The position numbers and the translations under genes are program-made. A stretch of 64,000 bases of DNA from Coprinus comatus. Lineage: Eukaryota > Basidiomycota > Agaricomycetes > Agaricales > Agaricaceae. Position 1 is the first letter of the stretch; every line of letters starts with the position of its first letter. The notes under the pieces are model-generated. The model ran no database searches. It had not been told where the DNA came from and saw only the letters and a list, made by a program, of their open reading frames with translations. Location of the stretch: the NCBI GenBank assembly GCA_034638255.1, contig JAWPGT010000058.1:81357-145356 (forward strand). The letters are read 5' to 3'. This document shows positions 1 through 64,000 of this stretch, in pieces.

Positions 1-674
1 TTGGTAATTCCCGAATCCCTTAATTAGGGGTGTCACAAGATCCGATGAAGTCAACGGCAACAACTTCCACTTCTTTTGTAAATTTCTATCATGTTAACTA
101 TTCGCATGTGCTCATTTTAGATGTTCTTGGTACTGTAGTGGTGCCGAAGAGAACTGTTCTTGCATCATTATACGACGGATAGGAGTAATTGGGTGAGAAC
201 TTGTTTGCAGTTTCTGTTAGTGATGTGACAACCTGATGATAGATACTTACTTGCATTATCTTCCTATACCCACGGAGCTGGGATATCTCTCACAACTATC
301 GGTGGATAGAATCAGCTCTACCTTCTAAAACTTCGAGAATCATCAACTCCAATTCTACGACCGAACAAAGAATGTAAGTAAAATTCCAGCTTTCACTTCA
401 ATCTGAAAGACAGCTTGCACGATTCGTACCTTACCTACACATTTGCAGCTATTGTAAATCAGAAACACTTTGACCTAATTTTAACATTCACTCTTTAGTT
501 CGGTTTGAATTGTCCGGACTCCGATGAAGTGGAAGTGGAAAACTAGGAACGTCATACTTCATAGAACAGAGTACCAAGTATAAAAGAAACAACAGTTTCC
601 TTTCTTTCAAGACTCGGACTACATCTACATCCGTCCGTCTCGAATCAAATCATTTACTCGACTCTTTACTGAAT
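1..674. other. Upstream region of MACPF-like gene A
   Basis: I see no coding region here. The only recognisable element is a TATA-like box near the right end. The rest is AT-rich non-coding DNA, presumably promoter and 5' UTR of the gene that starts at 675. Confidence 0.5.
579..586 (+). promoter_or_regulatory. TATA-like box of MACPF-like gene A
   Basis: TATAAAAG lies 89 bases before the chosen ATG at 675. This is a plausible distance for a fungal TATA box plus a short leader. No start-site data are available. Confidence 0.45.
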
Positions 675-2569
675 ATGGCCGAAGAAACCAGCAAACGGCA
701 TCACCCTCATCATCGATCTTCCTCTCGTACTAGAAAGGATATTGAACCTCGTGCGGACCCATTGCCTATCCCTGCTTTAAACTTCCTTGGATACTCTCTT
801 GATCTGTGCACTGTCACGCCTCTCGATGTTGGAAGTGTAAGTCTCATCCCGAGTCCCGCGTTTCTCTCTCTCGCTCACTTTATTATTATTATTCACTAAA
901 TTTTTCTTCTACTATATAGGTCAGTGAATCTGTCAAAAGAGCTGTTCAAGTTATCGATGTGAACCCACACGACAGACCCTACGAAATCGAAATCGGTAAG
1001 TTACTACAGTTTCACCAACAACTCATAATAACCTCTCTCTCCGTAATCAAAAAAGATGGTGTCCTATACAGAGTTCCTCGAATGATCAATATTAACTTCC
1101 AAAGCAAAAGTGAACAAGCCTTCGAAAGTTGGGGTAACGGTGGAGAAGTCACAAGAGCATTTTTAAACGACAACGCCTTAACTTCTCGGTTCGGTGCAAT
1201 TGCTGGATCTTCTTCATCTGCATATGCTTTCCAAAAATCTTTCCTTGACAGACACCAATTTGGCTTTTTCAGTCAGAATACTTCTGCCTATTCTGCCAAT
1301 TTGAGGGGTTATTTGCATGCGCTTAATGAAGAGGAATTGGGTAGACCTATAAAGAGGTTACCGAAGCCATTTGCAGAGAATACGGAGACCTTGAGAGCTT
1401 ATAGGAATTTCTTTGCTACGTTTGGAACTCATGCCATTGTTGATGCACAATATGGATCTCGATTCCAATTGGTACGTGGTACATTATGATTATGCTGTAT
1501 GCACGATAATGATAATTCATACAACTTCCATTTTCAGGTTGTCCATGCATCCAATAGCGATTCCTCAGTCAACAATCGCTTCAATGCTAACATTCGAGCC
1601 AACTTCGGTGGTATAATGTCTAACGGTGTATACGATCCAGCTGTAAAAGCTGAAGATCAATACAAACGATACGAAAACTTTATGATGCGATCACTTTCGA
1701 TTCGTGGTGGTGACAAAGAACTTGCACTCGATATTCAGGCAACACCCGATTCTTACCCACTTTTCGTCAAATGGCTCGATACGGGGCGTACCAATCCAGA
1801 CATTATGAGTTTCGGTTGTATGGAACTTTGGAATTTGGTTCGTGAAGCTGAAGATTTGGATATTGCAGATTATGCAGATCCTTTATTGGATGCTTTTAAA
1901 TATATAACTGCACATCCTGAAGTTTATAGAACGGCTGTCAACTTGACTATTGAATCGGATTGGGGAGAGATTGGATTACTTACTCCTAGTGCGATTTGTC
2001 AACTAAATCCGGATAAACCGATTGAGGATCCGGATAATTTGGTGTTTAGGGATACTAGGGTTAGGTGGGGAAAGGAAAGGAGTCATGTTTATAAGAGAGT
2101 TTCAATCGAGTACGTTTTTTCTTCTTATTTTCTTGTTCTTCATCATTAATAAATATGTTAACTTTACAGGTTCTGGATACTTAACGATGGCTCACCGATT
2201 GATTTTTCAATCTCACATGGTTCAAATGGAAGTGCACCTGGTAGCGGAACAGCCATAGTGACTTTCGGTGGTGTACGTTACATCGTCAATTTTCTGTTTC
2301 CAACTGTACTAATTTTTGACATTTCTACTATATAGCAAAGCTACATCAATCGAGGAATTATCGATAATAACTGGAATACGATGTTCTTCTACCAGAAGAA
2401 TGTGGCAGGTACTCCTGTATTCCGTCATACTCCTATGAAAAGGGCACCAGCGACTACATGGAACCAAATCTTAAAGGAATATCTGAAGAGACAGAGAAAT
2501 GGAGATATATCAAGTGTAGAGGGATGTGAATGTGTTGAAGCTGTTTTCGATCCTGAACCTGAGGACTGA
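675..2569 (+). CDS. MACPF-like pore-forming-type protein (gene A)
   Basis: I read six exons: 675-836, 920-995, 1056-1471, 1538-2109, 2170-2272 and 2336-2569. All introns are GT-AG with matching phases, giving 520 residues. The N-terminus has a short His/Ser-rich stretch and then the family motif PIPALNFLGYSLDL. Exon 3 ends with FGTHAIVDAQYGSRF, which resembles the MACPF signature ([YF]GTH followed by a Gly-containing segment). The C-terminal third holds the family blocks LNDGSPIDF and a closing TWNQILKEYLKR. No signal peptide or membrane span is evident, as is usual in fungal MACPF proteins. In mushrooms such proteins (pleurotolysin B type) form membrane pores, often with an aegerolysin partner; no aegerolysin gene is visible here. 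This is the only intact plus-strand member. The fold is inferred from the motif and could be a distant relative. Confidence 0.7.
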
Positions 2570-3191
2570 GGTCTGAATAGGGTGAGGCATCTTGTAATGT
2601 CGTCGTTTTTATATGTTCTTTTTGTACAATACAAGTTGAATCAGACACGATGCCAAAACTTTCGGCCACCAAGCTGCGGAAACACAAACGGCAATGCGTA
2701 GATCCTTAGAAGCGTGACGCATAGGACGCCCAGTCAGCTTGTTACAATGCTGCAGAATCCAGGACATTCCGTAAATTTTCCTCAGCCAAACGGCGAAGTC
2801 GAGGTAATGACTCGATCACTTGATGACCTCAACTGTGAGTGTAGACACCGAAACAACCCGAACCGCGAGTCCAAGTCTCTTCACTGGGCATTCGGAATTC
2901 CGTCAAAGGAGGTAGGAATAGCAACATAGCAACAGGCATCCGAACCGGTCCAAAAATTTAAGGATAAATAAAGTATTTGACTGTGCCAGATGATTTATAT
3001 TTTCGAGCTCCAGCACTAAATCAGAGTCAAATGGCTTCGCCAATGGTCATATTACATGTGTCCGTCTCTGCAAACCGGTCCGACGAATCACTACGTTACA
3101 GAATTACATTACAACCCAGATACAGCTAAGGCTACCCCACATAAACTAAGTATCCTGACATTCCTACATTTCTGGATCAAGGATTCATGCC
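2570..3191. other. Intergenic region between convergent genes A and B
   Basis: No gene is seen. From about 2814 on, the sequence is the 3' flank of gene B and is repeated with small changes at 7896-8303 downstream of gene C. The tandem duplication unit therefore extends beyond the coding region. Confidence 0.6.
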
Positions 3192-5089
3192 TCAAGCGTC
3201 ATTGTTTGGTTTAGACCTCAACTCGGAAGAATCAGAACGTAATTCACCTTCCTCCGAGTCCTCAGCACGATTAAACTGACCATCCTCCTGTTCCTTCAGA
3301 TACTCTTTCAGTATATCATTCCACGTCTTGTTGGTCTTTGATGTATGTCTCGGATACACCGGGGAACTGGACACTTTTGCCTTGTAGAATTCTGTCTTAT
3401 TGCTCATGGTTCCTTTATCAGCTTCGTATCCCCGCTGCATGATGATTTCGAGGGAAGTAGTGAGCATTAGAGAAAGTAGAAAGAGAGTTTAACAACATAC
3501 CCCAGCAACAGTAACCTTAGCACTACCATTTCCGGCTCTTTCATTCGGCCCGTGACCATATGAAACCCAAAAATCAATGGGAGAACCGTCGTTAATAAGC
3601 CAAAACCTATGTGAATACTTTCTTAACACCCAGAAATGGTTTCTATGAAACGACATACTCGATGGTGCTGCTATCATTTGTATCGTTTTGACCCGAATTT
3701 GACTTATCACTGTCCCAAAGAACCGTATTCTCCGAAACAGTCCATTTCTCAGAATCCTCAGTCCGTTTATTTTGGCATATAGCACCAGGTGTCAACAACC
3801 CAAACTCGCCCCAGTTAGATCCCACAACCTCAAAAGTCACTGACGTCCTATAAACTTCAGGATTCGCTGTGAGATATCGAAATGCATCCAACAATGGATC
3901 CGCATAACTCGAAATATCACCATGGCTCGACGTTCGAACAAGATTCCAGATTTCTATACAACCAAATTTTATAGCCTGGGAGTCGGATATAGCATGTGCA
4001 TGTGGACCTAAAATGGTTGTGTTGACCCATTTTGTAAAAAGTGGGTAAGAAGTTGGGTTTTGGAGGAATTCGGTAGCAAGTTGGTTGTTTCCACCAGTGA
4101 TGGAAGTCTTGTATTCTAACAGGATTTTGAAATGTTCATATTGCGCTTCTCTTTTGACGTTTGGGTCGTAATTTCCTTGAGCCATTATGCCACCGTAATA
4201 TGCGCGTATGTCGGCGTTGAATCGATTATTGACAGCGCTATCGCTATTTTTTGCGAACGCGAGCTGTTTGGCGTCATATAGTTGTAAGCAAGATGTTGAA
4301 CAGGAGAGAAAGAAAAAGATTTGAATGCATACTAATTGAAAACGTGAACCATATTGACACTCAACAACAACATGGGTTCCAAATGCCCTAAAGAAGTTTC
4401 TGTAAGCTTGCGCAGTCGCACTATCATTCTGAAACGGTTTCGGTAGCTTCTGGATCCCTTGCAATATGAGAACTCGTTCGCTAAGCATAATCGAATCACC
4501 AGTGAAGATGGCTGAGTATAGAGGACTACTGTGACTAAAAATCCCGTATTGGTTCCTATCGGGGAACCCCTTTTCGTACGTTGGTGCAATAGTCGATGCG
4601 GGTCCAGAGAAAGTACCATATTTCCCGTAAAGTGTATGATCGGTTTGAAACGCTTTATTGACTTCACTACCTGTAGTCCAGGTCTGGAAGTTTTCTTCCG
4701 TTCCTGTTCTAGTAGTAATGTTAACGGTGAGAGGAACGTTATACTGTACCCCGTCTAGCGAATGTAACTCGTTAGTAACCTGAAACATGAAAACTCAAAG
4801 CCATATGACTCACGTATTCCAATTTCCTTAGATAGATCAACGTCTGGGTCAATAAGTCTCATCGATCTAATGATACTATGAGAAATCTGATAATAACAAT
4901 TGTTCCATTAGACCCGATGCCTAGAGAATATGAAATCCGTAAGCTGAGGATGCATACATCGTTGGTATCAAATGGGGCGCTAGCTGTCAGTAAATTGATA
5001 GAGTATCCAAGAAAATTTAGAGCTGGGAGGGGCAAAGGCAACAGTGTCTGTTGGGAGGCAGCAACAGTTGTGTCACCACCGGTTTTCAT
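3192..5089 (-). CDS. MACPF-like pore-forming-type protein (gene B)
   Basis: Reading the minus strand, the exons are 5089-4958, 4886-4814, 4754-4333, 4263-3659, 3606-3501 and 3434-3192, giving 526 residues with intron positions matching gene A. The protein opens with the family motif LPLPALNFLGYSI and has FGTHVVVECQYGSRF at the end of exon 3, the MACPF-like signature. It continues with LINDGSPIDFW and a closing TWNDILKEYLKEQ. All splice phases fit and no internal stop is seen, so the gene looks intact. It faces gene A tail to tail, and its closest relative is the disrupted gene C, about 5.1 kb to the right at the 3' end. The acceptor of intron 2 was chosen by analogy with genes A and D, because the alternative upstream AG breaks the frame. 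Confidence 0.7.
3476..3807. repeat. Identical tract shared by MACPF genes B and C (copy 1)
   Basis: These 332 bases match 8556-8887 without a difference by eye (offset 5080). The tract covers the end of exon 4, a whole intron, exon 5 and part of the next intron. Sequence on both sides is clearly more divergent. Confidence 0.8.
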
Positions 5090-6290
5090 GATGGTAGCAG
5101 TACAATACGATGTGTGGAGTGCTCGAGTGAGTTAAAGAGTACTGAACCCGACTTCAATGTTTTTATGCTATCAGGCAGCTCTATTATTACCAAATGTATG
5201 CCACAGGGTACATTTGGATATTTGGATGAGGTTAGTATCATTGTATCTCAAAATGTGAGAACGACTCCGAGTAATCTGAACATGAAGTTCGCGTCACTGG
5301 ATCACTATCCACTTGTTCTACTTGTAATCTCAGGCTTATCAAGGGGAGTCATTGAGCATTCCAAGTGTCACTGGAAGACAAATTCAATGTTAGTGGAGCC
5401 TTCTGTTCGGAACGTTGATCATACTTTGGTGATTACAATAAATTCTCGGGTTTTCTCCAATATAGTGGCGTACCACTCCTCTTTCTACTTGGAATTTCTC
5501 AGCCAGTGGTAGTATACTACGTTACATCCAGAGTATGTTTATATTAGTCAACCCGACCGGTGACCTTCAAGTTGATCTTATTACTTACTGTCGACGACAC
5601 AGTTCCATGTTGGCCACTACGTAGTATACGTTTGTCACTCTGAGCCCGTGCTCTAACAAATACCCAAACACTACAGCGGACCTGCATAACTCGCAACTTT
5701 CGAGGTTCGCAATAAGATTCTAATCATTTTATTCATGTAGTAGGCGTCTGTATTTTTTAAGTTACCTTTTTTCACTGAAAGTTTTGGCTCAGTCACTGCT
5801 CTGACTTGACACTGCACCGTGTCAGTACGAAAAAACCAGAGCTTTATCTCAAAAACACAAACGCAAAGACAAACACCATCCTGAGTTTAGCGCAATTCGT
5901 ACGAACATGCTAGACATGGGCCTGATCTTGAAATTTGAAATTCAATCTATTAACAGATAAGATCTATTTGAAATATCATTCATCACTTAGGGATCTCTAC
6001 TACAAGTTTGGCAAGTTCCAAGTTGCTTCTGTATCAATGGGCTATAGACAACTTGAAAGGGATGTAGAAAGTGGTGAAAAAGGTTGTGAGGTTGAATCCA
6101 CAATTTCACATACGTGGAGTATGATAGTAGCCGTACAGCGCATTTTGCAGTCTGAGCTTGAAAAGTAGCTTGCCATAAACAAACTTATGTGTACAATCAG
6201 TGACCCCGAAATAGATAGATTGTTACTAAAACCCAAGCCTGTGCATAGCGCAGGTACACCATAGTGTATATAATCCGTTGCGGATCCATC
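5090..6290. other. Upstream region of MACPF gene B, no gene recognised
   Basis: Parts of 5090-5420 resemble the region upstream of gene C (about 17041-17340), including a shared ATTCCAA-TGTCACTGGAAG segment, so the duplication includes the promoter side. Open frames here (e.g. 5051-5512, 5935-6168) have no recognisable motifs and I do not support them as genes. Confidence 0.5.
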
Positions 6291-7377
6291 TCACTGTAAC
6301 CAAGAAAACAAGCTTGCGATGAGATTTCTAGATCTTGCAACGAGTTCCAGAACCGAAACAAGAGCTGTACTAGCAGCAATTTTCTGGTACCATTTTCCTG
6401 TCAAAGTCATTCCAACCTTCTGCAGGACAACAAACCAACTTCCTCTTGTAACCGCCGCACCCCAGAATCGACTTTGTGCCCAAGCCGCAGCAGATCCTAC
6501 AAAGCAAGATATCAATTGAAACGAACATCATATACGATCAACGTATCTTTAATAGGCCCCAATGGTCCAAACCCAAACAGACTCATAATTGGTTGTAGGA
6601 TTTGTATCTCGGGTAACAGCAATGTTGACGCAACAAAGAGCATCGAGGTGAGGACTGCCGGGTGCTCGTCATTAAGCTTTCCTATAGAACATTGATGGGC
6701 ATAGGTTTTAGTCTGCCAAATATTCGTTAAAGGTTCTCACCAGTAACGACCACCGCATGTGTAAGTTTGGGCGCCAACAAATCAAACTGAGTTTCCGCCC
6801 TTTCCTTTGGAAGAACCTTGGACAAAAGCTTGATATACACAGGTCTAATATTTTCCAATATGTGTTTCACCAACTGTTCGCGATGCTCAGCCCTTTTTGA
6901 ATGATCGCTTGGCAGTGGTTCTATGAGCTCCTCTTGAAGTCGCTTGTACACAACACCGAGCTCTGAAGCTAGAGCCTCGAAAAAGTTTTTGGAACCCATC
7001 TCATCAAGTTCTAGATACGCCATTGTCTCCAGGCGAATCTCGCGTGCTTGATCAACAAGTTGATCCATTGTATGTTTGAACTCCTTTGCCCCAGCTCTAG
7101 TCCCTGCAACCATATCTGTAACTTTTGAGAGAACCACTTCTCCTGCTTTTGGATCAACATTCTGAGCTTTATCCCAGAAGCTATTTAAAGAGTCTCCCCA
7201 AGGTGGAAACAAACCTTCAATTGACGCTATGATAAATCAATTGAAATGAGACAAATGATGATTGGTGTACTACTCACTGCTTATTGGGCGCATGATCTCC
7301 AGGGATTGGAATACTGGGTTCCAGGCAGAGGCACATGTTGCAGCATAAAGGATAGCAATGATACCCAGCCAGCGCAT
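6291..7377 (-). CDS. Ifi-6-16-like secreted or membrane protein
   Basis: Four exons on the minus strand fit: 7377-7278, 7226-6741, 6681-6547 and 6496-6291, about 308 residues. The first exon encodes a clear signal peptide (MRWLGIIAILYAATCASA). A long helical, charged region follows. The C-terminal part is Gly/Ala-rich and hydrophobic (FGFGPLGPIKG, GSAAAWAQSRFWGAAV, VVLQKVGMT), the pattern of the interferon-induced 6-16/27 family, which is common in basidiomycetes with unknown role. Oddity: the frame joins perfectly only if intron 3 starts at AAAG|ATACGT instead of GTACGT. Nearby GT donors give the wrong phase. Either this donor is non-canonical or a G-to-A change has damaged the gene. The family call rests on pattern only. 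Confidence 0.55.
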
Positions 7378-8303
7378 AGTAGGTTGACAAGAACCGGTTG
7401 GTCCCGTTGAACATTTATGTAACGTTGTCAGTGCCAGAGAGCTATTAATATCATCTTCAATATATAGTAGATAATTATAGTCACATCGTGTCAGAAGTCA
7501 ACCAAAATAAATAAGTAAACATAAAATACATTGCTACGCGAGACCTGGATGCTGTATGTGTGATACATTATACGGTAGAATCCTATTGTTATGCGCGAAA
7601 CAGTAATAGGTCCAAGGATCCGTAGATGTGATGACGTCATTAAGACATGAGATGTGTGTTGCGGCTTGCCGCCAAAGCTACTAACTCAGCATTTTGGCAC
7701 CCTTCATGTACTACTAGCCGCACGAGCAGTACATGATAGCTTGACGAATGATACATTAGTAGAGGGAATACCCAATGTAATTCAAAGCTGGGAGGGGCAA
7801 TGGTTTTATTTTCACTTCAGCCGAGACTTCAACCATTGGAACAGTGAGGTATTTTGGGATCGGGTTCAAGTTATTGAACAACATGCTCGTGAGCTCAATC
7901 ACTTGGTGACCTCAACCATGAGAGTAGACACCAGAGAAACCCGAACCACCACTCGTGCAAACCAAGACTCTTCACTGGGCACCCCGCCAAAGGATGTAGG
8001 AATAGCAACATAGCAACAGGCATCCGAACCGGTGTCAAAAATTTAAGGATAAATAAAGTATTTGACTGTGCCAGATGATTTATATTTTCGAGCTCCAGCA
8101 CTAAATCAGAGTCAAATAGCTTGGCCAGTGGTCATATTACATGTGTCCGTCTCTGCAAACCGATCCGACGAATCACTACATTACAGAATTACATTACAAC
8201 CCAGATACAGCTAAGGCTACCACCACATAAACCAAGTATCCTGACATTACTACATTTCTGGATCAAGGATTCATGCCTCAAGCGTCATTGTTTGGTTTAG
8301 ACC
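7378..8303. other. Spacer between the Ifi-like gene and MACPF gene C, with a MACPF remnant
   Basis: Apart from the remnant at 7756-7836, I see only the 3' flank of gene C from about 7896, which is the copy of 2814-3191. An open frame at 7654-8013 runs antisense through the remnant and is not considered a gene. Confidence 0.5.
7756..7836 (-). pseudogene. 5' scrap of a fifth MACPF-like gene
   Basis: On the minus strand, an ATG at 7836 is followed by the family opening (PLPLPALNYIGYSL) and then a stop at 7756-7758. The motif and the upstream sequence (around 7846-7880, CGGGTTCAAG) closely resemble the start and promoter of gene D at 28.4-28.5 kb. Nothing of the later exons follows, so this is a truncated relic. 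Confidence 0.65.
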
Positions 8304-9415
8304 TCAACTGGAAGAATCCGAACCTAATTCACCTTCCTCCGCAACACGATTAAACGGACCATCCTCCTGTTCCTTCAGATACTCTTTCAGTATATCATTC
8401 CACGTCTTGTTGGTCTTTGATGTATGTCTCGGATACACCGGGGAACTGGATACTTTTGCCTTGTAGAACTCCGTCTTATTGTTCACGGTTCCTTTATCAG
8501 CTTCGTATTCCCGCTGCATGATGATTTCGAGGGAAAGTAGTGAGCATTAGAGAGGGTAGAAAGAGAGTTTAACAACATACCCCAGCAACAGTAACCTTAG
8601 CACTACCATTTCCGGCTCTTTCATTCGGCCCGTGACCATATGAAACCCAAAAATCAATGGGAGAACCGTCGTTAATAAGCCAAAACCTATGTGAATACTT
8701 TCTTAACACCCAGAAATGGTTTCTATGAAACGACATACTCGATGGTGCTGCTATCATTTGTATCGTTTTGACCCGAATTTGACTTATCACTGTCCCAAAG
8801 AACCGTATTCTCCGAAACAGTCCATTTCTCAGAATCCTCAGTCCGTTTATTTTGGCATATAGCACCAGGTGTCAACAACCCAAACTCTCCCCAGTTAGAT
8901 CCCACAACCTCAAAAGTCACTGACGTCCTATAAACTCGAGGATTCTCCGAGAAATATTGAAATGCATCCAACAATGGATCCGCGTAACTTGAAATATCAC
9001 CATGACTCGACGTTCCAACAAGATCCCAAATTCCTATACAACCAAATGCTATAGAGTTGGAATCGGACATAGCCTGTGAGTGGGAGCCTAAAATGGTTGT
9101 GTTGACCCATTTTCTGAATAGTGAATAAGAAGGTGGGTTCATTAGGAGTTCAATCGCAAGTAGTCTGTCTCCACCGGTTATAGAAATGACGCTTTGTAAT
9201 AAGTTTTGAAAGCGTTTATATTGTGCTTCTGTTTTGACGTTTGGGTCATAAGCTCCCTGAGACATTATGCCGTCAAAATGTGCGCGTATATTAGCATTGA
9301 ATCGATTATTGACAGCAATATCACTATTTTCTGCGAACGCAAGCTGTGTATAGTCATGTAACTGTCAGCAAGATGATACTGAAAAGGGAATTACATACTA
9401 ATTTAAAACGTGAAC
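8304..9415 (-). pseudogene. 3' half of transposon-split MACPF-like gene C
   Basis: This stretch holds the end of exon 3 (9415-9399), exon 4 from 9343, exon 5 and the last exon, which stops at 8304. It is a close copy of gene B, with the same introns and with the same LINDGSPIDFW and TWNDILKEYLKEQ blocks. The reading frame is open in each exon. The last exon differs from B by a small frame change near the stop that shortens the acidic tail. The gene is interrupted upstream by the 6.2-kb transposon, so a full-length product is not expected. The remaining 5' half is at 16293-17020. Confidence 0.75.
8556..8887. repeat. Identical tract shared by MACPF genes B and C (copy 2)
   Basis: This is the partner of 3476-3807. 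Identity covers intron as well as exon bases, which points to recent gene conversion or a very recent local exchange rather than selection on protein. Confidence 0.8.
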
Positions 9416-9422
9416 CATATTG

Positions 9423-9687
9423 TACGGTGCGCGGAATGTCCGTGGCTCAAATTCCCGCGCGCGACTTTCGGTACGTCACTTGTCACATAATGCCTGTGAC
9501 TTTTGATTATTGTTTCCATCCATCGATAGTCAGATCCTCACTTTTCAGACGACGAAAGTTGCGGAAAACGCGACAATTTAATTAGGTAGAATGTATATAG
9601 AACTATAATGGGTGTAAAGTATATAAAAAAGGAGCGTAAAGACGTGGAGAAATATGTAAATGACGGGTATTTCTTGAATTAAAAGTA
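9423..9687 (+). repeat. Left terminal inverted repeat of the kinase transposon
   Basis: 265 bases, reverse-complementary to 15383-15647. The one difference seen is T versus C in the GATTATTG/GATTATCG segment. Confidence 0.95.
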
Positions 9688-9763
9688 GTGCTACTAGCTA
9701 GTAAGAAATGAGAGACACGCGTTTAAGGAGGAAACAATCAAATGAATGGTAATGAACAGTTCA

Positions 9764-12040
9764 TTACTCTGGGATAGCCTCCAAGTCAGAGCCTGCTGTA
9801 TCTACATCACCCGAATTATTAACTGGTGTGTAAATGTCATTATCATCCTCTGGGAGGAGTGTAAGGACTATATCTTCGTGAAGGTTGAGACGGTGACAGA
9901 TATCACCACATTGGTGATCTCTAATAAAGCTATTGATTCCGGCCTTACCAAAGTCACCAATTCCGGAGTTCCTAGGAAAAGTAGTAAGTTGAATGTTTGT
10001 TACAAGTTCCAACAATAATATATATAAAAACTTACCCTTGCTCTGTATGTGTCATTGGATCGAAAATAACCAAGCCATTATGACCGTTAACAGTAGAAGG
10101 TGATCCTGGGTAATGGATATCATCCTCAGTTACAATTAGTATAGGATTTTTAAAGACGAAAATTACCTTGAATATCAGCAAAAATCAGGTTTCTTCCAGA
10201 ATGCCCATAGACAAAATGTATAAATGCATAAATGGTAGAATGCTGAAGATCAGTTTTACCCGAAGGATGGGAAAGTGTTCCACTAAAGCGCTGTATAGCA
10301 ATTGAACGCCGATGTTCTACAAGCCACATTAGTCCTTCACTCTCATAGGTATAATCACCAACTCCAGATGCTTGGCTAGGGCTTGCTTTGTGATCCTCAC
10401 ATAGAAGGAATGCATCAGAGAACCTGATGTCTAGAGAGTAGTATATTAGTAGCAGTAGGCAGATTAGACAGTAGAAACGTGACAAACGTTCATATACAGC
10501 AACCCCTTGCCGCTTGCAAAAATCATAAAAAGCATCAAGAAACCATTGACCTTGTCCAAGGCGAATGCATTCTGCTTTAATTGCTTCATTATGGGTACCA
10601 ACATCAATTTTCTCATCTTTAGCAGTATCCTCCTTCATCCGATAGAAGCGTTTTGCGATGTAATTGCTTCCCCACTGATTTACTGATGAGTTGACATCAC
10701 TTTCCAATTGGAGCTGTTTTTAAAAATTAATCCAATATGTAATATTTTAAACGGAACATATACTTACAGAATATACATGCTTCATTTCTCCCTTGGCAAT
10801 TTCTTGGGTAGAAATAGTGCCATTGATAGTTTTTGGATTTTCAGCCTCAGATAGAGTTACGGTACCATCAGTTTGGTTGATCTTGTAAACAATCTTTGTG
10901 AACGTGATCTTTGATGTATTTAAGGTCAAAGATTGGTGTGATATAACTTGGCGGCTAGATGATGGTCGGAAGCAAGACCCTACAAAGCTAGAACCTAATC
11001 AACAATCATCTAATCAATATTCGTCCTTGTTACAAATAAAGTAAAGTATAGACCATATACTCACCCTGAAGCCGTTGTTGTTTCCTTGGTTTGTTGAATA
11101 CACTAGAGCCACTTGATTTGCGTTTGCGGGTGGGAAAAGCAGACTCAACATTGTTTGCATTGCTTAAGCTTAGTCGTTTCTGGTACTAGTAAGAAAATCA
11201 GAATTATAAATGGTAATTAGATTAAGTAAAACACTTCTTACCAAATCTACGTGAATCAATGCCATAAGTGATACCAGAGGAGTTTTTGCATTCTTGAGAT
11301 ACCGATAGGTAGTTGGAACAGGAATATTATGAGTAGTTTGACTACTCAAAAATTCACCAAGTTCCATACCCATTGAACCACTTTCAAGAAGGCTATTACC
11401 ATAGAACCGAAGGGAAGTCTCATCTAGCTCAAGTGGCATAGATTCCGTTTTGGTCCATTCAACATTCAAATATCTTAAAATCTCCTTGTGAATATCTATG
11501 GTTAGAAATCATAATAAAAAATCTATGAGTAAAGTAATATATAATAAAAATAGTAGTTACATACCTCCAATAAATGTTGAGTATGTAAATGCACTATACT
11601 TGGTACCAAGTACAGCATCATCACTCCCAGATTTGGTACTTCGTCTATAAGTCCAACATACATTCGCATATGGCTCCCGAAACTTGTCTTGAGCCCTTTC
11701 TGAATGATTCTTCTCCTGTTTATGAAGTTCAGCTGTATTAAATGCATTTGATCGATGTGCAATATTCTGATAGGAAGAACCAGAAATTTGTCGAAACCTT
11801 TCTCCAAGCCTTTCATTTCTTTCATGTTGAGCATTAGAGACTTGGTTAAATGAGTGAGATAACACTAATAGAGTTTGAAGTCCGAATATAAAGTAAGAAA
11901 AAATATGTATATAATATATATTTTATCATACCTTGACTTGCGGTCACAATTGTGGGTGATTGTTGTGAATACGCATCAATACATACTTTATCATTACAAA
12001 CATGCTTATGTTGCATGTTTCGGAATGATTTACCACACAT
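9764..12040 (-). CDS. Alpha-kinase (MHCK/eEF2K type) encoded by the transposon
   Basis: Nine exons join in phase on the minus strand: 12040-11932 (minimum start), 11864-11565, 11495-11242, 11179-11065, 10994-10768, 10713-10488, 10430-10167, 10105-10036 and 9971-9764. They give 590 residues from M12040. The first exon has Cys/His pairs (CTMCGKSF...HKHVC) like a zinc knuckle. More Cys pairs (CEGCG) lie upstream at about 12140, so the true N-terminus is probably further 5' but its splice is unresolved. The last 255 residues are an alpha-kinase domain: YIAKRF with the likely ATP lysine (K356), HFVYGHSGRNLIFADIQG, LVIFDPMTHT, and GDFGKAGINSFIRDHQCGDIC with its Cys/His zinc site. Alpha-kinases phosphorylate Ser/Thr in helices. 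Its role in a transposon is unknown; it could be cargo or a regulator of transposition. Confidence 0.85.
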
Positions 12041-13657
12041 AGTGCACTGCGGCCACTTTGTCTAAAGTTATATCATGAATTGTTAGTATAGTTTTACAAT
12101 TGCGTAATATCCATGAGAGGGTATAAATGTCCACAGCCCTCACACGGTGTGCCGTTCTGTTGATTGTGTACCAAAGGCAATGACATCATCAATAAATAAA
12201 TGAATAGTAAAGGTAAAGCAAATGAGAAGTGTGACACAATTGGTAGGAAATTGGATACCAATTCCACAGCACTACCTTGCAATCTTTTATACCAATAATT
12301 GTTTTAACTTGTTTATCATATAGTTAATGCTCAAGATACCGGTATCAGTAAATTTACTAATAACAAGTCCTCCTATTCGGATATGAACAACTGATGACTC
12401 TCAAAAGTATAATGTAATCTTTAGTTGGTCTGGACTCTGATAAATATCAAAACAAGTACTACACGTGTCAATTGTTGATGACATACTTCAAGAATATACT
12501 AATTGTGATATATGACTGAGAATGTCCCATATTACAACCAATACTGCACCAATCGTCTCAGTTTTAGTACCAATGGAATGGCCTTAATGTGAGCATTCTA
12601 TACATGGTAGGGACATGGCATATGGTGCAGTATTGGTGATACACCTGGCACAGTAGTATATATATCTATATATCTATTTCATACCACTGTTCATCGTGTT
12701 AACTATACAAAATTACCATCATTGGAACCGGATTGTAAAGGGCTACGCATAGAATGTATTTAGAGGTTGATCTGTGCACTATTAGACATGTGACACAATT
12801 TTTTATTTTTATGGAGTACAAAAGAAGAATCACTTATAGCTCAGCCAATACCACACCGATTGTTACGTTTCTAGCATCGTTAAAAAGCCCCCGTTAACCG
12901 CATTATGGACGTGGTACACATGTGCTAATAGATAAAGATTTGAAACATTATCAAACTTTTAAAAACTTCTTTGTAGGGCTTCATATTATAGTCATAGAGT
13001 GTCTATGCAATACATATTGTGCAGCATTCGAATGGGGCTTACTAGAATAACAAGAGGAGCCTAAACATGCTGCAAACGGCCCAATATTAAGTGCACAACA
13101 ATAATTTTCATTTTTCCTATCATAGAGATTGATACATGTACCCATGGGAAATGGGGTCCTAATATTAACTCAAGTCATTGGTCAACTTAACACCGTTCAT
13201 GCTCTCTCCTCACGACACGTTATAACTTACAATAAAAACTTCATAATATGGTTACTGGTAGCCATCTTGTATAGTATAATATCCACAGACCGTAAAAGAG
13301 TTGAATGTTTAAAATCTATTAATTAAGCATATTTCTTATCTTTAGTCAAAAATCAGAATACTTCATGACAACATCACCTACAATACAGTCTGGTGCTAAG
13401 ACCACTATCAACCTGAAGCTACTATATAAGTAGTAACCCAGATAGTGACTCGTTCTTTAGCAATTCATATTTTCTCTATTTCTCCCTTTCCCTTCTTGCT
13501 CTTTTTCAATTTTTTTTCTCTTATTATTCATACTCTCACTCTTTTGTGTGCGCTTGTATCTCTCACACTCACACTTGTATGTTATTTTTTATCCACTTAT
13601 TATTTGAGCCTGATTTTTATATTCTAAATCCTTTTCTTTTGTTTATGCAAATTTGAA
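12041..13657. other. Central divergent promoter region of the transposon
   Basis: The left part (12041-12290) probably holds an unresolved first exon of the kinase gene, with candidate starts at 12189/12186. The rest is AT-rich, lacks a supported gene and should hold the promoters of both divergent genes. A 15-base inverted repeat, ACCAATACTGCACCA, occurs at 12537-12551 and in reverse at 12623-12637. Confidence 0.55.
12537..12637. repeat. Inverted repeat between the kinase and integrase genes
   Basis: ACCAATACTGCACCA at 12537-12551 is mirrored as TGGTGCAGTATTGGT at 12623-12637, with about 70 bases between. It could form a hairpin or be a paired protein site in the shared promoter region. Confidence 0.6.
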
Positions 13658-15346
13658 ATGTTGTCAAGTCTCGACTCTCAAATGCCAAATAACAATCAAA
13701 TTGGAAAGAATGGCTGGGGTGAAAAAGACATGTAAGTATAGTTTTTATATTATTTCTACTAGTTGTAAAACTCAAAATCTGTTGAAGACCCTAGTGATGA
13801 TATTCTACGAGATTACCTCACTAAGCTTTCAGTATTATCGCTTACTGTTGAAGAGAAGCTTGTGCGCTTGAAGGTTGAATTAAATGTTGACATTCGGTAT
13901 GTAACTTCTATTTCTTTATGTAACAGAATTCTGTTTTGACAATTATGTTTATACCATAGAAGAACAAAGTTCTATGAGCTTCAGAAGGACTTCCAAATTC
14001 CATCTGTTCGAAAACCATATTTACCTCAAGCTGTTCTTGACAATGCAGTAATTGATCAAGTTCATCGTGACATTAATCAAGCCAATGGACCAAATACAAT
14101 TAAAAGTATGCTTAAGGATCAGTCGATCTTTGTATCTCGGTATATTTATCTCTTATCTAATCTTTGATTTATTCTATTTTTGACAATCTTTATCCTGGAA
14201 CTTACTTATAGAGATCAAGTACAAGTGCTCATGCATCAATTTGCACATGAAGCCTTTTTTAAGAGAGATCCTGCCAACCGAACCCAAAAGAAAAAAGTAC
14301 CACGAAAGGCGCTAACATCTGTGGGACCATTTCGTGAGATATCTGCAGATGGGCATGAGAAACTAAACAGCCAGGCATTGCGGATGGGGGAGATTAGCTT
14401 ACCAATTTATGGATATAGGGACAAATGGTCTGGTTATGTTTTGAAGCTACTTGTTTTACCTGATTCACGGAATGCGGGTGTGCTTGGTCATGTTTTTCTT
14501 GATCTTCTTTCAGAATATGGAGGTAAAGTTATTAACGATCCTTAAGTTTATATACTTTAACTTATAGTTTTTTTGTTAGGTATTCCAGTGCAAATGACAA
14601 CAGACAAAGGATCAGAAATAGGTTGGCAGCATGGTATACAAGATACATTTCGGTAAGTCCTTCCAAGAAAAGCATTCATATTATTCTGACTAATTCTATT
14701 CAATTTTACAACAGAAAAGTTTGTGCTCCCAACCTCTGTACAGATACCTACCCTCCTTTTGTTACTGTCAAAAGTACTCATAACATTATTATCGAGTCAC
14801 TTTGGAAGTGGTTCCGTGAGAAAATGGGCTCAAATCTCAAGGATATCATCTTAGAAGGGAAGGAAAACAGGATAATCCAGTACCACAAGGAGACACATCA
14901 GTACGTTCTACTTCAAAACCCTTAAATGAATGAAGTACTAGTATATTTAATATACCTCACTCTGATACAGGCATTTATTCTACTGGATTTTTGTTCCAGC
15001 TATACAAGAGGAATTAGAGAGCTTCCGCACTTACTGGAATCAACACAAAATCCGACGGCAACAAAAAAAGATATTACCATCAGGACATACACCAAGTGAT
15101 GCATTTCACAACCACAAGTCTCATGGTATACGTTCATGGCTTATTACAGTACCGGAGGATGCTCAGGTTCACATGCGTTCTTCTTTGGAAGAGGAAGTTG
15201 GTAGTCGTGAGGAAAAAATGTCTTGGTTTCCCTCAGCATTTGATGATGTTGCGAAATTAGCATATGTTGAAATTGGCTCACCAAAGATTGATATTAGAAA
15301 TGCCTGGGAAGTATTCCATTTAATGGTACAGTGCTTGGATATATGA
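13658..15346 (+). CDS. DDE integrase-like transposase of the kinase transposon
   Basis: Seven exons fit with GT-AG borders and matching phases: 13658-13731, 13795-13896, 13960-14139, 14212-14522, 14580-14652, 14715-14900 and 14971-15346, giving 433 residues. After an N-terminal helical part, an integrase (rve-like) core is visible. The first Asp is in EISADGHEKL, the second in VQMTTDKGSE, and the Glu in NIIIESLWKWFREKMG, 42 residues after the second Asp. Then follow FYWIFVPAIQEELESF and TYWNQHKIR, typical of fungal integrase-core proteins found in Agaricomycetes. There is no reverse transcriptase, protease or gag in the element, so it works as a cut-and-paste DNA transposon gene. The inner ATG at 13658 was chosen because it is the first in-frame Met before exon 1's donor. 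Confidence 0.85.
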
Positions 15347-15382
15347 TAGAGTCTCTGTCTCATTACACTTGTTTCTTACTAT

Positions 15383-15647
15383 TACTTTTAATTCAAGAAA
15401 TACCCGTCATTTACATATTTCTCCACGTCTTTACGCTCCTTTTTTATATACTTTACACCCATTATAGTTCTATATACATTCTACCTAATTAAATTGTCGC
15501 GTTTTCCGCAACTTTCGTCGTCTGAAAAGTGAGGATCTGACTATCGATGGATGGAAACGATAATCAAAAGTCACAGGCATTATGTGACAAGTGACGTACC
15601 GAAAGTCGCGCGCGGGAATTTGAGCCACGGACATTCCGCGCACCGTA
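15383..15647 (-). repeat. Right terminal inverted repeat of the kinase transposon
   Basis: Mirror copy of 9423-9687. It ends in CCGCGCACCGTA just before the second CATATTG. Confidence 0.95.
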
Positions 15648-15671
15648 CATATTGACACTCAACAATAACAT

Positions 15672-16292
15672 TAGGGCTGCCGCCCGTACCGTATACGGTT
15701 ACGGCCGTATAATTTACGGTCATAATACGGCCTTTCCCGTACCGTAGCCGTACCGTATAATAAATATTTCAAGGTCGTTACGGTACGGTAAAGGACATCT
15801 TACGGTACGTACCGTACTTTTACGGTATACGGGTAAGTTTATCACCATCATTATTTCGATAAGGTCATTGAGCTGGTGTTGGCTTGGTTCTAACCCGGCG
15901 TTAACTTATTAAACATTCAAGACTCAATATATAGAGTTATAAACATAGAAATCAGATAAAAATACAAGTGTTGTTCTTGTAATTTTTTTTTAAATACTCT
16001 AGAAATAGTGGATGACTGTGCCATTGCGAGAGAGTTTATGTTACTGATTGAGGAGAGAGTGAGTGTCATGAATCGATGATGTTTCGACGTACCATTGATG
16101 CTATCACATGATGTCATGACCGACTACCGTCCATACGGCCGTCGACGGGCAAAAAATACGGTACAGTACGGTACACTCCGTACCGTCAACCGTACCGTAT
16201 TGAGGCTACTTGATCGCTCTTACGGTACGGTACCGTATACCGTATACGGGTGGCCCGTAAACCGTATTATACGGTTACGGGCGGCAGCCCTA
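15672..16292. mobile_element. 621-bp hAT-type MITE
   Basis: The ends are TAGGGCTGCCGCCCG and its reverse complement, and the copy is flanked by an 8-bp duplication AATAACAT at 15664-15671 and 16293-16300. TIRs beginning TAGGG with an 8-bp duplication are the hAT hallmark. There is no coding capacity. Both sub-terminal regions are packed with TACGGTAC/CCGTA repeats on both strands, likely transposase binding motifs. The middle (about 15840-16090) is ordinary AT-rich DNA. It sits in the same exon as the kinase transposon, nine bases from that element's duplication. Confidence 0.85.
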
Positions 16293-17020
16293 AATAACAT
16301 GGGTTCCAAGGGTCAGAAAAAAGTTCTTGTAAGCTTGCACAGTCGTATCTTCAATTCGAAAAGGTTTCGGTAGCTTCTGAATTGCGCTCAATATAGCCTG
16401 TTCTTCGTTGAGCCTAATCGAGTCGCCCGTGAACATGGCTGAGTAGAGAGGACTACTATGACTGAATATCCCATATTGGTACCTATCGAGGAACCCGTTT
16501 TCGTACGATGGTGCAATAGTAGTTGCGGGTCTAGAGATAGCACCGTACTTCCCATAAAGTGTATGATCGGCTTGGAATGCTTTATTGACTTCACTACCTG
16601 TAGTCCAGGTTTTGAAGTTTTCTTCCGTTCCTGTTCTAGTGGTAATATTGACGGTGTGAGGAACATTATAAAGTACTCCATCTAGTGAACGTAGCTCGTT
16701 AGTAACTTGAGATGAAAACTTAAAGACAGTGAAGGACCAAGGTCTGGGACTTACGTATTCCATTTTCGTTGGATTGGTCAACGCGTGGATCAATAAGTTT
16801 GCTGGTTCTAAGGATATTGCGAGAGACCTGTTAACTCGATCAGCATCCAGATCCGATGACTAGAGAATATGAAAACCGGAAGCTGAGAACTGAGGATACA
16901 TACACTGCTGATATCAAGAGGGCTAGTTGTCAACAAATTGATGGAATATCCAAGAAAATTCAAAGCTGGGAGGGGCAAAGCCGATAGTTTTTGTGACGCA
17001 GTGACAGTTTCTTCAGGCAT
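16293..17020 (-). pseudogene. 5' half of transposon-split MACPF-like gene C
   Basis: The start is at 17020. Exons 17020-16904 and 16827-16755 are followed by exon 3 from 16681, which is open down to the MITE at 16293. The opening motif LPLPALNFLGYSI and exon/intron layout match gene B. Exon 3 breaks in the codons of the GTHVI signature, and the gene resumes only beyond both transposons at 9415. Since the frame is otherwise open and the splice sites are intact, the gene was probably functional until the insertions. Confidence 0.75.
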
Positions 17021-19345
17021 GGTAGTCGTGTAATACGATGTATGTATGTGTCCGTGGAGTGCTTGAGTGAGTTAAAGAGTGTGGACTCCCAACTTCCAAA
17101 CGTTTTTATGCTATTAGGTAGTTCTATTATTACTGTAATTACATGGCGGTGTCGTACATTTGGGTGAGGATAGTATAGTATTATTCTTACCTGAGAACGA
17201 CTCCGAGTAATCTGAACAAGAAGGCACACGCCACTGTACTGCTTATAATCATCATTCAAGCTTTCCAATGGGAGTCATTGATAGTCATTCCAAATGTCAC
17301 TGGAAGTCCATATTCGATGTCAATGGAGCCTCCTATTCGAAAAGTTGACACCCTGATGATGTTATAACGTATGGGTATAGTTATGTATATTCTTCACAGC
17401 CACTCAGCTATTACTATTTAAACCTTCCTTCTTTTCTTTCTTACTCAGTTTCTATCAACTGAGTCTCTATCTGCTAGATGATTACAATGGAATTTGAATC
17501 CGGTTTTTGTACCCACCCCCAGTCTTTCTAATTTTCAATAATGCTTACTGTCAAACTCCCGGGTAGTGGTATGGATACTACTTTATGTCAAGGGTATGTT
17601 TTATATAGTCAGTTGATCGATTAATTTCGTCAATATCCAGGGGAGCGGAAGAATATCGAAGATGACTCCACGTCTGTATGGCTACTACTAGATAGGTGGA
17701 GTTCGCGAATTCGGGTGATGTACTTGTACAGAGTTTTGATGAGAGAAACACTATGGGTTGCTGAACCCTAGTTTGAAAGCAAGATAACAGGACCCTTCTA
17801 ATTCTCATGATTCTCTTTGCACTGGGGTCAATTTTACATCTCAGAATTTTCAATTTGTCGATATCAATGGTAGCCTGTATTCCATTACAGATGTCAACTT
17901 CAAGATGTACTTAAAAATAAGTATTTACTTAAGTTAGTTAGTAAGTCGGAGAAAACTTCCGGAAGATCCTGACTTTGAGAATGGAAGCTTCTAGCCACTG
18001 GATAAATAAATGTACCTTATGCTATAAGTCCTCGGCCTCAGCGCTTCAACATTCGCCTGGCACTTTACTCTCACCGTACATGTCGATGAGCTGTTGTGTC
18101 ACAATTTATATCTAAAAATAAAACCTGTTTTGACACACCACTATCACTTGACACGATCAATTATTCCATTTTTCCCCCTCAGTTTTTAATTCTATAAAAA
18201 CAGTGTAAATTTGCGTACATAGTATCAGTACCAGTATAAAAAGCTTGAAAGCCACATAGTGAGAAATGCATGCTTAAGAAGAAATTTACTGATAAAAAAT
18301 CAGAGATCAATGAAATCTCAAAAGTAGACGACTTTTATAATTATTCTATCCTTCTTATTTCTAAACCAAACAAATTCAAATTTTGCACACAAATGGTCGG
18401 GAATGCTCGCTATATATTTGCGGATTTTGACATGAGTCACATGCTGTTTGAGCATTCTACAGTAGTTTTTGCAATGAGTGACAACTTGTATACTCAAAGG
18501 TGGTGACGATGGATTTTGATGCGTGTGTCACATAAGATCACGGTGTGTCAATTGACGCTTTCCCTCTCATAGTTCAATTTTCAGATTTTTTCACTTTTAT
18601 CTTTTTCTCCCAAAGACATTCATAAGCATTCATAATTGAGTTCACAGCATATTTATACAATTTACTTATTAATTAAATGCTTCAATGAGTCTTGAAAAAA
18701 TAATACAGTTTCGTGTGTCAAGTGACGGTGTTACACTGTACTTGTTGCTAGCCGCTCATTTTGTAATTGCATGAGCCGGGACCACCGTAATATCATGATC
18801 ATCTTCTGTAGGAAAGCAACCAGTGTAATTTACGAATAATGTCCATCCCGATAAGCTTCACGACCATGCCCTACACGTACTTTTACACATACTCATTTGT
18901 CCAAGAATTCGAGTCTTTACTGGTATCCTCTTTGTTATAATCACTCAGAAATAGAACAATGGACACTGTTCTGTCATCGATCAATTATGTTGAACGATAT
19001 AGCTCAGATATAGCTACACTCAGATTTCGCTTCCGGCTGCTTTTCATGCAAGCATAAAAATAGATCTGTACGACGGATTCTAAATAAAATCTATGTAACA
19101 CAGAAAGGAGATAATTGCAAAAAACGAGGGAATGGGAATATTGCTCGTAAAAAATGAAAGAAAAGGAGAGAGAAAAGAGAACGCCCAATGTCCAGAAAGC
19201 AATTCCCAACTGAATAACCAAGGATTCTAGATATCTAGAGTAAAGAAGAAAAAAAAACTGTGCGCAAGTCCAAGATAACGGATACTAGGAGATAAAGTGG
19301 CGGGCCCAAGGAGTAGAGTAGCTGTTGTCAGATTGTTCCTTACAA
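17021..19345. other. Upstream region of gene C and spacer, no gene supported
   Basis: 17041-17340 resembles the upstream region of gene B, and 17800-18060 resembles 28560-28870 upstream of gene D, including ATTCTCTTTGCA and CCTCGGCCTCA segments. A degenerate inverted repeat with GTGTCAAGTGA (near 18147-18157 as its complement, and 18715-18727) may mark an old 0.6-kb MITE. Small open frames at 18270-18506 and 18985-19221 show no motif. Confidence 0.45.
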
Positions 19346-20090
19346 TCAGAGTTTGCTTGGTGTCTCAGGACGTTCGGGACGGTACTTGGCCATCTCATTC
19401 TCCTTTTTGACATAACCACACTTCTCATAGAACGCTGTCACATAACACGTGTAAGCCACAAGTAGAACTCGATAACAGAGAAAACGCGAAAAACACTCAC
19501 GGATATTCTTATCGCTACAATTCAAAATTGTCTTATAACATCCCTCTCTCTCACTAATCCCAGTCAAAGCTTGAATAACCCTCAATCCAAGTTTCTTTCC
19601 TTGAACTTTAGGATTGACAGCAATATCTTCAATATGACCAACGCTTCCCAATCCTCTCAAGAATTTATGTTCAATGAACACAGCACCGACAGCAATAATT
19701 TGGTCACTGTATTTATCGACAATTACGAGGGTGTAATTGGTACGAGGGCATGAACGAAGAAGATCGAAACGAGCTTGATAAGCTGAGAATCCTGGGTCTG
19801 AGACGGTTGTAAGGACGGAAAGAACTGAGAGGTGAGAACGGTGGTAGTCTGTTCGGGCAAGGGGACGAATCTAAATAACAAAAATAGGAGATACGTGTCA
19901 ATTCCTTAGGACAATTTGCATTTTATGGAGACAAACGTACGTGTAAATCGGTATGCAACTCCCTCCTGACTTGAGCAGGAATAATATCGGGAGAGAACAA
20001 TAATTCAAGTTGACTGTCCTGAGTCCACTTGGGGTATTGAGATTCAACAGTTGGGGAGCTAGGGACAGAGACAGAAGTTGAAGACTGCAT
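19346..20090 (-). CDS. gna1: Glucosamine 6-phosphate N-acetyltransferase
   Basis: Three exons (20090-19941, 19870-19501, 19434-19346) give 202 residues with matching phases. The protein is a GNAT acetyltransferase that makes N-acetylglucosamine 6-phosphate from glucosamine 6-phosphate and acetyl-CoA, a step toward UDP-GlcNAc for chitin and glycoproteins. The evidence is the GNA1-specific run GHIEDIAV, the acetyl-CoA loop VQGKKLGLRV, GCYKTILNCSDKNI, and, across the last intron, FYEKCGYVKKENEMAKY, the substrate/dimer region. The N-terminal extension of about 40 residues is longer than in yeast. It is a single-copy housekeeping gene with a TATA box about 85 bases upstream. Confidence 0.93.
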
Positions 20091-20172
20091 AGTCGAAGAA
20101 GGAGAGTTGTAAAGCAAGCAGTGGGAGTTGAAAGAGGTGGAAGGGAGAAAAGAACGTTGGTGATTGTTGCGC

Positions 20173-20181
20173 TCTTTATAT
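20173..20181 (-). promoter_or_regulatory. TATA box of gna1
   Basis: TATATAAAG on the minus strand, about 85 bases before the ATG at 20090. Confidence 0.5.
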
Positions 20182-20931
20182 ACTTTTGGCACAAACAACG
20201 ACGTCACACAGCCACCCCGCTCATAACCCTGTTTCAACCGCACAGCCACCACCGTCCTCTCAATGTTACCCTCATTGCCCCGCAGCGCCCACCGTTTCAC
20301 CACAACCAGGGACACTCGCTTGTGTGAGCTCAGGAGATGGTCTGTGCACAAAGCATTGCCATATATAAATTTATCTTTGATCCAATTAATGGACGAACGT
20401 TCGCAAGAAGTCGTATAATAGCGACAAATGATGTTTAATCCAGTTAATTTACAAGTACAGCAGAATATGTACATGATGCGACCCCCTATATATTCTTACA
20501 CTCCTAATCTATGCTTTTCCTTCCTGTACTAGCAGAGAATGAAAAAAAAAAACGATGTCATGAAATGTAAAGCTAGTGTGTGTTATATATATGAAATGAT
20601 GATAATGATGGGACGAGAGTGAGAAAGGGGGGGATCTCAACAGACGACTAGCATCTGCCACCCAAATAAGAAAACAAACAAACAAACAAAAAGCACAAAG
20701 AAATCATCGCATGCACGTAAAAGATCATGAACGAAATCCATCTTGCAAGAGCAGTAAAGAAAACTTCTCCAGACATCTATCAAAGACGACGAGGAAGGGA
20801 AGTCTCACCACTCCTACATGCATGCAGTATAAGGGCTACACAAAATTGAACCAACGCTCGCGCCGATCCACCGCCACCGCTTTTCATGGGAAACAATGGA
20901 AAGAAATGACCCAGTAGAAAATAGAAACCAT
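20182..20931. other. Spacer between gna1 and the AA9 gene
   Basis: It holds the gna1 upstream region and the 3' flank of the AA9 gene. It includes short A-rich runs and (AAAC)n-like bases near 20670-20690. No gene or RNA is recognised. Confidence 0.4.
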
Positions 20932-22075
20932 TTACTGGTGGCTCTTGCCGAAGGCAATGTTCCTCATAATCCGACTGTAATGCCTGGGGTAGTATTGGAG
21001 AGAACCAGTCTCTTCAATGGCAGGTGCGGTAATGGGTTCGCTCCTCTTCCTTAGCTTGCACTTGGTAGAACCCGCAGCTCCACCACTGTTGCTGTTGTTG
21101 TTGTTAGGCGTAGAGGTGGATGTGGAAGTAGAAGCGGAACGTGTGGAAGAAGCAGTCCTTGTAGCAGTGTTCGAACTGGCGGCGGGACTTGATGATCCGG
21201 AACCAGAACCGGTGTTATCACCAGCAGCGGGGGCAGCACCGTTGACAAAAGAAGCAATGTTAGGACCGGGGAAAGTGTATTGGGCACGGGTGTTGAAAAC
21301 GTCGGGAACGAGGATTCCTTTGTCGTTATCGCTGTAGCCGCCAGGGAAGGTGACGGTTTCGTCATCTCGGGGAGCACCAGTACCATTACCACCGATCTTG
21401 ATTTGAGCACAACCGGGGTAGAATTCGGCACCACCAAGAGAAGTACCGAGATGGAGGGCAATGATTTCGTGACGGATGAGGTATTCACCGGGGCGGATGT
21501 TGTTGGGGAGCTTGACTGTGGACACACCGCCTCTCACTATAACACACGAATGTCAGTTATTTTCCAGTGGAAAAATAAAATAAAACGTACTGAGATCGGC
21601 TTGTGCCCAGTTACCATCGGCTTTGCGACCAGTCTGTTCAATCTTGAACCATTTGGCGTTCGAAGGATTGAATTGGCTACACGAAGATGATCTGCAAGAA
21701 GCCATGTAAGTCAACATCGGGCCCGTGTTGTGAGGCCACTAAAAAACATTCAACATCTTATTCGTTATATAAATGAAAAGAAAAACTCACGTTGCTGAGA
21801 TCACCACCTTTCCAATCGAAAGTGATAGTATCACCGGGTTGAGCGTCACCAACGAGTGCAGCATTACCAGCGTTCTTGCCGCAAGTCATAGCAGCATTGT
21901 TTGCACCTTTGATAGGACTCGGATCAGAAATTTGGCGAATGATGCTCGGGCTGTTTCTTCCTTGGGGAACATTTCCTTGGAAAGACTTTCCAGCAATTGT
22001 GACCTTTGAGAGATGACCATGGGCAGAGGCATAGGCGGCAGCGAGGAGGGGTACGAAGAAAGTAGCAACCTTCAT
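20932..22075 (-). CDS. AA9 lytic polysaccharide monooxygenase
   Basis: Exons 22075-21791, 21738-21591 and 21536-20932 give 345 residues. An 18-residue signal peptide ends before His19 (HGHLSK), the N-terminal copper-brace histidine. WPHNTGPMLTYMASC (from residue 96, His98) supplies the second histidine region. YLIRHEIIALH and GAEFYPGCAQI (Tyr184) are the AA9 core motifs with the axial tyrosine. The enzyme is secreted and oxidatively cleaves cellulose or related glucans with copper and a reductant. There is no CBM1. The core is followed by a Ser/Thr/Asn-rich linker and a basic C-terminal tail (CKLRKR...PRHYSRIMRNIAF). Its presence indicates a plant-cell-wall-degrading lifestyle. Confidence 0.93.
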
Positions 22076-24380
22076 GATGAGGTAATAAGAAAGTACTGCG
22101 AGTTTAAAGCGGGGTGAGAGAAAAAAACGTGGTTAATGCAAGGTTGACAAAAAAGGGACACGTTGATGAGATGTTAAAGACAGGAATTGAAGGACTATCA
22201 GTGTACTCTTCGCACAGCGAGGAAAAAAAAAAGACTGGGAGGAGTTAGGGGGGCTGGCTGGTGCTGAAAGAAAGGATGAAAATTGACCATGGGCAGACTG
22301 AATCCAACTTAAATACCCTGTGCATAATGCCAATTGTCCTATTAACGCGACAATAGCCTTTTTCGCACTCCGCTCCGAAAGATGTTCCATTGGACCAATT
22401 AACAAACAAACTACAACACTTCTGCCTCAATGTCTCCGTGACAACAGACCTTCGTCCATTCTTCCACCATTCTTAATTTTCCAGACAACTTGATCATAAC
22501 CCTGATCGAGGAAAAAATCCTCTCAAAAACTAACAAATAACTTCCGTGAAATTTTCTATTCTACAAACGGAGAGAATTGACCGGCACCCTCCGGCACCCT
22601 GCTAACTCTCCATTCTATTCCAACTGGGGATACTCACAATGTTGATTGTATCAGGGTCTAGATAATGTCCAGAGATTACGGAACGTTATATTAATTAGCT
22701 CCTATCTTAATATAATACTTTGTAACAATGTCCTCCTCTCGTCATAAGCCGTTACAACTGGTATGAACATACTCATCCTCTTTAATCTCCATTCTAAATA
22801 TGTACTGTGTAACTAACCACATTCATTCCGCTTAATCTTTACCAAGTTGCAGTCCATTTGCGACGATATTATCATCAATCAATAGTAAAAAAAAATTTCT
22901 TCATCAAAATCTAATCATTAAAAACTTTCCCCTCAATAATTTCGTTATACTCCACCTTCCGCCCCCAAGACTGTAAATAGACATATTCGTACTGGCTCTG
23001 AGACTAGTTCTATCGCATTACAACATAAGCTAAGAGACACTTCCAGTATGATCAATTGAAAAAAAACACTAATCAATCAAAGGTTGATTGATTATCATGG
23101 GGATCGAAAGTTTAAGGGATTAAGATTACTTACCAGTGGGCCTGGCTACTTCAACACTTTTCTTCGTTAAACAAGTTACATAGTACATGCTATGAAACCT
23201 CTTGTAAAAACACAAAAATATCTAAATATAGAACAAACGTCCATCGGCACATTCCTACTTCCAAAACCGGTTTGACAGAACTGAAACTCCACGTACGCCG
23301 ATGAAGCCGTTTCTTACCTGGAGTCTCTCACAGTGAACTAATCAATTAGGAACTTTGAATTAATCAGCGCCTCGATTCTAGAAACCCTGTTCTGTTCCTA
23401 CTTTACAGTCACAAGTGCAAGCCTAGGCGTTGTCCCTTCTTTATTTTCCATAACAAAAGGCAATCTACATATAGAACAGTACTACTTATAGTTCAAGGTG
23501 AAATATAAGTGGAATGGAATGAAGGCCACACGACCATACGACCACAAGACCACAACCCCAGCCGCAACGGTAAGTCGTGCGCGTGAGTCGTAACTATATA
23601 GAACACAAGGTGTCCACCGCAGATAACTCAAAATTCTATTTCATACTACTACATATATCCACTTAATCGTTATGAAGACTTCCATACATGTGTATACTCT
23701 TATACGTCCCGAGAGACGGAACCTGATCATGATCGCTATGCGCATATAGGGATGTACCCCACTGGAACAAAAACGCAGTTTGAACGGACGCCGGTCGAAG
23801 ATGACCGGAAACGGAGTTTTTTTTTTTCCGTCTCCTTGTCTTCAAAAATTGTCAACAAAGTCACTTGTGAAATGTAATTCCGACGTGGACATGATTCTCA
23901 GCCCCTCTGCTAACAAAACCAACTATAGCGACGACTCACTGTTCGTCGGTGGCTATTATTTCATTCATGGGGAAAGTAACGTGTTACTAATAACACTATG
24001 TATGATTATGTCTTTAATCACTATGTGTGTATTTCTAGGATATTTTTAGAGGGTCATAATTGAATTGGAACTTTGTGAACGTTATAGGCGTGTATATAGT
24101 ACTTTAGTAGGGTGTCGGATGTCCGGTACCACCGCAGTAACATACGTCATACAAGTGTGAGCAGTTTTCACGGCTGTTTCGCACCGCCGTATACGCCAGT
24201 AAACTGTTCCACCTGACATCTTTAACACGAGTTTCCGGACCAACGGAACAGCAATGAATCATTCACTGATACATTCAACCTGTTACCTGGTTCACATCCT
24301 TCGCAATTGCATCTTCCTTCAAACACCTAAAAAGTACAATTACAATCACTGAAACAGGCTTAACAACAATTGTTAACCTT
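22076..24380. other. Long intergenic region upstream of the AA9 gene
   Basis: A TATTTAAG box lies on the minus strand at about 22308-22315, 235 bases before the AA9 start. CCCCTC/CTCCCC-like C-rich stretches near 22235-22260 could be regulatory. I see no gene in the remaining 2 kb. Short open frames such as 23780-24049 have no motif support. Confidence 0.45.
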
Positions 24381-25871
24381 TCAAATCCGTTTAACAATCT
24401 CCAAAAAATCTTTCAAAACATAATCAACTTCCCCACTCTCAATCATCCCTTTAACCTTCTCTTCATCCATCATATCAACACTAGTGCCCATTTCTTCATC
24501 CAAACGTGGGATGTACACCGTAGTAATTCCTAAACTCCCAGCACCACGCATATCAAACATATGTGCTGCAACCATAGCACACTTGTCTGGTGTTAATGAA
24601 AGATGACGTATAGTTTCAAGATATGTTTTCGGGTTCCTAGAACAAGATTCAGTAAATGTAGATGTATTGTGTGGGAGTGATGCCTGATGGTATAACGCAC
24701 GGTTTGAATGTATCAAATAATTCCGTGGAGAAAATAGCATCCCATGGTAATTTAGCGTGTTTCGCCTGCGGTTTTTTTGATGCAGAGGAGGGAATTAAAC
24801 ACGCAAAACCAATCGATGAATATACAATAAATCAACATACGGAAATCAAAAATTAAGTTAAATACTCTCACCATATCGATGAGTAGCCTCATATTCCCAT
24901 TGGAAAGGGGTACAATAATCTTCTTCTTCTTCAACTCATTCAACGCATTAACAGCATCCGGCCAACCTAGAAATAATTATAACAAAAATATTAGTATTAA
25001 AACCTCAAGTTTAGGTTTTCGGAACCAGTAGTAAAACTGGGGAGATAAAAATAATCCAAATAAGATACTAATAACACATGGCACGTACCTTCTAACCTAT
25101 GCCACACGAGGTTTAACTCTCTTTTCTCTTCTTCTGTCCACGAGGATCCATATTTAGACCATTCAGGCTTAGTGAGCAGGTTATCCAGGATCTATAAATA
25201 TGACCGGTAGCGGGACATTTTTATATCCAGTGGATGTTTGAGCGAGTCAAACAAGTGCCACGAGTGAGACAGTGATAATTAGTTTATGGATATTATAATT
25301 TGTGTTCAATATACGGACCTGACGGTGTAGAATGTCAACATTTGTGGGACCAGTACCACCTTCAAGTGCAATGCGACGTCTATTCATATTCATATTCATT
25401 TGATATTGAAAATCAATTAATTATGTCCGGCGTTCCAAGAGCCATTGGTTAGTGTATTATATTGGAGTCATAAACGGAAAGGAAAGAAGGAGACCTGGAG
25501 AGAGAAAAAGAAAAAAAGAACTTACGTTCCCTCTACATACGCAGTCCTCCACTCTTGAGCGAATTTGGACCAATTAACAGAGTTTGGTTCTATAAAATAT
25601 GCATGTAAGTATAACCGCGGAAGACGGATAATACACGATGAGCATATTGAGTAAAACACATTAAAATGAAAGACGACTCACCAATACCATGTTTCTGTCC
25701 TAACTCTTTCAATTCACGTTCAACAGAAGTTCTCCAATCGACTACGGTTCCAAATACATCAAATATAAACGCTTCTATATCCTTTAATGATCGTCTTTGC
25801 CTGGATTTGGGTTCGTAGTCTGAGACCAACTTGAATGTAGTATCCTGAGATTGTTGGTTTTGGTTTGTCAT
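24381..25871 (-). CDS. Haloacid dehalogenase (type II HAD) hydrolase
   Basis: Seven exons join in phase on the minus strand: 25871-25682, 25589-25526, 25379-25319, 25191-25089, 24966-24872, 24765-24701 and 24636-24381, giving 277 residues. Motif I is FIFDVFGTVVDWR, with the nucleophile Asp38. GTGPTNVDILH and LNLVWHRLEGWPDA are typical of the type II 2-haloacid dehalogenase cap. IIVPLSNGN gives the motif II Ser, and MVAAHMFDMRGAGSLGI is the motif IV region. Members release halide from 2-haloacids or hydrolyse small phosphates; the true substrate in fungi is mostly unknown. An upstream in-frame Met at 25922 would add 17 residues; the Met at 25871 leaves the usual short leader. Confidence 0.85.
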
Positions 25872-25922
25872 GTGTATTGTGTTCGTGCTGGCAGTATATT
25901 GTAGAGATGAGATATATTGCAA

Positions 25923-26239
25923 GTATATACGCAGCTGATTATGTTATTATGTTTTAAACAGTGAGCCTCACGCGGAATTGTCATTGCGAGTGTTTTATTG
26001 GATGAGTGGTGATGACGTCATTGAGGATATTGACACATCGGTTGCCAGCCTGGAATTCTTCCACAGAATCCCTCACTCATGCACCCGGATGAACGCGGAA
26101 TCCAAGGTAACGAAACACATGGTATGTTTTACATCTAGAGTTTAGGCGTCTGGTTTACTCTTCAGTATAAAGTGTGGAAACAAAAAGAATTGACGCCAGG
26201 TCTAGTAGCTGCCTGTTTCCGATGAAAGTCAAACACTTA
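25923..26239. other. Upstream region of the HAD gene
   Basis: No gene is seen. The sequence runs into the Harbinger-type MITE. Confidence 0.4.
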
Positions 26240-26582
26240 GGGCCCTTTCGGGAAGCAGGTCTGCGCGAGACCTACCAGCCAAAAATGGAGACCTAGGTCT
26301 GCGTTCGGCAACTCTCAAGCTTGCAACAAACCAGCACCCGTTGTGACGATATATTAAAAATTATATTTTCACCCACGAAAAATCTACCCTTTGTGATATT
26401 CTCAAGTCATACCTGAAGTAGCTGTTAGATCTACAGATAATGCAGCTACACTATGCCACAAGTGGTCACTGGAACTGCACCCATCAATGATGCAGATTAG
26501 GAATGAAATCACGGTCTCGGATTTGGGTCAAGCGTAGGTCTGATACCTACGCTTGCGCGAGACTTGGTTCCCGAAAGGGCCC
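26240..26582. mobile_element. 343-bp PIF/Harbinger-type MITE
   Basis: The ends are GGGCCCTTTCGGGAA and its reverse complement, flanked by a TTA duplication at 26237-26239 and 26583-26585. A 3-bp TTA target and G/C-rich ends are typical of PIF/Harbinger. Just inside each end, GCGCGAGAC and AGGTCT motifs recur. There is no coding capacity. Confidence 0.75.
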
Positions 26583-26818
26583 TTAATATCTGCCTTAGGT
26601 CTAATGTGAGAGACATTTTCAAATGCTCGTTCTTTATGCGGCTCTTGGTATCAAGTATTGAAAAGAAGAGAAGTCTGAGGATGATATCGAAGAAGCACAT
26701 GAGGCACGTTGTGCGAACTCATACAGAATGTAGTGTAATCTTAATCGAATTTCTTTTCAGTTACAATTTGCGGGATCCTTACTGACAATATTACACGTCC
26801 CCTGTGTTCTGCAAAGTA

Positions 26819-28497
26819 CTATGCATCTACTTCAACGCATTCAGTTCCTTCAGCCCTGCCATCGAATACCCCATCGCCCCTCTTTCTCAAATACTCTTCC
26901 AACATATCATTCCAAGTAAACTTGGGTGCATGGTGGTACGGTTTGTGGCGATATACAGGTGTACCGGATACTGGTGCTTGATAGTAGTATCTTGTGTTTC
27001 TGACATTATCCGTTATTCCCTGGTTAACGTAAGTTCTCTGTATCATTTCGAGGGGGGAAAATAACATCATCAGGTATTGCCCAAGTTGACTCAGTCATAC
27101 AGAGAAAAAGTGAAACGTACACCAGCAAAGGTAACACTAGCTCTTCCTTGTCCAGGCGCGCTCCCACCCGAACCATGTGAAAGTGCAAAATCAATTGGCG
27201 ATCCATCATTAATCAACCAAAACCTATAGCATTCAAACACTGGTGAGCCTTGATCGATGCAACCAAAGAGCCTAAGAAGTTTAAATATGGTACGCACTCA
27301 ACAGTCATTCTCCTATAATTATGGCTAAGTTCCCTCCCCCATTTAACTTTTTGCTCCGAAATTGTCGTTAGATTTGGATCTTCTGGAAGTCTATTCGGAT
27401 TGATCTGACATATAGCACTCGATGTCCTCAATTCAAACTCTCCCCAATCCGATTCAATGCTCAATGTCATCGCGGTCCTATAAACTTGAGGATGAGTAGT
27501 GATGTACATAAACGCATTATACAACGGGGAATAAAAAGCTGCAAGTTCTCTATCATCTGCATCTTTAACAAGTTGCCAGAGTTCTATACATCCGAAACTT
27601 GTTATGTTTGGGTTTCGACGGCCAGTGTTGACCCAACTTGTGAAAGTGGGATAGGAAGAAGGATATTGCGAGCATGTATGTTCTGCCAATACATGTATAT
27701 GCAGTTATGTTACTATCCATATCTCCTCCTCACAGTATAAAGTAAATGAAAGTACGTACCAATTGAAACCGTGCGCCGTATTGACATTCCACGATGACAT
27801 GAGTCCCAAAAGTTGCAAAAAAGTTTTTATAATCCCTTATATCATCATTGGTCTCCCTAAAAGGATTTGGTAACCTTTTAATCGACCTCGAAATATCAGC
27901 TTCATTCAATTTGTGAGATTCGGTTTTCAAAACGGCCGAATAGACAGATGTTCCTTGACTGAATAATCCGAATTGATGTATTTCGAGGAAAGATTTTTGG
28001 TATGAGTATCGGACTGAACTTTCGGATCCAGTGACTGCACCGTATTTAGCGTAGAGTGCGTTGTTATATTGGAAGGCATTGTCGACTGCACTTCCTGTAG
28101 TCCAAGTTTCAAAACCTTGAGTTGCACCTGTTTTGTTGGTAACGGTGATGGCTTGAGGTGAACTATAGGTAACACCGTCTAGCTCCTGTCACGTTAGGAA
28201 GTAGAAAGTTCTGTTGTAGGTTGATCATACCGATTGTGACCTGGAATGGCCGATCCTGGGGATTGACGTCGATAGCTGGGATCGGCCTTTTCACCGAATT
28301 ACTGACCTACAGTTCGATTGAGAATCACATCACGGACGGTTGTAGAAGAGATTAGTGAGGATATATACAATACCGATATCCAAAGGTGTTGCAGTAGACA
28401 GATCGAGGGAATAGCCAATGTAATTCAAAGCTGGGAGGGGTAATGCATTGGCATGAACTTCAGGTGAAGTCTGGTGTTCTGATTTCTCTTCAGCCAT
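26819..28497 (-). pseudogene. MACPF-like gene D, internally deleted
   Basis: Start at 28497. Exons 28497-28369, 28306-28231 and 28178-27760 join in phase and carry LPLPALNYIGYSLDL and FGTHVIVECQYGARF. The later exons (to 27298, 27223-27121, 27037-26819) hold LINDGSPIDF and TWNDMLEEYLRKR. Between 27760 and about 27665, roughly 70 residues that genes A-C encode (from the SxNNRFNA block on) are missing. The only nearby acceptor (GGCAG) gives the wrong phase and an upstream frame has a stop. I therefore call it a broken gene, though an unusual splice cannot be excluded. It is more divergent from B and C than they are from each other. Confidence 0.65.
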
Positions 28498-29477
28498 AGT
28501 ATTTTGGAATCGGGTTCAATATTGTCACCAAGTCTTTATACCTTATATTGTAGCTTAGATCTCATGATTCTCTTTGCATTGAGGCAGTCAAACAGAATGC
28601 TTCTATAAAGCTGTGGCGATCTGAGAAGTTTGATCATGAAGGATTAAATGAACGGGGTTTGCGTCATTGATTCTGTATCTTAGAATTCATCGACATTTGT
28701 AGGTTATCGGTGGGTATTCCATTGTAGACGTCAACGAGATGTACTCAAAAGAAGGCTTCTGGAAGATCCTGGGACCTGACGTTGTGAATGGAAGCTTCCA
28801 GCCGCTGCCGATTAAATATATCCCATGTGCTGTAACCCCTCGGCCTCAACGTTTCGACGCTTGACACCATAACGTCAGGTGGTACCCCGTATATAATTAG
28901 ATTTCCCCTGTATATGTACCAATGTCCGGCTAAAGAGAGAGCCTGAGCTCTTCACGTATATGTACAGACAATGCCATGTTAATATTGGACTGACTACCTA
29001 CTTTTTTCTCTATACCTACATACCCGAGCCCTATTTACAGTGCAGATAATAAATGAGTGCAAGTTTCGGACTCTACTTTGTATAATGTAATAGCTGTCGT
29101 GTCTATTGTAAGGAATGTGTTCCTCCCATTACTTATTAACTCTCTTGCTTGAGTTTATTTATAGTACAAGTCTTACACTTTGAGTTTGCAAAATCACCCG
29201 AAAATCACCATCTTGGATTGTAGTAAGGTATGATCATTGCAGTACTCAGTATCCGAGTTAATACCATGTATAAGCGTTTCATTTGTTGATGCATTTAAAA
29301 TTATTTCTGGCTTCTGTTTGGATGGTAGTTTCAAATTATCCGTTTCAAGATAGCGTGTGAATGTTTTGATGGGTAATGACAACGACGTACTCGTAAATTG
29401 CTGCTTCTAAAGGTTCCGGTTTCTCCCTAACCTCACAAAGTACCGGTTTCCAATTGTTTCTTTCCAGACCAAAAACC
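28498..29477. other. Upstream region of gene D, no gene recognised
   Basis: 28560-28870 is related to 17800-18060 upstream of gene C. The remainder up to the F-box pseudogene shows no gene. Confidence 0.45.
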
Positions 29478-30905
29478 ATGCCAAGCTCCATTTCACCACT
29501 CCCCTGCATCTTATGTGGTTGTATAGCCCGGCCCCCTTCCCAAGGTCACTCTGATCAACCCAACTTGACCACCGAAGTCATCGAAATAATCGATGAAGAT
29601 ATCTCCCTCACAGAGAAAAAACTCGAACTGCTGTTGTTGAAGCGCATGTCTATTATCAAACAGCTCAACTCCGAGTCTCCTTCAATCACCTATCGGATTC
29701 CTCCCGAGGTTCTTTCGAACATCATGGAGATGTCGATTACACTGGATATCGTGTCGATGCCCTTGAAGCTTGGAGGGGGATGAAGTCCGGTTCCGAAACA
29801 TGGATTTTGCACCTTCCTATGAACCTCAGTGCGGTTTCATCTTACTGGCGCGATGTTGCTCAATCAACGCCTCGAATATGGACATCACTCAAGTTTCAAC
29901 ACTTAAATAATCACACCGGAGCCAACAAAGATCCCGTCAAGAACATGATGGATATACTCCATTATTACTTCAGAAGGGCTAAAAACTTATCACTTTCATT
30001 GGACTTTGAGGTTTTACAACGTTCTGCTTCGAAAAAGATCTGCCATCCACTTATAGTTACTGCTGTTCGAGATTATCCAACACGGATCAAGGGATTAATA
30101 CCTCCTAATACTCTGATCTTGAACTGGAAATTAAACACTTATCCTCACTTGGAGGTCTTAACTATGACCTACTTGGACCAGTCCCAATCGCTTCCCATAT
30201 CACCAGATTTGAATCAGCTAAACCTCTTTCGGGGCAAACCGAGTTCAATACTTCTCTCTACTAGAACAATCACACATCTAGAACTATTCGACATTCGCTA
30301 TGAAGATTCGATTCGATTGCTTCTCGAATGCCGGGACACTCTCGTTGAATTCCATTGTAGTCATTCAAGGCAATGGGGTGAATATGATGATCTGCTAGAG
30401 CGATGAGGTGATGAAAATAAGTATCTGACAGACAGTCATGACGATTCCACATTTTATACTTTACCCCGGCTGGAGAAGATTAGTTGGGTCTACTCCAGAA
30501 TTCACGGTCGTTTATTACCTTTGCACCTTTGATCGATTCATCCTTCAACATCTCAATCTACCTTCGCTTCACGAAGCATTTGTCTATAAGCTCGGAGCAT
30601 GTCATTTAGAAATATCCCAATCTACAGGTACACCAATGTTCTTCAACAAAACTTCGTCTACATTGTCGGTGGTGGATATTGGGACTGACATTTATCTTGA
30701 GGCTGGTTATAATGGAAATCAAGAAGTGAGGATGGAGGAATACTTTGTGCAAATGTTCGAGGGCATGGACACTAGAAACTGACAGTTCGTTGTGATCCTC
30801 ACGCAATACTTGCGCCCATACGTGCTTTGACACCCTCTCGGCGCATATCAGACAAAAAACTTCTCATCCCCAGTACTATCATTGTCATGGAGTTGATAAA
30901 GTTTT
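29478..30905 (+). pseudogene. F-box/leucine-rich protein pseudogene
   Basis: ATG at 29478 starts a copy of the intact F-box gene at 44499-46217. It has a Cys-containing start (PCILCG), a coiled coil (DEDISLTEKKLELL), the F-box core ITYRIPPEVLSNIM, then WRDVAQSTPRIWTSLKF and leucine-rich repeats. A one-base frameshift near 29780, a stop TGA at 30404-30406, another frameshift near 30520 and a stop near 30781 break it. Similarity fades at about 30905 after TPSRR. F-box proteins recruit substrates to SCF ubiquitin ligases; this copy cannot. Confidence 0.85.
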
Positions 30906-31926
30906 TGTAAAATGTGAATTCCTCTATCAGTTTTGTGTATTAGAGGTTAAGAATTTACTCACAGGTAGGCGTATCCATATACTAAACAACGCCCTAAAAA
31001 TCTTCAATTTTGTAACTAGCGCAATGCTGCCACAGACCTGCCGGTGCGAAAAGTGCAAAAATCAAGGAGTTGATAAACCTGTGACGTGAGACAGTCACAC
31101 AAATTATGACTGGGAACAAAATGATGGCATTCAAGCTTGCCAGTTTTGACAGGTTGATCCATGCTGACAATCTCAGAAGGCATCGTCATCACATTGAATG
31201 ATTGAAATTAGGCATGGTTCTAAGGTAAATATTACTATTATTCTACTATCTATATACCTAATTACTGATAAGCATAATAGTAATATCCAGGGCCAGTGAC
31301 TGGTGTACTACTGTTGTAGTTGTATGGCTCGAGACATTGAATTTGATCAGGCCAGTGATTAAAAATGGAGTAGCTGGAGCTTGCATAAGGGTGAGGGGAA
31401 TAGGTATAGCCAGTCATGTTGTATTGAGTTGTATCAGCAAGAGCGGGTATCCTTTATCTTTACAGCCCAGCTGTATTTTGTCGTCGCATACCAGCACTCA
31501 GTTTGAGAGGAAGAAATGGAAAAAAAGAATACATTGAAATGCATCATTGACGTGATGTCAGTAAAAATCCGAATGAAAGGCCTATACAGGCCTGTAATAC
31601 ATACTATTTATTTTACATTTTTATGTATGCTAGCTTAAATCTATAGTAGGTATGTCATATACCTGTAGAAAACTGTTATTTTTTTGTATGTATTTACGGA
31701 ATATATTACTAGTCTATGACGAGTGAAGTATGAGCGAATAATTGTAGAATCAGGTCTTTGTGATGGCAGAAGTTACGGTCACAGTAACTCGCCTCCTTCC
31801 TCCTCACCGCCATTACCACGACCGTGGCACGTCGTACACTAAAGACATACACGCTTTTGTTTCTCATTCACATACACAATCCAACACACATTCTTTCTAA
31901 GCCATACGCAAACTCGTCAAGCATCA
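30906..31926. other. Region between the F-box pseudogene and DIRS element 1
   Basis: No supported gene. It probably includes the left terminal sequence of the DIRS/Ngaro element, but I could not identify its repeats by eye. Confidence 0.35.
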
Positions 31927-33585
31927 TGCCTGAAGTCAAAGTTTTATTGTATGACCCAACATTGGAAATCTGGCCAGATTTTGCATCCGAGCCGTTCCTC
32001 GCAGCAAGACAAGCTATAATGGCAGCTAGGCAGTGTACTGAAGAGGAAGCAGCACACCACATGAGAGAGGCATGGACAGCACAGAACAATGAGAGACGGG
32101 CACGTTGGCAGGCTCAACAACAAGAGGAGCCGGCTCACCCATGACCCTCGGAAGAACCTGAAAGACTCAGACGACGAGGGGAGGAGTCAGAGGATGAAGA
32201 AGCCCAAGAGGAAGTACCAAGAGCACACTCATGAGAAGCCCCAGGTCCTTGCAGAGGGGATGGGCAGCTCGAATCACCAGAACCAATGGCTCAACCTCCC
32301 AACCCAGTCCGAACAGGGGTCAAACGCAAAGGACCCAATGTGATGGACAAAGACAAGGTGGTGAGCACCAATGCGGAAGAGCAGCCATCGAGCTATGCAA
32401 TCAAGAAATTGAAGAACTATGAGTTTGTCGAACTCTGGTATTTCTCTTCAGATGGTTGTGAGGATGCAGCTCGCAATGGCTACTTGCGTGATGATGGTGC
32501 TCTCGCCTTGACACAGCACAATACAACTGTAACATTCAGGCCACTAGACTCAGTTACTGCCTCAAAGAATGCTGTCGCAGATGAGGCCCTTTCCTGGGAT
32601 GAAGTCTTACTTGCGTACCCAGTGATGGTTAGGCACATGAGGCAATTGGCATGGCCAGTCAACCTTATTGAATCACTCAGTGACTTTTATTTCTATCTCA
32701 TGATGCACAAATCACGAAAAACACCTTTGGGCTATCGGGCAGTCCTTCTCTATCAGGCTCAAGTTCGCAAAGAATGGCACCAGGCACTCAATGGACCAGA
32801 GCAGACAGTCTTCAACATCGTGATCATCAATGACAAGAGGTTGGAACAACTAGAGGAGACAGTTCGAAAGAGTGAGAGTCAGCAGGCCATCAACGAGTGC
32901 GTATTTTCATGTCATTTCAGCTTTTATAGTCTCTAAAAGATTATTGTTTCACTCCACACATTCTCTCCTCCATCCACGTACATGGGATGCTTTGCTACAT
33001 GCCACATGCTACACGCAACACGCTACATGCTACACATGACATGCTACACATGACATGCTACACATGACATGCTACATGCTACATGCAACACATAACATGC
33101 AACATGCAACATGCAATACACAACATATATCATGTACAACACTCAACTTGCACCTTTCCTTTCCCTTACAATGACATTACCCCAAAACCTCGATGACCCC
33201 ATCATCGTTCACACACCGCAACAAATATCAACTGCTTTCAAATCGTAGAATGCAAGCATTAAATAGGGAAAGTGCTAGGAAGTTGAATGATATTTCAATA
33301 GGCAGGCATCTCCAGACTCAAACACAGCCACGTCCATATACAGCCCAATCAACTCGAGCATCAAGGCTGGCTGCTAACAACCCACCCAGACCAGTGAGGA
33401 CACAAGAAGCTGGGGATTCTCCACCACCATACAAGAAGAGGAGAGTCGCCTCCACTTCTTTTCGCTCCCCAGATATGGGCTCCACCCTCTCAGCCTGCCC
33501 AGTATGCCTTGGTCGTCACCCGCATGACATCGGAAAGTGCTCATCTGAACAACTGTGGGATGGGAAAACAAAGGCAATGTGCTGA
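31927..33585 (+). pseudogene. gag-like region of DIRS/Ngaro element 1
   Basis: Several overlapping frames cover it. An acidic N-terminal part (31927-32144) is followed after a stop or frameshift by 32286-32936 with KKLKNYEFVELWYFSSDGC and LSWDEVLLAYPVMVRHMRQL. Then come a repeat-rich gap and 33193-33585, ending in a Cys/His motif (CPVCLGRHPHDIGKC). This fits a nucleocapsid-type protein of fungal Ngaro elements; the function is inferred from its place before RT. The repeat gap may be an intron. Confidence 0.6.
32990..33135. repeat. Minisatellite-like ACATG repeats
   Basis: Irregular tandem units built on CTACACATGACATG and later AACATGC, including three near-perfect 14-mers around 33030-33070. 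It lies between two gag-like frames of DIRS element 1. Confidence 0.75.
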
Positions 33586-34364
33586 AGAGAAGGAAAGCAC
33601 CTTCTTGCAGTTGACGGCACAGGCTCTCTCTGTCGTGACTGGCAAGCAGTTCAAGGATGTCAACAGACAGACCACATTCATCGTCACCGATGCTCAGGAT
33701 GTGGCAAGAGATCCCATGGAGCTCAGAGTTGCCCTCAAGTGCAAAAGGCATAATGGAAATGTCCCCTATCACGTTGATGAATGGCAGCAGATGTTAGAAG
33801 CAACAGGTTTAATTGTGAAATATCCAGGCCTCGCACATGCGCTAAATTATGGTTTCGATGCAGGCATACCTATAATTAATGTAACCTATACCCCCCCTAA
33901 TCATCCTTCTATACACCACCATCAAGAGGTCTTTAAAACCTTAATGCTACATGAATTTAATAATCACAGATATCTTGGTCCCTACTCTAGACATGAAGTT
34001 GAGTTGTTGATTGGACCTTTCCAATCCTCTCCTTTGAGCATCATTCCGAAACCAGGACGAAAAGGAAAATTTCGTCTGATCCAAAACTTCTCGCACCCAT
34101 ATACTACCAGTCCACTGATCACATCAATCAATCAGCATATAGATACAGACAACTTCCCATGTACATGGGGAACATTCAATGTTGTATGTAACTTGATCCA
34201 AAATCTTCCTCCAGGATCAGAAGCAGCAACACAAGATGTGAAAGAGGCATATAGATCAATACCCATTCACCCATCTCAGTGGCCAGGCATGGTGGTATGC
34301 TTAGATGAAGAAAAATTTGCAATCGACACACGAGATGCATTTGGGCTAGCTTCAGGAGCAGGGC
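33509..34364 (+). pseudogene. Reverse transcriptase, 5' half, of DIRS/Ngaro element 1
   Basis: The frame encodes the RT fingers and palm: FGFDAGIP-like start (YGFDAGIPIINVTY), SPLSIIPKPGRKGKFRLIQN, and ATQDVKEAYRSIPI with the first catalytic Asp. It stops inside the glycine loop (FGLASGAG), where the LTR element is inserted. The continuation is at 37643. Confidence 0.85.
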
Positions 34365-34760
34365 TGTTATGGTTTCATATTTATCATGACTAATCATTAG
34401 AACTAATGATGGATGATAGTGTACTTTCTCCTACTCATTTCACATAGCCTTGGACTAGTACTTTCTACAGACTTCCACTTGTCGTTTCACTTGCCGTTTC
34501 AGCTGTAGATAGTTTTACCCTCCTGTCTCACATGTATCACGCACAGCCTACAACCTGTACATCGTAGTTGTATAAATACATGGACAGCGACAGAGATTAA
34601 GCTTCAGCTTAATACTCTCTTGTTCTCTCTGTTCTACTTGCTATCTCGCTCTCTGTCCTCTGCCTGATAACCCTAGAACTCAGAGTCAGCTCTAACTCTT
34701 GCACGAACGACTTATTAGTAAGGAACACCTGTGATCTACAGTCTGAGTACTGTGGAGGTC
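34365..34760 (+). repeat. Left LTR (incomplete) of the gag-only element
   Basis: Matches 37122-37529 apart from small changes, including a 22-base duplication present only in the right copy. It carries the hairpin ATTAAGCTTCAGCTTAAT near its middle. Confidence 0.85.
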
Positions 34761-35108
34761 TGTCAGGAATGCTCTAGACAGTCCCCAAGGTCAGTACTTA
34801 TTGTTGGTTGAGGTTAGAAGAGTTGTGGTTGGATATTCTCTTTGGAGTTCTGGACTTGTAGATTGTTTCCGCTTTCTGTGACATCACAATGTCACGTCAC
34901 ACGTTACTGAAGCGTCCTGCAGACACATGAAGACTCTCTAGTCTAATACAAGTGTCTGCAGGTGAGTAGTTAAGAAGTTATTGTATCTCTCTAGTCTAAT
35001 ACAAGTGTCTGCAGTGTTTGTGTTTTATCTCAGTCATTTCTTATCGGTTTCCTTCCATTCCTTTGTCATTGTGCTCGTCTCGTTGTCCTCTACGATCCTG
35101 CGATTACA
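34761..35108 (+). mobile_element. Solo LTR of the copia family found at 59392
   Basis: 348 bases, TGTCAGGAATG...GATTACA, collinear with the LTRs at 59392-59739 and 63654-64000 but more diverged at its right end. The flanks (AGGTC left, CAACA right) do not match, so it is not a simple insertion followed by LTR-LTR loss. Confidence 0.85.
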
Positions 35109-36700
35109 CAACAGGAGCTATCAATACTCCTCTTGCTTTCAATCCAGCTTTTGATCCTAACCAACTTCAACTGGACAATCCAGAAGTTCAAGTTCTTCTT
35201 GATACTGCTATCAAGGATATTCCTCCTCACATTCTCAATCACCTGCACATTGACACTCTTATCGCTCATGGTACTTACCCACCTGGAACAACTCTGATTG
35301 AAGAACCCCAACTTGCTGCAGCCATTGTCCTGGCAAGGTTCAATGCCATTCCATCTACCATGGATCAAACAGAGACACCCATTGCTCACCCCATACCCCA
35401 CATCGCAACCCCAGACACAGTCTCTCCCCTCATTGAACAACCAACCACTGCACCCTCTAGGTCAGATGGTAACTCGCCTGAACCAGTATTTGCGATGGAA
35501 ATTCACCTGAGAAGTGCACCTGCCACCCCCTCCGTTCATAATTCGAGTACATCGGAATGGGGAAATCACTATAACTGGAGAAGGGGAGTTGGACATCCAA
35601 ACATGCTCTCCTACCACAAGGATGGAGAGGCACCACGAGAGTTACCAGCTGGATCCAATGCCGAGTTTCTCTCCCTTCCATATTTCGAGAAACTCTATGA
35701 ACTCTGGAATGTCCTCACCCACATTGCGTCAACGGCACGAGCAGAACGATATGCTCCCACCTCCGCACCCGGTCGCTTGGCACAATTATACTTCGTTCGA
35801 CAACTCAGGGAGACCGTTACCAAGTACCTTGCCCGTGCATTGGAGATCTCAGAAGCCTCTACCCCCACAACCAACCCTCCATGACCAGATGACCCAACAG
35901 GATCAAATGTTCCTAGAAATGTTGGACGTGAGAACCCCAGCCTCCCAGCTAGCCAGGTTCCTCCCACCAATCTCCTTACCGACATCCCCAATACCTATCC
36001 AATCGCCCCAGACCATCCATTCGCCAACCTTGGTTCCAGATATCCGTATCGATACACCATGCCCGCTCTTTACCATCCCCCAAACCGACGAGAGGCCCGT
36101 ATCTTACAAAATATCTCCAACCCACCATTTGAGTCGTCAAGAGCAGTTCACTATGCATTGTCATTAAAGGAACTGGCTGATAAGATCATCGGTTCTGAGG
36201 ATTTTGAGCAACGGTTTGGAAGGTTCCCGGTCTACAAGTTGAAAGAAGATATCATGAAGAAGGATATTCCTTTACTGGTCTACAACCAGTTCACCGACGA
36301 AGAAAAGAAGTGTTATGATTACGGTTGCATTGTCTGTGGATTAGTTGGACACATTGGATCGTCATGCCCTGACTACCAATGCCGATTCTGCAACACCATG
36401 GGACATTATTCCTGGACTTGCAAGAATCGACCCACATCCCCAGTCATTGTCTCTCAACTCAATACTCCCGAGCCCCTGGAACCAGCCACTCCCATCGCAC
36501 TTACGAGAGCTCAAGATCAAATCACTCCCGAGATCTTCGGTACCCAGAAAGCTCATGGACTACAATTTCATTGTGTTGGACATACTTCCTCCCTCCTCAC
36601 CCCTCTCCCTCGACGTCTTGATGAGAACTGAAACCCCGAATTCACCACCACTTATCTGTTAACCACTCATCCCACTTTGGATCGAATTCTGGCTCGTCGA
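35109..36700 (+). pseudogene. gag-like gene of the LTR element with two CCHC knuckles
   Basis: Frames 35109-35884 and 36059-36631 cover most of it. The second ends with CIVCGLVGHIGSSC and CRFCNTMGHYSWTC, two C-X2-C-X4-H-X4-C zinc knuckles of nucleocapsid type. A stop at 35882 and frame changes separate the parts, so it is decayed. No enzymatic domain follows. Confidence 0.7.
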
Positions 36701-37121
36701 ACCCTTGCTCCTCTTACAAACGAGTGTCCCTTTCCTGCCAACTTGGAGAATGATGGAAACTATTGAGGAGATGCCAGACCATGGGTCAACCCCAGATTGC
36801 CACCTAACCGAGTCACCTATTGAGATGAGCAAGATAACCGCCAAGTAGATGAAATCCGTCACCCCTCCCAGTTCCTACACCGCATTTCACATACTCCTCC
36901 TCTTTGGGAAATCCCCACTTCAGCAGTACGCCACCCTCTTCCTGCCAGACCACCCACTCCGCTGCCTGCCTACCAAACTCGACCCTCTCGCTATGACAGA
37001 CGTGTCTAAACGTGGACTTGTTTCTTTGAGTACCTTTTTCCTTTTCCTTTTATTTTCATCTGGACTACTACCTTGAACTATTATTTATGAACTATGGACT
37101 AGTTCTCTAGAAAGGGGATAA

Positions 37122-37642
37122 TGTTACAGTTTCATATTTATCATGACTAATCATTAGAACTAATGATGGATGATAGTGTACTTTCTCCTACTCATTTCAC
37201 ATAGCCTTGGACTACTGTTTCGAATAGCCTTGGACTAGTACTTTCTACAGACTTCCACTTGCCATTTCAGCTGTAGATAGTTTTACCCTCCTGTCTCACA
37301 TGTATCATGCACAGCCTACAACCTGTACATCGTAGTTGTATAAATACATGGACAGCGACAGAGATTAAGCTTCAGCTTAATACTCTCTCATTCTCTCTGT
37401 TCTACTTGCTATCTCGCTCTCTGTCCTCTGCCTGATAACCCTAGAACTCGGAGTCAGCTCTAACTCTTGCACGAACAATTTATTAGTAAGGAACACCTGT
37501 GATCTACAGTCTGAGTACTGTGGAGGTCGTCCCCCAAAAGTAGTCTCAGTAAGAGTAGATGTTCTCCTCCTACGAGCACCTTGAAGAGGTCCATCGTAGC
37601 ATCATCTATACCAAAACAGAGGTATAGGCAAGATCTATAACA
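37122..37642 (+). repeat. Right LTR of the gag-only element
   Basis: 521 bases, TGTTACAG...CTATAACA. The last 113 bases (from GTCCCCCAAAAG) have no counterpart on the left side. Confidence 0.85.
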
Positions 37643-38905
37643 AGGGCTCTATGGAAAAGTGGCCGATGCAGGAATAGAGCTAATGCGATCAACAGGAATG
37701 GGTCCGATCACAAAATGGGTAGATGACCATATGTTTATATGTCTCCAGCGAAAACACATCAAACCTTATAATGCAAAGCGAGAGCAATGGGCAAATGATA
37801 TAGCGAGAAACGGAGGAGAGATACACCAGAGAGGAAGACTATGGTTCAAAGGGATTCAACGCTCCTCAGATAAGCCAGAGGAGTTTGATGAGGATTGCAG
37901 GTATCTGATTAAAGCCTTTCCCATGCAAGGAAGTCAAGCAGAGTCAGACTTCACATACACAATGAAGGATATTGACACAATCTCAGACCGATTAGGTATT
38001 CCATGGGAAAAAGAAAAAGATGTACCCTTTTCGTCAACAGTTCTATTCATTGGTCTGGAGTGGGATCTATGTCACAAAACAGTAGGCATCCCAACCAAGA
38101 AGAGAGAGAAGTATTTAGCAGCTTTAGAGGAATGGCTAAGCAAGCACACGCATACACTAGAGGAGGCACAGAAGCTACATGGAAAGTTACTCCATGCAAC
38201 TCTAGTCGTTCCACGGGGCTGGGCTTACATAAGCACACTAGAGAGCTTCTTGGGCATCTTTGGTAACAGACCTTTTACCCCTCACATGCCTTCAATATCT
38301 GTCATCAGTGACATTCTCTGGTGGAAAACCCTCCTCCAAGCCACCATCATCAAGCATGTCATACCAGGAAGAGATGAACCCACAGACCTTCAAGCCTTCT
38401 CAGATGCCAGTTCAGAAGTGGGTATTGGAATCACAATTGGGAAAGAATGGCGCGCATGGTGATTGCTACCAGGCTGGAAAAGAGAAGGCCGAGACATTGG
38501 ATGGGCTGAAGCGGTGGGATTTCACTTCCTGGTGGCAGCAACAAACAGACTACGAAGGACAGATACCAAGTGCCTCAAAGTCTACGGTGACAACATTGGA
38601 GTTGTTGAAGGATGGTGGAGAGGACGAAGTCGCAACACGCAAGTCAATGAAGTCTTCAAGCTAACACTAGAACTGACAGAGAAAGCTAACCTCTCCATTC
38701 TCTCCAGTTATGTCCGGAGTAAGAGCAACCCAGCAGATGCTCTGTCAAGAGGCATCTACCCAGACCAAGCACTCCTCCTCCCACCAATTGAAATCCCACT
38801 TGAATTCCAACCATTCATCGTTGATTTTGACAGCCCCCTCCACTCGCTTGAGCTACGTGCTCAGAGAAAAGGAAAGCAGAACATTCCCCAGCCAAAAAAG
38901 TCATG
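37643..38905 (+). pseudogene. Reverse transcriptase 3' half and RNase H of DIRS/Ngaro element 1
   Basis: It resumes with YGKVADAGIE, exactly after the loop broken at 34364. It then carries the catalytic ITKWVDDHMF, the connection region, and an RNase H domain (FSDASSEVGIGI, DIGWAEAVGF, YGDNIGVVEGW). A TGA at 38460-38462 interrupts the RNase H. The C-terminal PADALSRG motif is the usual end of these proteins. Confidence 0.85.
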
Positions 38906-39249
38906 ACAAATCCTACAACTTGAACAACAGGTCTCTCAGCAATGTTATGAGACACAAGTGCAAGAGAGTGACATCACTCATCTCTCTAGACCAGGTTTCA
39001 ACACCAGCGAGTAGTTCCAGGACTTTTAATAAACATGTGAGAGATATGACAACAACACTACAGCCTGCGACACCTGACTCAAACCCACCACCACTCCAAA
39101 ATCCAATACCATACCCATCACACCGTACTCCTGCTATGTCCCTCCTTCGTCCTCATGTCCCAGCTAAGGAAAGGCTCCTGAAGTGGACACCAAAACAAAA
39201 CACTACCACTTCCCAATAGTCTTCATCACATCCAGATGATCCAGCACAG

Positions 39250-40610
39250 GCCAATCGGGAGGGAAGGATTGGAGAAGATGACACACTGGAAGCCTTTCTG
39301 GTAAAGGCTTATGGCGACTCAACAGCAGCAGTGTATGGCTCAGGACTCTTAGCCTTTCATGTCTTCTGTGATGCATGAGAGATCAGGGAAGAGGAGCGAG
39401 CACCAGCCTCACAAAATCTCATAGCAGCATTCATCCACTCACTTGCAGGTCTCTACTCTGGAGGTACAATCAACAACTATGTTTGTGGGGTGAGAGCGTG
39501 GCATTTAGTGCATAGCATTGACTGGTCAATGAACGAAGCAGAAATGGAGATTCTCATACGAGCAGCAGAAAAAATGGCTCCACCAACATTGAAGAGAGCA
39601 AAGAGAGAACCATATACAGTGGAATATATCAAAGCTATCAGAGAACATCTAGACCTGACTGCTCCTCAAGACATGGCAGTCTTCGCATGCCTCACAACTG
39701 CCTTCTACGCAATGGCCCGGTTAGGAGAGGTCACAGTCCCCTCTATCAAGGCCTTCGATCCACTCAAACATGTCATGCCAAAGCACATCAGGGTTGAAGT
39801 AGACAGGAACAACCTCACCTCAACCATCCTACACATCCCGAGTACCAAAGCAGCTCTCATCAGAGGAGAAGACATCCATTGGAGCAAGCAGGATGACGAG
39901 ACAGACCCAGAAGCAGCCCTCCAGAACCACATCCTTCATAACCAACCTCCTCCAAATGCACACCTATTCGCATACAAGTTCGGAAAAAGTGGACATCGAC
40001 CCCTCACAAAACAGGTATTCAACAGAGCAATCGGAAAAGCAGCAAAGAAGTGTCAGAATGGTAGAGAGTGATATTGAGAATGAGAGTGAAGTTGAGAGAG
40101 AGTTAAGCTCAGACACAGACACAGACACAGAAAGAAGGGAATTAGTTTTTTTATAGTTTGGCTAAGACATGAGGGACTTATATATCTACCAGAACAAAGA
40201 ACAACCAAAAGGGGAGAACAATAAGGACCCTTGCCAGCACACAAAGGGAATATGTAAGTAACATAATAAGGGAAAAGAACATTATGAAAGAGTCCAGAAC
40301 ATCAGGATAAGATAAGTGGAGTGATTAGGAAAGATGGATAAGATAAGGAGATATCTGGGAAAAACCTAACAAGAAGGCAGGCCTTACAACGAAACAAGGA
40401 CATGCCATTAGGATAGGGTCAACACTTGAGTATCTGCTAAGAGGAGTACCACTTGAAGCAATGAAAGCAAAAGGCTGGTAGGCCAGTGAGGCATTTGCAG
40501 GATACCTAACGAAGCATGCTCAAATCCTCGCACCATATATGCAGGCCAGACCACACCTGCAAGGAGAACTCCATTGCATAGTCATACCCAGAGTAGCGAG
40601 GCGCAAATAA
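39250..40610 (+). pseudogene. Tyrosine recombinase of DIRS/Ngaro element 1, interrupted by a solo LTR
   Basis: N-terminal SAM-like part (LEAFLVKAYGDSTAAVYGSG, stop TGA near 39376), then AFYAMARLGEVT with the first catalytic Arg. After the solo LTR, the frame resumes with GHAIRIGSTLEYLL (the H-x-x-R pair). A TAG follows in place of a Trp codon before the catalytic-Tyr segment (AFAGYLTKHA). The stop is at 40608-40610. Confidence 0.85.
40051..40371. mobile_element. Solo LTR inside the recombinase of DIRS element 1
   Basis: 321 bases, TGTCAGAATGG...CCTAACA, flanked by a 5-bp AGAAG duplication at 40046-40050 and 40372-40376. Leaving it out restores the recombinase reading frame exactly. It differs from the copia LTR at 59392 despite a similar first six bases. 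No full-length relative is in the window. Confidence 0.85.
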
Positions 40611-43600
40611 CAGATCCTAGCAGAATGGGGGCAGCACAGGGTAGGCCTACACCAACATTGAGTTTTGCACCTACTAATGGGGAGTCAAGCAGTTCTAGAC
40701 GCGTCGCAAACCTCCTACACATATGGGTATCATGACCTCTTGACTCCTCCTAGTCGGGGATGCACAGGCAGGAGGCCCTAACGGGTCCTCACCCAACTAC
40801 TCTTCAGCCTACATGCCCAGCTTAGAATCCTCCTTCGTGCTGTAGTAGCATAGGACGTCGAACAAAGACTAGATTTTAACATGCCTGGTAAGATCCATGC
40901 TAGGCAGGCTCCTATAAGCAGCCCACTCGTTGCGCGTACTGATCAGACTCTGCCTGTTAGGACCATGAACCGTTAAGCTGAACACCCTGGAACTTAAACG
41001 CTAGGTGCAGTCGTTTAGGAATGTGCTTTCAATAAACACTCTGCTGCAATCTCAAGGCCTTTCAACCTAGTGACCGAGAGGTATGGAGACAGAGATGTAT
41101 AAGGGATACAACAGAAGAGATTAAAGCTTCGGGCTTTAATCATCTAATACAGTGAGTATTTATACTATTCTAGGGATGTTCCTATTAATAGCTACTAACT
41201 ATGTATATCCTAAATACTCGTCATCGCTTTATAATCTACTCCATACACAATGCTAGAACTGTCAACAGGAGTAGGTGAGACATCGGGGTCAGGGACTATT
41301 TACTCCATATACAATGAAAGATTAGTCAACAGGAGTAAAATGACAAAACAGATAACTAATAATGGAGCTGGGGAAATGCAGACTTCTAAGCATAAGTGGA
41401 GTCTCATACTTAGTTCGACGTTAGGTCATAGCGATGTCATAGTGATGTCACCGGGGAATGGTATGTCAGGCGGAGTCGTCCATGGTGTCGTCATTGGGAA
41501 TGAGTTTGGGGAAGATGGCGAACAAGTCTTCCTCGGTGGTGGTGGTACGGGCCGGTGGCTTGGGTGGACTCGTAACACTGCTGGGGATGTCTGGACCAAA
41601 CAAATAGTAGTTGCGATGAGGCCTCGTGCAGCAAGGGGCTGCCGACACTTGTAAACGGCCATCACCAAGGATGTGCTGACCTAAGTGCAACCTAGTATTA
41701 TATTACTTTGTTATAATGATTATATTAATTTGGCAAGCACAGATGTCACGACTCACGTTTCTCTTGTTGTTCCAATTGCTTTTTCATCACTTGCCACAAG
41801 CTCTACCCTCAATAACTTATCACCATCAAGTTCTACTTCCTTTTCATGTTTATCCAACATTGTAGCCCCTTTGGTTCCCTGGACCCTTATTTTCATCTCT
41901 CTGCCCCTTTTTAGTCTGCCACTTCAAAAGCAATGGATCTGCTAGTAAAGTGTGATCTAGTAGGTACCAAGTATCAGGTGCAGTATTTGACATTGCATCT
42001 GCAAAGGTCCTGATTGAATAGGATTCAATTTGTTCAAGGGTTAGATTTGTTACTGTGAAGTGTGCACTTTCCTCCTTCTTACTTAATTTACTACTTTCAT
42101 CACTGCATCTCATTGCTACTATTTCAAATGTCCATTTTCACACTTGTTCCATTGTATCTTGGTGTGTTGTAAATATATCAAAATTCCTTTGATATTTAAC
42201 AACATATCTTTGTAGTATCATTACTGATGTAAATCATGTAACATATGTTCATGAGACCCTAACCCTTTTTTAAAACTTAAAAAATTTGAAGTCCGTCAAT
42301 TGGTCATCACCCAAAGCGGTATCCCCGAGATGGCCGTTGACAAGTGTCTGCAGACCCTCACTGACGCGAGGAGGCCTAACTATTGTTTGTTTACAAACAG
42401 CCTCCCGGACTGCAGGACCGTAGTGGAACGAGGGGATGCTTTTAGGAAACTGCGTGCTAGGTGGCTTTGATGCCTGTGGTATGGCTAGTAGCTGTGTACC
42501 ATGCATGAACCACATATAGTAGATTTTCTCATCCATAGTACTTATTTCTAATACCTACATCAACACCTAGTAGGTATGGTGTAGGTATGTGTAGATATGT
42601 GTATGTATTCATTGAATGTTATATGATTAGTTTAGTTTATTGCTAGGATCTTCTTTTTTAAAATGGGGGGATATTGGAGAAGCATATGAGGTATCATAAT
42701 GTATCAATAGACTCAGGAGTCAGGAGTCAAATAGGGAGAATAGAGATGCAAGCATGGAGGTCAGAAAAGATGATATCGAATTAAAATGAAATAAAAATGT
42801 TACTTATGTAGTTCAGTGGTATTAGCACCATTTACGTACTGTATGTAGACTTCCCAAGAGTGCAGGTTCAAACCTCACTTGTTGTAATATATTAAATTAA
42901 TAATTCGCACAATTTAAATACAAATAATATAGGTGTATAAATAATATCGTGGAAAAACTCACTAAACATCCAGAAGAAGTCAAAACTCAGGATACCTTTT
43001 TATCATTGTTCAAGCCAAATCTCATGTATTATAATACATATATATATATGATAAAACATAGTAGTTATTGTAATATATGAGTTACCTAGTAGGTCTACCA
43101 GGCCTGAATTCAAAACTAGACATACATAGGCATTCCCAAACCTACTAGGCTGTCCAGACCTAGTAGGTATGGCTGTAGGTATTGGATTGTATAGTATATA
43201 TACACAGGCATTACATGAGAATTTTTACTGACGGATATGAGGGTCGAGACTGAAAGAGCCAATAAACAGTCAGGGATTGTCGGAGTTTGAATTCATTGAT
43301 GTCCTTCCTCAGCCCATGTCACACTCATGGAATTTGCCTAATGATTATCCGTAGACGCCTACCACTCAATGAATAAAGGCAGATTTACATAGATGGAAGG
43401 TAGTACTATCAGAATATTATAATTTTATCTGTGAAATGTGGTGAGCATCCATGATAAATCGAATATATTAATGAAAATTGTGATTTTGATGCAAATCTTG
43501 TCCAACAATCAAGGTATTGAAAAGCTCATACTGATCCAAATTTCACGAAAATTTGTAGATATACTGTCTACCTTCTTCTCTATCACTTTCCAGAATTTCA

Positions 43601-43761
43601 AGGAAAGCCGCACATGAACAAAAGAGATAGTATAGCTTTATCAACCCATTGTCACAAATAGTATAACGTCCAAATCTCTTCCGTATATCAAACAAAAAGA
43701 TAGGACACTAGACGAGTTCTCTAATTACACAGGAGACATTTGGAACAAAACATAAGAAGAT
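40611..43761. other. Repeat-rich region without recognised genes
   Basis: It holds a perfect hairpin GATTAAAGC-TTCGG-GCTTTAATC near 41124-41146, typical of fungal LTR leaders. There is a pair of related direct repeats with GTCAACAGGAGTA (41267-41279 and 41325-41337), several copies of CCTAGTAGGT or its complement (about 42563, 43085, 43141, 43161), and a tRNA-like stretch near 42.8 kb. It probably includes DIRS element 1's right end and old repeats. Open frames such as 41250-41654 and 42270-42536 show no motif. Confidence 0.4.
42802..42885 (+). other. tRNA-like sequence (pseudo-tRNA or SINE head)
   Basis: An A-box-like TAGTTCAGTGG at 42809-42819 and a perfect-looking B box GGTTCAAACC at 42865-42874 are spaced as in a tRNA gene with a short intron. 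The T stem and acceptor stem pair poorly, so a working tRNA is unlikely. A tRNA-derived SINE or a decayed tRNA fits better. Confidence 0.35.
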
Positions 43762-43968
43762 GAAAGGGTATGCTCGGCTATACTTCAAATGCTTCAAGGA
43801 CGATTATTGCCGGTGACTGTGGAAAGGCTTACAGAACCACTTGCTCTTGATCTCCCTTCTGATCTTGAGGGATGCGAAGAGGAATTACAATGTTTGGTTG
43901 ATATGGGTGTATTGCAACTTGGCACGATTTCTGAACAGTCAATTTTTGAATGCGATTATGGATACTAG
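43762..43968 (+). pseudogene. C-terminal fragment of an F-box/LRR gene
   Basis: The frame VCSAILQMLQGRLLPVT...EEELQCLVDMGVLQLGTIS matches the last 60 residues of the intact F-box protein at 44499-46217, ending at TAG 43966-43968. No upstream part of the same copy is recognisable. Confidence 0.75.
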
Positions 43969-44144
43969 TTTATTTCAGTACTTATGTGTGAGTAGGTAGA
44001 TTCTGGTTAGACGAATCTGTCGAGCATATTCTTTTCATGTTCATTGGCATTTTCTGTTTCATTTTCGTTTTTATGTAAACGGCGTGCCAGCGCTTCTTTC
44101 TCCGCAAATTGCTTCTTTCTCAAGGTGTTCAACTCTCCAACACG

Positions 44145-44450
44145 TTGATTAAAGAAATTGACCGAATTGACCAGGAACTCTTGCGGTTGAAACGTACATC
44201 ACTCATCAACCAGTACAACGACCGCTCAATCACTTATTGACGCTACTGTTTGAAATCACCCAACATAGATGAAAGAGTTGTGGTACCTGCCAGGCGGATC
44301 AACAATGGACTGGAATGGATCGGATGGAAGAGTCAACACTTAGTACTTATCCTCAATTAGAGAACCTAGCGCTGGCGCTTTTTGATTCATCCCAATCACC
44401 TCCCATATCATCAGCCTTGAAACATCTAACCCTCTTTGATGGTATTTGGT
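44145..44450 (+). pseudogene. N-terminal and middle fragments of an F-box/LRR gene
   Basis: 44145-44240 encodes EIDRIDQELLRLKRTSLI and RSITY, matching the coiled coil and F-box start, followed by a stop. Near 44340-44450, TYPQLENLALALFDSSQ and SALKHLTLFDG match the leucine-rich middle. The rest is deleted. Confidence 0.65.
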
Positions 44451-44498
44451 ACTCCCTATGATGTTTCGGAAGCTATTGTGTATTATAAGGCTAAGAAG

Positions 44499-46217
44499 TT
44501 ACCATTGATTAAATACACTGTAGTCAGTCATGCCCTGATACATGGAAATGGTATGAAGTTGTAATACACCCAATTTAACCAAACATTGTAATTTCTCTTC
44601 AAAACCCACAAGTTGCGAAGAGAGAGATAAAACAAGTGGTTCCCTAAGCCTTTCTGGGGTCACCGGTAACAATCGTTCTTGAAGCATTTGAAGGATAGCG
44701 GAGCATACATGTTTTGAGTCTTTGTATGGTTCATTGCGGGCACAGACTTCTTCATACCCATCGTCCAATGGTTCAATGAATGGAAGAGATATAGATGTTA
44801 AACTTGGGATACGCAATTTTCGGTGTGGTTGACGTCGAGAGGGTGTCAAAGCATGTATGAGCGGAAGTATTGCGTAATGGTAACAACGAACGATCAATTT
44901 CTTAGTGTCCATACCCTCGAACATTTGAGCAAAGTACTCTTCATCCTCCATTTCTTCATCTTCACCATAAATTGCCTCAAACCCAAAATCAGCCCCAATA
45001 TCTATTACCGACAACGATGGCGAAGTTCTATTAAAGAACATTGGTGGACCGGTAGATCTGAATGTCTTTAAATGTATTGCGAGGTTATAGATAAATGCTT
45101 CCTGAAGAGAAGGTAGATGGAGGTATTGCAGGACGAATCGATCAAAAGGGTAATGACTTGAACCAGGAGCAATTAAGGATTCACAAGCCCAAGTAATTTT
45201 CTCGAGTCGGGGTAAAGTATAGGATAGCATATTGCCATCACCATCCATAATATCCTTGTTTCCATTATTCCACTCTGTTGGATCGTCATCTTCACCCCAT
45301 TCCACCGAGTGACCGAAATGTAATTCAACAAGAGTGTCACGACACTCGAGAAGTAGTCGAATTGAATCGTCGTAGTTAACGTTGAATAGTTTCAGATGTG
45401 TGATTGCTCTGGTAGAGAGATTTATTGAATTCGGTTCACCATAATAGAGGTTTAGTTGTTTTAAAGCTGGTGATATGGGAAGCGGTTGGGATGGGTCGAA
45501 GTAGGTCAGTTCTAGGACCTCCAAGTGAGGATAAGTGAGTAATTCTCCACCCCATTCTCCCCAGTCCAAAACCAGTGTGTCAGGAAGTATCAACTCCTTG
45601 ATCTGTGTTGGATAATCTTGAACAGCGCCACTAATAAGGGCATGATACATCTCCTTTGTATTAGAATGTTGTAAACTCTTAAAGTCCAATGACACTGATA
45701 GGCTCTTGGCCCTTTCGAAGTAATAATGGAGTATACCCCTCATGTTCATAATGGGATCGTTGTTGGGTCCAGTGTAATAACCCAAGCTTTGAAATTTGAG
45801 TGATGTCCAGATTCGAGGTGTTGATTGAGCAACGTCGCGCCAGTGAGATGAAACCGCACTGAGGCTTATAGGAGGGTGCAAAAGCCATGCTTCGGAACCG
45901 GGCCACATATTTAGACACTCCCATTCAACATTCATTGAACTGATATCTAGTACAGTCATCGCCTCCATCATAATGCAGGAAAGGATTTCAGGGGGAATGC
46001 GATAGGTGATTGAGCGAGTGTTTTTCTGTTTGATGAGAGATATGCGGTTTAAACGCAAGAGTTCGAGTTTTTTTTCTGCGAGGGAAATATCCTCATCGAT
46101 TCTACTGATGGCTTCAGTAAGATTACTGGATTGATCGTGTCCTTGGGAAGGACTGGTTATGGGATGGGAGTTGGTGGAACCACACAGGATACAAGGGAGT
46201 GTTGAAATGGAATCCAT
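44499..46217 (-). CDS. F-box/leucine-rich-repeat protein
   Basis: A single intronless frame of 572 residues starts at 46217. The N-terminus has a Cys pair (PCILCG) and a coiled coil (DEDISLAEKKLELLRLNR), followed by the F-box-like SITYRIPPEILSCIM, which would bind Skp1 in an SCF ubiquitin ligase. Next come SAVSSHWRDVAQSTPRIWTS, the classic post-F-box block of basidiomycete F-box proteins, and leucine-rich repeats (LPRLEKITWACES, LPSLQEAFIYNL) for target recognition. It ends with a helical tail. It is the only intact member of at least four related copies in 29-48 kb; F-box families of this kind are greatly expanded in Agaricomycetes. The substrate is unknown. Confidence 0.85.
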   Translation of the reverse strand: MDSISTLPCILCGSTNSHPITSPSQGHDQSSNLTEAISRIDEDISLAEKKLELLRLNRISLIKQKNTRSITYRIPPEILSCIMMEAMTVLDISSMNVEWECLNMWPGSEAWLLHPPISLSAVSSHWRDVAQSTPRIWTSLKFQSLGYYTGPNNDPIMNMRGILHYYFERAKSLSVSLDFKSLQHSNTKEMYHALISGAVQDYPTQIKELILPDTLVLDWGEWGGELLTYPHLEVLELTYFDPSQPLPISPALKQLNLYYGEPNSINLSTRAITHLKLFNVNYDDSIRLLLECRDTLVELHFGHSVEWGEDDDPTEWNNGNKDIMDGDGNMLSYTLPRLEKITWACESLIAPGSSHYPFDRFVLQYLHLPSLQEAFIYNLAIHLKTFRSTGPPMFFNRTSPSLSVIDIGADFGFEAIYGEDEEMEDEEYFAQMFEGMDTKKLIVRCYHYAILPLIHALTPSRRQPHRKLRIPSLTSISLPFIEPLDDGYEEVCARNEPYKDSKHVCSAILQMLQERLLPVTPERLREPLVLSLSSQLVGFEEKLQCLVKLGVLQLHTISMYQGMTDYSVFNQW

Positions 46218-46729
46218 GATTTTGGTTTAGAAAGAAAGAGGTTGGAAACGGAACCATACATAGGAGTAGCTTAGGCGGTACATCAGGCCTTCATGATGGT
46301 TCCTGTGCCCAGAGTCACTACGGCCCCATAGATCACACGCCATCAAAATACTCAAACAGAAACAGAACACAAAATGTATGCGAGAGGAAGTTAACAGGAA
46401 GCATGCGATAGATCTGATGTTGCTAAGCATCGAGTGACATATTCCCCAGGAACCAGTGGCCATTACTAGGACACATTACAGTTGTGCAAAAAACACCTGC
46501 CTCTATATAAGTTCCCGTCCACATCATATTCATCACACATACCTCTCACGTAAACATTGGTCCAGACATTCCCTGAGAATTTAGATTAGGAGTTATGAAG
46601 TGACCCAGCATAAGTTTAACAGAACCAACATGCAAATCTATTGTGTTGTAAACTGCTAATCAATACAAAAACGCCTTAGGCTACTAAGTATTTATGAGAT
46701 TTGAATGTATTAAAATCAACAAGGTCCTG
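46218..46729. other. Spacer between two F-box genes
   Basis: It contains a TATATAG-like box on the minus strand near 46503-46510, about 290 bases upstream of the intact F-box gene, and no gene. Confidence 0.4.
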
Positions 46730-48175
46730 TTACTCAGAAATTGTACGAAGTTGAAATACGCCCAATTTAACCAAATATTGTAATTTCTCTTCTAAACCTA
46801 CGAGTTGCGAAGAGAGAGATAAAACAAGTGGTTCCTTAAGTTCTTGGGTCACTGGAAGCAATCGTTCTTGAACCATTTGTTTGATAGCGGAGCGTACACG
46901 TTTAGAGTCTTTATATGGTGCATCTGGCCTACAGAAATCTTCAGGCCCATCGCCTATTGGTTCAATGAACGGAAGGGAGAGAAATGTTGAACTTGGGATA
47001 AGAAGTTTCCAGTGTGGTTGGCGTCGAGAGGGTGTCAAAGCATGTATGAGTGGAAGTATTGCGCGATGGTAACAACGAACGATCAATTTCTTAGTGTCCA
47101 TACCCTCGAACATTTGAGCAAAGTACTCTTCATCCTCCATTTCTTTACCACCATACTCGCCAATATCAGTCCCAATATCTGTCACCGAGAATGTAGATGA
47201 ATTACTGTTGAAGAACATTGGCATCCTGTCAGATTTGGATCTTGCTAAATGAGATGGTCCGAGATTATAGATAAATGCTTCACGAAGCGAAGGTAGACTG
47301 AATTCCTGAAGGACGAACGCATCAAAAGAGAAATAATCCAGGTTAGTGGAAGTGGAATTATCGGACTGTCCTGGAGCACAAACCCAAGTAATCTTTTCGA
47401 GTCGGGGCAAGGTAGGATCAATCGAGTCATCCATTTTAGACTCCGAGCGAAACTCACAATCCCAACACTCCCATGAACGATCACAATGGAATTCAACAAT
47501 AGTATTCCGACATTCAAGAAGCAATCGCATAGAATCTTCGTAAGCTTGAATAACTTCAGATGTGTGATTGTGTTGGTAGAGAGATGTATTGAACTCGCTA
47601 TTTCACCAAAGATATTTAGCTGCTTCAAAGCTGGTGATTCGGGAAGCGACTGGTATGGGTCCAAATTAGTCATAGTTAGAACCTCTAACTGAGGATAAGT
47701 TTGTGGTCTTCCATCCAAACCTCTCCAGCTCAACCTTGAGAGTTTCGGCAAGTATTAACTCTTTGATCCTGGTTGGGTAATATCGAACAGCGGTAGTTAT
47801 AAGTGGATGATAGATCTCCTTTGAACTTGTAGAATGTTGTAAATCCCCAAAGTCCAATGAAAGTGGTAGGTTATTGCCAGTGGCCCTTTCGAAGTAGTAG
47901 CGAAGTACGTATATCATGTTCTTGACTAGATCGTTGCTGGGTCTAGTATAATAATTCAATTGATGAAACTTGAGCGATGTCCAAATCTGAGGAGTTGATT
48001 GAGCAAATTCACGCAAATGACTCAACGGAGATGAAGTGAAGTCTATCGGAGGGGTGTAATTCGGGAATGGACCTTTGAACATGTCCCTGAGAAGGGTGGG
48101 GTGGTGGAATGGAGTCTGGCATGAAGAAAGGAACTGATGAGGTGTACTACGTGTCATACAACTACTTAAATACAC
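46730..48175 (-). pseudogene. F-box/LRR pseudogene lacking its F-box
   Basis: It reads on the minus strand from about 48175 to the stop at 46730. STPQIWTSLKFHQLNYYT, leucine-rich segments and a C-terminal tail (VTQELKEPLVLSLSSQLVG) match the neighbour at 44499-46217. The F-box and coiled coil are missing at the 5' end, and frameshifts occur near 47740 and 47530. Confidence 0.8.
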
Positions 48176-48395
48176 ATTCTAAACAATAAATGAAAGAAAA
48201 AATACAAAAAAGAAAGTGAAGCATCTGACGAACTCAGATGCGTTTTCTTGTAGAAGAGTCACGTGCTTAACACGACTCAACTCGCGTTTCAATTAGTCTC
48301 AGTTTCCTATCTACTGCTATGCGTACTCATACTCGTACCCACAAATCACATTCTCATTAAACCAATTCCTTCACAACATATACCACCAACCTACC
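48176..48395. other. Leader of DIRS/Ngaro element 2
   Basis: Non-coding; probably contains the left terminal repeat of the element. A CATCTGACGAACTCAGATG palindrome near 48223-48241 is visible. Confidence 0.4.
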
Positions 48396-50611
48396 ATGGT
48401 CAACAACAGCAGATCCAACATTTCAACTGACACCGGAACAAGACAAACCAATAATCAAGAGGCTCACATGCAAAGATTCTCCAAGCCTTTGTCTTCCTTA
48501 AACAAGAAACAACTACTCGAGTTGGCGAACTACATCGAACTCCCAGAAGATGAGAACAACCCGAGGCTCACCGTTGTTATCTTAAGAAGAAACATCAAGA
48601 ATTATTTCAACGAAATACCGGAACTTAAGGAGAATCCAATCTACGTTGGACTCTTCCCAAAACCTAGAAGACCTGGTAGGCCAGCATCCAATAGGCCAAG
48701 GGTACCAAGGACAAACAACGCAGAACCCAATCCAAGGAACCAGACACCCCATGATACGCGAAGACCTCCGGCACCAACCATCGACCAAAACGATTCATCT
48801 GAAGAATCCGAATGGGGAGGAATCTCAAGCAGTCCCATCTCAACCCGGTCCAATTCGTCGACGGACTCATCCCCAGAAACACCAGATATACCTCGTCCGA
48901 CAACAGTAGTCAACACAACCCCAAATCCCAGTACTCAACTTCAAGACCAAACTACTACTGGACGACCCATAGCATATCAAGAACCCCAAAACCAAAACTA
49001 GACACAACCACCACAACGACATCGACAACAACAACAACGTTTCGATGTTTCTAACGCGACATCAACCCCGATAAACAACCTAGGGGACCCATTCGCAAGA
49101 CCAAGCAACCTCGGCAATGGCCCCCAACAAGGACCAGCACCAAACACAAACAATTCATCAGGCAGTCAAGCTCACAACTCCGGAAACTCAATTTCCACAA
49201 ACACGAATGGTAAGTCGATGTCTCCTATCCCAACTATCATACATTATACCGGCGCTCGTACGGGGGTATGCCAATTTGTCTACGGACCTTTGCCCACGGG
49301 CAATACTTTGTCATGCAGTATTTCATGTACTCAACCCACGGGCCACGATTTACTATCACATATACATATTTTACTGCATACGAGCAGAATACGTCCCAGA
49401 TAGGGGACACTTAAAATCTCCACATGTGATTACACACATACACCCAACCGACTGGGTCCATCTTCCCTTACGAGGGTCACCGAGCCCGAACAAGGTCATA
49501 CCCCCATTTCAAACATAAACCAATTCCGAGAGAATCAAACTTACAAATTACCCATAAATAAATAGATGTCTCCCTCTCCGACGTCAACAACAATGAACAC
49601 ATTGTCACCCAACGCGATCAAAGAGGTTACATCGAATTCACAACCGGACAACAATGTGACGAAGCACCCATAGAAATCCCAGACAATATTTGGGCCAGGT
49701 TCAGAAAGGGCAGAGGCTGGGAGACGCACATACCTTTGACATATCTGACAGACAGAAGATGTCTCTCCAGGGCCATCAACCACGTTGATAGCCAAGATGT
49801 TCGCATGGATTACAACGGGAATCTTACACTGACGGACAAACCTCTGAACGAGGCAGAAGAGGATAAATTGAATTTCGAGGAATGGCACCAAGCATGGAGC
49901 CGCCTTTTATATATGATAAAATCCATGAACTCCCACAAATTATATACAGCATGGAATGCTCACTTCGAACGAATACTCAATACCAATGACAAATCCCAGA
50001 ACTGGGATATTTGGTTGACTTATGATATTGCTGTCAGAAGACAAAGCCGGCAATACGCCCTAGACCCAGCTGCCCTCCAGGAAAAGATCTGGAAAACTGC
50101 TGAGTCACAGTGTATTTACGCACATTTAGTTAAATCTAATCACCAGCTTAATACTCAGAACCAAAGACCGACATACGACAACCTCCCTTTCCAACACAAC
50201 CAACCCAACAACCACTACAATAACTATAACCCATATCAAGTCGGACCTCCACGTCAACAACAATGATACAACCCTTACCAGCGACAGAGCTCCAATAACT
50301 TTCGGAGGAATCAAGGATCCTCAAACACAAATAACACATGGAAACAACCAAGTCGGTGTTTTCTCTGTGGAGATAAAAACCACCAATCCGTTGTCTGCAC
50401 ATCATCATTCATGGTCAACGGCAACCCAATCCTACTCCCACAAGGACCCAATCCGAGGAGTACCAGGTTCGACAGTGAAGGAAAATTCTATTGCTACAAA
50501 TTCAACGGGGTCGTGGGCTGCCAACAACCACCAGCCCCAAACCATGGAGTTCACCAATGTACACTGTGCCGATCAACCGATCACGGAGCACAATCATGCA
50601 AATCTGTATGA
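48396..50611 (+). CDS. Gag-like protein of DIRS/Ngaro element 2
   Basis: The first part has a SAP-like helix pair (LSSLNKKQLLELANYIELP, RRNIKNYF), then a Pro/Asn-rich region. A GTAAGT...AG intron (49210-49565) joins it in phase to a second exon with a capsid-like helical block (LNFEEWHQAWSRLLYMI). The C-terminus has zinc knuckles CFLCGDKNHQSVVC and CTLCRSTDHGAQSC. Stops at 48999-49001 (TAG) and 50264-50266 (TGA) interrupt the frame. Expression therefore needs readthrough, or the copy is dead. The end overlaps the RT frame by about 245 bases in another frame, suggesting frameshifting. Confidence 0.65.
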
Positions 50612-52271
50612 TTCTCTCCCAGTGATCACCCCACTTGTACATAACGAATGGAAAAATATTTTACAATGCCTCAACCTATTAGACACCTTCCCCGACATCC
50701 CATCCAGCATTGAGTTCGGTTTCGATATGGGAGTTAAAACTCCCATCAATTCAACCTACACTCCGAAAAACCATAAATCAGCCATAGACCACCCCAACAT
50801 CATTGAAAAGTACATCGAAAAAGAACTTACTGCCAGTCATTACAGCGGCCCATACTCAAAATCACAACTCCACCAAAAAATCGGAGAATTCTGCTCATCC
50901 CCTCTCGGAACCGTTCCCAAAGCCAATAGCCAAGACGAATTCAGGGTTATTCAAGATTTCTCATTCCCACGAAATGATAGAGAAATTAAGTCAGTGAATG
51001 AAGACATAAACCCTGATGAATTCACCTGTAATTGGGGCTCATTCACCAAAGTCTACAAATTGGTAGAAACAGCTCCACCGGGAACCCAAGCCGCGACAAT
51101 GGACGTAGACGCAGCCTTCCGGTGTTGCCCAATTTCACCAGCTCAACAGAGATACTTCATCGTTTCCTGGAACGAAAAGTTCTACATCGATCATTGTGCC
51201 CCATTCGGGGCAAGCAGTTCTGGAGGCGTTTTCGGGAGATTAGCGGATGCAATGTCCGAAATCATTCGAAGACATACAAACTCACCTTGTGAAAACTGGG
51301 TAGACGATTTCTTGTTCTTAAGATACCTAATGGAAAAACTCGGAAACTCCTCACCAGAACCAAAGTCATACACATATGATCTCGACCTCATAGAGAAGAT
51401 TGCAGCACCACTTGGATGGCCATGGAAACCATCCAAGACAGTCCCATTTGCATCTGTCTTTCGCTACCTAGGTTTCCTATGGGACCTTGAAGCCAAAACC
51501 GTTAGCATCCCAGAGGACAAACGAGAGAAATACTTAAGAAGGTTATCATCCTGGCCAAGCTCCTTAAACAAATTCACAAAACGCGAAGCTGAAACACTAC
51601 TTGGCACCTTAGTACACTGCTCCCTCGCACTCCCCGATGGCAGATCTCGTTTACCCACATTATCAAAATTCGTACACTCTTTCAAGAGTTTGTCACCCTT
51701 CGCTAGGAGATTTCCAAATGCAACCATCAGGAGCGACATAATCTGGTGGATAAACAACTTACAAGATAGCACCTGCTCCTCCAAAATCATCCCACCACCC
51801 CCACCATGTCTAATTGAATTCTGGGTAGATGCATCCACATCATGGGGAATCGGTGTGATATTCGGAAATGAATGGAAATCCTGGAAGTTAAAGAAAGGCT
51901 GGGACAACCACCCAGAACACACAATCGGATGGGCTGAAATCATAGCAATCGAGTGCGGTCTCCGCCTAGCAGTACACAAAAGATTCGACAACACTCACTT
52001 TGTTTTGAAATCGGACAACACGGGCGTTATCGATGCGATCAACAACGGAAAATCCCGCAGTCATGAACAGAATGTCATCCTACAACACATCACAACACTG
52101 CTTCGGGTCAATTCCCTATGGTTGACCTCAGTGTATGTTCAATCCAAAGACAACTTAGCAGATAGACCCTCTAGAGGTCTAATCCCAGACTCCTTTACTC
52201 ACTGCACGAATTCTTTCACCATAACCCCCTTCCTTAGTCCATATCTCATCGACGACGATTTCATTACATAA
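50367..52271 (+). CDS. Reverse transcriptase-RNase H of DIRS/Ngaro element 2
   Basis: A 634-residue open frame; the true start may be an inner Met near 50544. RT motifs: SPLGTVPKANSQDEFRVIQD, ATMDVDAAFRCCPI (first Asp), PFGASSSGGVFGRLADAM, and NWVDDFLFLRYL (catalytic WVDD). The RNase H domain follows with FWVDASTSWGIGVIF, IGWAEIIAIECGLR, LKSDNTGVIDAINNG and the closing KDNLADRPSRG, giving the acidic catalytic set. It copies the element RNA to DNA. All catalytic residues look intact. Confidence 0.9.
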   Translation: MEIKTTNPLSAHHHSWSTATQSYSHKDPIRGVPGSTVKENSIATNSTGSWAANNHQPQTMEFTNVHCADQPITEHNHANLYDSLPVITPLVHNEWKNILQCLNLLDTFPDIPSSIEFGFDMGVKTPINSTYTPKNHKSAIDHPNIIEKYIEKELTASHYSGPYSKSQLHQKIGEFCSSPLGTVPKANSQDEFRVIQDFSFPRNDREIKSVNEDINPDEFTCNWGSFTKVYKLVETAPPGTQAATMDVDAAFRCCPISPAQQRYFIVSWNEKFYIDHCAPFGASSSGGVFGRLADAMSEIIRRHTNSPCENWVDDFLFLRYLMEKLGNSSPEPKSYTYDLDLIEKIAAPLGWPWKPSKTVPFASVFRYLGFLWDLEAKTVSIPEDKREKYLRRLSSWPSSLNKFTKREAETLLGTLVHCSLALPDGRSRLPTLSKFVHSFKSLSPFARRFPNATIRSDIIWWINNLQDSTCSSKIIPPPPPCLIEFWVDASTSWGIGVIFGNEWKSWKLKKGWDNHPEHTIGWAEIIAIECGLRLAVHKRFDNTHFVLKSDNTGVIDAINNGKSRSHEQNVILQHITTLLRVNSLWLTSVYVQSKDNLADRPSRGLIPDSFTHCTNSFTITPFLSPYLIDDDFIT

Positions 52272-52352
52272 TTTACCTTCCCACGATGCATTTGACATAC
52301 ACGTAGCATCACAGAGTAGTTCCAACTTAGATACCATCCACAATAAATAGTA

Positions 52353-53441
52353 ATGCCCCCCTTCTTACCACGTTTTATCCCATCCCCTCAATTCCTACAA
52401 ACCAATAATGCCCATAACGAGAGGCCAATCATCCCACTACGACCATCCTCCTTAGTAGGCCCCGAAGACTTCAACACCGAAACCGATATGAACATTGTCA
52501 AAGCCTTAAAATCTAGTTGGGCTACTTCTACAACAAATGGCTACAGACGTTCAATTCAAAAATTCCACCAATTCTGCGACACCCATGGTATTCCCCCAGA
52601 GAAACAGACACCATCATCCGAATATTTATTATGTGCCTTTGCCACCGAGTCTCTGGGTTCCCTTTCTGCAACAGCGGTTAACAGCCGGATTTCCGCCATG
52701 AGAGCTTGGCACACCTTCAATGACTGGCACTGGTACAGTGGCGCTAGATTAAAGCAAGTCTTACGAGGATGTAAAAACCTTGCACCCAGAGACAATGCCC
52801 ACATATGGAAGAGACATGTCACACTCGATGCCCTCAAATCACTAGCAAAACATTTACACACGAATAACAGTGAAGATGCAGCCATATTGGCTTGTGCATG
52901 TACAGCTTTCTGGGCTCAATGTAGACTTGGCGAACTATTACCAACATCCGGCCAAGATTTATCAACAACCGAACGCCCATCAAAAAATGACATTGAATCA
53001 CTAACTTCACCTTCAAAAATGTCATGGAATCTCTTCATTCCCAAGACCAAGACTGATAGGAAAGGACAGATGGTAGTTCTATCAAAACAAATCTACTCAC
53101 CAGAAACCGACCCGATCCAGACAATGAAATCCTTCCTAGACAAAACAGCCAATATGCAAAGATCATCCCCACTATTCTCGTTCATGCGGGGAGGCCAAGT
53201 TTTGACACTCACTAAACACAGATTCATCAAAAGATGTAACGAGATCTGGAAAAAAACTGGCCACAAAAACTGCACCGGACACTCCTTCAGGATCGGAGGA
53301 ACAACACAACTCCTCTTATCCGGTGTCCCTCCAGATGTAGTCAAAACGACAGGACGTTGGTCGTCAGATGCCTTCTTAAAATATTGGAGATCAGTGTTAA
53401 AACAAGAGCGTAGCATGTATGCTAAGGTAGGTACGACTTAG
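52353..53441 (+). CDS. Tyrosine recombinase of DIRS/Ngaro element 2
   Basis: A 362-residue open frame. The N-terminal SAM-like domain (SSWATSTTNGYRRSIQKFHQ) binds DNA. The catalytic domain has CRLGELLPTSG with the first Arg (about 190), GHSFRIGGTTQLL with the H-x-x-R pair (about 309-312) and GRWSSDAFLKYWRSV with the nucleophile Tyr (about 343). It joins the circular cDNA to the genome without target duplication. It is intact. Confidence 0.9.
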   Translation: MPPFLPRFIPSPQFLQTNNAHNERPIIPLRPSSLVGPEDFNTETDMNIVKALKSSWATSTTNGYRRSIQKFHQFCDTHGIPPEKQTPSSEYLLCAFATESLGSLSATAVNSRISAMRAWHTFNDWHWYSGARLKQVLRGCKNLAPRDNAHIWKRHVTLDALKSLAKHLHTNNSEDAAILACACTAFWAQCRLGELLPTSGQDLSTTERPSKNDIESLTSPSKMSWNLFIPKTKTDRKGQMVVLSKQIYSPETDPIQTMKSFLDKTANMQRSSPLFSFMRGGQVLTLTKHRFIKRCNEIWKKTGHKNCTGHSFRIGGTTQLLLSGVPPDVVKTTGRWSSDAFLKYWRSVLKQERSMYAKVGTT

Positions 53442-53457
53442 ACTTACTGAGGGTGGT

Positions 53458-53612
53458 TGTTGAGGTAGAAAAGAACTTAAGTATATAATGCAACTACTAC
53501 AGGGTTTATATACGTTAATGCAATGGTCCGTGCGAGAACATATTTGAGTCACATGTTCATCTAGCGTAATGCCATTAGAGAATGTCATTGTAGAACTAAT
53601 AATAGTTCAACA
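53458..53612 (-). repeat. Short 3' LTR of the minus-strand copia element
   Basis: 155 bases bounded by TGTTGA and TCAACA, perfect terminal inverted hexamers, directly after the polypurine tract on the minus strand. Confidence 0.75.
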
Positions 53613-53648
53613 CTCCCCTGAATTCGAACATGGCAGCTTAGAAGCGCC

Positions 53649-56600
53649 CTATGTTGAGGACATATTATTTGAGCGCTTGGCAGTGCTATATGTAGGATTA
53701 GAAAACTCCAACCCGTAATAGTTATCACGGAAGTATTCAAACTTCACACGTCCGAGATTCTTCGTGAGAAGATCAGCAGGGTTCTCAGTACCTGGGATAA
53801 AATAGAGCTGAACCTTCTTTTCATCAATTACTTGACGAATGAAGTGGAAAATGATGTCTATGTGTTTTGATCTCTTTTCGACGGCAGGGTTTTGCGCGAT
53901 AAAGAGAGAGCCCATATTGTCTCCACAAATATCCATTTGTTCATTGTTATGCAAACCAAGTTCAGTCATTAGGCTTCTGATCCAGATAGACTGACGACTA
54001 CAATCGGAAATAGCCATGTACTTAGCCTCTGTGGACGATAACGCGATAGTCTTCTGTGATCGACTAACCCAGGCTACCGGGCAGGATGCAACAGTGGACA
54101 GATAACCAGTTTGGGATCTTCGAGTAGAAGGATCACTAGCCCAATCAGAATCACTGTAAGCAATGAAGCCCTCATTATCAGAACCATTAAGCGTCATTCG
54201 GTATTCCCGAGTCGCTAGTAGGTATCTGCAAATGTAGAGAGCTCTACGCAAATGTTCTTCCGTAGGGTTATGAGAATGTTGACTAAGCTTAGTCACAGCG
54301 AACGAAATGTCCGGACGCGTGCCAATAGCAATGTACAACAGTGATCCGATCACCTGTTGGTACCTAGAATGGATGGAGGAGTTGATCGGTTTGTCGTTAG
54401 GAACTGGATAGTACCCTTCTGGCAGCGGAGTTCGCGCCGGTTTGGTATCACGGTCTGAGCCAGTGATTTTAAACCTTTCCAGGATCTTTTCTAAATAAGC
54501 ACATTGATCTAGATAGATCTTTCGATTTGCTCGATCTCTCCTGATGCGCATACCGAGAAATTCTTTGACTTCTCCAAGGTCGCGGCATTCCCACTTTTTC
54601 ATGAACTCTCCTTTAAGCTTTTTGAGCAAGGCGGAGTCATTTCCCATAAAAAGTACGTTGTCAACATACACGACAGCAATGACAAACTTGCCATCTTTTT
54701 GACGATAAATATATATACCGGCATCGGATTCACATCGCTTGAAGCCTAGTTTGTTCATGGAAGATGCCATCTCCTTCCACCAGGCCAAGCCGGCTTGTTT
54801 AAGGCTGTACAATGCACGTCGTAACCTCCACACCATATGTTCCTTGCCCTTAAGTTTGAAACCTTCGGGTTGATCCATATAGATTTCCTCATCCAGTTTG
54901 CCATAGAGATATGCTGTCTTTACATCAACAGACTCAATGTCCCAGTCTTCAAGGGCGGCTAACCTGAGCAGGATTCGAGCGGACTCATATCGTACTACTG
55001 GAGAAAATAATTCATCAAAATCGATGCCCTCGACTTGAGAAAATCCTTTAGCAACTAGTCTAGCACGTTTGCGACCGTCACTCTTTTCATTAAAGACCCA
55101 TCTATTTTTTACGGTTTTCCTTCCTTCTGGAAGTTTCACCAACTCGTAAACTTCTCGCTTTTTAAGCGCTGCTAGTTCTTCGAGACAAGCTTCGTGCCAG
55201 TGTTTACGTTCCTCCGGATTCAATTTTACAAGATCACGGAATTGCTCAGGAACTGTAGTTGAACTCGCTTTTGCCAATAAAAATTTCATCAATTCTAATC
55301 CCCCTTCCTTAGTTATCCGTTGAATCTTGCAATCTGCATCTTCTTCCATTGCGTCAGGGTTTTGTTCCCTCGCATATCCCCTTGAGGCATCCTCGTGTTG
55401 TCTGCGTATTTCATCATGACGTTCTCGGATTTCCTCGGGTGGAATTGGACGTGGATCTGCTTTGGGGCGATCTCGTTGATTACGGATTCTAAAATCGTGT
55501 CCACGGAGACGAACTCTCCCCTGAGGTGGTAGAGGTTCATTGTGATTATAGTCTCGTAGGATCTCAGACGGATGTGTTCTCTCCCCATAAACGTTACCTT
55601 CTCTAAACGGAACAAACTTTTCTCGGCCAGAACGGCGAGGTAAAGGTTCAACTGGTCTAGCAGGTCGTTCAGGTGATGGAGAAATGGGACGGGTGGAGTC
55701 AGGTCGAGGAGTAGGACTCGGACTCAGGTGACAAATAGGTGATTCGGGATCAGCATATGATAATGCGTCATCATCATCTTCATCAGTGACTTCCTCAACT
55801 GTTGTTTTCCTAGGAGCAGGTTTGCTCGGACCAGGAACAGGAGGTTTTTGAGAAGTAGATGGTCCAGGAATCGGACCTTGCGGTCTAGGCGGTAACGGTG
55901 TTCTATCACTGTCGTCTTGTCGAGATGTGTCCATAGGATCATCAGGATAAAGATCAGGTGTAGTATCCTCATCATCTTCATCAGACGCCAGAGGAGGAGG
56001 ATTTATTTTGGGGTTTTTAGAAGAACCGGAGTCCTTACATTTTTCGTGATCTGGCTTGCATTTGGGATACCAGCCCTCATCGAAAATAGCTGTTTTTGCA
56101 GTATAAATAATGTTTCCCTTTTGATGTCACATGAATGTAAAGTTAGCGCCATTGTAACCAAGGAAGATCATTAATTCAGATCTGGGAGATAATTTGTCAT
56201 CCCTTGATTCCTTTGGAATGAAAACATAAGCTGCACAGCCAAACACGTGAAGCTCAGATAAATCTGGCTTTTTCCCTGTTACCATTTCCATGGGAGTTTT
56301 CCATTCAAGACGTTTGATGGGAGTTCGATTATAACAATGAACTGCCGTGTTAAGGGCAAATTCCCACCAAGAATCTGGTAAGCATGCAGTAAGTCGCATG
56401 GCTTGCGCCTTTTCCTGAAGTGTGCGGTTCAGTCTTTCTGCTCTACCGTTCTGCTGGTGTATATGTGGTGCAGACGTCTCGTGTACTATCCCTTTTGAGT
56501 GAAGGAATTCCTCAAATTGTTTAGAGACATATTCACCACCATTGTCTGTCCGGATTCGCTTAATCGTTTTACCAAATTGTTTTTCCTCAAAGGCACAAAA

Positions 56601-58145
56601 TCTTTCAAGTGCCGCAAAGGCATCAGATTTGGCTCGTAAAAGGAGGATCCAGGCATGGCTAGAATAGTCATTATAGAACGTCATTGCCCACTTGTACTTG
56701 TGATACGAGGCAACGGGGAATTCTAGAAGATCACTGTGGATCAATTCTAAAAATGACTTCGCTCGTGTCGAAGAAGGATGATGTGCATCATCGGACATTT
56801 TGCCACGAGCACAACCATCACATACTTGACGAGAGATAGGAATATCAAACTCGGGTACTTTTTCCGAGTGTTTTGGGAGTTGTCGCAATATTTCCTTTCC
56901 AGGATGCGCCAATCGACAGTGCCAAAGATCATAAACAGAAAGTTTCGATGCGCAATAAGATAGCACCTGGTTTGCAGTATAGTGACGCACCAACCTAGTG
57001 TGAACATGGTGGAGGGCATCTTCCATAACTTTAAATGTTGTGATGCGTGATGCATGCATGAACAATTTTCCGTTTGAACGAAATATGTTGGTTCTCTTTA
57101 AATTTGACTCACTCCTCATTCCTTGCAGCCATAAGGCGCCAGGTGAAATGATTCTAGTGGAGAGAGACTCTAAGTAATAGACCGGATACAGTGGAGTCGT
57201 TCTAGTGACTCCGTCTACTTCGTGTTGGAAGAGAACTTTCCCACGACCTTTTATGGTTATGAGGTTGTTGCTGGCGTCTCTGACACCACCAAATTCTCCA
57301 TTCTCTAACTCGATAAAGTCAGCTATATGCGGTGTGCAATTAAAGCTAGCGCCTGAATCAAGGAGCCAAATAGCAGACTCTCTAGCATAATTAGGTTTAC
57401 TTTTATCTTCACAGAAGTTGCATAAGCAATCATCAAGATGATTCGACGTTTCATCACTATTCTTAGGATCTTTTAAATATTTCGTCGGTAAGACAAAACG
57501 ATCACAAGTAGAAACAGGAGAAGGGATCATATTCAAAACGGGAGTACAAACAGTAGTAGATGTAAAAAGAGAACTCGTAATAGTCCGACTAATGTCCGGC
57601 AGTCCAATATGGCGCTCTAGAACATGGGGTCTGATGGAGCCATTGGTTCGTCTCCCCAAGTTTGTTTGGGGGCATCTCTGTAAGTTCCACTTAGTAATGA
57701 AGAATTCTTGAGAGAAGAAAGGAACGTACTCATTGTACCATCCATCATCGACCTCGTAGTCCACATCTGCGTCGAAGTCCGGATCATTCATATAGGCATC
57801 AGCCTCAGCGATCGCATCGGGAACATCGGAAGGTGGGACATAAGAAGGAGACTGAGATCGACACGTGGGGGACCCAGGCGTAGAAACCGAAGACGAATCA
57901 ACTTCCTCTTCAGGAAGGATTGTAGCAACCATCGCATCAAGGGATGGTGGAGGTGACGGGGGAGAGGGTTCAGCCGGGCCGAAGCCAAGGCGAGCACCCA
58001 TCCTTTCGAAGACCTCTGCCTTCTTTTTCTGGTACCGGGTACGACCGACCAGGTGTCCAACCGGAGGAAGAAGAGTGGCACGAGGAGCAACATAAGGCTC
58101 AACTCCGTGCACGACAACTTCATCAGCAGCCTTTTTCAAGGCCAC
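53649..58145 (-). pseudogene. Copia pol polyprotein with stop and mutated RT active site
   Basis: The frame runs 58145-56130, then TGA (56127-56129), then on to 53649 in the same frame. Protease: AIWLLDSGASFNCTPH. Integrase: zinc domain (HCRLAHPG...CDGCARGK) and the D-D-E core (LIHSDLLEF, TFYNDYSSH, RTDNGGEYVSKQFEEF). A low-complexity acidic linker (SDEDDEDTTPD, EEVTDEDDDD) follows. RT: WDIESVDVKTAYLYGKLDEE and VYVDNVLFMGN, in which the second Asp of the usual YVDD is Asn. RNase H: AYSDSDWASDPSTRRSQTGY and ALSSTEAKYMA, ending with NPADLLTKNLGR. Confidence 0.9.
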
Positions 58146-58154
58146 TGCCTTGAG

Positions 58155-59204
58155 TCAGGGATCAGTAGTCTTCATCCTCTCAACGAGAGAACGAGTGGAG
58201 GAAGGTTTGTTAGTAGGAGTCGTGAAGGACTCCAGAACAGCGGGTGACAGGATCATGTCGACATTACCATCTTCTCCTTCGGCTTTGTTTGCCTTGTTGC
58301 CTCCACGTTTTCCGCGTCGATGCTTCTTCTTTTTATCCTTATCCCCCCCAGAAGCATCACCGGAACCGGAGTTCTGGTTCTGATTTGGTCTTGAATTAGA
58401 CCCAGAAGCGTTCTGTTGTTGTTGTTGGGGCTGCTGAGGAGCGCGACCGGAGGGTTTAGAATAGGGCTTTGCACCCTTGTAGTTTTTAATGCCGGTAGAA
58501 GCGGCACGAGAAGCAGAAGCAGCTCCACAGGAATCTTGCCATGCACCCATAATTGCATCGGAGACGATCTGAACTGTTAGGTTCGAGAGGGAATTACCAT
58601 ATTGAACGAGTAGGGCAGCACGAGTGGCACTCCATTGAGGAGAAATGCGAGTCATCAACATTAACGCACGGAGGATACCGGGAACATTGATTGGGGGCGA
58701 GGCTTGCTCGAGCTGCGTGAAATAATTTCGGAAGGTAGAGATCTCCTTGGAGGGATCATTCACACCAGATAACCGGAAAGAATCTGCAGAAGCATACAGC
58801 TCGTAGGCTGCACCTGCCGAAAAAGTGCCGTACACTCGTCTCAGGTGTGTCCAGAGACCGTCGGAGGTTGTTTCACCATGCCTAAGCATGTCATCGCTCA
58901 ATCGGGAATTTAACATCCCAAGAGCAAATGCCTCACAATTATCGAACTTTCGAATTTCATCGATGTTCGTGGGGGGTACCATAGCAGTGGTGCCAGTTGC
59001 GGGGGAACCACCAACAGCTGCAGGCCTTGCGGCGCTGCTGTCGATCATTCTCGCTACACACCATCCATCCATGTGGATCATATTGGCAATTGACAAAACA
59101 CGTGCTTCCCACACTTGGTAGTTAGCAGTGCCTGTGAGAACCGGGATCGAGGGGATCAAAAGATGCCATAGAATGTTTGGAGATGAAAATCTACAACAAA
59201 ACAT
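58155..59204 (-). pseudogene. Copia gag of the minus-strand element
   Basis: Gag core blocks GTANYQVWEARVLSIANMI, GLWTHLRRVYGTFSAG and FRNYFTQLEQASPP match copia gag (UBN2-type). The tail is Gln/Asn/Gly- and Lys-rich and has no CCHC knuckle. The apparent original start (an ATG at about 59165) is out of frame by one base, so the start is frameshifted. The TGA at 58155-58157 separates it from pol, which continues in the same frame. Confidence 0.8.
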
Positions 59205-59391
59205 GTGTCAGAACTATGAACTAAAGCTGCACTACATGCGCTATGTTCTACAGAGCTATGTGCTGCCCGTCTAACCGAGTACGGTAAGGGTATGCATAGA
59301 GTACACTGATGGGTCAAACGTCTCGAGTGAGCGGAACTTGGACTTCCCTCACAGGTGAATCCAGCTTCACCCTCGAGCTCAGTGCTGCACA
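59205..59391. other. Unassigned sequence between the two copia elements
   Basis: Probably the leftover leader of the minus-strand copia element. No LTR, primer site or gene is recognised. Confidence 0.4.
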
Positions 59392-59739
59392 TGTCAGGAA
59401 TGCTCTAGACAGTCCCCAAGGTCAGTACTTATTGTTGGTTGAGGTTAGAAGAGCTGTGGTTGGATATTCTCTTTGGAGTTCTGGACTTGTAGATTGTTTC
59501 CGCTTTCTGTGACATCACAATGTCACGTCACACGTTACTGAAGCGTCCTGCAGACACATGAAGACTCTCTAGTCTAATACAAGTGTCTGCAGGTGAGTAG
59601 TTAAGAAGTTATTGTATCTCTCTAGTCTAATACAAGTGTCTGCAGTGTTTGTGTTTTATCTCAGTCATTTCTTATCGGTTTCCTTCCATTCCTTCGTCAT
59701 CGTGCTCGTCTCGTCGTCCTCTACGATCCTGCGCTTACA
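59392..59739 (+). repeat. 5' LTR of the plus-strand copia element
   Basis: TGTCAGGAATG...GCGCTTACA. It contains two direct copies of CTCTAGTCTAATACAAGTGT around 59570 and 59620. Confidence 0.92.
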
Positions 59740-59751
59740 GGTTATGGGCCC
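59740..59751 (+). promoter_or_regulatory. Primer-binding site matching the initiator tRNA-Met anticodon arm
   Basis: GGTTATGGGCCC directly follows the LTR. It is complementary to the anticodon stem-loop of eukaryotic initiator tRNA-Met (GGGCCCAUAACC), as in Drosophila copia, which primes from a cleaved half tRNA. Confidence 0.75.
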
Positions 59752-59841
59752 CGTGCTTTAGGACTTCAAGAAACACGTTATTTATTCACATATTCCACTC
59801 TCTACTGCTCAACACTCTTTTCACTATTCTACAACGACTTT

Positions 59842-62800
59842 ATGGCTTTCAGAACACGTCACTCGCTCTCAGGGCATCCTTCCCTTCCTCCTAAACCTTC
59901 AGCTCTACCTCAGGCCGCTTTTCCAACCACAAAATGCGAATTTTGCGGAGTTACAGGCCACTCTCAGGTTTCCTGCTTCAGTTTTGAGAAGGCAAGAACA
60001 AAAGCTCAATATCTCGCGAACCGACGGTCCGATTCACGCCAAACCTCATACACACATTCATTACCATCCTCGCTGTCGACACCCAAAGTTTTATGCGATG
60101 AAACGAACTCTATCATCACCGAGTTTGCTGGCAGTGCAACATCTACCCATTCTTCCTCCAACCCTCTCCAGTTCCATGTAGGCTTCCAATGGCTTGTAGA
60201 CACCGGTGCTACTTCACACATGACTCCTCATCGTCACTGGATTAAGGATTACACCCCTGCCAACATCCCTGTCCGCTTGGCTGATGATTCTATTGTTTAT
60301 GCTGTTGGAATGGGTTCTGTCATGTTTGAACCTATCTTGAAGGGAAAGAAGGCTAGAGTGGTCGAATTTTCGAGGGTTTTACACGTTCCTGATCTTGGGA
60401 GTAACCTCCTGGCTTGCCTATACCTGGCTCGACACAAGGGATTCAATATTAACATCTCTTCTCACTCCCTGGCTTTCAGAAGATCTAGAACAACTCTCTT
60501 CACTGCCACCATTAATTCCTCCAACTCTGCTCATCTTAATGGCTCTGTTATCGCTGCTGAGAGCGCTTTTTCCACCTCTACACTCCCTCTTGATCTCTCC
60601 CTCTGGCACAGACGATTTATCCATCATAATTACTCAGATGTGAAGAAGATGATTGCTCAAGACCTGGTTACTGGTCTTTCTCTTGAATCTAACACTCTTC
60701 CTGATCCTGTTTGTGAACCCTGCCTTGCTGGAAAGATGCACTCGACCACATTTCCTCCCTCTACCCATCATACTCGTTCTCCACTTGACCTCATTCATTC
60801 TGATCTCCATGGTCCTCTCCCTACACCCACTGCTCAAGGCTACAAATATTGGATCACCTTCATTGATGACGCTACTCGATTTCGGTCTGTTATATTACTC
60901 AAGGCCAAGTCTGAAGCTTTCGAAGCATTCAAACGCTACAAAGCATGGGTGGAGAACCAACTTGGGGTGAAGATCAAGGCGCTTCAAGATGATAAGGGAG
61001 GTGAATACATGTCCAATGCCTTTTGCTCCTTCACTATGGGGTGTGGTATTGAACGTAGGCACTCTACCCGTAATCGTCCTCAGCAAAATGGTCTCGCCGA
61101 ACGCGCAAATCGAACAATGGGTGAACGCATCACCACCATGCTCTCGGAATCTGGTCTTCCTCCTTCTTTCTGGGGCGAATGTATTGCCTCTATGGTTCAT
61201 GTCTGGAATCACCTTCCTACTTCCCCACTTCCTCACACCACACCATTTGAGGCCTTCTACAAGCGTAAACCTGACGTCTCTCACCTTCGAGTCTGGGGAT
61301 GTACTGCCTACGTTTTCATACAAAAGGATAAGCGTACATCTCTTGAACCTCATATGGAGAAGTGTATTTTCTTGGGTTATGAACCTGGTTACAAAGGTTG
61401 GAAGTTTTACAATCCGACAACTCGAAAGGTGATCATCTCCGAAACTGCTCATTTTGACGAACGCTACTTTCCGGGTCTTTCAAAAGCAAAGATGAACAAT
61501 GTTCCTGACTTCTCCCTATCCTCTATACCATCTTCCTCTTCATCATCTACTCCAACTTCGCCAACGATCTCAGGTGTTCCACTTCCCGAAGATGAGGGGG
61601 GTATTGTAGAGCATTCCACTTCACTTCTACCTCCAGTTCCTGCTGCTCCTATTCATCTTCCGGCACCTGTCCCACCTTCACCATCACCATCTATCTCACC
61701 AAAACTCTCTCCACCTTCAACACCTCACATTCAACCAGTTACACCTCCTCCTCCTCCTTCTACTCCTCCTCATCATCAACCACCTTCTGCTGAACCACCA
61801 TCACGTAGACGAGGTTCTCGGATTCGAATACTCTCTTGGAAAGCTCGGGAAAACCTTCAACAACAACAACAACCCCGCTTTACGTCTGAGTCTGAGTCTG
61901 AGGCTGAGGCTGAAGCTGAGGAGAGTGACGAAGATTTCGCGTTTTTGGTATCTGATGAGAAGAATGGTTTTAAGGAAGTTGAGTTTGCTGGTAATGTGTC
62001 ATCTGGTCATCCAGGATCATTCAAAGCTGCGATGAATTCCCCTGATTCACATTTGTGGAAAGAGGCGATGGACAAGGAGTACTCTACACTCGAGGCAAAT
62101 GGTACTTGGGAACTTATTCCTTTACCCCGTGGTGAGAAAGCTATCAAGTCTGGTTGGGTTTACAAGATTAAGGACAATCCTGATGGTTCCATCGAACGGT
62201 ATAAAGCTCGTCTTGTTGCTAAAGGTTACGCTCAACGTCCTGGATATGATTATACTGAAGTCTTTGCTCCAACATTCCGTCCCACTTCCCTCTGCCTCAT
62301 TGTCGCCCTTGCGCCAAAGAAGGTTACAAGTTACGCTCTATCGACATCTCCTCCGCCTTTACTTACGGTGACTTGGAAGAAGAGATCTATATGCGTCAAC
62401 CTGAAGGTTATCATTTTGGTGACTCAAACATGGTTTTTAGGCTTCGAAAATCGCTTTACGGACTCAAACAAGCAGCTCGACAATGGAACAAGAAACTTCA
62501 CTCGGTCTTCATTTCACTTGGTTACATTCGACTCCAATCTGACAGCTCTATCTACATCTACTCTAAAGGTCCAGTCAAGGTTATTGTTCCCATTTTCATT
62601 GACGATATTACTCTTGCTTCGAAGGATGACAAGGCCATGGATGATACGATCAAAGAGCTCTCTACTCACTTCAAACTTCGAGATCTCGGCTCTACCTCCT
62701 GGTTATTGGCTGTTAAGGTTGATCAAGACCCCTCTCATCGCTCCATTTCGCTTTCACAAGAGAAATATGTCAAGGAACTCCTCGAACGCTTCCAGATGTC

Positions 62801-63564
62801 TGACTGTCGACCCGTGAAGACTCCTCTCACTCCTGGACTCAATCTCTCCACTATCACTGTCACTGAAGATGACAAACTCCTCATGAAAGATGTTCCCTAC
62901 CTCAGCGCTGTTGGCGCTCTTCAATATCTGGCCACCATGACTCGTCCTGACATTGCCTTCGCTGTTTCTTACCTTGGAAGATTCAATCACAATCCTGGTC
63001 CTCAACATTGGGCTGCTGTCAAAACATCTCTTCCGCTATCTCAAGGGTACAATGGACTATAAGCTGGTCTACAAAGGTGACATGGCTACCGAGGATCTCT
63101 TCATCACATATTCTGATGCTTCTCATGGTTCGTGTCAAGAGACTGGAAGGGCTACGGGTGGTTATGTGACTTTGGTATGTGGTGCGGCTGTTGGTTGGTC
63201 TTCAAAACGTCAGAGTTTAGTCACTCTCTCCTCCACTGAAGCTGAGTACGTTGCGGCTGTTGAAGGCGGAAAGGAGATTATGTGGATGCGCAACATTCTA
63301 TCCGAGTTCGGTTATTCCTTCACTTTCCCCTCCATTCTTAACATCGACAACCAATCCGCTATTACTGTTGCTAAGAATCCTGAACACCATGGTCGTATGA
63401 AGCAATTGGATTTGTGTTATTTCTGGCTCCGTGATGCTGTTCAAAACAAAGTCATTTCCCCTCTCTTCGTTCCTACCTCTGAACAACTGGCTGACATCTT
63501 CACCAAGGCTGTTGAACCAAAGGCAGTCTCTCACTTTGTTCCTCTTCTTGGACTTTCATCATAA
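59842..63564 (+). pseudogene. Copia pol with two frameshifts and no gag capsid
   Basis: The frame begins at 59842 and almost at once reaches a zinc knuckle (CEFCGVTGHSQVSC), so the roughly 200-residue capsid part is missing. Protease: FQWLVDTGATSHMTPH. Integrase: LWHRRFIHHN...CEPCLAGK, LIHSDLHGPL, TFIDDATRF, DDKGGEYMSNAF. A Pro/Ser-rich linker follows. RT: NGTWELIPLPRGEKAIKSGW and VPIFIDDITLASKDD (intact FIDD). RNase H: TYSDASHGSCQETGRATGGY, LSSTEAEYVAA, LADIFTKAV. A one-base loss near 62313 and a one-base gain near 63023 break the frame; otherwise all motifs are intact. Stop at 63562-63564. Confidence 0.9.
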
Positions 63565-63653
63565 TTCCTTCTCTTCCTTTTCTTTTATCACTTCACTCTT
63601 TTCCTTTCCATTTATTTCCTTCCTTTGTCTGGACTGGCTAGATCAGGGGGGTA

Positions 63654-64000
63654 TGTCAGGAATGCTCTAGACAGTCCCCAAGGTCAGTACTTATTGTTGG
63701 TTGAGGTTAGAAGAGTTGTGGTTGGATATTCTCTTTGGAGTTCTGGACTTGTAGATTGTTTCCGCTTTCTGTGACATCACAATGTCACGTCACACGTTAC
63801 TGAAGCGTCCTGCAGACACATGAAGACTCTCTAGTCTAATACAAGTGTCTGCAGGTGAGTAGTTAAGAAGTTATTGTATCTCTCTAGTCTAATACAAGTG
63901 TCTGCAGTGTTTGTGTTTTATCTCAGTCATTTCTTATCGGTTTCCTTCCATTCCTTCGTCATCGTGCTCGTCTCGTCGTCCTCTACGATCCTGCGCTTAC
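63654..64000 (+). repeat. 3' LTR of the plus-strand copia element (cut by window end)
   Basis: 347 of 348 bases are present; the final A lies beyond the window. The only difference from the 5' LTR noticed is GAAGAGTTGTG versus GAAGAGCTGTG. Confidence 0.92.

What the first reader, a model, noticed from the sequence alone, without database searches (positions are those of the whole stretch)
9423..15647. DNA transposon that carries its own alpha-kinase
Seen: perfect-looking 265-bp TIRs, a target duplication, an intact spliced DDE integrase-like gene on + and an intact spliced alpha-kinase gene on -. Known: alpha-kinases (MHCK/eEF2K family) are a rare atypical kinase class that is expanded in some fungi, and integrase-core genes are common in Agaricomycetes. 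Inference: the kinase travels as a standard component of a transposon family. That would explain patchy kinase expansions and suggests either cargo or kinase control of transposition. I know of no described eukaryotic superfamily with this pair.
Basis: partly seen in the sequence, partly recalled or inferred. Interest (0 to 1): 0.92.

Follow-up and report, generated by a model that had tools for sequence, protein, structure and literature searches.

The report
Jumping gene with its own kinase
A fungal DNA transposon carries, besides the enzyme that moves it, a gene for an unusual protein kinase; the pairing looks old and selected for, and was already noted in one published passage on related fungal transposons.

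Summary
The element at 9423-15647 is real: perfect 265-bp TIRs ending TACGG..CCGTA, a 7-bp target duplication (CATATTG), and a related empty site in the same window. A spliced DDE-integrase transposase (Pfam rva_4) and an alpha-kinase gene lie head to head. The kinase gene is not intact: this copy lacks 97 bp (end of exon 1 and its splice donor), which one other copy keeps whole and a second keeps at least up to the exon's end.

The kinase looks like a standing component. All 4 alpha-kinase loci found in this genome lie beside this integrase. All 6 integrase loci found have a kinase or a remnant. Of 5 elements seen with both ends, 3 carry both genes; 2 short ones appear in neither gene search. 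In Mycena and Favolaschia 8 of 33 kinase hits share a contig length with an integrase hit. Kinase and integrase distances correlate across families, mainly at deep splits. The kinase domain is under purifying selection.

The claim of no described superfamily is wrong: Kojima 2025 reports transposase and alpha-kinase in opposite orientation in TET-bearing IS3EU transposons. This is most probably a TET-less IS3EU family. New here: a cysteine-rich and a ubiquitin-like part of the kinase, target duplications of 5-7 bp, one same-strand family. The kinase's role is untested.

The parts
9416..9422 (.). Left target site duplication, CATATTG
   Evidence: single copy in the empty paralogue
9423..9687 (+). 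Left TIR, 265 bp, begins TACGG
9764..12189 (-). Alpha-kinase gene; nine open exons 12061-11932, 11840-11565, 11495-11242, 11185-11065, 10994-10768, 10713-10488, 10430-10167, 10105-10036, 9971-9764; exon 1 (from about 12189) is cut short by a 97-bp deletion
9764..10713 (-). Exons of the alpha-kinase domain, PF02816
12099..12100 (.). Site of the 97-bp deletion relative to copy C1 (end of kinase exon 1 and its splice donor)
   Evidence: the exon-1 coding part is present in C90
12190..13657 (.). Intergenic space between the two gene starts; no frame over 79 codons seen; no TET/JBP match of the genome lies on this contig
13658..15346 (+). DDE integrase-type transposase gene, seven exons 13658-13731, 13795-13896, 13960-14139, 14212-14522, 14580-14652, 14715-14900, 14971-15346, 433 aa, D165 D231 E274
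15383..15647 (-). Right TIR, 265 bp, ends CCGTA
15648..15654 (.). Right target site duplication, CATATTG
4350..4356 (.). Related empty site: single CATATTG in a tandem paralogue of the interrupted locus

Best explanation
A cut-and-paste DNA transposon, most probably a TET-less family of the IS3EU superfamily, in an unnamed, probably mushroom-type fungus. Its core is two genes: a DDE integrase-type transposase that acts on the long TIRs, and an alpha-kinase with an N-terminal cysteine-rich part, a ubiquitin-like middle and a C-terminal kinase domain. Shown here: the structure, insertion as one unit, the pairing in several families, purifying selection on the kinase domain between families A and B, and conserved kinase residues. 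Inferred: the kinase is active and helps the element by phosphorylating its own transposase or a host factor of silencing or repair, directed there by its N-terminal parts. I put about 0.9 on the element and the standing pair, 0.8 on IS3EU, 0.35 on the kinase acting directly on the transposition machinery and about 0.35 on a host target.
Against: Transposase tree with IS3EU proteins not made. TSD length is 7 bp in three elements, 6 in one and 5 in one, against 6 bp published as usual. C12 has both genes on one strand. The first co-divergence test with doubtful pairs gave r = -0.17 over eight other-species pairs, and five small-contig pairs alone give r = 0.353, 3799 of 20000. Between families A and C kinase-domain dN/dS is 0.41 and the middle 0.65, with high dS. 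The window copy's kinase is damaged; C86 has stops in both genes and N for one catalytic D. Only 8 of 33 kinase hits could be put on a contig with an integrase hit. No activity, expression or substrate is known.
Confidence: 0.7

Rival explanations
1. The kinase is inert cargo: a host gene caught by an ancestor and carried along without any use to the element.
For: The window copy moved recently (perfect TIRs) although its kinase exon 1 is cut; the deletion may be later than the insertion, or a second copy may have supplied the protein. Weaker constraint on the middle region, 0.33 and 0.65.
Against: Purifying selection on the kinase domain, 0.11 between A and B; conserved catalytic residues in most relatives; 6 of 6 integrase loci keep at least a trace of it, even where gene orientation has changed (C12); pairing also published for rust relatives.
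Confidence: 0.15
2. The kinase acts on the host, not on the transposase: it counters silencing or modifies repair, in the way proposed for TET/JBP genes in related elements.
Against: The ubiquitin-like fold is common, Foldseek gives such hits only at E 0.035 or worse, and no host substrate is known. In this genome with 17 TET/JBP matches, none lies on a contig of these elements.
Confidence: 0.35
3. Not IS3EU but a separate, undescribed superfamily of integrase-type transposons with a kinase.
For: TSDs of 7, 7, 7, 6 and 5 bp in five elements. No solved relative of the transposase at E 1. No IS3EU sequence was available for comparison.
Against: Termini TACGG..CCGTA fit TAYGG..CCRTA; the gene pair and its orientation are as published for IS3EU; IS3EU TSDs are called usually, not always, 6 bp.
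Confidence: 0.1

Closest known systems
TET-bearing IS3EU DNA transposons of fungi (Kojima 2025, PMC12730594; abstract, results part 1 of 3, figure legends and passages read)
   Same: Transposase plus alpha-kinase in opposite orientation; TIRs over 30 bp; termini TAYGG..CCRTA
   Different: No TET/JBP gene seen here; TSD 7 bp in the window (5-7 bp across five elements) instead of 6; one family (C12) has both genes on the same strand; host probably a mushroom-type fungus
IS3EU/GingerRoot superfamily in general (Kojima and Bao 2023, PMC10045372; parts 1-2 of 5 read)
   Same: DDE integrase-like transposase; TA..TA termini; TSD near 6 bp
   Different: Carries an alpha-kinase, which the parts read do not mention for that superfamily
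Alpha-kinases with solved structures (MHCK-A, eEF2K, TRPM7/ChaK, ALPK1, Entamoeba alpha-kinase)
   Different: 14-22% identity in the fold alignments; joined to a cysteine-rich N-terminus and a ubiquitin-like part; encoded by a transposon

Membership tests
IS3EU DNA transposon superfamily | Termini TA..TA, in fungi TAYGG..CCRTA | tested here: met
   Window and C12 TACGG..CCGTA, C19 TATGG..CCGTA, C9 TACGG..CCGTA; C86 departs at one base on the left (TACAG..CCATA)
IS3EU DNA transposon superfamily | TSD usually 6 bp | tested here: inconclusive
   7 bp in window, C12, C19; 6 bp in C86; 5 bp in C9. The source says usually
IS3EU DNA transposon superfamily | Transposase groups with IS3EU/GingerRoot in a tree | not testable with these tools
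   No Repbase proteins held; only rva_4 (PF24764) membership was shown
IS3EU DNA transposon superfamily | DDE integrase-type catalytic triad | tested here: met
   D165, D231, E274 conserved in 119, 120 and 118 of 121 aligned proteins
TET-bearing IS3EU families of Kojima 2025 | Alpha-kinase gene opposite to the transposase gene | tested here: met
   Window, C1, C86 opposite; C12 is the exception, same strand
TET-bearing IS3EU families of Kojima 2025 | TET/JBP gene between the two | tested here: not met
   17 TET/JBP matches in the genome, 0 on the contigs of these elements
Alpha-kinase family (PF02816) | Pfam gathering score and fold | tested here: met
Alpha-kinase family (PF02816) | ATP-binding Lys, catalytic Asp residues, zinc-binding His and Cys | tested here: met
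   Lys in 30 of 33 rows, Asp of ADIQ in 25, Asp of FDPM in 26, zinc Cys in 23 each; most of the rest are gaps, C86 has N for one D. Which residues count as catalytic is recalled
Alpha-kinase family (PF02816) | Protein kinase activity | not testable with these tools
   Needs an assay

The most novel reading that the evidence does not exclude
The alpha-kinase is an ancestral, required second component of a fungal transposon lineage older than the split of mushrooms and rusts. It controls transposition, or defeats host silencing, by phosphorylation aimed by its cysteine-rich and ubiquitin-like parts; alpha-kinase expansions reported in rusts would then largely be transposon genes, not host or pathogenicity genes.
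Probability: 0.35. Interest if true: 0.75.

Novelty: new member of a known kind. Interest (0 to 1): 0.5.

Why it matters
A DNA transposon with a conserved protein kinase makes a question testable: does the element control its own movement, or its host's silencing, by phosphorylation? It also warns that alpha-kinase expansions in fungal gene catalogues, including a protein listed as pathogen-associated and fast-evolving in a rust (PMC4150398, passage), may be transposon genes. The pair itself is in print, in one passage, so the finding extends rather than opens the subject.

Tried and rejected
Rejected: a 5-bp duplication with GTACGG..CCGTAC termini. It fits the window and C12, but C19 and C90 have T, not G, before TATGG/TACGG.

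Rejected: the PF24764 hit on C85 as a further element; the frames around it read as retrotransposon reverse transcriptase and integrase (my reading; the Pfam check failed) and no kinase was found there.

Pairing kinase and integrase by contig is not proof of adjacency. In the first Mantel test eleven pairs gave r = 0.70 (64 of 20000) and the eight from other species r = -0.17 (16059 of 20000). In one search I changed the Mycena galericulata partner from P0015 to P0050, on the same contig, after seeing that result and the tree, and dropped the second Favolaschia pair (contig 2337621). Then r = 0.978 over ten (0 of 20000) and 0.891 over seven other-species pairs (6 of 20000). Without any such choice: 0.979 over A, B, C and five small-contig pairs (12 of 20000), but 0.353 over the five alone (3799 of 20000).

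Led nowhere: first structure job without an alignment (mean pLDDT 32.8); PDB sequence search with the integrase (0 hits at E 1); promoter scan, made for bacterial patterns. No match to the cysteine-rich N-terminus stood out in the fold search; it was not folded alone. A first contig-sharing table used 43 of 118 integrase rows; one search repeated it with all 118 and gave the same 8 of 33.

Literature: nine searches of the held library. Among what I opened, only PMC12730594 places an alpha-kinase in a transposon. Repbase Reports and most subscription papers are not held.

Full report
What is there. The closest transposase relatives are from Agaricales such as Leucocoprinus, Coprinellus, Ephemerocybe and Coprinopsis (50-52% identity), so the host is probably a mushroom-type fungus (inference). 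The inverted repeats are perfect over 265 bp and end TACGG..CCGTA. The element sits between two copies of CATATTG. A tandem paralogue of the flanking locus in the same window matches the left flank (89.7% over 1360 bp) and the right flank (74% over 1099 bp, after a second, smaller insertion) and has CATATTG once, at 4350-4356. So the 6225-bp unit was inserted as one piece.

Genes. The plus-strand gene has seven exons and 433 residues and is rva_4. Its D165, D231 and E274 are conserved in 119, 120 and 118 of 121 aligned proteins, the rest being gaps and one N. The minus-strand gene encodes an alpha-kinase. In copy C1 it has ten exons and 645 residues. In the window copy 97 bp are missing from the end of exon 1 through its donor; C90 keeps the coding part of that exon. 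C1 in turn lacks one A in integrase exon 1, which shifts the frame unless another acceptor is used, and has lost the outer 80 bp of its left TIR. Aligned blocks of the two copies are 99.7-99.8% identical, so movement was recent.

Is the kinase standard equipment? Searching the genome with the kinase domain and with PF02816 gives four loci: C58 (window), C1, C86, C12. Searching with the integrase gives six: the same four plus C82 and C90. C86 is a second family: TIR 425 nt at 96%, genes head to head, stops in both. C12 is a third: TIR 87 nt at 94%, both genes open over the aligned range but on the same strand. C82 and C90 are decayed: an integrase plus only the first, cysteine-rich kinase exons; the C90 integrase is split by an insertion of about 8.2 kb. 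Thus six of six integrase loci keep at least a trace of the kinase. Five elements were seen with both ends: window, C86 and C12 carry both genes; C9 (2.5 kb) and C19 (1.2 kb), with C12-type ends, appear among neither the kinase nor the integrase hits. C19 was read and tblastn found neither gene; of C9 only the ends were read. They look like non-autonomous derivatives. Genome searches score only the best candidates, so all counts are of what was found.

Other species. Kinase relatives occur in Mycena, Favolaschia, Pholiota and Schizophyllum; those with full N-termini share the cysteine-rich start. In Mycena crocata the locus tags are consecutive, 965583 and 965584. The other 25 could not be paired: each row shows only one contig per cluster. 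Trees: window and C86 are sisters with 100 support for both proteins, and most Mycena and Favolaschia pairs cluster in both; P0015 does not fit and P0050, on the same contig, does. Mantel tests: see Tried and rejected; the signal rests mainly on the deeper splits.

Known or new. [quoted passage not shown] that such families occur in seven species of rusts and in Tuber indicum; and that the rust ones have 6-bp TSDs and TAYGG..CCRTA termini. Kojima and Bao 2023 (PMC10045372) give TA..TA termini and usually 6-bp TSDs for IS3EU. This element fits except for TSD length: 7 bp in window, C12 (CCATCAG) and C19 (CCCCAAT), 6 in C86 (AGTGTT), 5 in C9 (GTAGG). The genome has 17 TET/JBP matches, none on a contig of these elements. 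I therefore call it most probably IS3EU; the tree that would prove it could not be made.

How it may work. The transposase presumably cuts at the TIRs and inserts with a 5-7 bp stagger (inference from ends and duplications). The kinase is probably active (conserved residues, selection). Whether it acts on the transposase or on the host is open. The strict pairing leans toward a role in transposition itself; the added TET gene in published relatives leans toward a role against host control. I weigh the two about equally.

Noticed in passing
window 15664-16300: A second insertion of about 621 bp (15672-16292) in the right flank, with ends TAGGGCTGCC..GGCAGCCCTA and an 8-bp duplication AATAACAT; hAT-like by ends and duplication length (recalled), absent from the paralogue.
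   Followed up: partly
window 3643-4788 and 8723-9265: Tandem MACPF-like genes (PF01823, E 1.1e-8 for the first); the transposon lies in the second, paralogous locus.
   Followed up: partly
window 50367-53441: A reverse transcriptase/RNase H frame followed by a tyrosine-recombinase-like frame, both with weak Pfam scores; looks like a DIRS-type retrotransposon.
   Followed up: no
window 53649-59204 and 59842-62817: Long frames that read as copia-type polyproteins (my reading, no family search).
   Followed up: no
window 35048-35108, 59679-59742, 63941-64000; L007 8548-8611: A 60-64 bp stretch, 93-97% identical to the end of the insertion that splits the C90 integrase, recurs three times in the window.
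   Followed up: no
L055 4816-5576: A perfect 349-nt palindrome with a 63-nt spacer stands near where the C82 element should carry the rest of its kinase gene.
   Followed up: no
G000, 17 places on 16 contigs: Many TET/JBP matches in this genome, none at the kinase elements; other TET-bearing transposons are likely here.
   Followed up: no
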